Positions 1 through 64,000 of a DNA stretch of 64,000 nucleotides are shown piece by piece. Made by a program: the position numbers and the translations under genes. The notes under the pieces are model-generated. The model was not told the DNA's origin, searched no databases, and saw only the letters and a list, made by a program, of their open reading frames with translations. Each line of letters begins with the position of its first letter. Position 1 is the first letter of the stretch. This DNA comes from Mesostigma viride (taxonomy: Eukaryota; Streptophyta; Mesostigmatophyceae; Mesostigmatales; Mesostigmataceae). Location of the stretch: contig RPFO01000117.1 in NCBI GenBank assembly GCA_009746045.1, positions 1 to 64,000 on the forward strand, written 5' to 3'.

Positions 1-88
1 TAATCACGTTTTTGCGATTTGACTGCGGGCAGCTGAGGAGCGCCGCTTCGCTAATCGCTAATCGCTACTGTTGTGAGTTGCCCGTCCT

Positions 89-113
89 TGTTTGTTGTTG
101 TTGTTGTTGTTGT
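89..113 (-). repeat. (TTG)n microsatellite, likely 3' tail of the adjacent LINE
   Basis: Short run of TTG triplets, reading CAA on the minus strand. It lies downstream of the minus-strand LINE remnant, with about 225 bp between the last stop codon and the run. Several non-LTR retrotransposon lineages end in a simple repeat rather than poly(A), so this is a plausible 3' tail. The link to the LINE is inferred from position only. Confidence 0.5.
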
Positions 114-338
114 GTGGGCGTTCCGCTTACGGCACTGTAGATAGCAGCTGATGGGAACATGCAGAAAACTTATGTTGTTGTTGCCCACGCAGCAGAGGTT
201 GCCCGTCCTAGGAACTCGAGAATGTTGTTTTTTCCGGTGAAATGGGTGTTAGTTTATTTCCATATAACAGTTAAGGTGACCCAGGTATGCCAAAAATAGC
301 CTGAAATGCCTAGTTGTGCCTAAATTGGGGTGCCCGCA

Positions 339-1950
339 TTAATAAGGCGCGCCCTGCGACCAAGGTAGCCAGTGTACTGTAGATATATCGTCATCCGGCA
401 TAAGTGTAAAGACGTGGTTCATGCCCATGAGTGCATGGAAGACTTCCAGTGGGCTGGGGGTGTCATTGTTAGGGCCCGGGTCCCATACTTTGTGTTGTTC
501 CGTCGCCAGGAGCCAGTAACGACGCATAGCCAGGTTCCAAGAGGAGATAAACCGGCGGACCACGGCACCTCTCGTGTACGCGGCACGTAACGTGAATACG
601 GTCTCGTTGCGAACTTGCCATATGGTGTGAAGCATCGTCGTGCGTAGCCATATCCATGCCATCTGGTTGGCTGTGAGGCTCGCGTCCCGTAATCCCGTGA
701 TGCCGAAAATAACCGTAGATAGTGTGACGGTGGTGGGGGGAGCTGTAATAGCCATCCACTTGGCCCATATACCCAGCAGCCATTGCCAAACCCCTGCGAG
801 TTGGCAGTCCAGAAATCTGTGCTCAATTGTTTCATCTGGAAAGTTGCATAAGCACGCCGCCGCGTGGGAGTACCGGTGGTGCAGTTGGGAATTGACCCCG
901 ATGGCCCGATGCATAAGCAGGTGCTGGACGTCGGTGGCCCGCTTGTCAACCAATGGGTGATCAACTGCCAAGGTAATGTTCTTGATCCAGGTGTAGCCCG
1001 GCCACTCGGGGTGCCAGCGCAGGCGACCCGGGTGCATCCTATGATTTTTATGTAGAAGTAGCCGGTATCCCCAGTCTGCCGTGTACTCGAAAAGGCACTT
1101 CGTCGTTGGGGTGCCGCCAGATGTGAGGACCCACCCAAATTCTAGCGGGTCTAGAGCAAGCGTGTCCAGGCGCCCCTTGCCAACATGTAGCCATGTGGTG
1201 TCACGTATCACTGTGGTGGGGTCCAGGGGTAACATGCACGCCTGTGACAGTGACCACGGGACCACTCGAATGCGGTGACATTGACATGCTGGAATGTAGG
1301 CATACGATGTAATCAATTTGCCGAGAAGTCCTTGACCGTCTGGTGTCTCCTGGAGCAATTGTATTGTAACGCACGTCGACGCGACCGCAACGATGCAGCC
1401 CTTATGTACGGACGTGTCGCGATCCGGGTAATAGCTCACCATTCCCCGATTTGTAGGGGTTTGCGCGGGGTTGTCATGAGGGTATGCCATCCTGCGGGAA
1501 TTGCTTGTAGAAGGTTGTCCCAAGCTGGTCGGCTGGGCATGTTTGCGATCCACGCGCTGATTTCCGTGTATGTCAGAAGGCGATATCGGTCACCGTCAGC
1601 CGCGTATAAATCGATGATTCGCGTAACTGGCGGGGTGGCCGTCAAAAAGCCCTCATATGGGTTGCGGCCGCTTAAAACACCAAACACATTATGCTCACTA
1701 TCGCGCAGCAAATCATTGAAATATAATGGTTGGCGTGCCACCTCTTCCCTCGTGTAGGGTGAGCAATTCTGTCCGGTTTTAGGTTCTTATAACCTTTCCA
1801 CATACGTGCCCAGTACCATGGTAAGCCTTTGTACGAAGTGAGCGCACATGTAAGTATTGCTGCCCCCAAGTGCCATGATGTACCATTGGTGTGGGTATAG
1901 GTTGTGGCGAGAGCTTCTTGTGCCAACATACAACCAGGGTGTGCGTTTAC
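339..1950 (-). pseudogene. Decayed non-LTR retrotransposon ORF2, C-terminal part with zf-RVT zinc-binding domain
   Basis: Remnant of a LINE-type reverse transcriptase polyprotein, reading right to left through three frames. The 5'-most piece (about 1,929-1,690) contains GLPWYWARMWKGY. The middle piece (about 1,741-1,440) begins ARQPLYFNDLL, resembling the 'QPL.(F/Y)N' segment seen after the RT domain in L1-like elements. The last piece (about 1,450-339) contains CLCNFPDETIEHRFLDC, a reverse-transcriptase zinc-binding (zf-RVT) motif of the form CxCx5ETxxHxFxxC. The RT catalytic core is not present, and unrelated sequence begins near 1,950. Frame changes near 1,700 and 1,500 mean no single product can be made. 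Family membership rests on motifs I recognise by eye. The exact clade (L1, Tx1 or another zf-RVT lineage) is not decided. The fragment looks 5'-truncated, as is usual for LINE copies. Confidence 0.72.
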
Positions 1951-3050
1951 GCCTAGGGAAGGCCCACACTAAATCACTAATCGAAAATTACTTGGGAAAT
2001 GTTGTCTCGGGCTGATGGACATGTGTGCCCCTCAATTGCGGAGTTAAATTGGATGTATAATTGAATGAAATACATTATTACATTCCATGCATCGATGCTC
2101 GAGTCATCGCGATATCTGAATATCTTACATAATTACAGACCCATCAATTGGAAGATCAGAAAGCTCCAGTGCATCTGCTCTACGACCGGACGTCTCAATC
2201 GTACGTAGTGCTTTCGAGTTATAATTACCCTCAATGTATGTCTGGAAAATCCACGTGCAGGCAGTGTCAAATGCATGGTATATGAACTAGTTATGTACAT
2301 GTCAAGATGATGACAGTCAAGCGAGGCCATACATGTTGACGGACAAGTGAGCCTGTAGACCTACGTCGATCCCCAGTTCCTCGATGTCGTGCGCAGCCCC
2401 GATATCATCAGATTTCCAATCCCCAACGGCCGTCGGCTCCGCAAAATCCACGTTCGCGATTAAACAGTGCAACCGCGAGGGCCGTTCTAACTTGTAATCC
2501 ACCTATATAATGGGCTCCGTCTCGTCACCGTGCGTTCGCATCAACAGGACAGCCACGGGTGTCGCGACGTCTCGGACGCTGTGCACTACACGCATCATCT
2601 CGGTCATCGCAGCCGTCGAGCACGTCACAAGCATCAATTATTCTCTGGACGAATTCTCGTGACCGTGTTGATATTAATGTCTGCCAACTTCACGACTGTG
2701 AACAGCAGCCTCACGCACGTCCGGTCCATCCGACTCCGTCAGGCGGTGTTGCGAATGGCGTCCTGCGTGCAAAAACCAGTACATGAAGGACAATAATGTT
2801 AGCCCGTTAGACAGATTTGTCTGTGGTTCCGCTTACAGCAGTACTAATCACCCGTTACGCGGATTTCGGGCAAGTGGGTATCCTCCTACATTACATGTAT
2901 CCAATTATGGACGGGAGATTTAAAATGGGAAACAAGTATCAGCGAACCCAGAATCAAGGTATCCACGCAACGGTTTTGAAGAAACGGCTATGTACATATA
3001 GACACAATGAACTGAACAAAACTTTAGTAGCTCACTCGTCGTTCACTTGT
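1951..3050. other. Non-coding or unrecognised unique sequence
   Basis: Only short open frames (under 90 codons), none with a recognisable domain. Frames on both strands around 2,530-2,800 overlap and show no convincing gene structure. One near-copy of the palindromic motif seen further right (CCAACGGCCGTCGG) lies at about 2,425-2,440. I see no RNA gene here. Confidence 0.5.
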
Positions 3051-3055
3051 TAGTC

Positions 3056-3173
3056 GTAACGGAGGCAGTCATTCAGTCAGTTTGCAAGTTCAGTTGGCAA
3101 GTACGGAAACACACGCAAGTGCGTAACGGAGGCAGTCAGTCAGTCAGTTTGCAAGTGCAGTTGGCAAGTACGG
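3056..3173. repeat. Tandem duplication, 67-bp period
   Basis: Two near-identical segments starting TAACGGAGGCAGTCA at about 3,056 and 3,123. They contain short GTCAGTCA iterations and TTGGCAAGTACGGA, and are separated by a divergent linker. No coding content is apparent. Confidence 0.8.
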
Positions 3174-3583
3174 ACCACCAACCGCGTGTGTACGTCCATG
3201 ATATCGCAATAATATAATCAAGAATAACAGGGAACGGTTAATGTATCCTTTACGCAGCTTTTTCGTTCAGGGCATGTTGAAATAACGAAAGTGGGGTCAG
3301 GTGTTCGAACCTTCCAAGTGCCGAATTTTTTACGAACCAGCGCATTCACGAACCTTGCACTGGGGACGCGGTGGACGTGTACCATTACCCCGGCCTAATT
3401 CTAGCATTGTACACAAGGGGCGGTGGCTAGCAGTAAAGAAGGGCATCCTAGTCATAACGCTGGGCAAGTTTAAAAGCACCAACGGCCGTTGAGTAGGAAA
3501 AAAAAAGAGCAGGAGAAGAGCACGTCGACGTTTCAACAGCAAGACAAAAATATTGAACCCCGAGTACCAATGAAAATGCTTTC

Positions 3584-3650
3584 ATGCATGTCCACCCCGA
3601 CGAGGCACAAATTCATGCATGCCCACCCCGACGAGGCACAAATTAATGAA
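3584..3650. repeat. Short tandem duplication, about 33-bp period
   Basis: Two successive copies of a segment with CACCCCGACGAGGCACAAAT after CATGCATG-like sequence. The related string CCCCGACGATGCACATG lies at about 3,926, so the motif is dispersed locally. Confidence 0.7.
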
Positions 3651-3732
3651 CGACAGATTTCTCACCCCCCCCCGGCACATGGAACAAGTGCCATCGCACG
3701 CACACACTTTGTAGACAGGAGAGTTTCGAGAG

Positions 3733-4158
3733 TCCAACGGCCGTTGGCTCGGAGAAATTGACAGTACACCCGTAAAGACATTAAAATTATCACTTTGTTG
3801 TCTTATGTGTGCCGTGTCATTTCCCAAGGTCAAAAGCCGTCAACTTCTGCACCTCTTGTCCCTCCCACCCGTACGCACTAAGCATGCCCACCTTACACTA
3901 CCACATGTGGCTCTTGAGAAAACTCCCCCCGACGATGCACATGTGCCATTCACGCACACACCTTCAGACAAGGCTATCAGTTTTTCGAAGTCCAACGGCC
4001 GTTGGCTCCGAGAAATGCTGTTACAACTCAAAATTACAATGGTGACATCCACGAGCTAGTGGTACGCCGAACAAGTGCTTGTATGACATATGGCGACTGC
4101 CCGTGAGGAAAAGTCCACCACCACACACGGTCAGTTTTTTGAGTCCAACGGCCGTTGG
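3733..4158. repeat. Dispersed palindromic 14-mer CCAACGGCCGTTGG
   Basis: The perfectly self-complementary CCAACGGCCGTTGG occurs near 3,733, 3,992 and 4,145, each followed by CTC(C/G)GAGAAAT. Weaker relatives lie near 2,425 (one change) and 3,480 (truncated on the right). The conserved flank shows these are copies of a longer unit rather than a chance palindrome. The unit could be the end of a small element or a protein-binding site. Confidence 0.7.
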
Positions 4159-4303
4159 CTCCGAGAAATGCTGTTACAACGCAAAATTACAATGGTGACA
4201 TACATGAGCTAGTGGTACGCCGAACAAGTGCTTGTATGACATATGGCGACTGCCCGTGAGGAAAAGTCCACCACCACACACGGACAGTTTTTTGACTCCA
4301 ACG
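3991..4303. repeat. Tandem duplication, 153-bp period
   Basis: Copy one spans 3,991-4,143 and copy two 4,144-4,296, with the start of a third unit (TCCAACG) at 4,297. The copies differ at only a few positions, for example CCACGAGC against TACATGAGC. Each begins with the palindromic 14-mer. No credible ORF is present. Confidence 0.88.
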
Positions 4304-4639
4304 CAAGAACAGACGTAATGCACACCAAGTGACCAAGTGGCAAGATAAAGACACCCTTGCCAATCTCTACCCACAAAAACTTAGCCCCGAAATCCGTAGC
4401 CCCGAAATCCGTGATTGATTTGTACATTGTAGATGACAATGCAGCGATCACATGTATTCTGAAACCAACACGTTTTTACCTAGTTATCATGGTAACCAAT
4501 TTATGGTTACCTAGTTATCCATGGCTAGAAAGTTGTAAATACACGATGTGGCCACACACGCCATAGATGAAAATCATAACCAGATCACGCACATGATCAT
4601 GGAAGGGGACTCTATTGATCTCAAAAAAGAAAGCTCAAG

Positions 4640-4706
4640 ACACCCTACACCCTACACCCTACACCCTACACCCTACACCATACATCCTACAACCTACACC
4701 CTTAAC
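4640..4706. repeat. Telomere-like heptamer run (CCCTACA)n, decaying
   Basis: About five CCCTACA units, then degenerate ones (CCATACA, TCCTACA, ACCTACA, CCCTTAA). The unit is one substitution from CCCTAAA, the plant and green-algal type telomere repeat. The run is interstitial. It may be a healed end, a microsatellite, or the remains of an old telomere. Confidence 0.6.
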
Positions 4707-4738
4707 TCTCCACCCTTAGCTTACGTGACCTTTTTTTC

Positions 4739-4807
4739 GGAGAAATGTCCGAGTGGAATGCTATGTATGGGGTAACTTTCCCAAGGGTTCGAATCCCTCT
4801 TTCTCCA
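4739..4807 (+). tRNA. tRNA-Ser-like locus lacking an anticodon arm (probable pseudogene or SINE head)
   Basis: A 69-nt sequence with a perfect 7-bp acceptor stem (GGAGAAA with TTTCTCC) and discriminator A. It has an A-box-like TGTCCGAGTGG and a perfect B-box GGTTCGAATCC. A small hairpin GGGG-TAACTT-TCCC resembles the long variable arm of class II tRNAs (Ser/Leu). The segment between the D loop and that hairpin is too short to hold an anticodon arm. A Pol III-type T4 run follows at 4,814-4,817. The acceptor and D-loop wording fit tRNA-Ser best. It probably cannot decode. A tRNA-derived SINE head is the main alternative. Confidence 0.55.
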
Positions 4808-4915
4808 TTAGAGTTTTGTTTAGCTTCTATTCTCGTCTACACATAATTCACACGAAGTACGCTTGCAAATACTTTATTACTATTTTGTTTGATATACTAC
4901 ACTAATATTATAATT

Positions 4916-5058
4916 GTTGTGTGTGTGTGTTGTTCACGTGTGCGTGTGTGTGTTGTGTGTGTTGTGTGTGTTGTGCGTGTGCGTGTGCGTGTGCGTGTGC
5001 GTGTGCGTGTGCGTGTGCGTGTGTGTGTGTATATAATTTTTTGTTGTGTGTGTGTGTT
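4916..5058. repeat. GT-rich simple repeat, (GTGTGC)n core
   Basis: A TGTGTGTTG-type run passes into about eight perfect GTGTGC hexamers (about 4,977-5,020), then a pure GT tract. The alternating purine-pyrimidine content also characterises the neighbouring satellite, which starts immediately to the right. This tract may be the boundary from which the satellite expanded. Confidence 0.85.
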
Positions 5059-8000
5059 GTGTGTTGTACGTGCAAGGTGTATGTACATGTGTGTGCAGCC
5101 GGCCCTTGCGTGCGCGGTGTGTGTACGTTTCTGTGCAGCCGCCCCTTGCGTGCGCGGTGTATGTACGTGTGTGTGCATGCCGGCCCTTGCGTGCATGGTG
5201 TGTGTACGTGTGTGTGCAGCCGCCCCTTGCGTGCGCGGTGTATGTACATGTGTTTGCACTCGCCCATTGCGTGCGCGGTGTATGTACGTGTGTGTGCAGC
5301 CGCCCCTTGCGTGCGCGGTGGATGTACGTGTGTGCGCACTCGCCCCTTGCGTGCGCGGTGTATGTACGTGTGTGTGCAGCCGCCCCTTGCGTGCGCGGTG
5401 TATGTACATGTGTGTGCATCCTTGTCCTTGCGTGCATGGTGTATGTACATGTGAGTGCCGTCGCCCCAACCGTGCATTGTGTATGTACGTGTGTGTGCAG
5501 CCGCCCCTTGCGTGCATGGTGTGTGTACATGTGTGTGCATCCTTGTCCTTGCGTGCATGGTGTATGTACATGTGTTTGCACTCGCCCCTTGCGTGCGCGG
5601 TGTGTGTACGTGTGTGTGCAGCCGCCCCTTGCGTGCATGGTGTGTGTACATGTGTGTGCATCCTTGTCCTTGCGTGCATGGTGTGTGTACATGTGTGTGC
5701 AGCCGCCCCTTGCGTGCGCGGTGGATGTACATGTGCGGGCAGTTGCCCCTTGCGTGCGCGGTGTATGTACATGTGTTTGCACTCGCCCCTTGCGTGCGCG
5801 GTGTATGTACATGTGTGTGCAGCCGCCCCTTGCGTGCATGGTGTATGTACATGTGCTTGCACTGGCCCCGTGCGTGCGCGGTGTATGTACGTGTGTGTGC
5901 AGCCGCCCCTTGCGTGCGCGGTGTATGTACGTGCGTGTGCAGCCGCCCCTTGCGTGCGCGGTGTATGTACATGTGTGTGCATCCTTGTCCTTGCGTGCGC
6001 GGTGTATGTACATGTGTTTGCACTCGCCCCTTGCGTGCGCGGTGGATGTACATGTGTGTGCAGCCGCCCCTTGCGTGCATGGTTTATGTACATGTGTGTG
6101 CAGTCGCCGGCCCCGTGCGTGCGCAGTGGATGTACGTGTGTGTGCAGCCGCCCCGTGCGTGCATGGTGTGTGTACGTGTGTGTGCAGCAGCCCCTTGCGT
6201 GCGCGGTGTATGTACGTTTCTGTGCATGCCGGCCCTTGCGTGCATGGTGTATGTACATGTGCTTGCACTGGCCCCTTGCGTGCGCGGTGTATGTACGTGT
6301 GTGTGCAGCCCCCCTTGCGTGCGCGGTGTATGTACGTGTGTGCGCACTCGCCCCTTGCGTGCGCGGTGTATGTACGTGTGTGTGCAGCCGCCCCTTGCGT
6401 GCGCGGTGTATGTACATGTGTGTGCAGCCGCCCCTTGCGTGTGCGGTGGATGTACATGTGCGGGCAGTTGCCCCTTGCGTGCGCGGTGTATGTACATGTG
6501 TTTGCACTCGCCCCTTGCGTGCGCGGTGTATGTACATGTGTGTGCAGCCGCCCCTTGCGTGCATGGTGTATGTACATGTGCTTGCACTGGCCCCGTGCGT
6601 GCGCGGTGTATGTACGTGTGTGTGCAGCCGCCCCTTGCGTGCGCGGTGTATGTACGTGTGTGCGCACTCGCCCCTTGCGTGCGCGGTGTATGTACGTGTG
6701 TGTGCAGCCGCCCCTTGCGTGCGCGGTGTATGTACATGTGTGTGCATCCTTGTCCTTGCGTGCGCGGTGTATGTACATGTGTTTGCACTCGCCCCTTGCG
6801 TGCGCGGTGTATGTACATGTGTGTGCAGCCGCCCCTTGCGTGCATGGTTTATGTACATGTGTGTGCAGTCGCCCCGTGCGTGCGCAGTGTATGTACGTGT
6901 GTGTGCAGCAGCCCCTTGCGTGCTTTGTGTGTGTACATGTGTGTGAATCCTTGTCCTTGCGTGCATGGTGTGTGTACGTGTGTGTGCAGCCGCCCCTTGC
7001 GTGCATGGTGGATGTACATGTGAGTGCCGTTGCCCTTGCGTGCGCGGTGTATGTACGTGTGTGTGCAGCCGTCCCTTAATTGCGTGCGCGGTGTGTGTAC
7101 GTGTGTGTGCACTCGCCCCTTGCGTGCGCGGTGTATGTACGTGTGTGCAGCCGCCCCTTGCGTGCGCGGTGTATGCCAGTGTGTGTGCATGCCGGCCCTT
7201 GCGTGCAAGGTGGTGTGTAAGTGTGTGTGCAGCCCCTTGCGTGCATGGTGTATGTACGTGTGTGTGCAGCCGGCCCTTGCGTGCATGGTGTGTGTACATG
7301 TGAGTGCAGCCGTCCCTTCCGTGCATGGTGTGTGTACGTGTGTGTGCAGTTGCCCCTTGCGTGCGCAGTGTATGTACGTGTGTGTGCATGCCGGCCCTTG
7401 CGTGCATGGTGTGTGTACGTGTGTGTGCAGTTGCCCCTTGCATGCGCGGTGTATGTACATGTGAGTGCAGCCGCCCAAGAGTATGTACATGTGAGTGCCG
7501 TCGCCCCTAATTGCGTGCATTGTGTGTGTAAGTGTGTGTGCAGCAGCCCCTTGCGTGCGCGGTGTATGTACGTGTGTGTGCAGCCGCCCCTTGCGTGCAT
7601 GGTGTATGTACATGTGTTTGCACTCGCCCCTTGCGTGCGCGGTGTATGTACGTGTGTGTGCAGCCGTCCCTTAATTGCGTGCGCGGTGGATGTACATGTG
7701 CGGGCAGTTGCCCCTTGCGTGCGCGGTGTATGTACGTGTGTGTGCAGCCGTCCCTTGCGTGCGCGGTGTATGTACGTGTGTGTGCAGCCGCCCCTTGCGT
7801 GCATGGTGAGTGAAAGTGTGTGTGCAGCAGCCCCTTGCGTGCGCAGTGTATGTACGTGTGTGTGCAGCCGCCCCTTGCGTGCGCGGTGTGTGTATACTGT
7901 GTGTGCATGCCGGCCCTTGCGTGCATGGTGTGTGTACGTGTGTGTGCAGCCGCCCCTTACATGGGCGGTGTATGTACGTGTGTGTGCATGCCGGCCCTTG

Positions 8001-9952
8001 CGTGCGCGGTGTATGTACGTGTTAATGCAGCCGCCCCTTGCGTGCGCAGTGTATGTCCATGTGTGGGCAGTTTCCCCTTGCGTGCGCGGTGTATGTACGT
8101 GTGTGTGCAGCCGGCCCTTGCGTGCGCGGTGTGTGTACATGTGTGTGCAGTTGCCCCTTGCGTGCGCGGTGTATGTAAGTGTGTGTGCAGCCGGCCCTTG
8201 CGTGCGCGGTGTGTGTACATGTGAGTGCAGCTGCCCCAAGCGTGCGCGGTGTGTGTACATGTGTGTGCAGTTGCCCCTTGCGTGCGCGGTGGATGTACGT
8301 GTGTGTGCATGCCGGCAATTGCGTGCATGGTGTGTGTACGTGTGTGTGCAGCCGCCCCTTGCGTGCGCGGTGTGTGTACGTGTGTGTGCACTCGCCCCTT
8401 GCGTGCGCGGTGGATGTACATGTGTGTGCAGCCGCCCCTTGCGTGCATGGTGTATGTACGTGTGTGTGCAGCCGCCCCTTGCGTGCGCGGTGTATGTACG
8501 TGTTAATGCAGCCGCCCCTTCCGTGCGCAGTGTATGTCCATGTGTGGACAGTTTCCCCTTAATTGCGTGCGCGGTGTATGTACGTGTGTGTGCAGCCGCC
8601 CCTTGCGTGCGCGGTGTATGTACGTGTGTGCAGCCGCCCCTTGCGTGGGCGGTGTATGCCATGCAGTGTGTGTGCATGCCGGCCCTTGCGTGCAAGGTGT
8701 GTGTAAGTGTGTGTGCAGCCCCTTGCGTGCATGGTGTATGTACGTGTGTGTGCAGCTGCCCCTTGCGTGCGCGGTGTGTGTACGTGTGTGTGCAGCCGCC
8801 CCTTGCGTGCGCGGTGTATGTACGTGTGTGTGCAGCCGGCCCTTGCGTGCATGGTGTGTGTACGTGTGTGTGCAGCCGGCCCTTGCGTGCGCGGTGGATG
8901 TACATGGGTGTGCAGTCGCCCCTTGCGTGCGCGGTGTAGGTACGTATGTGTGCAGCCGCCCCTTGCGTGCGCGGTGTATGTACGTGTGTGTGCAGCCGCC
9001 CCGTGGTTGCGCGGTGTATGTACATGTGTGTGCAGTTGCCCCTTGCGTGCGCGGTGTATGTACGTGTGTGTGCAGCCGCCCCTTGCGTGCGCGGTGTAGG
9101 TACGTGTGTGTGCAGCCGCCCCAAGCGTGCGCGGTGTGTGTACATGTGTGTGCAGTTGCCCCTTGCGTGCGCGGTGTGTGTACGTGTGTGTGCAGCCGCC
9201 CCTTGCGTGCGCGGTGTATGTACGTGTGTGTGCAGTTGCCCCTTGCGTGCGCGGTGGATGTACGTGTGTGTGCAGCCGGCCCTTGCGTGTGCGGTGTGTG
9301 TACATGTGAGTGCAGCTGCCCCAAGCGTGCGCGGTGTGTGTACATGTGTGTGCAGTTGCCCCTTGCGTGCGCGGTGGATGTACGTGTGTGTGCAGCCGCC
9401 CCTTGCGTGCGCGGTGTAGGTACGTGTGTGTGCAGCCGCCCCAAGCGTGCGCGGTGTGTGTACGTGTGTGTGCAGTTGCCCCTTGCGTGCGCGGTGTGTG
9501 TACATGTGTGTGCAGTTGCCCCTTGCGTGCGCGGTGTGTGTACATGTGTGTGCAGTTGCCCCTTGCGTGCGCGGTGGTTGTACGTGTGTGTGCATGCCGG
9601 CAATTGCGTGCATGGTGTGTGTACGTGTGTGTGCAGCCGCCCCTTGCGTGCGCGGTGTGTGTACGTGTGTGTGCATGCCGGCAATTGCGTGCATGGTGTG
9701 TGTACGTGTGTGTGCAGCCGCCCCTTGCGTGCGCGGTGTGTGTACGTGTGTGTGCACTCGCCCCTTGCGTGCGCGGTGGATGTACAGGTGTGTGCAGCCG
9801 CCCCTTGCGTGCATGGTGTATGTACATGTGTGTGCAGCCGCCCCTTGCGTGCGCGGTGGATGTACATGTGTGTGCAGCCGAACCTTGCGTGCATGGTGTG
9901 TGTACCTGTGCGTGAAGTCGCTCCTTGCGTGCATGGTGTGTGTACGTGTGTG
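5059..9952. repeat. 40-bp satellite, array 1 (about 122 units)
   Basis: Head-to-tail 40-bp units built from CAGCCGCCCC, TTGCGTGCGCGG and TGTATGTACGTGTGTGTG. Units differ in a few diagnostic places: CAGCCG, CAGTTG, CACTCG, CATCCTTGTC, CATGCCGG or CAGCAG at the start; TGCGCGG or TGCATGG in the middle; TACGTG or TACATG at the end. From about 5,310 rightward the order of variants matches two other places in the window (block A). The array ends abruptly where a palindromic insertion splits a unit. It is CpG-rich with long alternating purine-pyrimidine stretches. All frames are nearly stop-free because the unit lacks stop triplets, which does not imply coding. Confidence 0.95.
5310..9952. repeat. 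Satellite higher-order block A, copy 1
   Basis: A characteristic succession of satellite variants, repeated near 17.6-22.6 and 46.2-51.4 kb. Anchors: CCCCAACCG at 5,464, matching 17,739 and 46,318; and GTATGCCATGCAG at 8,654, matching 21,405 and 50,068. The offset between copies 1 and 2 grows from 12,275 to 12,751 across the block, so units have been gained or lost internally. Confidence 0.85.
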
Positions 9953-10158
9953 AGTTACGTTAAATAGTGCCGGAACCTTTTGCCGCCTGAGGCAAATCGG
10001 TCCGTAACACTATTTTGCCCGGAATAACCACTTCCGAGCACCCAAGTTAATTCGGCCGAATTAACTTGGGTGCTCGGAAGTGGTTATTCCGGGCAAAATA
10101 GTGTTACGGACCGATTTGCCTCAGGCGGCAAAAGGTTCCGGCACTATTTAACGTAACT
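9953..10158. repeat. P palindrome, copy P1 (206 bp, perfect)
   Basis: Two 103-bp arms meet at GG|CC. Outer ends are AGTTACGTTAAATAGTG and its complement. Within each arm is a second, smaller inverted repeat: AAATAGTGCCGGAACC pairs imperfectly with GGTCCGTAACACTATTT, with a TTTGCC/GGCAAA stem between them. No ORF, no tRNA. Confidence 0.95.
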
Positions 10159-10290
10159 AAAACCTGGCCTCGTGGAGGGGGGACGAAGAGCCCGAGACAT
10201 CCGCCTAGGCCGCTGAGCACGCACCACTAAATGCGCCGGAGCTGCCTCAGTGAGGATTCGAACCCCTGACCTCCAAGGTGCACGGGTTTT
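10159..10290 (-). other. Spacer S (132 bp) with a 3' tRNA half on the minus strand
   Basis: Begins AAAACC and ends GGGTTTT, forming short terminal inverted repeats against the palindromes. On the minus strand, 10,290-10,243 reads as the 3' half of a tRNA: anticodon-loop end AAAAC, a short hairpin like a class II variable arm (ACCT-TGG-AGGT), T-loop box GGTTCGAATCC, acceptor strand CTGAGGC and discriminator A. The rest (10,159-10,242) looks like ordinary flanking DNA; no 5' tRNA half is recognisable in it. Confidence 0.75.
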
Positions 10291-10496
10291 AGTTACGTTA
10301 AATAGTGCCGGAACCTTTTGCCGCCTGAGGCAAATCGGTCCGTAACACTATTTTGCCCGGAATAACCACTTCCGAGCACCCAAGTTAATTCGGCCGAATT
10401 AACTTGGGTGCTCGGAAGTGGTTATTCCGGGCAAAATAGTGTTACGGACCGATTTGCCTCAGGCGGCAAAAGGTTCCGGCACTATTTAACGTAACT
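10291..10496. repeat. P palindrome, copy P2 (206 bp, perfect)
   Basis: Same sequence as P1. It is the centre of the 882-bp palindrome and is flanked by inverted copies of the spacer (GGGTTTT on the left, AAAACCC on the right). Confidence 0.95.
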
Positions 10497-10628
10497 AAAA
10501 CCCGTGCACCTTGGAGGTCAGGGGTTCGAATCCTCACTGAGGCAGCTCCGGCGCATTTAGTGGTGCGTGCTCAGCGGCCTAGGCGGATGTCTCGGGCTCT
10601 TCGTCCCCCCTCCACGAGGCCAGGTTTT
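10497..10628 (+). other. Spacer S' (132 bp) with the 3' tRNA half on the plus strand
   Basis: Exact reverse complement of the first spacer. The tRNA half is at 10,497-10,544, directly abutting P2. The B-box GGTTCGAATCC is intact, but the A-box half of a tRNA is missing. Confidence 0.75.
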
Positions 10629-10834
10629 AGTTACGTTAAATAGTGCCGGAACCTTTTGCCGCCTGAGGCAAATCGGTCCGTAACACTATTTTGCCCGGAA
10701 TAACCACTTCCGAGCACCCAAGTTAATTCGGCCGAATTAACTTGGGTGCTCGGAAGTGGTTATTCCGGGCAAAATAGTGTTACGGACCGATTTGCCTCAG
10801 GCGGCAAAAGGTTCCGGCACTATTTAACGTAACT
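10629..10834. repeat. P palindrome, copy P3 (206 bp, perfect)
   Basis: Identical to P1 and P2. Its right end is joined directly to a half palindrome, with no spacer between. Confidence 0.95.
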
Positions 10835-10939
10835 GGCCGAATTAACTTGGGTGCTCGGAAGTGGTTATTCCGGGCAAAATAGTGTTACGGACCGATTTGC
10901 CTCAGGCGGCAAAAGGTTCCGGCACTATTTAACGTAACT
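10835..10939. repeat. Half P palindrome (105 bp), broken at the centre
   Basis: Starts exactly at the central GGCC of a P element and contains one complete arm to AACT. The breakpoint at the symmetry centre suggests hairpin or cruciform cleavage followed by joining to P3. Confidence 0.92.
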
Positions 10940-11071
10940 AAAACCCGTGCACCTTGGAGGTCAGGGGTTCGAATCCTCACTGAGGCAGCTCCGGCGCATT
11001 TAGTGGTGCGTGCTCAGCGGCCTAGGCGGATGTCTCGGGCTCTTCGTCCCCCCTCCACGAGGCCAGGTTTT
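10940..11071 (+). other. Spacer S' second copy, with 3' tRNA half on the plus strand
   Basis: Same 132 bp and same orientation as 10,497-10,628. The tRNA half is at 10,940-10,987. Confidence 0.75.
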
Positions 11072-11277
11072 AGTTACGTTAAATAGTGCCGGAACCTTTT
11101 GCCGCCTGAGGCAAATCGGTCCGTAACACTATTTTGCCCGGAATAACCACTTCCGAGCACCCAAGTTAATTCGGCCGAATTAACTTGGGTGCTCGGAAGT
11201 GGTTATTCCGGGCAAAATAGTGTTACGGACCGATTTGCCTCAGGCGGCAAAAGGTTCCGGCACTATTTAACGTAACT
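11072..11277. repeat. P palindrome, copy P5 (206 bp, perfect)
   Basis: Right-hand end of the composite. The satellite resumes at 11,278 with GTGTGTGCAG, repeating the GTGTG that precedes P1. Confidence 0.95.
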
Positions 11278-14200
11278 GTGTGTGCAGCCGCCCCTTGCGT
11301 GCATGGTGTATGTACATGTGAGTGCCGTTGCCCCTTGCGTGCGCGGTGTATGTACGTGTGTGTGCAGCCGTCCCTTAATTGCGTGCGCGGTGTGTGTACG
11401 TGTGTGTGCACTCGCCCCTTGCGTGCGCGGTGTATGTACGTGTGTGCAGCCGCCCCTTGCGTGCGCGGTGTATGCCAGTGTGTGTGCATGCCGGCCCTTG
11501 CGTGCAAGGTGTGTGTAAGTGTGTGTGCAGCCCCTTGCGTGCATGGTGTATGTACGTGTGTGTGCAGCTGCCCCTTGCGTGCGCAGTGTGTGTACGTGTG
11601 TGTGCAGCCGCCCCGTGGTTGCGCGGTGTATGTACATGTGTGTGCAGTTGCCCCTTGCGTGCGCGGTGTATGTACGTGTGTGTGCAGCCGCCCCTTGCGT
11701 GCGCGGTGTAGGTACGTGTGTGTGCAGCCGCCCCAAGCGTGCGCGGTGTGTGTACATGTGTGTGCAGTTGCCCCTTGCGTGCGCGGTGTATGTACGTGTG
11801 TGTGCAGCCGCCCCGTGGTTGCGCGGTGTATGTACATGTGTGTGCAGTTGCCCCTTGCGTGCGCGGTGTATGTACGTGTGTGTGCAGCCGCCCCTTGCGT
11901 GCGCGGTGTAGGTACGTGTGTGTGCAGCCGCCCCAAGCGTGCGCGGTGTGTGTACATGTGTGTGCAGTTGCCCCTTGCGTGCGCGGTGTGTGTACGTGTG
12001 TGTGCAGCCGCCCCTTGCGTGCGCGGTGGATGTACGTGTGTGTGCAGTTGCCCCTTGCGTGCGCGGTGGTTTTTCGTGTGTGTGCAGCCGGCCCTTGCGT
12101 GCGCGGTGTGTGTACATGTGAGTGCAGCTGCCCCAAGCGTGCGCGGTGTGTGTACATGTGTGTGCAGTTGCCCCTTGCGTGCGCGGTGGATGTACGTGTG
12201 TGTGCAGCCGCCCCTTGCGTGCGCGGTGGATGTACGTGTGTGTGCAGCCGCCCCAAGCGTGCGCGGTGTGTGTACGTGTGTGTGCAGTTGCCCCTTGCGT
12301 GCGCGGTGTGTGTACATGTGTGTGCAGTTGCCCCTTGCGTGCGCGGTGTATGTACATGTGTGTGCAGTTGCCCCTTGCGTGCGCGGTGTATGTACGTGTG
12401 TGTGCAGCCGCCCCTTGCGTGCGCGGTGTAGGTACGTGTGTGTGCAGCCGCCCCAAGCGTGCGCGGTGTGTGTACATGTGTGTGCAGTTGCCCCTTGCGT
12501 GCGCGGTGTGTGTACGTGTGTGTGCAGCCGCCCCTTGCGTGCGCGGTGGATGTACGTGTGTGTGCAGTTGCCCCTTGCGTGCGCGGTGGATGTACGTGTG
12601 TGTGCAGCCGCCCCTTGCGTGCGCGGTGTGTGTACATGTGAGTGCAGCTGCCCCAAGCGTGCGCGGTGTGTGTACATGTGTGTGCAGTTGCCCCTTGCGT
12701 GCGCGGTGGATGTACGTGTGTGTGCAGCCGCCCCTTGCGTGCGCGGTGTAGGTACGTGTGTGTGCAGCCGCCCCAGGCGTGCGCGGTGTGTGTACGTGTG
12801 TGTGCAGTTGCCCCTTGCGTGCGCGGTGTGTGTACATGTGTGTGCAGTTGCCCCTTGCGTGCGCGGTGTATGTACGTGTGTGTGCAGCCGGCCCTTGCGT
12901 GCGCGGTGGATGTACGTGTGTGTGCAGCCGGCCCTTGCGTGCATGGTGTGTGTACGTGTGTGTGCAGCCGGCCCTTGCGTGCGCGGTGTATGTACGTGTG
13001 TGTGCAGCCGCCCCTTGCGTGCGCGGTGTAGGTACGTGTGTGTGCAGCCGCCCCAAGCGTGCGCGGTGTGTGTACATGTGAGTGCAGCTGCCCCAAGCGT
13101 GCGCGGTGTATGTACGTGTGTGTGCAGCCGCCCCGTGGTTGCGCGGTGTATGTACATGTGTGTGCAGTTGCCCCTTGCGTGCGCGGTGTATGTACGTGTG
13201 TGTGCAGCCGCCCCTTGCGTGCGCGGTGTATGTACGTGTGTGTGCAGCCGCCCCTTGCGTGCGCGGTGTAGGTACGTGTGTGTGCAGCCGCCCCAAGCGT
13301 GCGCGGTGTGTGTACGTGTGTGTGCATGCGGGCAATTGCGTGCATGGTGTGTGTACGTGTGTGTGCAGCCGCCCCTTGCGTGCGCGGTGTGTGTACGTGT
13401 GTGTGCACTCGCCCCTTGCGTGCGCGGTGGATGTACAGGTGTGTGCAGCCGCCCCTTGCGTGCATGGTGTATGTACATGTGTGTGCAGCCGCCCCTTGCG
13501 TGCGCGGTGGATGTACATGTGTGTGCAGCCGAACCTTGCGTGCATGGTGTGTGTACCTGTGCGTGAAGTCGCTCCTTGCGTGCATGGTGTGTGTACGTGT
13601 GTGTGCAGCCGCCCCTTGCGTGCATGGTGTATGTACATGTGAGTGCCGTTGCCCCTTGCGTGCGCGGTGTATGTACGTGTGTGTGCAGCCGTCCCTTAAT
13701 TGCGTGCGCGGTGTGTGTACGTGTGTGTGCACTCGCCCCTTGCGTGCGCGGTGTATGTACGTGTGTGCAGCCGCCCCTTGCGTGCGCGGTGTATGCCAGT
13801 GTGTGTGCATGCCGGCCCTTGCGTGCAAGGTGTGTGTAAGTGTGTGTGCAGCCCCTTGCGTGCATGGTGTATGTACGTGTGTGTGCAGCTGCCCCTTGCG
13901 TGCGCGGTGTGTGTACGTGTGTGTGCAGCCGCCCCGTGGTTGCGCGGTGTATGTACATGTGTGTGCAGCCGCCCCAAGCGTGCGCGGTGTGTGTACATGT
14001 GTGTGCAGTTGCCCCTTGCGTGCGCGGTGTATGTACGTGTGTGTGCAGCCGCCCCGTGGTTGCGCGGTGTATGTACATGTGTGTGCAGTTGCCCCTTGCG
14101 TGCGCGGTGTATGTACGTGTGTGTGCAGCCGCCCCTTGCGTGCGCGGTGTATGTACGTGTGTGTGCAGCCGCCCCTTGCGTGCGCGGTGTAGGTACGTGT

Positions 14201-17200
14201 GTGTGCAGCCGCCCCAAGCGTGCGCGGTGTGTGTACATGTGTGTGCAGTTGCCCCTTGCGTGCGCGGTGTATGTACGTGTGTGTGCAGCCGCCCCGTGGT
14301 TGCGCGGTGTATGTACATGTGTGTGCAGTTGCCCCTTGCGTGCGCGGTGTATGTACGTGTGTGTGCAGCCGCCCCTTGCGTGCGCGGTGTAGGTACGTGT
14401 GTGTGCAGCCGCCCCAAGCGTGCGCGGTGTGTGTACATGTGTGTGCAGTTGCCCCTTGCGTGCGCGGTGTGTGTACGTGTGTGTGCAGCCGCCCCTTGCG
14501 TGCGCGGTGGATGTACGTGTGTGTGCAGTTGCCCCTTGCGTGCGCGGTGGTTTTTCGTGTGTGTGCAGCCGGCCCTTGCGTGCGCGGTGTGTGTACATGT
14601 GAGTGCAGCTGCCCCAAGCGTGCGCGGTGTGTGTACATGTGTGTGCAGTTGCCCCTTGCGTGCGCGGTGGATGTACGTGTGTGTGCAGCCGCCCCTTGCG
14701 TGCGCGGTGGATGTACGTGTGTGTGCAGCCGCCCCAAGCGTGCGCGGTGTGTGTACGTGTGTGTGCAGTTGCCCCTTGCGTGCGCGGTGTGTGTACATGT
14801 GTGTGCAGTTGCCCCTTGCGTGCGCGGTGTATGTACATGTGTGTGCAGTTGCCCCTTGCGTGCGCGGTGTATGTACGTGTGTGTGCAGCCGCCCCTTGCG
14901 TGCGCGGTGTAGGTACGTGTGTGTGCAGCCGCCCCAAGCGTGCGCGGTGTGTGTACATGTGTGTGCAGTTGCCCCTTGCGTGCGCGGTGTGTGTACGTGT
15001 GTGTGCAGCCGCCCCTTGCGTGCGCGGTGGATGTACGTGTGTGTGCAGTTGCCCCTTGCGTGCGCGGTGGATGTACGTGTGTGTGCAGCCGCCCCTTGCG
15101 TGCGCGGTGTGTGTACATGTGAGTGCAGCTGCCCCAAGCGTGCGCGGTGTGTGTACATGTGTGTGCAGTTGCCCCTTGCGTGCGCGGTGGATGTACGTGT
15201 GTGTGCAGCCGCCCCTTGCGTGCGCGGTGTAGGTACGTGTGTGTGCAGCCGCCCAGGCGTGCGCGGTGTGTGTACGTGTGTGTGCAGTTGCCCCTTGCGT
15301 GCGCGGTGTGTGTACATGTGTGTGCAGTTGCCCCTTGCGTGCGCGGTGTATGTACGTGTGTGTGCAGCCGGCCCTTGCGTGCGCGGTGGATGTACGTGTG
15401 TGTGCAGCCGGCCCTTGCGTGCATGGTGTGTGTACGTGTGTGTGCAGCCGGCCCTTGCGTGCGCGGTGGATGTACATGTGTGTGCAGTCGCCCCTTGCGT
15501 GCGCGGTGTGTGTACATGTGAGTGCAGCTGCCCCAAGCGTGCGCGGTGTATGTACGTGTGTGTGCAGCCGCCCCGTGGTTGCGCGGTGTATGTACATGTG
15601 TGTGCAGTTGCCCCTTGCGTGCGCGGTGTATGTACGTGTGTGTGCAGCCGGCCCTTGCGTGCGCGGTGTAGGTACGTGTGTGTGCAGCCGCCCCAAGCGT
15701 GCGCGGTGTGTGTACATGTGTGTGCAGTTGCCCCTTGCGTGCGCGGTGTGTGTACGTGTGTGTGCAGCCGCCCCTTGCGTGCGCGGTGGATGTACGTGTG
15801 TGTGCAGTTGCCCCTTGCGTGCGCGGTGGATGTACGTGTGTGTGCAGCCGGCCCTTGCGTGCGCGGTGTGTGTACATGTGAGTGCAGCTGCCCCAAGCGT
15901 GCGCGGTGTGTGTACATGTGTGTGCAGTTGCCCCTTGCGTGCGCGGTGGATGTACGTGTTTGTGCAGCCGCCCCTTGCGTGCGCGGTGTAGGTACGTGTG
16001 TGTGCAGCCGCCCCAAGCGTGCGCGGTGTGTGTACGTGTGTGTGCAGTTGCCCCTTGCGTGCGCGGTGTGTGTACATGTGTGTGCAGTTGCCCCTTGCGT
16101 GCGCGGTGTATGTACATGTGTGTGCAGTTGCCCCTTGCGTGCGCGGTGTATGTACGTGTGTGTGCAGCCGCCCCTTGCGTGCGCGGTGTAGGTACGTGTG
16201 TGTGCAGCCGCCCCAAGCGTGCGCGGTGTGTGTACATGTGTGTGCAGTTGCCCCTTGCGTGCGCGGTGTGTGTACGTGTGTGTGCAGCCGCCCCTTGCGT
16301 GCGCGGTGGATGTACGTGTGTGTGCAGTTGCCCCTTGCGTGCGCGGTGGATGTACGTGTGTGTGCAGCCGCCCCTTGCGTGCGCGGTGTGTGTACATGTG
16401 AGTGCAGCTGCCCCAAGCGTGCGCGGTGTGTGTACATGTGTGTGCAGTTGCCCCTTGCGTGCGCGGTGGATGTACGTGTGTGTGCAGCCGCCCCTTGCGT
16501 GCGCGGTGTAGGTACGTGTGTGTGCAGCCGCCCCAAGCGTGCGCGGTGTGTGTACGTGTGTGTGCAGTTGCCCCTTGCGTGCGCGGTGTGTGTACATGTG
16601 TGTGCAGTTGCCCCTTGCGTGCGCGGTGTATGTACGTGTGTGTGCAGCCGCCCCTTGCGTGCGCGGTGTAGGTACGTGTGTGTGCAGCTGCCCCAAGCGT
16701 GCGCGGTGTGTGTACATGTGTGTGCAGTTGCCCCTTGCGTGCGCGGTGGACGTACGTGTGTGTGCATGCCGGCAATTGCGTGCATGGTGTGTGTACGTGT
16801 GTGTGCAGCCGCCCCTTGCGTGCGCGGTGTGTGTACGTGTGTGTGCATGCCGGCAATTGCGTGCATGGTGTGTGTACGTGTGTGTGCAGCCGGCCCTTGC
16901 GTGCGCGGTGTGTGTACATGTGAGTGCAGCTGCCCCAAGCGTGCGCGGTGTGTGTACATGTGTGTGCAGTTGCCCCTTGCGTGCGCGGTGGATGTACGTG
17001 TGTGTGCATGCCGGCAATTGCGTGCATGGTGTGTGTACGTGTGTGTGCAGCCGCCCCTTGCGTGCGCGGTGTGTGTACGTGTGTGTGCACTCGCCCCTTG
17101 CGTGCGCGGTGGATGTACATGTGTGTGCAGCCGCCCCTTGCGTGCATGGTGTATGTACATGTGCTTTCACTCGCCCCTTGCGTGCGCGGTGGATGTACAT

Positions 17201-20200
17201 GTGTGTGCAGCCGAACCTTGCGTGCATGGTGTGTGTACCTGTGCGTGAAGTCGCTCCTTGCGTGCATGGTGTGTGTACGTGTGTGTGCAGCCGCCCCTTG
17301 CGTGCATGGTGTATGTACATGTGAGTGCCGTTGCCCCTTGCGTGCGCGGTGTATGTACGTGTGTGTGCAGCCGTCCCTTAATTGCGTGCGCGGTGTGTGT
17401 ACGTGTGTGTGCAGCCGCCCCTTGCGTGCATGGTGAGTGTACCTGTGCGTGAAGTCGCTCCTTGCGTGCATGGTGTGTGTACGTGTGTGTGCAGCCGCCC
17501 CTTGCATGCATGGTGTATGTACATGTGAGTGCCGTTGCCCCAAGCGTGCATTGTGTGTGTAAGTGTGTGTGCAGCCGGCCCTTGCGTGCGCGGTGGATGT
17601 ACGTGTGTGCGCACTCGCCCCTTGCGTGCGCGGTGTATGTACGTGTGTGTGCAGCCGCCCCTTGCGTGCGCGGTGTATGTACATGTGTGTGCATCCTTGT
17701 CCTTGCGTGCATGGTGTATGTACATGTGAGTGCCGTCGCCCCAACCGTGCATTGTGTATGTACGTGTGTGTGCAGCCGCCCCTTGCGTGCATGGTGTGTG
17801 TACATGTGTGTGCATCCTTGTCCTTGCGTGCATGGTGTATGTACATGTGTTTGCACTCGCCCCTTGCGTGCGCGGTGTGTGTACGTGTGTGTGCAGCCGC
17901 CCCTTGCGTGCATGGTGTGTGTACATGTGTGTGCATCCTTGTCCTTGCGTGCATGGTGTGTGTACATGTGTGTGCAGCCGCCCCTTGCGTGCGCGGTGGA
18001 TGTACATGTGCGGGCAGTTGCCCCTTGCGTGCGCGGTGTATGTACATGTGTTTGCACTCGCCCCTTGCGTGCGCGGTGTATGTACATGTGTGTGCAGCCG
18101 CCCCTTGCGTGCATGGTGTATGTACATGTGCTTGCACTGGCCCGTGCGTGCGCGGTGTATGTACGTGTGTGTGCAGCCGCCCCTTGCGTGCGCGGTGTAT
18201 GTACGTGCGTGTGCAGCGCCCCTTGCGTGCGCGGTGTATGTACATGTGTGTGCATCCTTGTCCTTGCGTGCGCGGTGTATGTACATGTGTTTGCACTCGC
18301 CCCTTGCGTGCGCGGTGGATGTACATGTGTGTGCAGCCGCCCCTTGCGTGCATGGTTTATGTACATGTGTGTGCAGTCGCCGGCCCCGTGCGTGCGCAGT
18401 GGATGTACTGTGTGTGCAGCCGCCCGTGCGTGCATGGTGTGTGTACGTGTGTGTGCAGCAGCCCCTTGCGTGCGCGGTGTATGTACGTTTCTGTGCATGC
18501 CGGCCCTTGCGTGCATGGTGTATGTACATGTGCTTGCACTGGCCCCTTGCGTGCGCGGTGTATGTACGTGTGTGTGCAGCCCCCCTTGCGTGCGCGGTGT
18601 ATGTACGTGTGTGCGCACTCGCCCCTTGCGTGCGCGGTGTATGTACGTGTGTGTGCAGCCGCCCCTTGCGTGCGCGGTGTATGTACATGTGTGTGCAGCC
18701 GCCCCTTGCGTGTGCGGTGGATGTACATGTGCGGGCAGTTGCCCCTTGCGTGCGCGGTGTATGTACATGTGTTTGCACTCGCCCCTTGCGTGCGCGGTGT
18801 ATGTACATGTGTGTGCAGCCGCCCCTTGCGTGCATGGTGTATGTACATGTGCTTGCACTGGCCCCGTGCGTGCGCGGTGTATGTACGTGTGTGTGCAGCC
18901 GCCCCTTGCGTGCGCGGTGTATGTACGTGTGTGCGCACTCGCCCCTTGCGTGCGCGGTGTATGTACGTGTGTGTGCAGCCGCCCCTTGCGTGCGCGGTGT
19001 ATGTACATATGTGTGCATCCTTGTCCTTGCGTGCGCGGTGTATGTACATGTGTTTGCACTCGCCCCTTGCGTGCGCGGTGTATGTACATGTGTGTGCAGC
19101 CGCCCCTTGCGTGCATGGTTTATGTACATGTGTGTGCAGTCGCCCCGTGCGTGCGCAGTGTATGTACGTGTGTGTGCAGCCGGCCCTTGCGTGCTTTGTG
19201 TGTGTACATGTGTGTGAATCCTTGTCCTTGCGTGCATGGTGTGTGTACGTGTGTGTGCAGCCGCCCCTTGCGTGCATGGTGGATGTACATGTGAGTGCCG
19301 TTGCCCCTTGCGTGCGCGGTGTATGTACGTGTGTGTGCAGCCGTCCCTTAATTGCGTGCGCGGTGTGTGTACGTGTGTGTGCACTCGCCCCTTGCGTGCG
19401 CGGTGTATGTACGTGTGTGCAGCCGCCCCTTGCGTGCGCGGTGTATGCCAGTGTGTGTGCATGCCGGCCCTTGCGTGCAAGGTGGTGTGTAAGTGTGTGT
19501 GCAGCCCCTTGCGTGCATGGTGTATGTACGTGTGTGTGCAGCCGGCCCTTGCGTGCATGGTGTGTGTACATGTGAGTGCAGCCGTCCCTTCCGTGCATGG
19601 TGTGTGTACGTGTGTGTGCAGTTGCCCCTTGCGTGCGCAGTGTATGTACGTGTGTGTGCATGCCGGCCCTTGCGTGCATGGTGTGTGTACGTGTGTGTGC
19701 AGTTGCCCCTTGCATGCGCGGTGTATGTACATGTGAGTGCAGCCGCCCAAGAGTATGTACATGTGAGTGCCGTCGCCCCTAATTGCGTGCATTGTGTGTG
19801 TAAGTGTGTGTGCAGCAGCCCCTTGCGTGCGCGGTGTATGTACGTGTGTGTGCAGCCGCCCCTTGCGTGCATGGTGTATGTACATGTGAGTGCCGTTGCC
19901 CCTTGCGTGCGCGGTGTATGTACGTGTGTGTGCAGCCGTCCCTTAATTGCGTGCGCGGTGGATGTACATGTGCGGGCAGTTGCCCCTTGCGTGCGCGGTG
20001 TATGTACGTGTGTGTGCAGCCGTCCCTTGCGTGCGCGGTGTATGTACGTGTGTGTGCAGCCGCCCCTTGCGTGCATGGTGAGTGTAAGTGTGTGTGCAGC
20101 AGCCCCTTGCGTGCGCAGTGTATGTACGTGTGTGTGCAGCCGCCCCTTGCGTGCGCGGTGTGTGTATACTGTGTGTGCATGCCGGCCCTTGCGTGCATGG

Positions 20201-23200
20201 TGTGTGTACGTGTGTGTGCAGTTGCCCCTTGCATGCGCGGTGTATGTACATGTGAGTGCAGCCGCCCAAGAGTATGTACATGTGAGTGCCGTCGCCCCTA
20301 ATTGCGTGCATTGTGTGTGTAAGTGTGTGTGCAGCAGCCCCTTGCGTGCGCGGTGTATGTACGTGTGTGTGCAGCCGCCCCTTGCGTGCATGGTGTATGT
20401 ACATGTGAGTGCCGTTGCCCCTTGCGTGCGCGGTGTATGTACGTGTGTGTGCAGCCGTCCCTTAATTGCGTGCGCGGTGGATGTACATGTGCGGGCAGTT
20501 GCCCCTTGCGTGCGCGGTGTATGTACGTGTGTGTGCAGCCGCCCCTTGCGTGCATGGTGAGTGTAAGTGTGTGTGCAGCAGCCCCTTGCGTGCGCAGTGT
20601 ATGTACGTGTGTGTGCAGCCGCCCCTTGCGTGCGCGGTGTGTGTATACTGTGTGTGCATGCCGGCCCTTGCGTGCATGGTGTGTGTACGTGTGTGTGCAG
20701 CCGCCCCTTACATGGGCGGTGTATGTACGTGTGTGTGCATGCCGGCCCTTGCGTGCGCGGTGTATGTACGTGTTAATGCAGCCGCCCCTTGCGTGCGCAG
20801 TGTATGTCCATGTGTGGGCAGTTTCCCCTTGCGTGCGCGGTGTATGTACGTGTGTGTGCAGCCGGCCCTTGCGTGCGCGGTGTGTGTACATGTGTGTGCA
20901 GTTGCCCCTTGCGTGCGCGGTGTATGTAAGTGTGTGTGCAGCCGGCCCTTGCGTGCGCGGTGTGTGTACATGTGAGTGCAGCTGCCCCAAGCGTGCGCGG
21001 TGTGTGTACATGTGTGTGCAGTTGCCCCTTGCGTGCGCGGTGGATGTACGTGTGTGTGCATGCCGGCAATTGCGTGCATGGTGTGTGTACGTGTGTGTGC
21101 AGCCGCCCCTTGCGTGCGCGGTGTGTGTACGTGTGTGTGCACTCGCCCCTTGCGTGCGCGGTGGATGTACATGTGTGTGCAGCCGCCCCTTGCGTGCATG
21201 GTGTATGTACGTGTGTGTGCAGCCGCCCCTTGCGTGCGCGGTGTATGTACGTGTTAATGCAGCCGCCCCTTCCGTGCGCAGTGTATGTCCATGTGTGGAC
21301 AGTTTCCCCTTAATTGCGTGCGCGGTGTATGTACGTGTGTGTGCAGCCGCCCCTTGCGTGCGCGGTGTATGTACGTGTGTGCAGCCGCCCCTTGCGTGGG
21401 CGGTGTATGCCATGCAGTGTGTGTGCATGCCGGCCCTTGCGTGCAAGGTGTGTGTAAGTGTGTGTGCAGCCCCTTGCGTGCATGGTGTATGTACGTGTGT
21501 GTGCAGCTGCCCCTTGCGTGCGCGGTGTGTGTACGTGTGTGTGCAGCCGCCCCTTGCGTGCGCGGTGTATGTACGTGTGTGTGCAGCCGGCCCTTGCGTG
21601 CATGGTGTGTGTACGTGTGTGTGCAGCCGGCCCTTGCGTGCGCGGTGGATGTACATGGGTGTGCAGTCGCCCCTTGCGTGCGCGGTGTAGGTACGTATGT
21701 GTGCAGCCGCCCCTTGCGTGCGCGGTGTATGTACGTGTGTGTGCAGCCGCCCCGTGGTTGCGCGGTGTATGTACATGTGTGTGCAGTTGCCCCTTGCGTG
21801 CGCGGTGTATGTACGTGTGTGTGCAGCCGCCCCTTGCGTGCGCGGTGTAGGTACGTGTGTGTGCAGCCGCCCCAAGCGTGCGCGGTGTGTGTACATGTGT
21901 GTGCAGTTGCCCCTTGCGTGCGCGGTGTGTGTACGTGTGTGTGCAGCCGCCCCTTGCGTGCGCGGTGTATGTACGTGTGTGTGCAGTTGCCCCTTGCGTG
22001 CGCGGTGGATGTACGTGTGTGTGCAGCCGGCCCTTGCGTGTGCGGTGTGTGTACATGTGAGTGCAGCTGCCCCAAGCGTGCGCGGTGTGTGTACATGTGT
22101 GTGCAGTTGCCCCTTGCGTGCGCGGTGGATGTACGTGTGTGTGCAGCCGCCCCTTGCGTGCGCGGTGTAGGTACGTGTGTGTGCAGCCGCCCCAAGCGTG
22201 CGCGGTGTGTGTACGTGTGTGTGCAGTTGCCCCTTGCGTGCGCGGTGTGTGTACATGTGTGTGCAGTTGCCCCTTGCGTGCGCGGTGTGTGTACATGTGT
22301 GTGCAGTTGCCCCTTGCGTGCGCGGTGGTTGTACGTGTGTGTGCATGCCGGCAATTGCGTGCATGGTGTGTGTACGTGTGTGTGCAGCCGCCCCTTGCGT
22401 GCGCGGTGTGTGTACGTGTGTGTGCATCGCCCCTTGCGTGCGCGGTGGATGTACAGGTGTGTGCAGCCGCCCCTTGCGTGCATGGTGTATGTACATGTGT
22501 GTGCAGCCGCCCCTTGCGTGCGCGGTGGATGTACATGTGTGTGCAGCCGAACCTTGCGTGCATGGTGTGTGTACCTGTGCGTGAAGTCGCTCCTTGCGTG
22601 CATGGTGTGTGTACGTGTGTGTGCAGCCGCCCCTTGCGTGCATGGTGTATGTACATGTGAGTGCCGTTGCCCCTTGCGTGCGCGGTGTATGTACGTGTGT
22701 GTGCAGCCGTCCCTTAATTGCGTGCGCGGTGTGTGTACGTGTGTGTGCACTCGCCCCTTGCGTGCGCGGTGTATGTACGTGTGTGCAGCCGCCCTTGCGT
22801 GCGCGGTGTATGCCAGTGTGTGTGCATGCCGGCCCTTGCGTGCAAGGTGTGTGTAAGTGTGTGTGCAGCCCCTTGCGTGCATGGTGTATGTACGTGTGTG
22901 TGCAGCTGCCCCTTGCGTGCGCGGTGTGTGTACGTGTGTGTGCAGCCGCCCCGTGGTTGCGCGGTGTATGTACATGTGTGTGCAGTTGCCCCTTGCGTGC
23001 GCGGTGTATGTACGTGTGTGTGCAGCCGCCCCTTGCGTGCGCGGTGTAGGTACGTGTGTGTGCAGCCGCCCCAAGCGTGCGCGGTGTGTGTACATGTGTG
23101 TGCAGTTGCCCCTTGCGTGCGCGGTGTATGTACGTGTGTGTGCAGCCGCCCCGTGGTTGCGTGGTGTATGTACATGTGTGTGCAGTTGCCCCTTGCGTGC

Positions 23201-26200
23201 GCGGTGTATGTACGTGTGTGTGCAGCCGCCCTTGCGTGCGCGGTGTAGGTACGTGTGTGTGCAGCCGCCCCAAGCGTGCGCGGTGTGTGTACATGTGTGT
23301 GCAGTTGCCCCTTGCGTGCGCGGTGTGTGTACGTGTGTGTGCAGCCGCCCCTTGCGTGCGCGGTGGATGTACGTGTGTGTGCAGTTGCCCCTTGCGTGCG
23401 CGGTGGTTTTTCGTGTGTGTGCAGCCGGCCCTTGCGTGCGCGGTGTGTGTACATGTGAGTGCAGCTGCCCCAAGCGTGCGCGGTGTGTGTACATGTGTGT
23501 GCAGTTGCCCCTTGCGTGCGCGGTGGATGTACGTGTGTGTGCAGCCGCCCCTTGCGTGCGCGGTGGATGTACGTGTGTGTGCAGCCGCCCCAAGCGTGCG
23601 CGGTGTGTGTACGTGTGTGTGCAGTTGCCCCTTGCGTGCGCGGTGTGTGTACATGTGTGTGCAGTTGCCCCTTGCGTGCGCGGTGTATGTACATGTGTGT
23701 GCAGTTGCCCCTTGCGTGCGCGGTGTATGTACGTGTGTGTGCAGCCGCCCCTTGCGTGCGCGGTGTAGGTACGTGTGTGTGCAGCCGCCCCAAGCGTGCG
23801 CGGTGTGTGTACATGTGTGTGCAGTTGCCCCTTGCGTGCGCGGTGTGTGTACGTGTGTGTGCAGCCGCCCCTTGCGTGCGCGGTGGATGTACGTGTCTGT
23901 GCAGTTGCCCCTTGCGTGCGCGGTGGATGTACGTGTGTGTGCAGCCGCCCCTTGCGTGCGCGGTGTGTGTACATGTGAGTGCAGCTGCCCCAAGCGTGCG
24001 CGGTGTGTGTACATGTGTGTGCAGTTGCCCCTTGCGTGCGCGGTGGATGTACGTGTGTGTGCAGCCGCCCCTTGCGTGCGCGGTGGATGTACGTGTGTGT
24101 GCAGCCGCCCCAAGCGTGCGCGGTGTGTGTACGTGTGTGTGCAGTTGCCCCTTGCGTGCGCGGTGTGTGTACATGTGTGTGCAGTTGCCCCTTGCGTGCG
24201 CGGTGTATGTACGTGTGTGTGCAGCCGGCCCTTGCGTGCGCGGTGGATGTACGTGTGTGTGCAGCCGGCCCTTGCGTGCATGGTGTGTGTACGTGTGTGT
24301 GCAGCCGGCCCTTGCGTGCGCGGTGGATGTACATGTGTGTGCAGTCGCCCCTTGCGTGCGCGGTGTGTGTACATGTGAGTGCAGCTGCCCCAAGCGTGCG
24401 CGGTGTATGTACGTGTGTGTGCAGCCGCCCCGTGGTTGCGCGGTGTATGTACATGTGTGTGCAGTTGCCCCTTGCGTGCGCGGTGTATGTACGTGTGTGT
24501 GCAGCCGGCCCTTGCGTGCGCGGTGTAGGTACGTGTGTGTGCAGCCGCCCCAAGCGTGCGCGGTGTGTGTACATGTGTGTGCAGTTGCCCCTTGCGTGCG
24601 CGGTGTGTGTACGTGTGTGTGCAGCCGCCCCTTGCGTGCGCGGTGGATGTACGTGTGTGTGCAGTTGCCCCTTGCGTGCGCGGTGGATGTACGTGTGTGT
24701 GCAGCCGGCCCTTGCGTGCGCGGTGTATGTACATGTGAGTGCAGCTGCCCCAAGCGTGCGCGGTGTGTGTACATGTGTGTGCAGTTGCCCCTTGCGTGCG
24801 CGGTGGATGTACGTGTGTGTGCAGCCGCCCCTTGCGTGCGCGGTGTAGGTACGTGTGTGTGCAGCCGCCCCAAGCGTGCGCGGTGTGTGTACGTGTGTGT
24901 GCAGTTGCCCCTTGCGTGCGCGGTGTGTGTACATGTGTGTGCAGTTGCCCCTTGCGTGCGCGGTGTATGTACATGTGTGTGCAGTTGCCCCTTGCGTGCG
25001 CGGTGTATGTACGTGTGTGTGCAGCCGCCCCTTGCGTGCGCGGTGTAGGTACGTGTGTGTGCAGCCGCCCCAAGCGTGCGCGGTGTGTGTACATGTGTGT
25101 GCAGTTGCCCCTTGCGTGCGCGGTGTGTGTACGTGTGTGTGCAGCCGCCCCTTGCGTGCGCGGTGGATGTACGTGTGTGTGCAGTTGCCCCTTGCGTGCG
25201 CGGTGGTTTTTCGTGTGTGTGCAGCCGGCCCTTGCGTGCGCGGTGTGTGTACATGTGAGTGCAGCTGCCCCAAGCGTGCGCGGTGTGTGTACATGTGTGT
25301 GCAGTTGCCCCTTGCGTGCGCGGTGGATGTACGTGTGTGTGCAGCCGCCCCTTGCGTGCGCGGTGGATGTACGTGTGTGTGCAGCCGCCCCAAGCGTGCG
25401 CGGTGTGTGTACGTGTGTGTGCAGTTGCCCCTTGCGTGCGCGGTGTGTGTACATGTGTGTGCAGTTGCCCCTTGCGTGCGCGGTGTATGTACATGTGTGT
25501 GCAGTTGCCCCTTGCGTGCGCGGTGTATGTACGTGTGTGTGCAGCCGCCCCTTGCGTGCGCGGTGTAGGTACGTGTGTGTGCAGCCGCCCCAAGCGTGCG
25601 CGGTGTGTGTACATGTGTGTGCAGTTGCCCCTTGCGTGCGCGGTGTGTGTACGTGTGTGTGCAGCCGCCCCTTGCGTGCGCGGTGGATGTACGTGTGTGT
25701 GCAGTTGCCCCTTGCGTGCGCGGTGGATGTACGTGTGTGTGCAGCCGCCCCTTGCGTGCGCGGTGTGTGTACATGTGAGTGCAGCTGCCCCAAGCGTGCG
25801 CGGTGTGTGTACATGTGTGTGCAGTTGCCCCTTGCGTGCGCGGTGGATGTACGTGTGTGTGCAGCCGCCCCTTGCGTGCGCGGTGTAGGTACGTGGTTGT
25901 GCAGCCGCCCCAAGCGTGCGCGGTGTGTGTACGTGTGTGTGCAGTTGCCCCTTGCGTGCGCGGTGTGTGTACATGTGTGTGCAGTTGCCCCTTGCGTGCG
26001 CGGTGTATGTACGTGTGTGTGCAGCCGGCCCTTGCGTGCGCGGTGGATGTACGTGTGTGTGCAGCCGGCCCTTGCGTGCATGGTGTGTGTACGTGTGTGT
26101 GCAGCCGGCCCTTGCGTGCGCGGTGTATGTACGTGTGTGTGCAGCCGCCCCTTGCGTGCGCGGTGTAGGTACGTGTGTGTGCAGCCGCCCCAAGCGTGCG

Positions 26201-29200
26201 CGGTGTGTGTACATGTGAGTGCAGCTGCCCCAAGCGTGCGCGGTGTATGTACGTGTGTGTGCAGCCGCCCCGTGGTTGCGCGGTGTATGTACATGTGTGT
26301 GCAGTTGCCCCTTGCGTGCGCGGTGTATGTACGTGTGTGTGCAGCCGCCCCTTGCGTGCGCGGTGTATGTACGTGTGTGTGCAGCCGCCCCTTGCGTGCG
26401 CGGTGTAGGTACGTGTGTGTGCAGCCGCCCCAAGCGTGCGCGGTGTGTGTACGTGTGTGTGCATGCGGGCAATTGCGTGCATGGTGTGTGTACGTGTGTG
26501 TGCAGCCGCCCCTTGCGTGCGCGGTGTGTGTACGTGTGTGTGCACTCGCCCCTTGCGTGCGCGGTGGATGTACAGGTGTGTGCAGCCGCCCCTTGCGTGC
26601 ATGGTGTATGTACATGTGTGTGCTGCCGCCCCTTGCGTGCGCGGTGGATGTACATGTGTGTGCATCCGAACCTTGCGTGCATGGTGTGTGTACCTGTGCG
26701 TGAAGTCGCTCCTTGCGTGCATGGTGTGTGTACGTGTGTGTGCAGCCGCCCCTTGCGTGCATGGTGTATGTACATGTGAGTGCCGTTGCCCCTTGCGTGC
26801 GCGGTGTATGTACGTGTGTGTGCAGCCGTCCCTTAATTGCGTGCGCGGTGTGTGTACGTGTGTGTGCACTCGCCCCTTGCGTGCGCGGTGTATGTACGTG
26901 TGTGCAGCCGCCCCTTGCGTGCGCGGTGTATGCCAGTGTGTGTGCATGCCGGCCCTTGCGTGCAAGGTGTGTGTAAGTGTGTGTGCAGCCCCTTGCGTGC
27001 ATGGTGTATGTACGTGTGTGTGCAGCTGCCCCTTGCGTGCGCGGTGTGTGTACGTGTGTGTGCAGCCGCCCCGTGGTTGCGCGGTGTATGTACATGTGTG
27101 TGCAGTTGCCCCTTGCGTGCGCGGTGTATGTACGTGTGTGTGCAGCCGCCCCTTGCGTGCGCGGTGTAGGTACGTGTGTGTGCAGCCGCCCCAAGCGTGC
27201 GCGGTGTGTGTACATGTGTGTGCAGTTGCCCCTTGCGTGCGCGGTGTATGTACGTGTGTGTGCAGCCGCCCCGTGGTTGCGCGGTGTATGTACATGTGTG
27301 TGCAGTTGCCCCTTGCGTGCGCGGTGTATGTACGTGTGTGTGCAGCCGCCCCTTGCGTGCGCGGTGTAGGTACGTGTGTGTGCAGCCGCCCCAAGCGTGC
27401 GCGGTGTGTGTACATGTGTGTGCAGTTGCCCCTTGCGTGCGCGGTGTGTGTACGTGTGTGTGCAGCCGCCCCTTGCGTGCGCGGTGGATGTACGTGTGTG
27501 TGCAGTTGCCCCTTGCGTGCGCGGTGGTTTTTCGTGTGTGTGCAGCCGGCCCTTGCGTGCGCGGTGTGTGTACATGTGAGTGCAGCTGCCCCAAGCGTGC
27601 GCGGTGTGTGTACATGTGTGTGCAGTTGCCCCTTGCGTGCGCGGTGGATGTACGTGTGTGTGCAGCCGCCCCTTGCGTGCGCGGTGGATGTACGTGTGTG
27701 TGCAGCCGCCCCAAGCGTGCGCGGTGTGTGTACGTGTGTGTGCAGTTGCCCCTTGCGTGCGCGGTGTGTGTACATGTGTGTGCAGTTGCCCCTTGCGTGC
27801 GCGGTGTATGTACATGTGTGTGCAGTTGCCCCTTGCGTGCGCGGTGTATGTACGTGTGTGTGCAGCCGCCCCTTGCGTGCGCGGTGTAGGTACGTGTGTG
27901 TGCAGCCGCCCCAAGCGTGCGCGGTGTGTGTACATGTGTGTGCAGTTGCCCCTTGCGTGCGCGGTGTGTGTACGTGTGTGTGCAGCCGCCCCTTGCGTGC
28001 GCGGTGGATGTACGTGTGTGTGCAGTTGCCCCTTGCGTGCGCGGTGGATGTACGTGTGTGTGCAGCCGCCCCTTGCGTGCGCGGTGTGTGTACATGTGAG
28101 TGCAGCTGCCCCAAGCGTGCGCGGTGTGTGTACATGTGTGTGCAGTTGCCCCTTGCGTGCGCGGTGGATGTACGTGTGTGTGCAGCCGCCCCTTGCGTGC
28201 GCGGTGTAGGTACGTGTGTGTGCAGCCGCCCCAGGCGTGCGCGGTGTGTGTACGTGTGTGTGCAGTTGCCCCTTGCGTGCGCGGTGTGTGTACATGTGTG
28301 TGCAGTTGCCCCTTGCGTGCGCGGTGTATGTACGTGTGTGTGCAGCCGGCCCTTGCGTGCGCGGTGGATGTACGTGTGTGTGCAGCCGGCCCTTGCGTGC
28401 ATGGTGTGTGTACGTGTGTGTGCAGCCGGCCCTTGCGTGCGCGGTGGATGTACATGTGTGTGCAGTCGCCCCTTGCGTGCGCGGTGTGTGTACATGTGAG
28501 TGCAGCTGCCCCAAGCGTGCGCGGTGTATGTACGTGTGTGTGCAGCCGCCCCGTGGTTGCGCGGTGTATGTACATGTGTGTGCAGTTGCCCCTTGCGTGC
28601 GCGGTGTATGTACGTGTGTGTGCAGCCGGCCCTTGCGTGCGCGGTGTAGGTACGTGTGTGTGCAGCCGCCCCAAGCGTGCGCGGTGTGTGTACATGTGTG
28701 TGCAGTTGCCCCTTGCGTGCGCGGTGTGTGTACGTGTGTGTGCAGCCGCCCCTTGCGTGCGCGGTGGATGTACGTGTGTGTGCAGTTGCCCCTTGCGTGC
28801 GCGGTGGATGTACGTGTGTGTGCAGCCGGCCCTTGCGTGCGCGGTGTGTGTACATGTGAGTGCAGCTGCCCCAAGCGTGCGCGGTGTGTGTACATGTGTG
28901 TGCAGTTGCCCCTTGCGTGCGCGGTGGATGTACGTGTTTGTGCAGCCGCCCCTTGCGTGCGCGGTGTAGGTACGTGTGTGTGCAGCCGCCCCAAGCGTGC
29001 GCGGTGTGTGTACGTGTGTGTGCAGTTGCCCCTTGCGTGCGCGGTGTGTGTACATGTGTGTGCAGTTGCCCCTTGCGTGCGCGGTGTATGTACATGTGTG
29101 TGCAGTTGCCCCTTGCGTGCGCGGTGTATGTACGTGTGTGTGCAGCCGCCCCTTGCGTGCGCGGTGTAGGTACGTGTGTGTGCAGCCGCCCCAAGCGTGC

Positions 29201-30251
29201 GCGGTGTGTGTACATGTGTGTGCAGTTGCCCCTTGCGTGCGCGGTGTGTGTACGTGTGTGTGCAGCCGCCCCTTGCGTGCGCGGTGGATGTACGTGTGTG
29301 TGCAGTTGCCCCTTGCGTGCGCGGTGGATGTACGTGTGTGTGCAGCCGCCCCTTGCGTGCGCGGTGTGTGTACATGTGAGTGCAGCTGCCCCAAGCGTGC
29401 GCGGTGTGTGTACATGTGTGTGCAGTTGCCCCTTGCGTGCGCGGTGGATGTACGTGTGTGTGCAGCCGCCCCTTGCGTGCGCGGTGTAGGTACGTGTGTG
29501 TGCAGCCGCCCCAAGCGTGCGCGGTGTGTGTACGTGTGTGTGCAGTTGCCCCTTGCGTGCGCGGTGTGTGTACATGTGTGTGCAGTTGCCCCTTGCGTGC
29601 GCGGTGTATGTACGTGTGTGTGCAGCCGCCCCTTGCGTGCGCGGTGTAGGTACGTGTGTGTGCAGCTGCCCCAAGCGTGCGCGGTGTGTGTACATGTGTG
29701 TGCAGTTGCCCCTTGCGTGCGCGGTGGACGTACGTGTGTGTGCATGCCGGCAATTGCGTGCATGGTGTGTGTACGTGTGTGTGCAGCCGCCCCTTGCGTG
29801 CGCGGTGTGTGTACGTGTGTGTGCATGCCGGCAATTGCGTGCATGGTGTGTGTACGTGTGTGTGCAGCCGGCCCTTGCGTGCGCGGTGTGTGTACATGTG
29901 AGTGCAGCTGCCCCAAGCGTGCGCGGTGTGTGTACATGTGTGTGCAGTTGCCCCTTGCGTGCGCGGTGGATGTACGTGTGTGTGCATGCCGGCAATTGCG
30001 TGCATGGTGTGTGTACGTGTGTGTGCAGCCGCCCCTTGCGTGCGCGGTGTGTGTACGTGTGTGTGCACTCGCCCCTTGCGTGCGCGGTGGATGTACATGT
30101 GTGTGCAGCCGCCCCTTGCGTGCATGGTGTATGTACATGTGCTTGCACTCGCCCCTTGCGTGCGCGGTGGATGTACATGTGTGTGCAGCCGAACCTTGCG
30201 TGCATGGTGTGTGTACCTGTGCGTGAAGTCGCTCCTTGCGTGCATGGTGTG
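11278..30251. repeat. 40-bp satellite, array 2 (about 474 units)
   Basis: The longest continuous satellite stretch. It alternates block B (11.3-17.5 kb), block A (17.6-22.6 kb) and block B again (22.6-30.25 kb). Block B is rich in CAGTTG and GTAGGTACG variants, spaced 200, 240, 300, 320, 520 or 760 bp apart, all multiples of the 40-bp unit. This indicates unequal exchange of multi-unit modules. A rare variant with GGTTTTTCG occurs at 12,067, 14,550, 23,404, 25,204 and 27,527 and marks module copies. The array ends in a half P palindrome. Confidence 0.95.
17585..22640. repeat. Satellite higher-order block A, copy 2
   Basis: Variant order follows block A copy 1, with an internal gain of about 476 bp. 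A segment with CCGCCCAAGAGTATG appears twice here (near 19,745 and 20,265) but once in copy 1, consistent with a local tandem duplication of about 520 bp. Confidence 0.8.
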
Positions 30252-30356
30252 AGTTACGTTAAACAGTGCCGGAACCTTTTGCCGCCTGAGGCAAATCGGG
30301 CCGGAACACTATTTTGCCCGGAATAACCACTTCCGAGCACCCAAGTTAATTCGGCC
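30252..30356. repeat. Half P palindrome, diverged, at a satellite/retrotransposon junction
   Basis: One 103-bp arm from AGTTACGTTAAACAG to the central GG, plus CC. It differs from the P consensus at a few positions (AAACAG for AAATAG; CGGGCCGGAAC for CGGTCCGTAAC), so it is an older copy. It stops at the palindrome centre, where integrase sequence of retroelement copy 1 begins. Confidence 0.9.
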
Positions 30357-30885
30357 GACAATGCTGGCAGTGGGATCTGACCACCTGGCATGCACGTCTG
30401 AGTGCTGCCCCCCCTATTGCTGCTGCCACCACCTCTGCACTCACTTCATGCCCATAAAGGAAATGCAACTGCAAAGCAAGCTCCTGTAAACTGATCTGAG
30501 CATCCTCTGCTGGGGACACTCTGCACACCTTGGGAACCATAGATGTGAAGGTTGGTTTAGAGACATAATCTTCTGAAACCAGCTGTAGCACCTTTCCAGA
30601 ACTGCTCACTGCTCTGACAGTGGGGCATGCAGAAGAAGAAGGTGAAGCAGGCACACTCAAGCCAGCATGAGAGGGAGACTCACACTTCTTGCCGTAAGGA
30701 GGCCGCTTGCAGTCCTTGGGGTCACCGTGGGGCGGCCCGTGGCACTTGTGGCACAGGACGTCCAAATGCCCCAGCTCGTCCACGTTCTTGCGGCAGGTGG
30801 GCCGCAGGTGGTACTTCATGCCACAGCGGGTGCACCGCTGAGAAGACTTGTCCTCCTTGTCCTGCTTCTTGTTGTTGTTGTTGTT

Positions 30886-30933
<48 letters not shown>

Positions 30934-33612
30934 ACTGTTGTTGTTGTTGTTGCTGGAGCTGCCCCCCTTGGAGGGAGACTGCCCCTTACCCTTGCCCTTG
31001 CCCCAGCCCCTGCCCTTGCCCTTGCCCTTGCCCTTGCCCTTGCCCTTGCCCTTAAACATTTGTCCCAGCAGGGACTTGACTTCTGCCATAGTGACAGGTC
31101 TCTTGCTCCTGTCTTCCCTCTCCCTATCCTCCTCCTCCCTCTCTTCCCCCCTGACCCTCTTTACAGAGGTGCCCATGGCCCCCTGGCTAAGGGGAGCCAA
31201 GGCCAGCTTGATATAATCCAATGCCTCCTTCATGTCCTCCCAGTATTTTGCCATTCCTGTTGCAAGCATGGCGTAGGTGTTTTTGTCAAGTTTGAGTTTC
31301 TCAAGGAAGGAACGCAGCAAGAACTTGTGATCTAGCTGCTGGACATCAGGACGTGCTTTGATGGCTAGCTCATATTTCTTTGTCTCAGCCACATAGTCCA
31401 CTGATGTGACCCTGTATTCCTCTACCCACCTGAATGCCCCATAGATGTCCACAGATGAGGGGGTGGAGAGGAGGTCAGTTAGCTCCTTCATGAAAGCCTC
31501 CCAAACTGCCCTAGCCTGCGTGTCCTGCCACTTGGGATACCTACGCTGGAAGACAAGAATGAGATTCTGAATCTGAGAAGAGGACTGATGGTAAAAATCC
31601 CCCTGCATGAGAGATCCAAACCAATTCTTGACATTCAGTTCCTCCCTAGCCAGCTGCAGAGAGAGAAGTGCATGATTCCCCTGCTCCCTAGTATACCCCT
31701 CAGGCAGCCCCCTGACATTAATCCTATCCACAGGACGGTTTTCATTGTAAGTGGGTAGCCTAGAGGGGGATGCAGGGGGAGAGGGAGAAGATGGTGTTGC
31801 TGCTGCAGCATTCACAGGAGAGACCTGCTGAGAGGGAAGTGCTACTTGAGTGAGCTGAGCAGGATGGGCAAACATGGGCTGTGTAGGAGGGTTAGACAAC
31901 ATAGGGGTGGGCTGGTTGGGGGTGTGAGTGTGTGTCACTTCCCGCCTCCTGCTGCGGGCCTCCTCCCAATCATGGAAGGTGGGAGAGAGGGACACGTCAT
32001 CGTCAGTAGGGTTAGTAAGATTGTGATGCAACCAGGTAGGCAGAGTTAGCCACCTACCCGCCCCTCTCAGGATGGCGTTGTGTAGGAGCTCCAGCAAACG
32101 CACCAGACGCACCCTGCTGCCCTGCACCCTCCTCCCTGAGAGGAGAGCCTGCAGGGCAGGCAGCAGGTCGTCGCACACCCTGCGTGTGCCCTCTTGGAGG
32201 TTGGGTAGGCCCAGGATGTGCGTGATGATTGCACACACCAGGCTGCCCGCCTCCGCGACATGCATCTGCTGGCTCCTGTCGGCCAGCCCACGGAAGGAGG
32301 CTGTGGCTGTCTGTATGGCACGCCACACGGCCTCATCACGCAGGGTGATGAAGTCGCGACCTTGCAGGTCGCCCTCCAGCAGTGCTGGTTGCTGCCCAGC
32401 TGCGGTGGGACCCTGGGGCCCCTCCGGCCCTGCCAGGGACTTGTCCTTGGTGCGACTAGAGGGGGCCTGCCCCCCAGAGCCGCTGGAGGTGCCCGTGACA
32501 CCCTCCATGGGGGCTGCATCCCCCGCCAGCGCCGGAGGCGCCGGCGTCGCTGCCGGGGTCCCTGCGACCCCGGGCGCTTGTGTCGCCGCCGGGGTCCCTG
32601 CGACCCCGGTGGCCTCCTCAGCCACCTGGCCCCCCACGCGGGGCGGGGGAGCCTGCGGCTGAGGTTGGACCCTCTGACCTGCCAGAGGGTCCTGGGTGGC
32701 TTCACCACCCATGGGCGTGTTGGGGGCGTCTGCCGCCCCGCGCCCCGTCGCAGGCGGCATCGCAGCCGCCTCACGCCTATCCGGGCCCCAGCCAACTGGC
32801 GTGACTTGGGGCCACGCTGGCAACGGAGTCAGCGCGATCTCTGGTCTGGAGACCACGCGCAGCGCCTCTCTCTGGCGCTGCCTGGACGCCCACTGATCAA
32901 CAGTGCCGGGGTTGTGCCGCGGCCGATTGGCGAAACAGTACAGCCAAACCGCCACCTGAACCAGTGGGATCTGCATCCTAAGACGCCCCTCGATCAGCGA
33001 GTGCACCCGATGAACCTCTATCGCATGTATCTGCTCATCTGGAAGCAACTGAAAACGATCGAGCAAGATCCGGCCGTTCACCGCAATGAACGCCGGGATG
33101 TCGTCCTCCCCAAGGGGGAGAAGATGGGGTGGGCGCCCGAACATGACCGGGGGCGGAACATGTTCCCCATACCGGTCAATGTCCATGGTGGCCATCTGTC
33201 GGCCCACGGAAAGGTTGCCAGACGTCGCAGGTGTCTGCGACGAAAGCTCAAGCGAAGGCCGAAGCCTCGCAGGCGGCACCTCGCCATCCTCCTCGGAGGA
33301 ATCACTCCGCTCACGACCCCCGTCACCTGCGACGGGTGAACGTCGTGCCCGGGGGACCTGCCCCCCAGGTGCCATGGCGGACAAACCGCCAGTGGCAAAC
33401 GGCCGCCCGCTCGCCATCCCCCGGGCGCCGGGCCCCACCTGCGGGCCCCGACGCCTGGGTTGGTCAGCGACCACCGTGCGGAAGGGGACGTTGGGCGTCA
33501 CCCTCGCATCGGTGGTGGAGGGCGTGCCCTCCGGCGAAAGGCGGGGTGAGGTGCGCCTGGCAGGCGCCTTCCCCTTGTTGTTGTTGCCGTTGTTGCCGTT
33601 GTTGGACGCCAT
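30346..33612 (-). CDS. Copia-like retrotransposon copy 1: intact Gag reading into truncated integrase
   Basis: A 1,088-codon open frame from ATG at 33,612 (start MASNNGNNGN). I chose this start because the upstream in-frame extension lies in the LTR and primer region. Order: Pro/Ala-rich N-terminal half; a helical capsid-like middle (contains NHALLSLQLAREELNVKNWF and WQDTQARAVWEAF); an acidic-basic stretch EEREEEDREREDR; GK repeats; a polyasparagine run (about 30,870-30,950). Next come two zinc knuckles, CTRCGMKYHLRPTC (CX2CX4HX4C) and CHKCHGPPHGDPKDC (CX2CX4HX5C). The frame then enters the integrase HHCC region (LHFLYGH...CQHC) and stops in the half P palindrome. Gag packages the RNA; the knuckles bind nucleic acid. 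The catalytic integrase, protease and RT are absent, so this copy is not autonomous, but its Gag could still be expressed. Confidence 0.85.
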
Positions 33613-33642
33613 ATCTTTTTTTTTGCTTAAAAAAATATCGAA

Positions 33643-33654
33643 CTTTTCAGTCCA
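33643..33654 (-). promoter_or_regulatory. tRNA primer-binding site, copy 1
   Basis: Read on the minus strand, TGGACTGAAAAG follows directly after the LTR end (CCAACT). The leading TGG complements the CCA tail of a primer tRNA, the standard arrangement in LTR retrotransposons. The tRNA identity is not determined. Confidence 0.75.
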
Positions 33655-34093
33655 AGTTGGATGGAGACTAGGGACGACGAACAACTGCGAAAGCTGAGAG
33701 CGAATGATGATTGTATTACAATAATACAATGAGAGAGAGATGAAAGCTGAGGGCTCAGAATGGAACTGGGCAGACTCGGGTGCTGTGGCACTCCCCAGTG
33801 CTACGCCTATATGCCTATGGCGGTGCTACCTGCAGCACACGACCAGTGGACAAGTGTACACTGCAATGCCATGCGACCACGTCACTAGCATCCAGCTAAG
33901 ACTCGGCCCGTCAGGCCCGGCTACACCGGACCTGGCGGGTCGAGCTAGCACCTAGGAACAGTCTGGCACTAACCGCACATCTGTCCACATGACACCTCAG
34001 TACCGTACACCCTGCCGTACTGTACTGAGGTGTCCCGCTCAGCCGCGGTAGGCAATACGCGGCGCGCAGGCCGGAAATCCGTGTGTCAGCCTA
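33655..34093 (-). repeat. 5' LTR of copia-like copy 1, missing its outer 16 bp
   Basis: 439 bp matching the 455-bp LTRs at 42,089-42,543 and 56,765-57,219 with few substitutions. The match stops at CAGCCTA; the last 16 bp seen in the other copies are replaced by unrelated DNA, so this element is truncated at both ends. The minus strand carries the sense orientation. The short plus-strand ORF inside (start MKAEGSEW) recurs in all three LTRs and is not considered a gene. Confidence 0.88.
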
Positions 34094-35270
34094 CAGTACC
34101 AACCCGCGGTAACGCAACTAGTTACGCAACAATGGTACTTTCCACGGCGACCGATCGAATGTTTGTTGCGTAACTACCAAGGACCGATACGGCCCAAAGT
34201 GGTGGCGAATTTCGTACTTGAAGTTCCGCACGAGACAGACTGACTGACTTGTTACGAGCTGACCACCGGCCCAACACGTAATGTACCTACAGAAGTACAG
34301 AACGTAAAAGGGGCCTGGCTGTGTAGTGTATACGTGCGAAGGTGGCCATGGCGGTGCGCGTTCCATGAAAACTTGCCTAATTTGTCGGCCGAAATGCAAA
34401 AAAGTTATGGAGATCGATGCTGTATGAAAGATACTCCAAAAGATGTTTTGTTGACGAAATATGCATTAGGTATGAAAGACCGCTGCCCTTCTTTAACCCA
34501 CGGTTTGCGAGGGGGTCTGATTCGCAAATCTGGCCGCGATGAATATATTAGATTGGCTTCTTGCCAGAGTGATAGCCAAGATTCCTGGTATTGAACGACG
34601 CAGAAGGGAGGGGTTTAAAGTGAGGAAATAGGAATCAAGCGAATTAGCTTTGATTTGTGGCCATTTCCGGTTTCCTTCGGAGGTAAAGTAAGCAGGCCTG
34701 CGCGAAGCGCATTCCAGCCTGCCATGGTTAACTCGCTTTCCTCGCGTGCCAGGCAGGTAATCAGGCCTGCTGCGGAAGGCTCTTTTTCTGCACCTCATCT
34801 ACCAATCTGTTTGCGCTTGAACAGTCCGTTATGGCTTGGTTTTAGCGTCATCTCCGGGATGTTCTTACCGTTTTGTTCGCCGTTTTGTTTCCTCGCCAAA
34901 TTTCCCGCAGCTTTTGCTATTTTGACTAACGTTTCCGGTGGCGTGCTTGTAAGATTGTCGAGAACTGGCCAGGAAGACATTGATTTTGCTGCACGTGCTT
35001 CATTTATTTTTTAAAGTTTGTATTAGAGAGTCTATATTGCGTAGTCAGGAAACCGACCTGACCTGCCTGGTGGCGGCGTCCTTGTTCCAAGAAGCGTGCA
35101 AAAGACTGGTCAGTTTCTAGGCGTTATTGCTGTTATTAACGGCATTGCTACATTTTAATCAGATTTTACTTTTCTCAGCATGCCATCTGCAAATTTTGTG
35201 GTCCATGCCTTACATGCATTCAGGCGTGCTGAATGCCTTGTAATCCATAAGCCCCGTGCTTTGTGGATGG
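34094..35270. other. Single-copy region without a recognised gene
   Basis: Lower GC than its surroundings. Open frames under 120 codons occur on both strands (for example 34,334-34,594 and 34,655-35,014, plus strand), but none has a recognisable domain. It includes a 14-bp-stem hairpin at 34,119-34,176. Confidence 0.5.
34119..34176. repeat. Small inverted repeat with P-like ends
   Basis: TAGTTACGCAACAA (34,119-34,132) is the exact complement of TTGTTGCGTAACTA (34,163-34,176), with a 30-nt loop. The ends AGTTACG and CGTAACT are the same seven bases that terminate the P palindromes. No flanking target duplication is evident. Confidence 0.7.
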
Positions 35271-35274
35271 TGGT

Positions 35275-35860
35275 TGGACATTACTGTAGGAGGTGATGGC
35301 GTATGTGCGTGGATGGTGCTTGAATGGTGGGGGGCTGCAGCAATGCGTGTGTGGATGGTGGTTGGATGGCGAGGGATTGCTGCCATGCATGCACTAATGG
35401 TTGTTTGATGGTGGTGGGCTGCAGCCATGTGTGCGTGGATGATGGTTGGATGGTGGGGGGTTGCAGCCATGTGTTGTGCGTGGATGGTGGTTGGATTGTG
35501 GGGGGTTCAGCCATGCATGCGTGGATGGTGGTTGGATGGTGAGGTTTTGCTGCCATGCATGCGTGCCGATGGTGGTTTGATGGTGGGGGGTTGCAGCCAT
35601 GTGTGCGTGGATGGTGGTTGGAAGATGGGGGGTTGCAGCCATGTGTGCGTGGATGGTGGTTGGATGGTGGGGGGTGCAGCCATGCATGCGTGGATGGTGG
35701 TTGGATGGTGGGGGGATGCTGCCATGCATGCATTAATGGTTGTTTGATGGTGGTGGGCTGCAGCCATGTGTGCGTGGATGATGGTTTGATAGTGGGGGGT
35801 TGCAGCCATGCGTGCGTGGATGGTAGTTGGATGATGGGGGTGTAGGGAGTCCTTGATGGT
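35275..35860. repeat. 42-bp minisatellite, about 13 units
   Basis: Imperfect tandem repeats around GTGGATGGTGGTTGGATGG, GGGGGTTGCAGCCATG and variants, with period near 42 bp. All frames read as low-complexity His/Pro/Thr or Trp/Gly/Val strings, so coding is unlikely. The reverse complement of the same unit lies at 36,366-36,555. Confidence 0.88.
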
Positions 35861-35949
35861 GGGGATGTAGGGACTTCTTGATACTTCTAAGTCATGGATT
35901 ATAATTAATGGATTAAAGTAAGCTTACTGATTAAATGAGACGAAATTTA

Positions 35950-36332
35950 GTTCAATTGACAATTGACAATTGACAATTGAATTGACAATTCAATTGACAA
36001 TTCAATTGACAATTCAATTGACAACTCAATTGACAATTCAATTGACAACTCAATTGACAGTTCAATTGACAATTCAATTCAATCAATTCAATTCAATTCA
36101 ATTCAATTCAATTCAATTCAATTCAATTCAATTCAATTCAATTCAATTCAATTCAATTCAATTCAATTCAATTCAATTCAATTCAATTCAATTCAATTCA
36201 ATTCAATTCAATTCAATTCAATTCAATTCAATTCAATTCAATTCAATTCAAGTCAATTCAATTCAAGTCAATTCAAGTCAGTTCAGTTCAATTCAATTCT
36301 ATTCAATTTAAATAATTCAATTCAACTTCGCA
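35950..36332. repeat. (TTCAA)n pentanucleotide microsatellite
   Basis: Begins with interleaved CAATTGACAATT, then becomes a nearly perfect TTCAA run from about 36,070 to 36,250, then degenerates (TTCAAGTCAA). The open frame through it (NSIQF repeats) is a by-product of the five-base unit. Confidence 0.95.
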
Positions 36333-36365
36333 TAGTCTAGCCGTAAATTTCTTGGATCATGAACA

Positions 36366-36575
36366 ATGGGCAGTTGCAACCACCATCCATGCACGCATGG
36401 CTGCACCCCCCCACCATCCCACCACCATCCACGCATGCATGGCTGCAACCCCCCACCATCCCACCACCATCCATGCACACATGGCAGCAAATCCTCACCA
36501 TCCAACCACTATTTATCCACGCACGCTAGCTGCAGCCCCCAACCATCCAACCATCACAACCCTAAACCCTAAACA
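36366..36575. repeat. Inverted copies of the 42-bp minisatellite, ending in CCCTAAA repeats
   Basis: Three to four units of the 35.3-35.9 kb minisatellite in the opposite orientation (CCACCATCC, CATGCATGGCTGCA). With the left array they form a large inverted repeat with the (TTCAA)n tract in its loop. At about 36,560-36,573 two CCCTAAA heptamers follow directly. Confidence 0.85.
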
Positions 36576-37434
36576 GTTGTAAGCCCAGCTCAGCATCTTA
36601 TAATCCTCCTCCTCCTGGCTAAACTGTTTATTTTGACATGACATGGCCAGCATACTGACTGGCACATTATGCCCATGGTTTGTCACCAAGATTTTCTATC
36701 ACCCGTATAAGCTTGAAAGCACCCTTGAAGCAGCCCATGGCCAAACAATCACGCAATATGAACGTAGCAAAAGAATAAATAACATCTATGAATGTTATTC
36801 AACGCATTTAGCGTTAGAAACATGCACTACCACACCATGGTGTGGCATTTGCATGGTAAAAAAAGAGGGCTTTAGAGAGGGCCAGGCAACGGTCGAGAAA
36901 GATCATCAAGGCTGAAAAGTGACAACGCCTCACAAGATTAAATTCATTTACAAACGTCAGGAAACCATGGGGGAACGATAAACCAGCCATACCTTGCATG
37001 GCTAACGTTACCTTGGCCCAGGCAGTGCCCGCAAAAGCGGCACTTTGCGGCACACAAGCTGTGATGTGACAGGGTGGTCAAAATCGTCACATCTTTACTG
37101 CCGCTGCCTATATTCAACGACGATGCATGATAACAAGTAATTAAATAAACCTAGACACCCGCCGGGTTGCGCCGTAAAGCACTTGTAGTAATCAATTCCG
37201 TCGAACCTGCCTGATCGCAGTTTTTCCCAGCAAGAACACTGACGGCACGTGGTAAATCGCATCCCCGCGAGCTAAAAATTGATCCGAATCATATTTGGGA
37301 CGTATAAGCTCTATTTCCTGAGTTTGGCCGGGAAATTCGTCCGCAAACGTACAGTAAATTGCAAGCACGGGTGCAAAGCCGCCATGGCTAAGTCGTGCAT
37401 TTCCGAAACGCGCACGGTGCCAATTCACGCACTT
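36576..37434. other. No recognised feature
   Basis: Mixed-composition unique DNA. A 90-codon frame at 36,643-36,915 (plus strand) and a 103-codon frame at 37,192-37,503 (minus strand) have no recognisable domain, and the latter runs into the adjacent tandem repeat. Confidence 0.45.
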
Positions 37435-37815
37435 CAGGTTGCACGGTGTGGTCGTGCGATTCTGAGAAGTGCGCACCCGGGGGGAAACCGGCCCCTTGCG
37501 CACTCCCTAGTTACGCACTCCCTAGTAAAGTCGATAGATTGCGTACCTACACCTTTGGAAATGGCATTGTTTTCTTTCAAACGCACACTCCAGGTTGCGC
37601 GCGGTGTGGTTGTGCGATTCTGAGAAGTGCGCACCCGGGGGGAAACCGGCCCCTTGCGCACTCCCTAGTTACGCACTCCCTAGTAAAGTCGATAGATTGC
37701 GTACCTACACCTTTGGATGGCATTGTTTTCTTTCAAACGCACACTCCAGGTTGCGCGCGGTGTGGTCGTGCGATTCTGAGAAGTGCGCACCCGGGGGAAA
37801 ACCGGCCCCTTGAGC
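37435..37815. repeat. 156-bp tandem repeat, about 2.4 copies
   Basis: Units start CAGGTTGC at 37,435, 37,591 and 37,747 (third partial). Each contains GATTCTGAGAAGTGCGCACC, CCGGCCCCTTG and an internal doublet of ACGCACTCCCTAGT. Copies are almost identical, so expansion was recent. Confidence 0.92.
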
Positions 37816-37919
37816 ACGCAAGTCGGTAGATTGCGTACCTTGGGAGACGGCATTTCCAGTACTTACATATGTGTCAGAGACGGTATTAGTACATAAGTGT
37901 CAGATGAGGGTACACATGT

Positions 37920-38215
37920 ATCGGCTTCGTTGTGGATCACGCCACTAAAATGACTAAATACAGTAAGATAAGTTACATACCAAGCGCCGACACTTAGCGT
38001 GGTGGCATGGCAGTACATAGACCGAAGTGGAGCGTGACCCACAACGACGTTGTGGGTCACGCCACCCACAATAGATGTAGATACCAAGCGCCGACACGGC
38101 GTGTGGCAGTAGACCGAAGTGGAGCGTGACCCACAACGACGTTGTGGGTCAACGCCACTAGCTACATACCAACGACACTTAGCGTGTGGCAGACTGGTAG
38201 TAGAGCATGTACCGG
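37920..38215. repeat. Local repeats carrying a 27-bp hairpin
   Basis: About 2.3 imperfect copies of a roughly 90-bp unit with ACCAAGCGCCGACAC and GACCGAAGTGGAGC. Each of the two complete copies holds GTGACCCACAAC and its complement around a three-base centre (GAC), near 38,034 and 38,127. No ORF is supported. Confidence 0.78.
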
Positions 38216-38405
38216 GCTGTTTCTACTACATAATACACCCGGCGTGTACACCTGTGTACACCCGTAGTGTACACCCGTGTGCACCCACTTACAGGCGGAC
38301 TTGTGGATGATCAATTATATTTGTTCCTTTTAAAATGATGATTTAATGTTTATAAATTGCAAGCTAAGATCAAGTGATGATGTATTGTAATTGTTGTACT
38401 ATCTC

Positions 38406-38487
38406 CGACAGGACAACAGCTATCTATCAATGACCGACAGGACAAACAGCTATCTATCATCATTGATAGATAGCTGTTGTCCTGTCG
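38406..38487. repeat. Perfect 27-bp inverted repeat at the broken end of retroelement copy 2
   Basis: The left arm (38,406-38,432, starting CGACAGGACAACAGC) is exactly complementary to the right arm (38,461-38,487). The intervening 28 bp contains a second near-copy of the left arm. It lies 10 bp from where copy 2 loses homology to copy 3 and may mark the rearrangement that truncated it. Confidence 0.9.
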
Positions 38488-38497
38488 TACGTACACG

Positions 38498-39341
38498 TAA
38501 TGCCTTGCCTCTCATGATCTTCTAGCCCAGCCAGATCAATAGCCTCACACCCTGGTTCATTGGCAAGACATGTGAACTGCTGATCCAGTAACAATGCCTC
38601 CACAGGGTAGTACCTGGCCTGAGCAATCAAGAGAGCCCTGAGCAACTGTGTCTTGTCCATTCCAGGTAATGGTTCAATGGTTGTGTACCTTGACCATGCA
38701 TCTTTAAGTGCCAAGTAAGATTGTCCTTTGATATGAAAGACATCTCCTACCACCCTGCCCTTGCTCTTAGTGGGGTAGCTACATGCCACTTAGGGGGTTT
38801 GGGTGCATTGAACTGACAATGCTGGCAGTGGGATCTGACCACCTGGCATGCACGTCTGAGTGCTGCCCCCCTATTGCTGCTGCCACCACCTCTGCACTCA
38901 CTTCATGCCCATAAAGGAAATGCAACTGCAAAGCAAGCTCCTGAAAACTGATATGAGCATCCTCTGAGGGGACACTCTGCACACCTTGGGAACCATAGAT
39001 GTGAAGGTTGGTTTAGAGACATAATCTTCTGAAACCAGCTGTAGCACCTTTCCAGAACTGCTCACTGCTCTGACAGTGGGGCATGCAGATGAAAGAGGTG
39101 AAGCAGGCACACTCAAGCCAGCATGAGAGGGAGACTCACACTTCTTGCCGTGAGGAGGCCGCTTGCAGTCCTTGGGGTCACCGTGGGGCGGCCCGTGGCA
39201 CTTGTGGCACAGGACGTCCAAATGCCCCAGCTCGTCCACGTTCTTGCGGCAGGTGGGCCGCAGGTGGTACTTCATGCCACAGCGGGTGCACCGCTGAGAA
39301 GACTTGTCCTCCTTGTCCTGCTTCTTGTTGTTGTTGTTGTT

Positions 39342-39383
<42 letters not shown>

Positions 39384-42044
39384 ACTGTTGTTGTTGTTGT
39401 TGCTGGAGCTGCCCCCCTTGGAGGGAGACTGCCCCTTACCCTTGCCCTTGCCCCAGCCCCTGCCCTTGCCCTTGCCCTTGCCCTTGCCCTTGCCCTTAAA
39501 CATTTGTCCCAGCAGGGACTTGACTTCTGCCATAGTGACAGGTCTCTTGCTCCTGTCTTCCCTCTCCCTATCCTCCTCCTCCCTCTCTTCCCCCCTGACC
39601 CTCTTTACAGAGGTGCCCATGGCCCCCTGGCTAAGGGGAGCCAAGGCCAGCTTGATATAATCCAATGCCTCCTTCATGTCCTCCCAGTACTTTGCCATCC
39701 CTGTGGCAAGCATAGCGTAGGTGTTTTTGTCAAGTTTGAGTTTCTCAAGGAAAGAACGCAGCAAGAACTTGTGATCTAGCTGCTGGACATCAGGACGTGC
39801 TTTGATGGCTAGCTCATATTTCTTTGTCTCAGCCACATAGTCCACTGATGTGACCCTGTATTCCTCTACCCACCTGAATGCCCCATATATGTCCACAGAT
39901 GAGGGGGTGGAGAGGAGGTCAGTTAGCTCCTTCATGAAAGCCTCCCAAACTGCCCTAGCCTGCGTGTCCTGCCACTTGGGATACCTACGCTGGAAGACAA
40001 GAATGAGATTCTGAATCTGAGAGGAGGACTGATGGTAGAAATCCCCCTGCATGAGAGATCCAAACCAATTCTTGACATTCAGTTCCTCCCTAGCCAGCTG
40101 CAGAGAGAGAAGTGCATGATTCCCCTGCTCCCTCGTATACCCCTCAGGCAGCCCCCTGACATTAATCCTATCCACAGGACGGTTTTCATTGTAAGTGGGC
40201 AACCTAGAGGGGGATGCAGGGGGAGAGGGAGAAGATGGTGTTGCTGCTGCAGCATTCACAGGAGAGACCTGCTGAGAGGGAAGTGCTACTTGAGTGAGCT
40301 GAGCAGGATGGGCAAACATGGGCTGTGTAGGAGGGTTAGACAACATAGGGGAGGGCTGGGGGGGGTGTGAGTGTGTGTCACTTCCCGCCTCCTGCTGCGG
40401 GCCTCCTCCCAATCATGGAAGGTGGGAGAGAGGGACACTTCATCGTCAGTAGGGTTAGTAAGATCATGATGCAACCAGGTAGGCAGAGTTAGCCACCTAC
40501 CCGCCCCTCTCAGGATGGCGTTGTGCAGGAGCTCCAGCAAACGCACCAGACGCACCCTGCTGCCCTGCACCCTCCTCCCTGAGAGGAGAGCCTGCAGGGC
40601 AGGCAGCAGGTCGTCGCACACCCTACGTGTGCCCGCTTGGAGGTTGGGCAGGCCCAGGATGTGCGTGATGATTGCACACACCAGGCTGCCCGCCTCCGCG
40701 ACGTGCATCTGCTGGCTCCTGTCGGCCAGCCCACGGAAGGAGGCTGTGGCTGTCTGTATGGCACGCCACACGGCCTCATCACCCAGGGTGATGAAGTCGC
40801 GACCTTGCAGGTCGCCCTCCAGCAGTGCTGGTTGCTGCCCAGCTGCGGTGGGACCCTGGGGCCCCTCCGGCCCTGCCAGGGACTTGTCCTTGTTGCGACT
40901 AGAGGGGGCCTGCCCCCCAGAGCCGCTGGAGGTGCCCGTGACACCCTCCATGGGGGCTGCATCCCCCGCCAGCGCCGGAGGCGCCGGCGTCGCTGCCGGG
41001 GTCCCTGCGACCCCGGGCGCTTGTGTCGCCGCCGGGGTCCCTGCGACCCCGGAGGCCTCCTCAGCCACCTGGCCCCCCACGCTGGGCGGGGGAGCCTGCG
41101 GCTGAGGTTGGACCCTCTGACCTGCCAGAGGGTCCTGGGTGGCTTCACCACCCATGGGCGTGTTGGGGGCTTCTGCCGCCCCGCGCCCCGTCGCAGGCGG
41201 CATCGCAGCCGCCTCACGCCTATCCGGGCCCCAGCCAACTGGCGTGACTTGGGGCCACGCTGGCAACGGAGTCAGCGCGATCTCTGGTCTGGAGACCACG
41301 CGCAGCGCCTCTCTCTGGCGCTGCCTGGACGCCCACTGATCAACAGTGCCGGGGTTGTGCCTCGGCCGATTGGCGAAACAGTACAGCCAAACCGCCACCT
41401 GAACCAGTGGGAGCTGCATCCTAAGACGCCCCTCGATCAGCGAGTGCACCCGATGAACCTCTATCGCGTGTATCGCCTCATCTGGAAGCAACTGAAAACG
41501 ATCGAGCAAGATCCGGCCGTTCACCGCAATGAACGCCGGGATGTCGTCCTCCCCAAGGGGGAGAAAATGGGGTGGGCGCCCGAACATGACCGGGGGCGGA
41601 ACATGTTCCCCATACCGGTCAATGTCCATGGTGGCCATCTGTCGGCCCACGGAAAGGTTGCCAGACGTCGCAGGTGTCTGCGACGAAAGCTCAAGCGAAG
41701 GCCGAGGCCTCGCAGGCGGCACCTCGCCATCCTCCTCGGAGGAATCACTCCGCTCACGACCCCCGTCACCTGCGACGGGTGAACGTCGTGCCCGGGGGAC
41801 CTGCCCCCCAGGTGCCATGGCGGACAAACCGCCAGTGGCAAACGGCCGCCCGCTCGCCATCCCCGGGCGCCGGGCCCCACCTGCGGGCCCCGACGCCTGG
41901 GTTGGTCAGCGACCCCGTGCGGAAGGGGACGTTGGGCGTCACCCTCGCATCGGTGGTGGAGGGCGTGCCCTCCGGCGAAAGGCGGGGTGAGGTGCGCCTG
42001 GCAGGCGCCTTCCCCTTGTTGTTGTTGCCGTTGTTGGAAGCCAT
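38498..42044 (-). pseudogene. Copia-like retrotransposon copy 2: frameshifted Gag and partial integrase
   Basis: Homologous to copies 1 and 3 from the ATG at 42,044 (MASNNGNNNKGK) to the integrase core, ending after LEDHERQGI where homology stops at 38,498. Compared with the other copies there are single-base losses or gains near 41,863 (C run), 40,360 (G run), 38,967 (TGCTGG reduced to TGAGG), 38,865 (C run) and 38,773 (AGGTGGGG reduced to AGTGGGG). Together they split the frame into at least five pieces. Several lie in homopolymers, so sequencing error is a real alternative to decay. Integrase residues up to the second catalytic Asp (LLLDQQF) are present; protease, RT and RNase H are lost. 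Polyasparagine and GK tracts are shorter than in copy 1. Confidence 0.85.
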
Positions 42045-42076
42045 ATCTTTTTTTTGCTTGTAAAAAAAATATCGAA

Positions 42077-42088
42077 CTTTTCAGTCCA
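42077..42088 (-). promoter_or_regulatory. tRNA primer-binding site, copy 2
   Basis: Same minus-strand TGGACTGAAAAG as in copy 1, immediately inside the LTR. Confidence 0.75.
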
Positions 42089-42543
42089 AGTTGGATGAAG
42101 ACTAGGGACGACGAACAACTGCGAAAGCTGAGAGCGAATGATGATTGTATTACAATAATACAATGAGAGAGCGATGAAAGCTGAGGGCTCAGAATGGAAC
42201 TGGGCAGACTCGGGTGCTGTGGCACTCCCCAGTGCTACGCCTATATGCCTATGGCGGTGCTACCTGCAGCACACGACCAGTGGACAAGTGTACACCGCAA
42301 TGCCATGCGACCACGTCACTAGCAACCAGCTAAGACTCGGCCCGTCAGGCCCGGCTACACCGGACCTGGCGGGTCGAGCTAGCACCTAGGAACAGTCTGG
42401 CACTAACCGCACATCGGTCCACATAACACCTCAGTACCGTACACCCTGCCGTACTGTACTGAGGTGTCCCGCTCAGCCGCGGTAGGCAATACGCGGCGCG
42501 CAGGCCGGAAATCCGTGTGTCAGCCTAAGCATCTCATCTAACT
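42089..42543 (-). repeat. 5' LTR of copia-like copy 2 (455 bp, complete)
   Basis: Read on the minus strand it begins AGTTAGATG and ends CATCCAACT, so the termini are short imperfect inverted repeats rather than the usual TG...CA. The outer end abuts satellite that begins GCAGTTGCCCC. The GCAGT at 42,544-42,548 is the 5-bp partner of the GCAGT preceding the LTR at 56,765. Differences from the LTRs of copies 1 and 3 are single substitutions. Confidence 0.92.
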
Positions 42544-45500
42544 GCAGTTGCCCCTTGCGTGCGCGGTGGATGTACGTGTGTGTGCAGCCGCCCCTTGCGT
42601 GCGCGGTGTGTGTACATGTGAGTGCAGCTGCCCCAAGCGTGCGCGGTGTGTGTACATGTGTGTGCAGTTGCCCCTTGCGTGCGCGGTGGATGTACGTGTG
42701 TGTGCAGCCGCCCCTTGCGTGCGCGGTGTAGGTACGTGTGTGTGCAGCCGCCCCAAGCGTGCGCGGTGTGTGTACGTGTGTGTGCAGTTGCCCCTTGCGT
42801 GCGCGGTGTGTGTACATGTGTGTGCAGTTGCCCCTTGCGTGCGCGGTGTATGTACGTGTGTGTGCAGCCGGCCCTTGCGTGCGCGGTGGATGTACGTGTG
42901 TGTGCAGCCGGCCCTTGCGTGCATGGTGTGTGTACGTGTGTGTGCAGCCGGCCCTTGCGTGCGCGGTGGATGTACATGTGTGTGCAGTCGCCCCTTGCGT
43001 GCGCGGTGTGTGTACATGTGAGTGCAGCTGCCCCAAGCGTGCGCGGTGTATGTACGTGTGTGTGCAGCCGCCCCGTGGTTGCGCGGTGTATGTACATGTG
43101 TGTGCAGTTGCCCCTTGCGTGCGCGGTGTATGTACGTGTGTGTGCAGCCGGCCCTTGCGTGCGCGGTGTAGGTACGTGTGTGTGCAGCCGCCCCAAGCGT
43201 GCGCGGTGTGTGTACATGTGTGTGCAGTTGCCCCTTGCGTGCGCGGTGTGTGTACGTGTGTGTGCAGCCGCCCCTTGCGTGCGCGGTGGATGTACGTGTG
43301 TGTGCAGTTGCCCCTTGCGTGCGCGGTGGATGTACGTGTGTGTGCAGCCGGCCCTTGCGTGCGCGGTGTATGTACATGTGAGTGCAGTTGCCCCTTGCGT
43401 GCGCGGTGTATGTACATGTGTGTGCAGTTGCCCCTTGCGTGCGCGGTGGATGTACGTGTGTGTGCAGCCGCCCCTTGCGTGCGCGGTGTAGGTACGTGTG
43501 TGTGCAGCCGCCCCAAGCGTGCGCGGTGTGTGTACATGTGTGTGCAGTTGCCCCTTGCGTGCGCGGTGTGTGTACGTGTGTGTGCAGCCGCCCCTTGCGT
43601 GCGCGGTGGATGTACGTGTGTGTGCAGTTGCCCCTTGCGTGCGCGGTGGATGTACGTGTGTGTGCAGCCGCCCCTTGCGTGCGCGGTGTGTGTACATGTG
43701 AGTGCAGCTGCCCCAAGCGTGCGCGGTGTGTGTACATGTGTGTGCAGTTGCCCCTTGCGTGCGCGGTGGATGTACGTGTGTGTGCAGCCGCCCCTTGCGT
43801 GCGCGGTGGAGGTACGTGTGTGTGCAGCCGCCCCAGGCGTGCGCGGTGTGTGTACGTGTGTGTGCAGTTGCCCCTTGCGTGCGCGGTGTGTGTACATGTG
43901 TGTGCAGTTGCCCCTTGCGTGCGCGGTGTATGTACGTGTGTGTGCAGCCGGCCCTTGCGTGCGCGGTGGATGTACGTGTGTGTGCAGCCGGCCCTTGCGT
44001 GCATGGTGTGTGTACGTGTGTGTGCAGCCGGCCCTTGCGTGCGCGGTGGATGTACATGTGTGTGCAGTCGCCCCTTGCGTGCGCGGTGTGTGTACATGTG
44101 AGTGCAGCTGCCCCAAGCGTGCGCGGTGTATGTACGTGTGTGTGCAGCCGCCCCGTGGTTGCGCGGTGTATGTACATGTGTGTGCAGTTGCCCCTTGCGT
44201 GCGCGGTGTATGTACGTGTGTGTGCAGCCGGCCCTTGCGTGCGCGGTGTAGGTACGTGTGTGTGCAGCCGCCCCAAGCGTGCGCGGTGTGTGTACATGTG
44301 TGTGCAGTTGCCCCTTGCGTGCGCGGTGTGTGTACGTGTGTGTGCAGCCGCCCCTTGCGTGCGCGGTGGATGTACGTGTGTGTGCAGTTGCCCCTTGCGT
44401 GCGCGGTGGATGTACGTGTGTGTGCAGCCGGCCCTTGCGTGCGCGGTGTGTGTACATGTGAGTGCAGCTGCCCCAAGCGTGCGCGGTGTGTGTACATGTG
44501 TGTGCAGTTGCCCCTTGCGTGCGCGGTGGATGTACGTGTTTGTGCAGCCGCCCCTTGCGTGCGCGGTGTAGGTACGTGTGTGTGCAGCCGCCCCAAGCGT
44601 GCGCGGTGTGTGTACGTGTGTGTGCAGTTGCCCCTTGCGTGCGCGGTGTGTGTACATGTGTGTGCAGTTGCCCCTTGCGTGCGCGGTGTATGTACATGTG
44701 TGTGCAGTTGCCCCTTGCGTGCGCGGTGTATGTACGTGTGTGTGCAGCCGCCCCTTGCGTGCGCGGTGTAGGTACGTGTGTGTGCAGCCGCCCCAAGCGT
44801 GCGCGGTGTGTGTACATGTGTGTGCAGTTGCCCCTTGCGTGCGCGGTGTGTGTACGTGTGTGTGCAGCCGCCCCTTGCGTGCGCGGTGGATGTACGTGTG
44901 TGTGCAGTTGCCCCTTCAGGCGCGGTGGATGTACGTGTGTGTGCAGCCGCCCCTTGCGTGCGCGGTGTGTGTACATGTGAGTGCAGCTGCCCCAAGCGTG
45001 CGCGGTGTGTGTACATGTGTGTGCAGTTGCCCCTTGCGTGCGCGGTGGATGTACGTGTGTGTGCAGCCGCCCCTTGCGTGCGCGGTGTAGGTACGTGTGT
45101 GTGCAGCCGCCCCAAGCGTGCGCGGTGTGTGTACGTGTGTGTGCAGTTGCCCCTTGCGTGCGCGGTGTGTGTACATGTGTGTGCAGTTGCCCCTTGCGTG
45201 CGCGGTGTATGTACGTGTGTGTGCAGCCGCCCCTTGCGTGCGCGGTGTAGGTACGTGTGTGTGCAGCTGCCCCAAGCGTGCGCGGTGTGTGTACATGTGT
45301 GTGCAGTTGCCCCTTGCGTGCGCGGTGGACGTACGTGTGTGTGCATGCCGGCAATTGCGTGCATGGTGTGTGTACGTGTGTGTGCAGCCGCCCCTTGCGT
45401 GCGCGGTGTGTGTACGTGTGTGTGCATGCCGGCAATTGCGTGCATGGTGTGTGTACGTGTGTGTGCAGCCGGCCCTTGCGTGCGCGGTGTGTGTACATGT

Positions 45501-48500
45501 GAGTGCAGCTGCCCCAAGCGTGCGCGGTGTGTGTACATGTGTGTGCAGTTGCCCCTTGCGTGCGCGGTGGATGTACGTGTGTGTGCATGCCGGCAATTGC
45601 GTGCATGGTGTGTGTACGTGTGTGTGCAGCCGCCCCTTGCGTGCGCGGTGTGTGTACGTGTGTGTGCACTCGCCCCTTGCGTGCGCGGTGGATGTACATG
45701 TGTGTGCAGCCGCCCCTTGCGTGCATGGTGTATGTACATGTGCTTGCACTCGCCCCTTGCGTGCGCGGTGGATGTACATGTGTGTGCAGCCGAACCTTGC
45801 GTGCATGGTGTGTGTACCTGTGCGTGAAGTCGCTCCTTGCGTGCATGGTGTGTGTACGTGTGTGTGCAGCCGCCCCTTGCGTGCATGGTGTATGTACATG
45901 TGAGTGCCGTTGCCCCTTGCGTGCGCGGTGTATGTACGTGTGTGTGCAGCCGTCCCTTAATTGCGTGCGCGGTGTGTGTACGTGTGTGTGCAGCCGCCCC
46001 TTGCGTGCATGGTGAGTGTACCTGTGCGTGAAGTCGCTCCTTGCGTGCATGGTGTGTGTACGTGTGTGTGCAGCCGCCCCTTGCATGCATGGTGTATGTA
46101 CATGTGAGTGCCGTTGCCCCAAGCGTGCATTGTGTGTGTAAGTGTGTGTGCAGCCGGCCCTTGCGTGCGCGGTGGATGTACGTGTGTGCGCACTCGCCCC
46201 TTGCGTGCGCGGTGTATGTACGTGTGTGTGCAGCCGCCCCTTGCGTGCGCGGTGTATGTACATGTGTGTGCATCCTTGTCCTTGCGTGCATGGTGTATGT
46301 ACATGTGAGTGCCGTCGCCCCAACCGTGCATTGTGTATGTACGTGTGTGTGCAGCCGCCCCTTGCGTGCATGGTGTGTGTACATGTGTGTGCATCCTTGT
46401 CCTTGCGTGCATGGTGTATGTACATGTGTTTGCACTCGCCCCTTGCGTGCGCGGTGTGTGTACGTGTGTGTGCAGCCGCCCCTTGCGTGCATGGTGTGTG
46501 TACATGTGTGTGCATCCTTGTCCTTGCGTGCATGGTGTGTGTACATGTGTGTGCAGCCGCCCCTTGCGTGCGCGGTGGATGTACATGTGCGGGCAGTTGC
46601 CCCTTGCGTGCGCGGTGTATGTACATGTGTTTGCACTCGCCCCTTGCGTGCGCGGTGTATGTACATGTGTGTGCAGCCGCCCCTTGCGTGCATGGTGTAT
46701 GTACATGTGCTTGCACTGGCCCCGTGCGTGCGCGGTGTATGTACGTGTGTGTGCAGCCGCCCCTTGCGTGCGCGGTGTATGTACGTGCGTGTGCAGCCGC
46801 CCCTTGCGTGCGCGGTGTATGTACATGTGTGTGCATCCTTGTCCTTGCGTGCGCGGTGTATGTACATGTGTTTGCACTCGCCCCTTGCGTGCGCGGTGGA
46901 TGTACATGTGTGTGCAGCCGCCCCTTGCGTGCATGGTTTATGTACATGTGTGTGCAGTCGCCGGCCCCGTGCGTGCGCAGTGGATGTACGTGTGTGTGCA
47001 GCCGCCCCGTGCGTGCATGGTGTGTGTACGTGTGTGTGCAGCAGCCCCTTGCGTGCGCGGTGTATGTACGTTTCTGTGCATGCCGGCCCTTGCGTGCATG
47101 GTGTATGTACATGTGCTTGCACTGGCCCCTTGCGTGCGCGGTGTATGTACGTGTGTGTGCAGCCCCCCTTGCGTGCGCGGTGTATGTACGTGTGTGCGCA
47201 CTCGCCCCTTGCGTGCGCGGTGTATGTACGTGTGTGTGCAGCCGCCCCTTGCGTGCGCGGTGTATGTACATGTGTGTGCAGCCGCCCCTTGCGTGTGCGG
47301 TGGATGTACATGTGCGGGCAGTTGCCCCTTGCGTGCGCGGTGTATGTACATGTGTTTGCACTCGCCCCTTGCGTGCGCGGTGTATGTACATGTGTGTGCA
47401 GCCGCCCCTTGCGTGCATGGTGTATGTACATGTGCTTGCACTGGCCCCGTGCGTGCGCGGTGTATGTACATGTGTGTGCAGCCGCCCCTTGCGTGCATGG
47501 TGTATGTACATGTGCTTGCACTGGCCCCGTGCGTGCGCGGTGTATGTACGTGTGTGTGCAGCCGCCCCTTGCGTGCGCGGTGTATGTACGTGTGTGCGCA
47601 CTCGCCCCTTGCGTGCGCGGTGTATGTACGTGTGTGTGCAGCCGCCCCTTGCGTGCGCGGTGTATGTACATATGTGTGCATCCTTGTCCTTGCGTGCGCG
47701 GTGTATGTACATGTGTTTGCACTCGCCCCTTGCGTGCGCGGTGTATGTACATGTGTGTGCAGCCGCCCCTTGCGTGCATGGTTTATGTACATGTGTGTGC
47801 AGTCGCCCCGTGCTCGCGCAGTGTATGTACGTGTGTGTGCAGCCGGCCCTTGCGTGCTTTGTGTGTGTACATGTGTGTGAATCCTTGTCCTTGCGTGCAT
47901 GGTGTGTGTACGTGTGTGTGCAGCCGCCCCTTGCGTGCATGGTGGATGTACATGTGAGTGCCGTTGCCCCTTGCGTGCGCGGTGTATGTACGTGTGTGTG
48001 CAGCCGTCCCTTAATTGCGTGCGCGGTGTGTGTACGTGTGTGTGCACTCGCCCCTTGCGTGCGCGGTGTATGTACGTGTGTGCAGCCGCCCCTTGCGTGC
48101 GCGGTGTATGCCAGTGTGTGTGCATGCCGGCCCTTGCGTGCAAGGTGGTGTGTAAGTGTGTGTGCAGCCCCTTGCGTGCATGGTGTATGTACGTGTGTGT
48201 GCAGCCGGCCCTTGCGTGCATGGTGTGTGTACATGTGAGTGCAGCCGTCCCTTCCGTGCATGGTGTGTGTACGTGTGTGTGCAGTTGCCCCTTGCGTGCG
48301 CAGTGTATGTACGTGTGTGTGCATGCCGGCCCTTGCGTGCATGGTGTGTGTACGTGTGTGTGCAGTTGCCCCTTGCATGCGCGGTGTATGTACATGTGAG
48401 TGCAGCCGCCCAAGAGTATGTACATGTGAGTGCCGTCGCCCCTAATTGCGTGCATTGTGTGTGTAAGTGTGTGTGCAGCAGCCCCTTGCGTGCGCGGTGT

Positions 48501-51500
48501 ATGTACGTGTGTGTGCAGCCGCCCCTTGCGTGCATGGTGTATGTACATGTGAGTGCCGTTGCCCCTTGCGTGCGCGGTGTATGTACGTGTGTGTGCAGCC
48601 GTCCCTTAATTGCGTGCGCGGTGGATGTACATGTGCGGGCAGTTGCCCCTTGCGTGCGCGGTGTATGTACGTGTGTGTGCAGCCGTCCCTTGCGTGCGCG
48701 GTGTATGTACGTGTGTGTGCAGCCGCCCCTTGCGTGCATGGTGAGTGTAAGTGTGTGTGCAGCAGCCCCTTGCGTGCGCAGTGTATGTACGTGTGTGTGC
48801 AGCCGCCCCTTGCGTGCGCGGTGTGTGTATACTGTGTGTGCATGCCGGCCCTTGCGTGCATGGTGTGTGTACGTGTGTGTGCAGTTGCCCCTTGCATGCG
48901 CGGTGTATGTACATGTGAGTGCAGCCGCCCAAGAGTATGTACATGTGAGTGCCGTCGCCCCTAATTGCGTGCATTGTGTGTGTAAGTGTGTGTGCAGCAG
49001 CCCCTTGCGTGCGCGGTGTATGTACGTGTGTGTGCAGCCGCCCCTTGCGTGCATGGTGTATGTACATGTGAGTGCCGTTGCCCCTTGCGTGCGCGGTGTA
49101 TGTACGTGTGTGTGCAGCCGTCCCTTAATTGCGTGCGCGGTGGATGTACATGTGCGGGCAGTTGCCCCTTGCGTGCGCGGTGTATGTACGTGTGTGTGCA
49201 GCCGCCCCTTGCGTGCATGGTGAGTGTAAGTGTGTGTGCAGCAGCCCCTTGCGTGCGCAGTGTATGTACGTGTGTGTGCAGCCGCCCCTTGCGTGCGCGG
49301 TGTGTGTATACTGTGTGTGCATGCCGGCCCTTGCGTGCATGGTGTGTGTACGTGTGTGTGCAGCCGCCCCTTACATGGGCGGTGTATGTACGTGTGTGTG
49401 CATGCCGGCCCTTGCGTGCGCGGTGTATGTACGTGTTAATGCAGCCGCCCCTTGCGTGCGCAGTGTATGTCCATGTGTGGGCAGTTTCCCCTTGCGTGCG
49501 CGGTGTATGTACGTGTGTGTGCAGCCGGCCCTTGCGTGCGCGGTGTGTGTACATGTGTGTGCAGTTGCCCCTTGCGTGCGCGGTGTATGTAAGTGTGTGT
49601 GCAGCCGGCCCTTGCGTGCGCGGTGTGTGTACATGTGAGTGCAGCTGCCCCAAGCGTGCGCGGTGTGTGTACATGTGTGTGCAGTTGCCCCTTGCGTGCG
49701 CGGTGGATGTACGTGTGTGTGCATGCCGGCAATTGCGTGCATGGTGTGTGTACGTGTGTGTGCAGCCGCCCCTTGCGTGCGCGGTGTGTGTACGTGTGTG
49801 TGCACTCGCCCCTTGCGTGCGCGGTGGATGTACATGTGTGTGCAGCCGCCCCTTGCGTGCATGGTGTATGTACGTGTGTGTGCAGCCGCCCCTTGCGTGC
49901 GCGGTGTATGTACGTGTTAATGCAGCCGCCCCTTCCGTGCGCAGTGTATGTCCATGTGTGGACAGTTTCCCCTTAATTGCGTGCGCGGTGTATGTACGTG
50001 TGTGTGCAGCCGCCCCTTGCGTGCGCGGTGTATGTACGTGTGTGCAGCCGCCCCTTGCGTGGGCGGTGTATGCCATGCAGTGTGTGTGCATGCCGGCCCT
50101 TGCGTGCAAGGTGTGTGTAAGTGTGTGTGCAGCCCCTTGCGTGCATGGTGTATGTACGTGTGTGTGCAGCTGCCCCTTGCGTGCGCGGTGTGTGTACGTG
50201 TGTGTGCAGCCGCCCCTTGCGTGCGCGGTGTATGTACGTGTGTGTGCAGCCGGCCCTTGCGTGCATGGTGTGTGTACGTGTGTGTGCAGCCGGCCCTTGC
50301 GTGCGCGGTGGATGTACATGGGTGTGCAGTCGCCCCTTGCGTGCGCGGTGTAGGTACGTATGTGTGCAGCCGCCCCTTGCGTGCGCGGTGTATGTACGTG
50401 TGTGTGCAGCCGCCCCGTGGTTGCGCGGTGTATGTACATGTGTGTGCAGTTGCCCCTTGCGTGCGCGGTGTATGTACGTGTGTGTGCAGCCGCCCCTTGC
50501 GTGCGCGGTGTAGGTACGTGTGTGTGCAGCCGCCCCAAGCGTGCGCGGTGTGTGTACATGTGTGTGCAGTTGCCCCTTGCGTGCGCGGTGTGTGTACGTG
50601 TGTGTGCAGCCGCCCCTTGCGTGCGCGGTGTATGTACGTGTGTGTGCAGTTGCCCCTTGCGTGCGCGGTGGATGTACGTGTGTGTGCAGCCGGCCCTTGC
50701 GTGTGCGGTGTGTGTACATGTGAGTGCAGCTGCCCCAAGCGTGCGCGGTGTGTGTACATGTGTGTGCAGCTGCCCCTTGCGTGCGCGGTGGATGTACGTG
50801 TGTGTGCAGCCGCCCCTTGCGTGCGCGGTGTAGGTACGTGTGTGTGCAGCCGCCCCAAGCGTGCGCGGTGTGTGTACGTGTGTGTGCAGTTGCCCCTTGC
50901 GTGCGCGGTGTGTGTACATGTGTGTGCAGTTGCCCCTTGCGTGCGCGGTGTGTGTACATGTGTGTGCAGTTGCCCCTTGCGTGCGCGGTGGTTGTACGTG
51001 TGTGTGCATGCCGGCAATTGCGTGCATGGTGTGTGTACGTGTGTGTGCAGCCGCCCCTTGCGTGCGCGGTGTGTGTACGTGTGTGTGCATGCCGGCAATT
51101 GCGTGCATGGTGTGTGTACGTGTGTGTGCAGCCGCCCCTTGCGTGCGCGGTGTGTGTACGTGTGTGTGCACTCGCCCCTTGCGTGCGCGGTGGATGTACA
51201 GGTGTGTGCAGCCGCCCCTTGCGTGCATGGTGTATGTACATGTGTGTGCAGCCGCCCCTTGCGTGCGCGGTGGATGTACATGTGTGTGCAGCCGAACCTT
51301 GCGTGCATGGTGTGTGTACCTGTGCGTGAAGTCGCTCCTTGCGTGCATGGTGTGTGTACGTGTGTGTGCAGCCGCCCCTTGCGTGCATGGTGTATGTACA
51401 TGTGAGTGCCGTTGCCCCTTGCGTGCGCGGTGTATGTACGTGTGTGTGCAGCCGTCCCTTAATTGCGTGCGCGGTGTGTGTACGTGTGTGTGCACTCGCC

Positions 51501-53388
51501 CCTTGCGTGCGCGGTGTATGTACGTGTGTGCAGCCGCCCCTTGCGTGCGCGGTGTATGCCAGTGTGTGTGCATGCCGGCCCTTGCGTGCAAGGTGTGTGT
51601 AAGTGTGTGTGCAGCCCCTTGCGTGCATGGTGTATGTACGTGTGTGTGCAGCTGCCCCTTGCGTGCGCGGTGTGTGTACGTGTGTGTGCAGCCGCCCCGT
51701 GGTTGCGCGGTGTATGTACATGTGTGTGCAGTTGCCCCTTGCGTGCGCGGTGTATGTACGTGTGTGTGCAGCCGCCCCTTGCGTGCGCGGTGTAGGTACG
51801 TGTGTGTGCAGCCGCCCCAAGCGTGCGCGGTGTGTGTACATGTGTGTGCAGTTGCCCCTTGCGTGCGCGGTGTATGTACGTGTGTGTGCAGCCGCCCCGT
51901 GGTTGCGCGGTGTATGTACATGTGTGTGCAGTTGCCCCTTGCGTGCGCGGTGTATGTACGTGTGTGTGCAGCCGCCCCTTGCGTGCGCGGTGTAGGTACG
52001 TGTGTGTGCAGCCGCCCCAAGCGTGCGCGGTGTGTGTACATGTGTGTGCAGTTGCCCCTTGCGTGCGCGGTGTGTGTACGTGTGTGTGCAGCCGCCCCTT
52101 GCGTGCGCGGTGGATGTACGTGTGTGTGCAGTTGCCCCTTGCGTGCGCGGTGGTTTTTCGTGTGTGTGCAGCCGGCCCTTGCGTGCGCGGTGTGTGTACA
52201 TGTGAGTGCAGCTGCCCCAAGCGTGCGCGGTGTGTGTACATGTGTGTGCAGTTGCCCCTTGCGTGCGCGGTGGATGTACGTGTGTGTGCAGCCGCCCCTT
52301 GCGTGCGCGGTGGATGTACGTGTGTGTGCAGCCGCCCCAAGCGTGCGCGGTGTGTGTACGTGTGTGTGCAGTTGCCCCTTGCGTGCGCGGTGTGTGTACA
52401 TGTGTGTGCAGTTGCCCCTTGCGTGCGCGGTGTATGTACATGTGTGTGCAGTTGCCCCTTGCGTGCGCGGTGTATGTACGTGTGTGTGCAGCCGCCCCTT
52501 GCGTGCGCGGTGTAGGTACGTGTGTGTGCAGCCGCCCCAAGCGTGCGCGGTGTGTGTACATGTGTGTGCAGTTGCCCCTTGCGTGCGCGGTGTGTGTACG
52601 TGTGTGTGCAGCCGCCCCTTGCGTGCGCGGTGGATGTACGTGTGTGTGCAGTTGCCCCTTGCGTGCGCGGTGGATGTACGTGTGTGTGCAGCCGCCCCTT
52701 GCGTGCGCGGTGTGTGTACATGTGAGTGCAGCTGCCCCAAGCGTGCGCGGTGTGTGTACATGTGTGTGCAGTTGCCCCTTGCGTGCGCGGTGGATGTACG
52801 TGTGTGTGCAGCCGCCCCTTGCGTGCGCGGTGTAGGTACGTGTGTGTGCAGCCGCCCCAAGCGTGCGCGGTGTGTGTACGTGTGTGTGCAGTTGCCCCTT
52901 GCGTGCGCGGTGTGTGTACATGTGTGTGCAGTTGCCCCTTGCGTGCGCGGTGTATGTACGTGTGTGTGCAGCCGGCCCTTGCGTGCGCGGTGGATGTACG
53001 TGTGTGTGCAGCCGGCCCTTGCGTGCATGGTGTGTGTACGTGTGTGTGCAGCCGGCCCTTGCGTGCGCGGTGTATGTACGTGTGTGTGCAGCCGCCCCTT
53101 GTGTGCGCGGTGTAGGTACGTGTGTGTGCAGCCGCCCCAAGCGTGCGCGGTGTGTGTACATGTGAGTGCAGCTGCCCCAAGCGTGCGCGGTGTATGTACG
53201 TGTGTGTGCAGCCGCCCCGTGGTTGCGCGGTGTATGTACATGTGTGTGCAGTTGCCCCTTGCGTGCGCGGTGTATGTACGTGTGTGTGCAGCCGCCCCTT
53301 GCGTGCGCGGTGTATGTACGTGTGTGTGCAGCCGCCCCTTGCGTGCGCGGTGTAGGTACGTGTGTGTGCAGCCGCCCCAAGCGTGCGC
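42544..53388. repeat. 40-bp satellite, array 3 main part (about 271 units)
   Basis: Begins mid-unit at the LTR, runs through block B variants to about 46.0 kb, block A to about 51.4 kb, then block B again (GGTTTTTCG marker at 52,151). It is cut at 53,388 by a palindromic insertion. An unusual deletion junction (CCCCTTCAGGCGCGG) at about 44,912 is unique to this array. Confidence 0.95.
46164..51400. repeat. Satellite higher-order block A, copy 3
   Basis: Follows the variant order of copies 1 and 2. The offset from copy 2 is 28,579 bp near the start and 28,663 bp later, so copies 2 and 3 are closer in structure to each other than to copy 1. Like copy 2 it has two CCGCCCAAGAGTATG modules. Confidence 0.82.
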
Positions 53389-53508
53389 AGTTACGTTAAA
53401 TAGTGCCGAATTAACTTGGGTGCTCGGAAGTGGTTATTCCGGGCAAAATAGTGTTACGGACCGATTTGCCTCAGGCGGCAAAAGGTTCCGGCACTATTTA
53501 ACGTAACT
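53389..53508. mobile_element. P palindrome with internal deletion (120 bp)
   Basis: Keeps 19-21 bp of the left arm (AGTTACGTTAAATAGTGCC) joined at CCG to the complete right arm from the palindrome centre. Flanks read ...GCGTGCGC | element | TGCGCGGTG..., giving a 5-bp target duplication TGCGC. CCG microhomology at the deletion point suggests slippage or hairpin excision. Confidence 0.9.
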
Positions 53509-53862
53509 TGCGCGGTGTGTGTACGTGTGTGTGCATGCGGGCAATTGCGTGCATGGTGTGTGTACGTGTGTGTGCAGCCGCCCCTTGCGTGCGCGGTGTG
53601 TGTACGTGTGTGTGCACTCGCCCCTTGCGTGCGCGGTGGATGTACAGGTGTGTGCAGCCGCCCCTTGCGTGCATGGTGTATGTACATGTGTGTGCAGCCG
53701 CCCCTTGCGTGCGCGGTGGATGTACATGTGTGTGCACCCGAACCTTGCGTGCATGGTGTGTGTACCTGTGCGTGAAGTCGCTCCTTGCGTGCATGGTGTG
53801 TGTACGTGTGTGTGCAGCCGCCCCTTGCGTGCATGGTGTATGTACATGTGAGTGCCGTTGCC
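53509..53862. repeat. 40-bp satellite between two P insertions
   Basis: About nine units. Once both neighbouring insertions are removed they read in register with the flanking satellite. Confidence 0.93.
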
Positions 53863-54068
53863 AGTTACGTTAAATAGTGCCGGAACCTTTTGCCGCCTGA
53901 GGCAAATCGGTCCGTAACACTATTTTGCCCGGAATAACCACTTCCGAGCACCCAAGTTAATTCGGCCGAATTAACTTGGGTGCTCGGAAGTGGTTATTCC
54001 GGGCAAAATAGTGTTACGGACCGATTTGCCTCAGGCGGCAAAAGGTTCCGGCACTATTTAACGTAACT
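53863..54068. mobile_element. P palindrome, solo full-length insertion (206 bp)
   Basis: Sequence as P1. The satellite reads ...CCGTTGCC before and TTGCCCCTTG after, so TTGCC is duplicated (5 bp). Removing the insert restores the order seen at 51,400-51,440. This shows that a single palindrome without a spacer is an independently mobile unit. Confidence 0.93.
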
Positions 54069-54100
54069 TTGCCCCTTGCGTGCGCGGTGTATGTACGTGT
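54069..54100. repeat. 40-bp satellite sliver between P and Q insertions
   Basis: 32 bp, in register with the surrounding array. Confidence 0.9.
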
Positions 54101-54314
54101 AGTTATTATAAATAGTGACGGAACCTTTTTGCCACTTGGGCAATTAGGTCCGTCACTATTTATCCGGCGAAAACCACTCGCCGGCATCTATTCCGCGTTA
54201 AGTTCACGTGAACGTGGCGCGGAATTGATGCCGGCGAGTGGTTTTCGCCGGATAAATAGTGACGGACCTAATTGCCCAAGTGGCAAAAAGGTTCCGTCAC
54301 TATTTATAATAACT
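54101..54314. repeat. Q palindrome, copy Q1 (214 bp, near-perfect)
   Basis: Ends AGTTATTATAAATAGTG and its complement. Arms match except at the centre, where TTAA faces GTGG around GTTCAC|GTGAAC, which gives the element a polarity. An inner inverted repeat (AAATAGTGACGGAACC with GGTCCGTCACTATTT, loop with TTGCC/GGCAA) lies within each arm. Confidence 0.93.
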
Positions 54315-54512
54315 AAAACGTCGTAGTGTGGGGGCCGATATCTATCGTACCGCTAATGCCTACTGCAGTACCGAATCTCGCCTTAACGATATTCCAACCG
54401 GGCATATTTTCCCTTCTGGCACTTTCGTTTGGCCTTCTGGTATCAATTCCTTCCGGTATTCGGAAATACCTGTGTCACCACAGGGATTCGAACCCCCGAC
54501 TTACGAGGTCTT
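54315..54512 (-). other. Spacer T with 3' tRNA half on the minus strand
   Basis: Starts AAAACG and ends GGTCTT. On the minus strand 54,512-54,473 reads AAGACCTCGTAAGTC, then GGTTCGAATCC (B-box), then the acceptor strand TGGTGAC and discriminator A: a 40-nt tRNA 3' half with a short variable region. The remaining 158 bp is unremarkable. Confidence 0.72.
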
Positions 54513-54726
54513 AGTTATTATAAATAGTGACGGAACCTTTTTGCCACTTGGGCAATTAGGTCCGTCACTATTTATCCGGCGAAAACCACTCGCCGGCATC
54601 TATTCCGCGTTAAGTTCACGTGAACGTGGCGCGGAATTGATGCCGGCGAGTGGTTTTCGCCGGATAAATAGTGACGGACCTAATTGCCCAAGTGGCAAAA
54701 AGGTTCCGTCACTATTTATAATAACT
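54513..54726. repeat. Q palindrome, copy Q2
   Basis: Same sequence and polarity as Q1. Confidence 0.93.
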
Positions 54727-54924
54727 AAAACGTCGTAGTGTGGGGGCCGATATCTATCGTACCGCTAATGCCTACTGCAGTACCGAATCTCGCCTTAACG
54801 ATATTCCAACCGGGCATATTTTCCCTTCTGGCACTTTCGTTTGGCCTTCTGGTATCAATTCCTTCCGGTATTCGGAAATACCTGTGTCACCACAGGGATT
54901 CGAACCCCCGACTTACGAGGTCTT
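54727..54924 (-). other. Spacer T, second copy
   Basis: Repeat of 54,315-54,512. The tRNA half is at 54,885-54,924 on the minus strand. Confidence 0.72.
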
Positions 54925-55138
54925 AGTTATTATAAATAGTGACGGAACCTTTTTGCCACTTGGGCAATTAGGTCCGTCACTATTTATCCGGCGAAAACCA
55001 CTCGCCGGCATCTATTCCGCGTTAAGTTCACGTGAACGTGGCGCGGAATTGATGCCGGCGAGTGGTTTTCGCCGGATAAATAGTGACGGACCTAATTGCC
55101 CAAGTGGCAAAAAGGTTCCGTCACTATTTATAATAACT
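54925..55138. repeat. Q palindrome, copy Q3
   Basis: Same polarity as Q1; centre of the larger Q2-Q4 palindrome. Confidence 0.93.
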
Positions 55139-55336
55139 AAGACCTCGTAAGTCGGGGGTTCGAATCCCTGTGGTGACACAGGTATTTCCGAATACCGGAA
55201 GGAATTGATACCAGAAGGCCAAACGAAAGTGCCAGAAGGGAAAATATGCCCGGTTGGAATATCGTTAAGGCGAGATTCGGTACTGCAGTAGGCATTAGCG
55301 GTACGATAGATATCGGCCCCCACACTACGACGTTTT
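55139..55336 (+). other. Spacer T' (inverted) with 3' tRNA half on the plus strand
   Basis: Reverse complement of T. The tRNA half is at 55,139-55,178, directly next to Q3. Confidence 0.72.
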
Positions 55337-55550
55337 AGTTATTATAAATAGTGACGGAACCTTTTTGCCACTTGGGCAATTAGGTCCGTCACTATTTATC
55401 CGGCGAAAACCACTCGCCGGCATCAATTCCGCGCCACGTTCACGTGAACTTAACGCGGAATAGATGCCGGCGAGTGGTTTTCGCCGGATAAATAGTGACG
55501 GACCTAATTGCCCAAGTGGCAAAAAGGTTCCGTCACTATTTATAATAACT
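55337..55550. repeat. Q palindrome, copy Q4, opposite polarity
   Basis: The central asymmetry is reversed relative to Q1-Q3 (GCGCCACGTTCACGTGAAC). The satellite resumes at 55,551. Confidence 0.93.
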
Positions 55551-56764
55551 CGTGTGTGTGCAGCCGTCCCTTAATTGCGTGCGCGGTGTGTGTACGTGTG
55601 TGTGCACTCGCCCCTTGCGTGCGCGGTGTATGTACGTGTGTGCAGCCGCCCCTTGCGTGCGCGGTGTATGCCAGTGTGTGTGCATGCCGGCCCTTGCGTG
55701 CAAGGTGTGTGTAAGTGTGTGTGCAGCCCCTTGCGTGCATGGTGTATGTACGTGTGTGTGCAGCTGCCCCTTGCGTGCGCGGTGTGTGTACGTGTGTGTG
55801 CAGCCGCCCCGTGGTTGCGCGGTGTATGTACATGTGTGTGCAGTTGCCCCTTGCGTGCGCGGTGTATGTACGTGTGTGTGCAGCCGCCCCTTGCGTGCGC
55901 GGTGTAGGTACGTGTGTGTGCAGCCGCCCCAAGCGTGCGCGGTGTGTGTACATGTGTGTGCAGTTGCCCCTTGCGTGCGCGGTGTATGTACGTGTGTGTG
56001 CAGCCGCCCCGTGGTTGCGCGGTGTATGTACATGTGTGTGCAGTTGCCCCTTGCGTGCGCGGTGTATGTACGTGTGTGTGCAGCCGCCCCTTGCGTGCGC
56101 GGTGTAGGTACGTGTGTGTGCAGCCGCCCCAAGCGTGCGCGGTGTGTGTACATGTGTGTGCAGTTGCCCCTTGCGTGCGCGGTGTGTGTACGTGTGTGTG
56201 CAGCCGCCCCTTGCGTGCGCGGTGGATGTACGTGTGTGTGCAGTTGCCCCTTGCGTGCGCGGTGGTTTTTCGTGTGTGTGCAGCCGGCCCTTGCGTGCGC
56301 GGTGTGTGTACATGTGAGTGCAGCTGCCCCAAGCGTGCGCGGTGTGTGTACATGTGTGTGCAGTTGCCCCTTGCGTGCGCGGTGGATGTACGTGTGTGTG
56401 CAGCCGCCCCTTGCGTGCGCGGTGGATGTACGTGTGTGTGCAGCCGCCCCAAGCGTGCGCGGTGTGTGTACGTGTGTGTGCAGTTGCCCCTTGCGTGCGC
56501 GGTGTGTGTACATGTGTGTGCAGTTGCCCCTTGCGTGCGCGGTGTATGTACATGTGTGTGCAGTTGCCCCTTGCGTGCGCGGTGTATGTACGTGTGTGTG
56601 CAGCCGCCCCTTGCGTGCGCGGTGTAGGTACGTGTGTGTGCAGCCGCCCCAAGCGTGCGCGGTGTGTGTACATGTGTGTGCAGTTGCCCCTTGCGTGCGC
56701 GGTGTGTGTACGTGTGTGTGCAGCCGCCCCTTGCGTGCGCGGTGGATGTACGTGTGTGTGCAGT
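55551..56764. repeat. 40-bp satellite, end of array 3
   Basis: About 30 block B units (GGTTTTTCG marker at 56,262), cut by the LTR of copy 3 after GTGTGCAGT. The last five bases, GCAGT (56,760-56,764), match the five bases right of the copy 2 LTR. Confidence 0.95.
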
Positions 56765-57219
56765 AGTTGGATGGAGACTAGGGACGACGAACAACTGCGA
56801 AAGCTGAGAGCGAATGATGATTGTATTACAATAATACAATGAGAGAGCGATGAAAGCTGAGGGCTCAGAATGGAACTGGGCAGACTCGGGTGCTGTGGCA
56901 CTCCCCAGTGCTACGCCTATATGCCTATGGCGGTGCTACCTGCAGCACACGACCAGTGGACAAGTGTACACTGCAATGCCATGCGACCACGTCACTAGCA
57001 ACCAGCTAAGACTCGGCCCGTCAGGCCCGGCTACACCGGACCTGGCGGGTCGAGCTAGCACCTAGGAACAGTCTGGCACTAACCGCACATCGGTCCACAT
57101 GACACCTCAGTACCGTACACCCTGCCGTACTGTACTGAGGTGTCCCGCTCAGCCGCGGTAGGCAATACGCGGCGCGCAGGCCGGAAATCCGTGTGTCAGC
57201 CTAAGCATCTCATCTAACT
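56765..57219 (-). repeat. 3' LTR of copia-like copy 3 (455 bp, complete)
   Basis: Lies downstream of the RNase H frame in the minus orientation, hence the 3' LTR. Ends AGTTAGATG...CATCCAACT as in copy 2. Upstream (minus strand) the internal region ends ...AATGGG, a weak purine tract where the polypurine primer would be expected. Confidence 0.9.
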
Positions 57220-58276
57220 CCCATTATGTTTTCCTTTCAGGTTGAAGGCTAGCGACTTCAAGCCTGACCCTGCCCAGCTAGGAGACTGACTCCAAGCTGA
57301 CTGAGGTGCTGAGCAACTGACACCCATACTGCAACATCTGGACTGAAAAAGATGGGCCCCAGAACTCGTGCAATACTTGTGATGGCATCACGTTTAGCTC
57401 AACATGCCCGGGGAGTTCCTCCTCCTCGCGAGCTCACAAGGGAGATAGCTATGCCTGTCTGCCTATCCAGGGAGTGCACCACCAGCCAAGAAGCCATTGT
57501 AAAAATGCCAAGGTAACCGTTTAAGAGGTTCCATGTTGTTCCATCATCATCGCCCACTCAGAGAAAAATACCCAGCCAGGCTGGGTCAACTGAGCTCAGG
57601 TTACCTGCAACCTGAGGACAGTGGACAGGTTTATTGCACCCTGCACTGTCCATGTTGTACCTGCACAACATGTGAGGACCAGCCACCCCTGCCCTGCACA
57701 GAGGGGGCTGAAGTCCGAGTGACAGGTGACAGGACTATGACATCCTGGACCTGGCCACATTGCACCTGCACAACGTGGGAGACCAGCCACCCCTGCCCTG
57801 CACATGGGTGACTGAAGTCCTGGTGACAGGTGACAGGAATATTTCATCCTGCACCTGTGCTGAGCACGTTGTACTAGACAACATGACAGCACCCATGCCT
57901 TACTGCCACTGAACAGTAAGGCCAGGTGGCCCAGGATATCCACAGTGAACTGGGGTCCTGGGTAACCACCTGTCAAGGGAGCTTTGACCCTCCACTTGAA
58001 TGGGGGCACCTGAGCCACTGAGCTCAAGGCCATTCCACCAAGGCATACGCCCTAGGGAATAAAGGTGTGAGATACATCCCATGCCCACCTATGAAGGTGT
58101 GCATAACGAAATTCCATGGTGTTGAGAAAATCAAAACAGATTTTATTGGGCATAGGGCACGCAGATGTATGAAAAACAGACTCCAACCAACCCCCCTGCT
58201 GGAAGCCACAACCTACCCCTTGGACCTGCCCAAGGGGTACTGGGTGACCTAGGCGGCCCTGGTGAACAGGACCCTG
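57220..58276 (-). other. Long 3' untranslated region of copy 3, with a 105-bp tandem duplication
   Basis: 1,057 bp between the RNase H stop and the LTR, without a recognisable domain. A tandem duplication with period about 105 bp (CCTGCACAAC at 57,660 and 57,765; CCAGCCACCCCTGCC in each) occupies about 57,655-57,865. Copies 1 and 2 do not extend this far, so it is unclear whether this region is typical of the family or acquired. Confidence 0.6.
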
Positions 58277-59762
58277 CTAGGCGTCCCCCCTATGGGGCAG
58301 GGTTGCCTGCTTGCCATAGGGGTTCATCAAGTGGTACAACAGCTGATATTGTTCAGCTGCCTGCTGAGGCACTTTAGTGAGTGCATCAGCAGCGTTGTGT
58401 TTGTCCTCCACGTGACGGGTGGACTCCCAGTAGGTGGACTCCTGTTTCAGGACCACCCAGTCAAGATCAGTGTGGACAGCATAGGGGTTAGCAAGGAAAC
58501 TGAGGACTGACTGACTGTCAGTGAGCAAGTGTGCCACCACCCCAGCATTGCTGCCTGCTTGCATCTGCAACCAAACCAGCACATGATTCAAGTACCTGGC
58601 ATGAAGCACTGCTGACACCACTGCCCTGCACTCAGCAGCATTGCTGCTGACAGCCTTGCGTCTATGCAACCGGCTGTACCATGAAATGAGAGACAAGGGT
58701 GCATCATCATTCTGCACAAAATACAAGCCTGACTCCCTTGCCTGCAACTTGGTAATCTGCCTGGACTCCATGGAACTATCCATCATAGCTTGGATGTGAA
58801 TGGTTTTGTGGAGATCCAAGGAGTGCAAGATAAGGGGAGGGCCCTCCTGGAGAGTTTTGGTGATGGCTTTGTGACCTACTTGCATCAAGACATCATCATC
58901 AACTCTGCTAACCACAGCCAGGTGAGGTGCACACGTTGAGCACAACCACCCCAGCTTGCCTCTAATGGTAGGACAGGCTCCAGGTTTGATTTTTGTTTGC
59001 AAAACCTCCAAGCAGCTGTGCATGTAATCATTGGGAGAGTAGAGTGCACACACCCACTGGTTTTGATGCTGCTGGAGTTGTAACATTGTGCCACAAAATT
59101 TTATGGCAGTGGTGCCCAGCTCTACTTGCTTGCCAATCTCAAAATGCTGTGACACTTGTTGAATAAAATCATCCACAGCACGCCTTGGCCCAGCAATCAG
59201 CTGATCATCCCCATGCCACACAAAGGTGAGAATGCCATGAGGGTGTGGGACCACAAAGAAGCAAGGGTCTATGTCATCATATCTAGCCCCTAACTTTTCA
59301 AACACAGCCTGAGCTGACATCCTGAAAATGCGAGGAGCTGATTGCAGCCCTTCAACACCTATGTTAGCTTTCAGGTACTGCTGAGGGATGTGTTTTGCCC
59401 AAACTCTGGGAGTGGAGACTACGTACACCTGACCATGCCACACTTGTTGTGCTATCTCAGGTGAGCCTTTCAGGAAAGCCCTTTTAATGTCTGTAGCCTT
59501 ACAGATATAGTCATCCCCATCATTGAGATGACCCACAAAGACAGACAGCAAGATTTTTAGGGATGTTTGCTGAATGCCTGGCGTGTACAACTCTGCCTCT
59601 GTCAGATCAGTGGTGCCCTTGAACTCTGTCACACAAGGTCTAGCATGAAAGATGACTGACCCATCTGCTGCTGGCTTATGTTTACACACAAACTTCAGGC
59701 GCAAGTGCTTGCACCCTGCAGGCTTTTTGTCAATAGGTGTGACAGGGGAGTATGAGAAGGAC
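58277..59762 (-). CDS. Copia-like reverse transcriptase and RNase H (copy 3)
   Basis: Open frame of about 495 codons encoding the C-terminal part of Pol. RT features in order: KPAGCKHLRLKFVCKHK and ADGSV near the N-terminus (copia 'GCKWVFK' region), ATDIKRAFLKG (first catalytic Asp), GLQSAPRIF, DPCFF, then VWHGDDQLIAG with the paired catalytic aspartates (about 59,205; HGDD where copia usually has YVDD). RNase H follows: ISWYSRLHRRKAVSSNAAEC, DSQSVL and HVEDKHNAADALTKV, the copia-style end. These copy the RNA into DNA and remove the RNA strand. The frame overlaps the upstream integrase/protease frame by about 68 nt and is offset by -1; the RT N-terminus lies in the overlap. I see no canonical slippery heptamer; an A5 run at about 59,732 is the only candidate, so a one-base deletion or sequencing error is equally likely. 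All visible catalytic motifs are intact. Confidence 0.88.
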
Positions 59763-62037
59763 TAAGAGGATCTGGCACTACCCATTCTTCCCTGGCCTTG
59801 TTAAAGGCCTCCACCCATTTTAGGAATCCTATGTGTGTGCGACAGTCTTGCTCTATCTGTTCATAAGAAAGAGGAGACATTTTAGCCACATCATGCTTGC
59901 CCAATCCAAATGAGTTGGGATGAAGTTTTTGGTTGTGAACCAGGTCTGCCACACAGGGTTCTTGCCCTGGGGCATACTTGGGTGTAGCAAATTTTACAGA
60001 AGCAATGTTGGTGTTAAGAAGTTTTTCAAGAGAAATTTTGAAATGATTCAGATCAACACCACCCATGTCCTGGATGGATAGTCTATCACTGGATATGAGG
60101 ACACCAGGGTAACAGAGAAAAGGATCCCCCAATAAAGCATTCCCTTTATAACCTTCCAAGACCTGAAAAGGAGTGGGGATACCGAGTATAGTCAACATGA
60201 CCTGACCTAATACCTTGAGGGATGACTGCCCTGAGAAATCAGCCACATGGTGCCAGGGTGAAGGTTCCAAAGGCAAATGGGGCACAGCCAGGGCACTGAT
60301 AATGCTGACCTGGGCTTGTGTGTCCACTGCAACCATAAATGGGCTATTGTCATTCTGCCCAACCTTCCCCACCTTAGCTGATCCTGCAGCAGTTTGAGCT
60401 TTGGCTCTATGAGCTGCTTGTAAAATGCGAACAGCGTCTGCTAGGCTGCGTTTGGAAGGTGCAGCTAGTGGCTGAGCTATGTTCACACTTGTAGAGGTGA
60501 TAGGTTGCTGATCACCTGTTTTGCCAATGTGACCCTCTGCTGCAGGGGGCCAATCCTGCAGTGACTGCCTGCAATCATCAAGGGTGACCTGGGTGTCACA
60601 GTGGGTGTGGCTCTCACACTCACCAGTGGGTGTTCCAAACAACCACTCACTGGGCAACGCTGGGATGCCAGGCAACTGTACAGGGCTGTCGGCCAACAGC
60701 TCTTCCTCCTCTGCCACGTCTGACACAGTTGGAAAATACAATTTCATCCTGTGAGGTGAACACCTGTGAATTTTTCCCGTGTCATTGTGTTTAACTAACA
60801 CTGTCCTGCCAGTGGTGTTAAACTTTAGGATGGTGGCTGGCCCATGCCAGGTACCCACCTTGCCTAGTCCCGACTCCTTGTAGAATAGGACCTGATCCCC
60901 TTCTCTGAAGGTGGGACGTGGATGCTTTGCATCCTTGACAGCTAACCTGCTAGCTGTCTGTGCTCGCTGTGCGTTGTAGAGGGCTAGTACCTCAGGTGGA
61001 TAAATGCCTGCATGCAATCCATCTGGTGTAATGACCACCCCTTGTGGGGTTTTCATGAGTGGCCTCCTGTTGAGGACTTGGCACAACCTGGTGGACCACA
61101 GAGCTCTGTCAGCATAGGACCCACTGTCAGCCAGCAGATTGCCATCTTCTTTGGCTACAAGGGTTTTAATGGACCTGATGGCCCTTTCAATAATGCCTTG
61201 CCTCTCATGATCTTCTAGCCCAGCCAGATCAATAGCCTCACACCCTGGTTCATTGGCAAGACATGTGAACTGCTGATCCAGTAACAATGCCTCCACAGGG
61301 TAGTACCTGGCCTGAGCAATCAAGAGAGCCCTGAGCAACTGTGTCTTGTCCATTCCAGGTAATGGTTCAATGGTTGTGTACCTTGACCATGCATCTTTAA
61401 GTGCCAAGTAAGATTGTCCTTTGATATGAAAGACATCTCCTACCACCCTGCCCTTGCTCTTAGGTGGGGTAGCTACATGCCACTTAGGGGGTTTGGGTGC
61501 ATTGAACTGACAATGCTGGCAGTGGGATCTGACCACCTGGCATGCACGTCTGAGTGCTGCCCCCCCTATTGCTGCTGCCACCACCTCTGCACTCACTTCA
61601 TGCCCATAAAGGAAATGCAACTGCAAAGCAAGCTCCTGAAAACTGATCTGAGCATCCTCTGCTGGGGACACTCTGCACACCTTGGGAACCATAGATGTGA
61701 AGGTTGGTTTAGAGACATAATCTTCTGAAACCAGCTGTAGCACCTTTCCAGAACTGCTCACTGCTCTGACAGTGGGGCATGCAGATGAAAGAGGTGAAGC
61801 AGGCACACTCAAGCCAGCATGAGAGGGAGACTCACACTTCTTGCCGTAAGGAGGCCGCTTGCAGTCCTTGGGGTCACCGTGGGGCGGCCCGTGGCACTTG
61901 TGGCACAGGACGTCCAAATGCCCCAGCTCGTCCACGTTCTTGCGGCAGGTGGGCCGCAGGTGGTACTTCATGCCACAGCGGGTGCACCGCTGAGAAGACT
62001 TGTCCTCCTTGTCCTGCTTCTTGTTGTTGTTGTTGTT

Positions 62038-62082
<45 letters not shown>

Positions 62083-62455
62083 ACTGTTGTTGTTGTTGTT
62101 GCTGGAGCTGCCCCCCTTGGAGGGAGACTGCCCCTTACCCTTGCCCTTGCCCCAGCCCCTGCCCTTGCCCTTGCCCTTGCCCTTGCCCTTGCCCTTAAAC
62201 ATTTGTCCCAGCAGGGACTTGACTTCTGCCATAGTGACAGGTCTCTTGCTCCTGTCTTCCCTCTCCCTATCCTCCTCCTCCCTCTCTTCCCCCCTGACCC
62301 TCTTTACAGAGGTGCCCATGGCCCCCTGGCTAAGGGGAGCCAAGGCCAGCTTGATATAATCCAATGCCTCCTTCATGTCCTCCCAGTACTTTGCCATTCC
62401 TGTGGCAAGCATAGCGTAGGTGTTTTTGTCAAGTTTGAGTTTCTCAAGGAAGAAC
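59695..62455 (-). CDS. Copia-like Pol front part: zinc knuckles, integrase, then a protease-like domain (copy 3)
   Basis: About 920 open codons, entered from the end of Gag after a frameshift near 62,452. Order: GK repeats and polyasparagine; two zinc knuckles (CTRCGMKYHLRPTC near 61,980; CHKCHGPPHGDPKDC near 61,900); integrase HHCC region (LHFLYGH near 61,610 to CQHC near 61,512); DDE core with GDVFHIKG (near 61,430), LLLDQQF (near 61,275) and GIIERAIRSIK (near 61,190). Asp to Glu has 29 residues between, shorter than the usual 35. Next is an SH3-like C-terminal stretch (REGDQVLFYKESGLGKVGTW...PHRMKLYFP). Only then comes a retropepsin-like segment: FMVAVDTQAQVSII (D-T-Q where D-T/S-G is usual; near 60,325) and ALLGDPFL (near 60,125). 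The order integrase-protease is not the standard copia order. The protease call is the least certain part. Confidence 0.8.
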
Positions 62456-64000
62456 GCAGCAAGAACTTGTGATCTAGCTGCTGGACATCAGGACGTGCTT
62501 TGATGGCTAGCTCATATTTCTTTGTCTCAGCCACATAGTCCACTGATGTGACCCTGTATTCCTCTACCCACCTGAATGCCCCATATATGTCCACAGATGA
62601 GGGGGTGGAGAGGAGGTCAGTTAGCTCCTTCATGAAAGCCTCCCAAACTGCCCTAGCCTGCGTGTCCTGCCACTTGGGATACCTACGCTGGAAGACAAGA
62701 ATGAGATTCTGAATCTGAGAAGAGGACTGATGGTAGAAATCCCCCTGCATGAGAGATCCAAACCAATTCTTGACATTCAGTTCCTCCCTAGCCAGCTGCA
62801 GAGAGAGAAGTGCATGATTCCCCTGCTCCCTAGTATACCCCTCAGGCAGCCCCCTGACATTAATCCTATCCACAGGACGGTTTTCATTGTAAGTGGGCAA
62901 CCTAGAGGGGGATGCAGGGGGAGAGGGAGAAGATGGTGTTGCTGCTGCAGCATTCACAGGAGAGACCTGCTGAGAGGGAAGTGCTACTTGAGTGAGCTGA
63001 GCAGGATGGGCAAACATGGGCTGTGTAGGAGGGTTAGACAACATAGGGGTGGGCTGGGTGGGGGTGTGAGTGTGTGTCACTTCCCGCCTCCTGCTGCGGG
63101 CCTCCTCCCAATCATGGAAGGTGGGAGAGAGGGACACTTCATCGTCAGTAGGGTTAGTAAGATCATGATGCAACCAGGTAGGCAGAGTTAGCCACCTACC
63201 CGCCCCTCTCAGGATGGCGTTGTGCAGGAGCTCCAGCAAACGCACCAGACGCACCCTGCTGCCCTGCACCCTCCTCCCTGAGAGGAGAGCCTGCAGGGCA
63301 GGCAGCAGGTCGTCGCACACCCTGCGTGTGCCCTCTTGGAGGTTGGGCAGGCCCAGGATGTGCGTGATGATTGCACACACCAGGCTGCCCGCCTCCGCGA
63401 CGTGCATCTGCTGGCTCCTGTCGGCCAGCCCACGGAAGGAGGCTGTGGCTGTCTGTATGGCACGCCACACGGCCTCATCACCAGGGTGATGAAGTCGCGA
63501 CCTTGCAGGTCGCCCTCCAGCAGTGCTGGTTGCTGCCCAGCTGCGGTGGGACCCTGGGGCCCCTCCGGCCCTGCCAGGGACTTGTCCTTGTTGCGACTAG
63601 AGGGGGCCTGCCCCCCAGAGCCGCTGGAGGTGCCCGTGACACCCTCCATGGGGGCTGCATCCCCCGCCAGCGCCGGAGGCGCCGGCGTCGCTGCCGGGGT
63701 CCCTGCGACCCCGGGCGCTTGTGTCGCCGCCGGGGTCCCTGCGACCCCGGTGGCCTCCTCAGCCACCTGGCCCCCCACGCTGGGCGGGGGAGCCTGCGGC
63801 TGAGGTTGGACCCTCTGACCTGCCAGAGGGTCCTGGGTGGCTTCACCACCCATGGGCGTGTTGGGGGCGTCTGCCGCCCCGCGCCCCGTCGCAGGCGGCA
63901 TCGCAGCCGCCTCACGCCTATCCGGGCCCCAGCCAACTGGCGTGACTTGGGGCCACGCTGGCAACGGAGTCAGCGCGATCTCTGGTCTGGAGACCACGCG
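62373..64000 (-). pseudogene. Copia-like Gag of copy 3, frameshifted and cut by the window edge
   Basis: Matches the copy 1 Gag from about residue 225 onward; the N-terminus lies beyond the window. Two single-base losses relative to copies 1 and 2 break the frame: near 63,481 (CACCAGGG against CACCCAGGG or CACGCAGGG) and near 62,452 (GGAAGAACG against GGAAAGAACG). The middle piece (63,470-62,450) holds the helical capsid-like region. If the breaks are real, the copy cannot make full Gag. If they are sequencing errors, copy 3 may be a near-complete element. Confidence 0.82.

Follow-up and report, generated by a model that had tools for sequence, protein, structure and literature searches.

Nested palindromic elements with 5-bp target duplications form a probable transposon family in Mesostigma viride

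Perfect palindromes of 206 bp (P), joined by spacers of 132 bp (S, or S' when reversed), are repeated in the genome of Mesostigma viride. We consider it likely, with a probability of roughly 0.8, that they represent a non-autonomous family of foldback- or MITE-like DNA transposons with the core P-S-P-S'-P and the ends AGTTA...TAACT. The sampled copies had 5-bp duplications at their ends and uninserted counterparts of their sites; arms and halves were alike, the S units were ordered heads-out, and breakpoints were mostly central. The copy described first is a composite at positions 9953-11277 of a 64,000-nucleotide stretch of contig RPFO01000117.1, here called the window.

Structure of the window composite and its sister family

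An earlier note, made from the sequence alone, counted five full 206-bp P palindromes, two halves and one deletion derivative in the window, and all of these were located by coordinate. The order which it gave for the 9953-11277 group, P1-S-P2-S'-P3-half-S'-P, matches the coordinates of the palindromes and repeats. The features are as follows, with the strand given for oriented ones.

9948..9952: left target duplication, GTGTG
9953..10834: P-S-P-S'-P, perfect palindrome of 882 bp; more frequent in the sample than any other form
9953..10158: P1, perfect palindrome of 206 bp
10159..10290, plus strand: S spacer, 132 bp
10254-10264, minus strand: B-box-like GGTTCGAATCC in S
10291..10496: P2, centre of the 882-bp palindrome
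10497..10628, minus strand: S' spacer, S reversed, with TTTT at its far end
10523-10533, plus strand: GGTTCGAATCC in S'
10629..10834: P3, perfect palindrome of 206 bp
10835..10939: half P, starting two bases past the palindrome centre and abutting the intact outer end of P3
10940..11071, minus strand: second copy of S'
11072..11277: last P of the composite, 206 bp
11278..11282: right target duplication, GTGTG
30252..30358: half P that stops just beyond its centre and lacks one outer end
53389..53508: deletion derivative of P with TGCGC on each side, one deletion end being at the palindrome centre
53863..54068: solo P, 206 bp, with TTGCC on each side
54101..55550: sister composite Q-R-Q-R-Q-R'-Q (Q, 214 bp; R, 198 bp) with CGTGT on each side

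The block 9953-10834 is itself a single perfect palindrome of 882 bp, a point absent from the earlier note, and S (10159-10290) was found again, exact and reversed, at 10497-10628 and 10940-11071. GTGTG was present on both sides of the composite (9948-9952 and 11278-11282), as claimed; taken alone the pair means little because the surrounding satellite is GT-rich. The further claim that excision restores the satellite was borne out: removal of the insert together with one GTGTG gave a 160-bp join identical at 160/160 positions to three uninserted satellite stretches in the same window, beginning at 13524, 17206, and 22542. The composite looks like a single insertion of the rearranged form P-S-P-S'-P-half-S'-P, which was also seen at locus L040 with another half-P joint. 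Folding of the whole P, compared with shuffled sequences, gave z = -35. A single arm gave z = -2.84, a value equalled by 2 of 200 shuffles; the inverted repeat said to be nested in each arm is therefore real but modest.

The 40-bp satellite occupies 5069-30250, 42543-53855, and 55551-56763 of the window, in arrays of approximately 25, 11, and 1 kb. These arrays hold long internal duplications, one 160-bp stretch being exact from each of the three positions given above.

Q and R make up a second family built on the same plan as P and S. A pattern shaped to fit Q occurred 840 times genome-wide, and locus L068 carries a 1,054-bp perfect palindrome of this family. The 5-mers of the Q composite in the window match at both ends. 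Five Q loci were read; equal 5-mers were found at three, the degenerate L064 was without them, and the sequence of L066 was incomplete. In L064 (496-911), the ends of the element consist of only the 63-bp hairpin part of Q, and this element is perhaps an older form of the family.

Genome-wide copies, target sites and internal order

The 440-Mb assembly (2,243 contigs, window included) was searched with the terminal 25-mer of P, which gave 1,753 exact copies on both strands (reversed control, 0), and with a 28-mer of S, which gave 887 matches. A light-harvesting gene of the host, with an open frame over the 167 aa compared, matched chains named LHCII or chlorophyll a-b binding, with a long LHCI chain ranking above them and matching in two stretches; this points to a green-lineage alga as the probable host. 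Forty clusters with distinct flanks were read, a non-random set chosen from best or exact matches in contig order, with clusters having identical flanks merged into one. Clusters lying less than 30 bases from a locus end were left out by the script (at least the first of L047, the first of L052, and L059), and L069-L073 and L059 were excluded from the duplication counts.

Transposition with a 5-bp target duplication, as proposed in the earlier note, was supported by the sample. Identical 5-mers flanked both ends in 32 of the 33 elements having both outer ends, and pairing flanks across different elements as a control gave equal 5-mers in 3 of 1,560 cases. Two of the 32 sit in simple repeats, where the duplication is read as 7 or 9. 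The eight clusters without matching 5-mers (8/40) were three fragments in L050, four with an outer end missing (L004, L053, L055, and L056), and L057, which has complete ends and no duplication and is the single exception among the 33. All 33 complete elements start with AGTTA; 32 end with TAACT and one with CAACT. The target 5-mers had no fixed sequence, with A or C as base two in 27/32 and G or T as base four in 20/32; this preference (p = 2e-4) was judged against even base use, not local composition.

When flanks were joined with one 5-mer removed, at least 8 of 32 other elements matched uninserted DNA at 98-100%. The matches lie in the window for L032, L052, L061, and L062, in L050 for L043, and in their own tandem repeats for L039, L040, and L048. 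Weaker matches (80-95%) of L005, L013, L017, L036, and L063 were left uncounted.

Palindromes are a known read artefact and the window copy sits in a satellite, so an origin of the palindromes from chimeric reads or array expansion was weighed. Many distinct flanks with matching 5-mers, later insertions nested inside one copy (L050), and the presence of uninserted sites all argue against such an assembly or satellite artefact, which we regard as hardly credible.

At L047, two P elements (1-317 and 2098-2642) about 2.3 kb apart have the right flank in common, which suggests a tandem segmental duplication.

P-S-P-S'-P was the commonest form, accounting for 16 of the 40 clusters. One S between two P was found in 7/40 and P-S-P-S-P-S'-P in 4/40, the remainder being single examples or fragments. 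The orientation of S was scored by exact matches only, in the first 100 of the 887 matches to the 28-mer (49 clusters). Two-unit arrays (n = 21) were tail-tail in 20 cases, direct in 1, and head-head in 0, and all eight three-unit arrays were S-S-S' or its mirror image. Clusters scored as having one S numbered at most 17 of 49, an upper bound because only exact 28-mers count; cluster C47, scored in this way, is L042, which holds two S with the second diverged.

Multi-unit clusters have the AAAACC end of S facing outward on both sides in 31/32 cases (p = 5e-18 under equal use of the four outer-unit orientations), and this heads-out order of the outer units is solid. An excess of inverted junctions was not established. 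Over the whole genome, junctions found by exact match numbered 40 tail-tail, 16 head-head, and 14 direct, and for these counts independence is rejected (p = 5e-6). It is not rejected for the 51 junctions of the 49-cluster sample (33 tail-tail, 2 head-head, and 16 direct), since about 16 direct junctions are expected by hand calculation if ends are chosen independently.

P alone is unlikely to be the basic unit of movement; the form most often sampled is P-S-P-S'-P, in which the orientation of S is fixed. Solo P and P-S-P may have arisen from the larger form by recombination, much as solo LTRs arise from LTR elements.

The longest cluster among the matches listed (G000:C206:17418-19810) has nine S units in mixed orientation. 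Six S units in strict alternation were found in L073 (1-1901), both ends of which lie beyond the stretch read; such an order is expected from repeated palindromic doubling.

Arm likeness, central breakpoints and possible mechanism

Among 99 P copies, differences per 103-bp arm averaged 0.61 when the two arms of a P were compared, 1.73 for separate P copies in an element, and 2.68 across elements. The two halves of 15 P-S-P-S'-P elements differed by a mean of 5.8 (median, 3), and halves taken from different elements by 11.3 per half; a permutation test gave p about 1e-5, the lowest value it could return. L026 and L041, 2 of 16 such elements, have internal deletions and were left out of this comparison. 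The halves of L042 differ by 33, above the between-element mean.

In L001 and L046, P copies of different subtypes occur in one element and both arms of each P agree. This fits copying of arm from arm and counts against an origin by reverse transcription, as in LTR-type elements. Duplications of 5 bp are usual for LTR-type retroelements, whose terminal repeats follow the TG...CA rule. The family could be read as a miniature retroelement of the TRIM type, with P as terminal repeat, S as internal region, copying through RNA, insertion by a retroviral-type integrase, and arrays and solo P arising by recombination between terminal repeats; the arrays and the Pol III-type motif described below resemble the tandem arrays reported for Cassandra (PMC7215508). 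However, P ends are AG...CT, S is inverted between copies, and the P copies of L001 differ while their arms agree, although reverse transcription should equalise terminal repeats. TGG, a possible primer site, lies seven bases into S and has no counterpart there in R as judged by eye. We hold this reading to be very unlikely.

Truncation or deletion breakpoints inside P fell 1-5 nt past the exact centre in 13 of 16 cases. These were at L003, L004, L026, L040, L041, L052, L056 (two), L057, and L062 and at positions 10835, 30354, and 53406 of the window, the last two being read by eye; later insertions into P (L050) were uncounted. Breakpoints away from the centre were found at L001, L049, and L055. 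Half-P joints of the window type were also present at L040, L056, and L062, where the outer end is shorter by 7, 0, and 3 bases, respectively. Two routes to such a joint are conceivable: a free outer end could be joined to a half broken at the centre, or an element could insert into one of its own P centres, with recombination between arms to follow.

Both the P and the Q composites have little coding capacity, the longest stop-to-stop frames being 67 codons in 9953-11277 and 141 codons in the Q composite. For a foldback- or MITE-like transposon of this kind, a transposase or integrase acting in trans would recognise the outer end, composed of P and the adjoining AAAACC end of S, and would cut at AGTTA...TAACT, with insertion at a 5-bp stagger. 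A free or resected end might fold on its own palindrome and prime copying. Self-copying of this sort would turn P-S-P into P-S-P-S'-P, with one P shared at the junction, and would keep the halves alike. In yeast, single-stranded inverted repeats have been described to fold back into inverted dimers (PMC10164571). P copies are direct and inverted repeats at once, and recombination between them would produce solo P, P-S-P, and longer arrays, each retaining the original duplication; joining of centre-broken halves would give the half-P form of the window. The heads-out order suggests either a preference for P with the AAAACC end of S as the end used or a common origin of the larger forms from a single dimer of this kind.

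The same shapes could also come from a rolling-hairpin replicon, that is, an extrachromosomal linear molecule with hairpin ends at the P centre, which would turn strands around, form inverted dimers sharing one P, and then integrate. P-S-P-S'-P is the dimer expected, arms are homogenised, breaks at the centre are recurrent, and longer alternating arrays exist (L046 and L073). If the ends were alike, however, head-head junctions should equal tail-tail ones, and none was seen in the 21 two-unit arrays; moreover, ordinary fold-back during repair accounts for the same shapes. Such a replicon is considered unlikely. Also unlikely is a transposon with hairpin telomeres, which would exit the chromosome in linear form; its ends, being palindromic, would fold and self-prime as in parvoviruses, the inverted dimer would re-insert with a 5-bp stagger, and self-templating would keep near-kilobase palindromes perfect.

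Spacers, partner search and relation to known elements

S and R have in common GGTTCGAATCC, which we take to be a tRNA-type B box; its first letter is base 27 in S' and base 19 in R'. Both S' and R' finish in TTTT against the next palindrome, and the best local alignment of S with R is a 26-base stretch around GGTTCGAATCC. Upstream of the B box, at a distance of 52 bases in Q/R and 68 in P/S, is a sequence resembling an A box, with a score equalled by 9% and 12% of mononucleotide shuffles, respectively. S and R may be what is left of a tRNA-like unit transcribed by Pol III, for which these motifs are only suggestive.

ARAGORN detected no tRNA gene in the window and, in ten loci, no tRNA within an element; the sole tRNA-Ile was outside the element in L057. 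Rfam searches of the two composites gave 18 and 19 matches to E 1, all below gathering scores, including miRNA hairpin models, Dictyoglomi-1, ceN39, sRNA_2410, and a tmRNA (E 0.5). A weak tRNA-like match to mascRNA at the Q/R joint (E 0.17) was likewise below its gathering score. A tRNA-derived SINE was considered and rejected; the B box is perfect in S and R and the A box weak, and the palindromic ends and 5-bp duplications speak against it.

No autonomous copy was found among the sampled sites, and a pattern for inner sequences other than S or R gave one match, beside a Q end. Polinton ends are AG...CT, as are those of P. Polinton-like viruses are described as making 5-6 bp duplications (PMC12220804), and the family might be a non-autonomous passenger of a Polinton-like or other element with an rve integrase. 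We judge this improbable. The Polinton polymerase profile PF03175 had no match in the genome, with control genomes equally silent. The RAG1 profile PF12940 also had no match, its control being equally silent, so that both negatives carry little weight. In IMG/VR, a 20-base family pattern gave 0 matches, and a 16-base pattern gave 54 stretches, taken as chance, 0 of which had the paired motif within 250 bases.

L050 was tried as an autonomous 4.6-kb P-ended element, with ACTAC on both sides by eye, and proved to be P-S'-P broken by two insertions. As read by eye, one is LINE-like with an 11-bp repeat, GGAAGTGGTTA (5080-6485), and the other is TTAA-flanked with GGGG/CCCC ends (6799-9436), and both lie inside P palindromes. 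Pfam gave no family for the frame of the LINE-like insertion.

The earlier note knew of no named family with this architecture, and none was found in the open-access literature searched, as judged by title and abstract opening. The parts are known in kind from foldback elements, MITEs, and multimers. Like the foldback elements FB of Drosophila and Tm1, the P family has structured long inverted repeats and end duplications, and these elements are mostly non-autonomous. In Tm1 of root-knot nematodes, most duplications are 9 bp long and the ends contain tandem motifs of about 14 bp (PMC3169594). In contrast, the duplication of the P family is 5 bp, its commonest form is loop-free, and its ends are palindromes nested in a larger one.

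MITEs, including multimeric ones, are similarly short and gene-less, with many copies, TIR-like ends, target duplications, and arrays with shared terminal repeats. The P family differs in having a 206-bp palindrome as its terminal unit, which allows any end to act on the left or on the right, and in the heads-out order of its multi-unit arrays. A published survey of MITEs reportedly spans 207 plant genomes. Parvovirus-type hairpin telomeres also have nested palindromes and inverted dimers with one shared terminal palindrome, but the P family has target duplications of 5 bp and lacks any notable coding sequence. Cassandra and other TRIMs, as described in PMC7215508, share arrays of terminal repeats and internal parts, a Pol III-type motif, and a lack of proteins; in the P family, however, terminal repeats are palindromic, internal parts are inverted, and repeats within one element differ.

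What appears new, as not seen in the titles and abstract openings searched, is the combination of perfect nested palindromic ends, a main form that is palindromic throughout, a 5-bp duplication, heads-out order, and two families with this plan. Perfect palindromes of such length are generally unstable in eukaryotic chromosomes. A family that spreads palindromes and has alike arms, with breaks at the centre and fold-back-like products at many sites, would serve as a natural experiment on how palindromes and inverted duplications form, break, and undergo repair.

Elsewhere in the window, three copies of a gag-like frame with abundant GK and N repeats were noted by eye on the minus strand (30348-33825, 38900-42300, and 58280-64000), and a frame neighbouring a gag-like frame matches RVT_2, a copia-type reverse transcriptase. 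Two 42-bp tandem arrays (35305-35840 and 36377-36553), with units that look reverse-complementary, enclose an array of CAATT repeats at 35986-36325.
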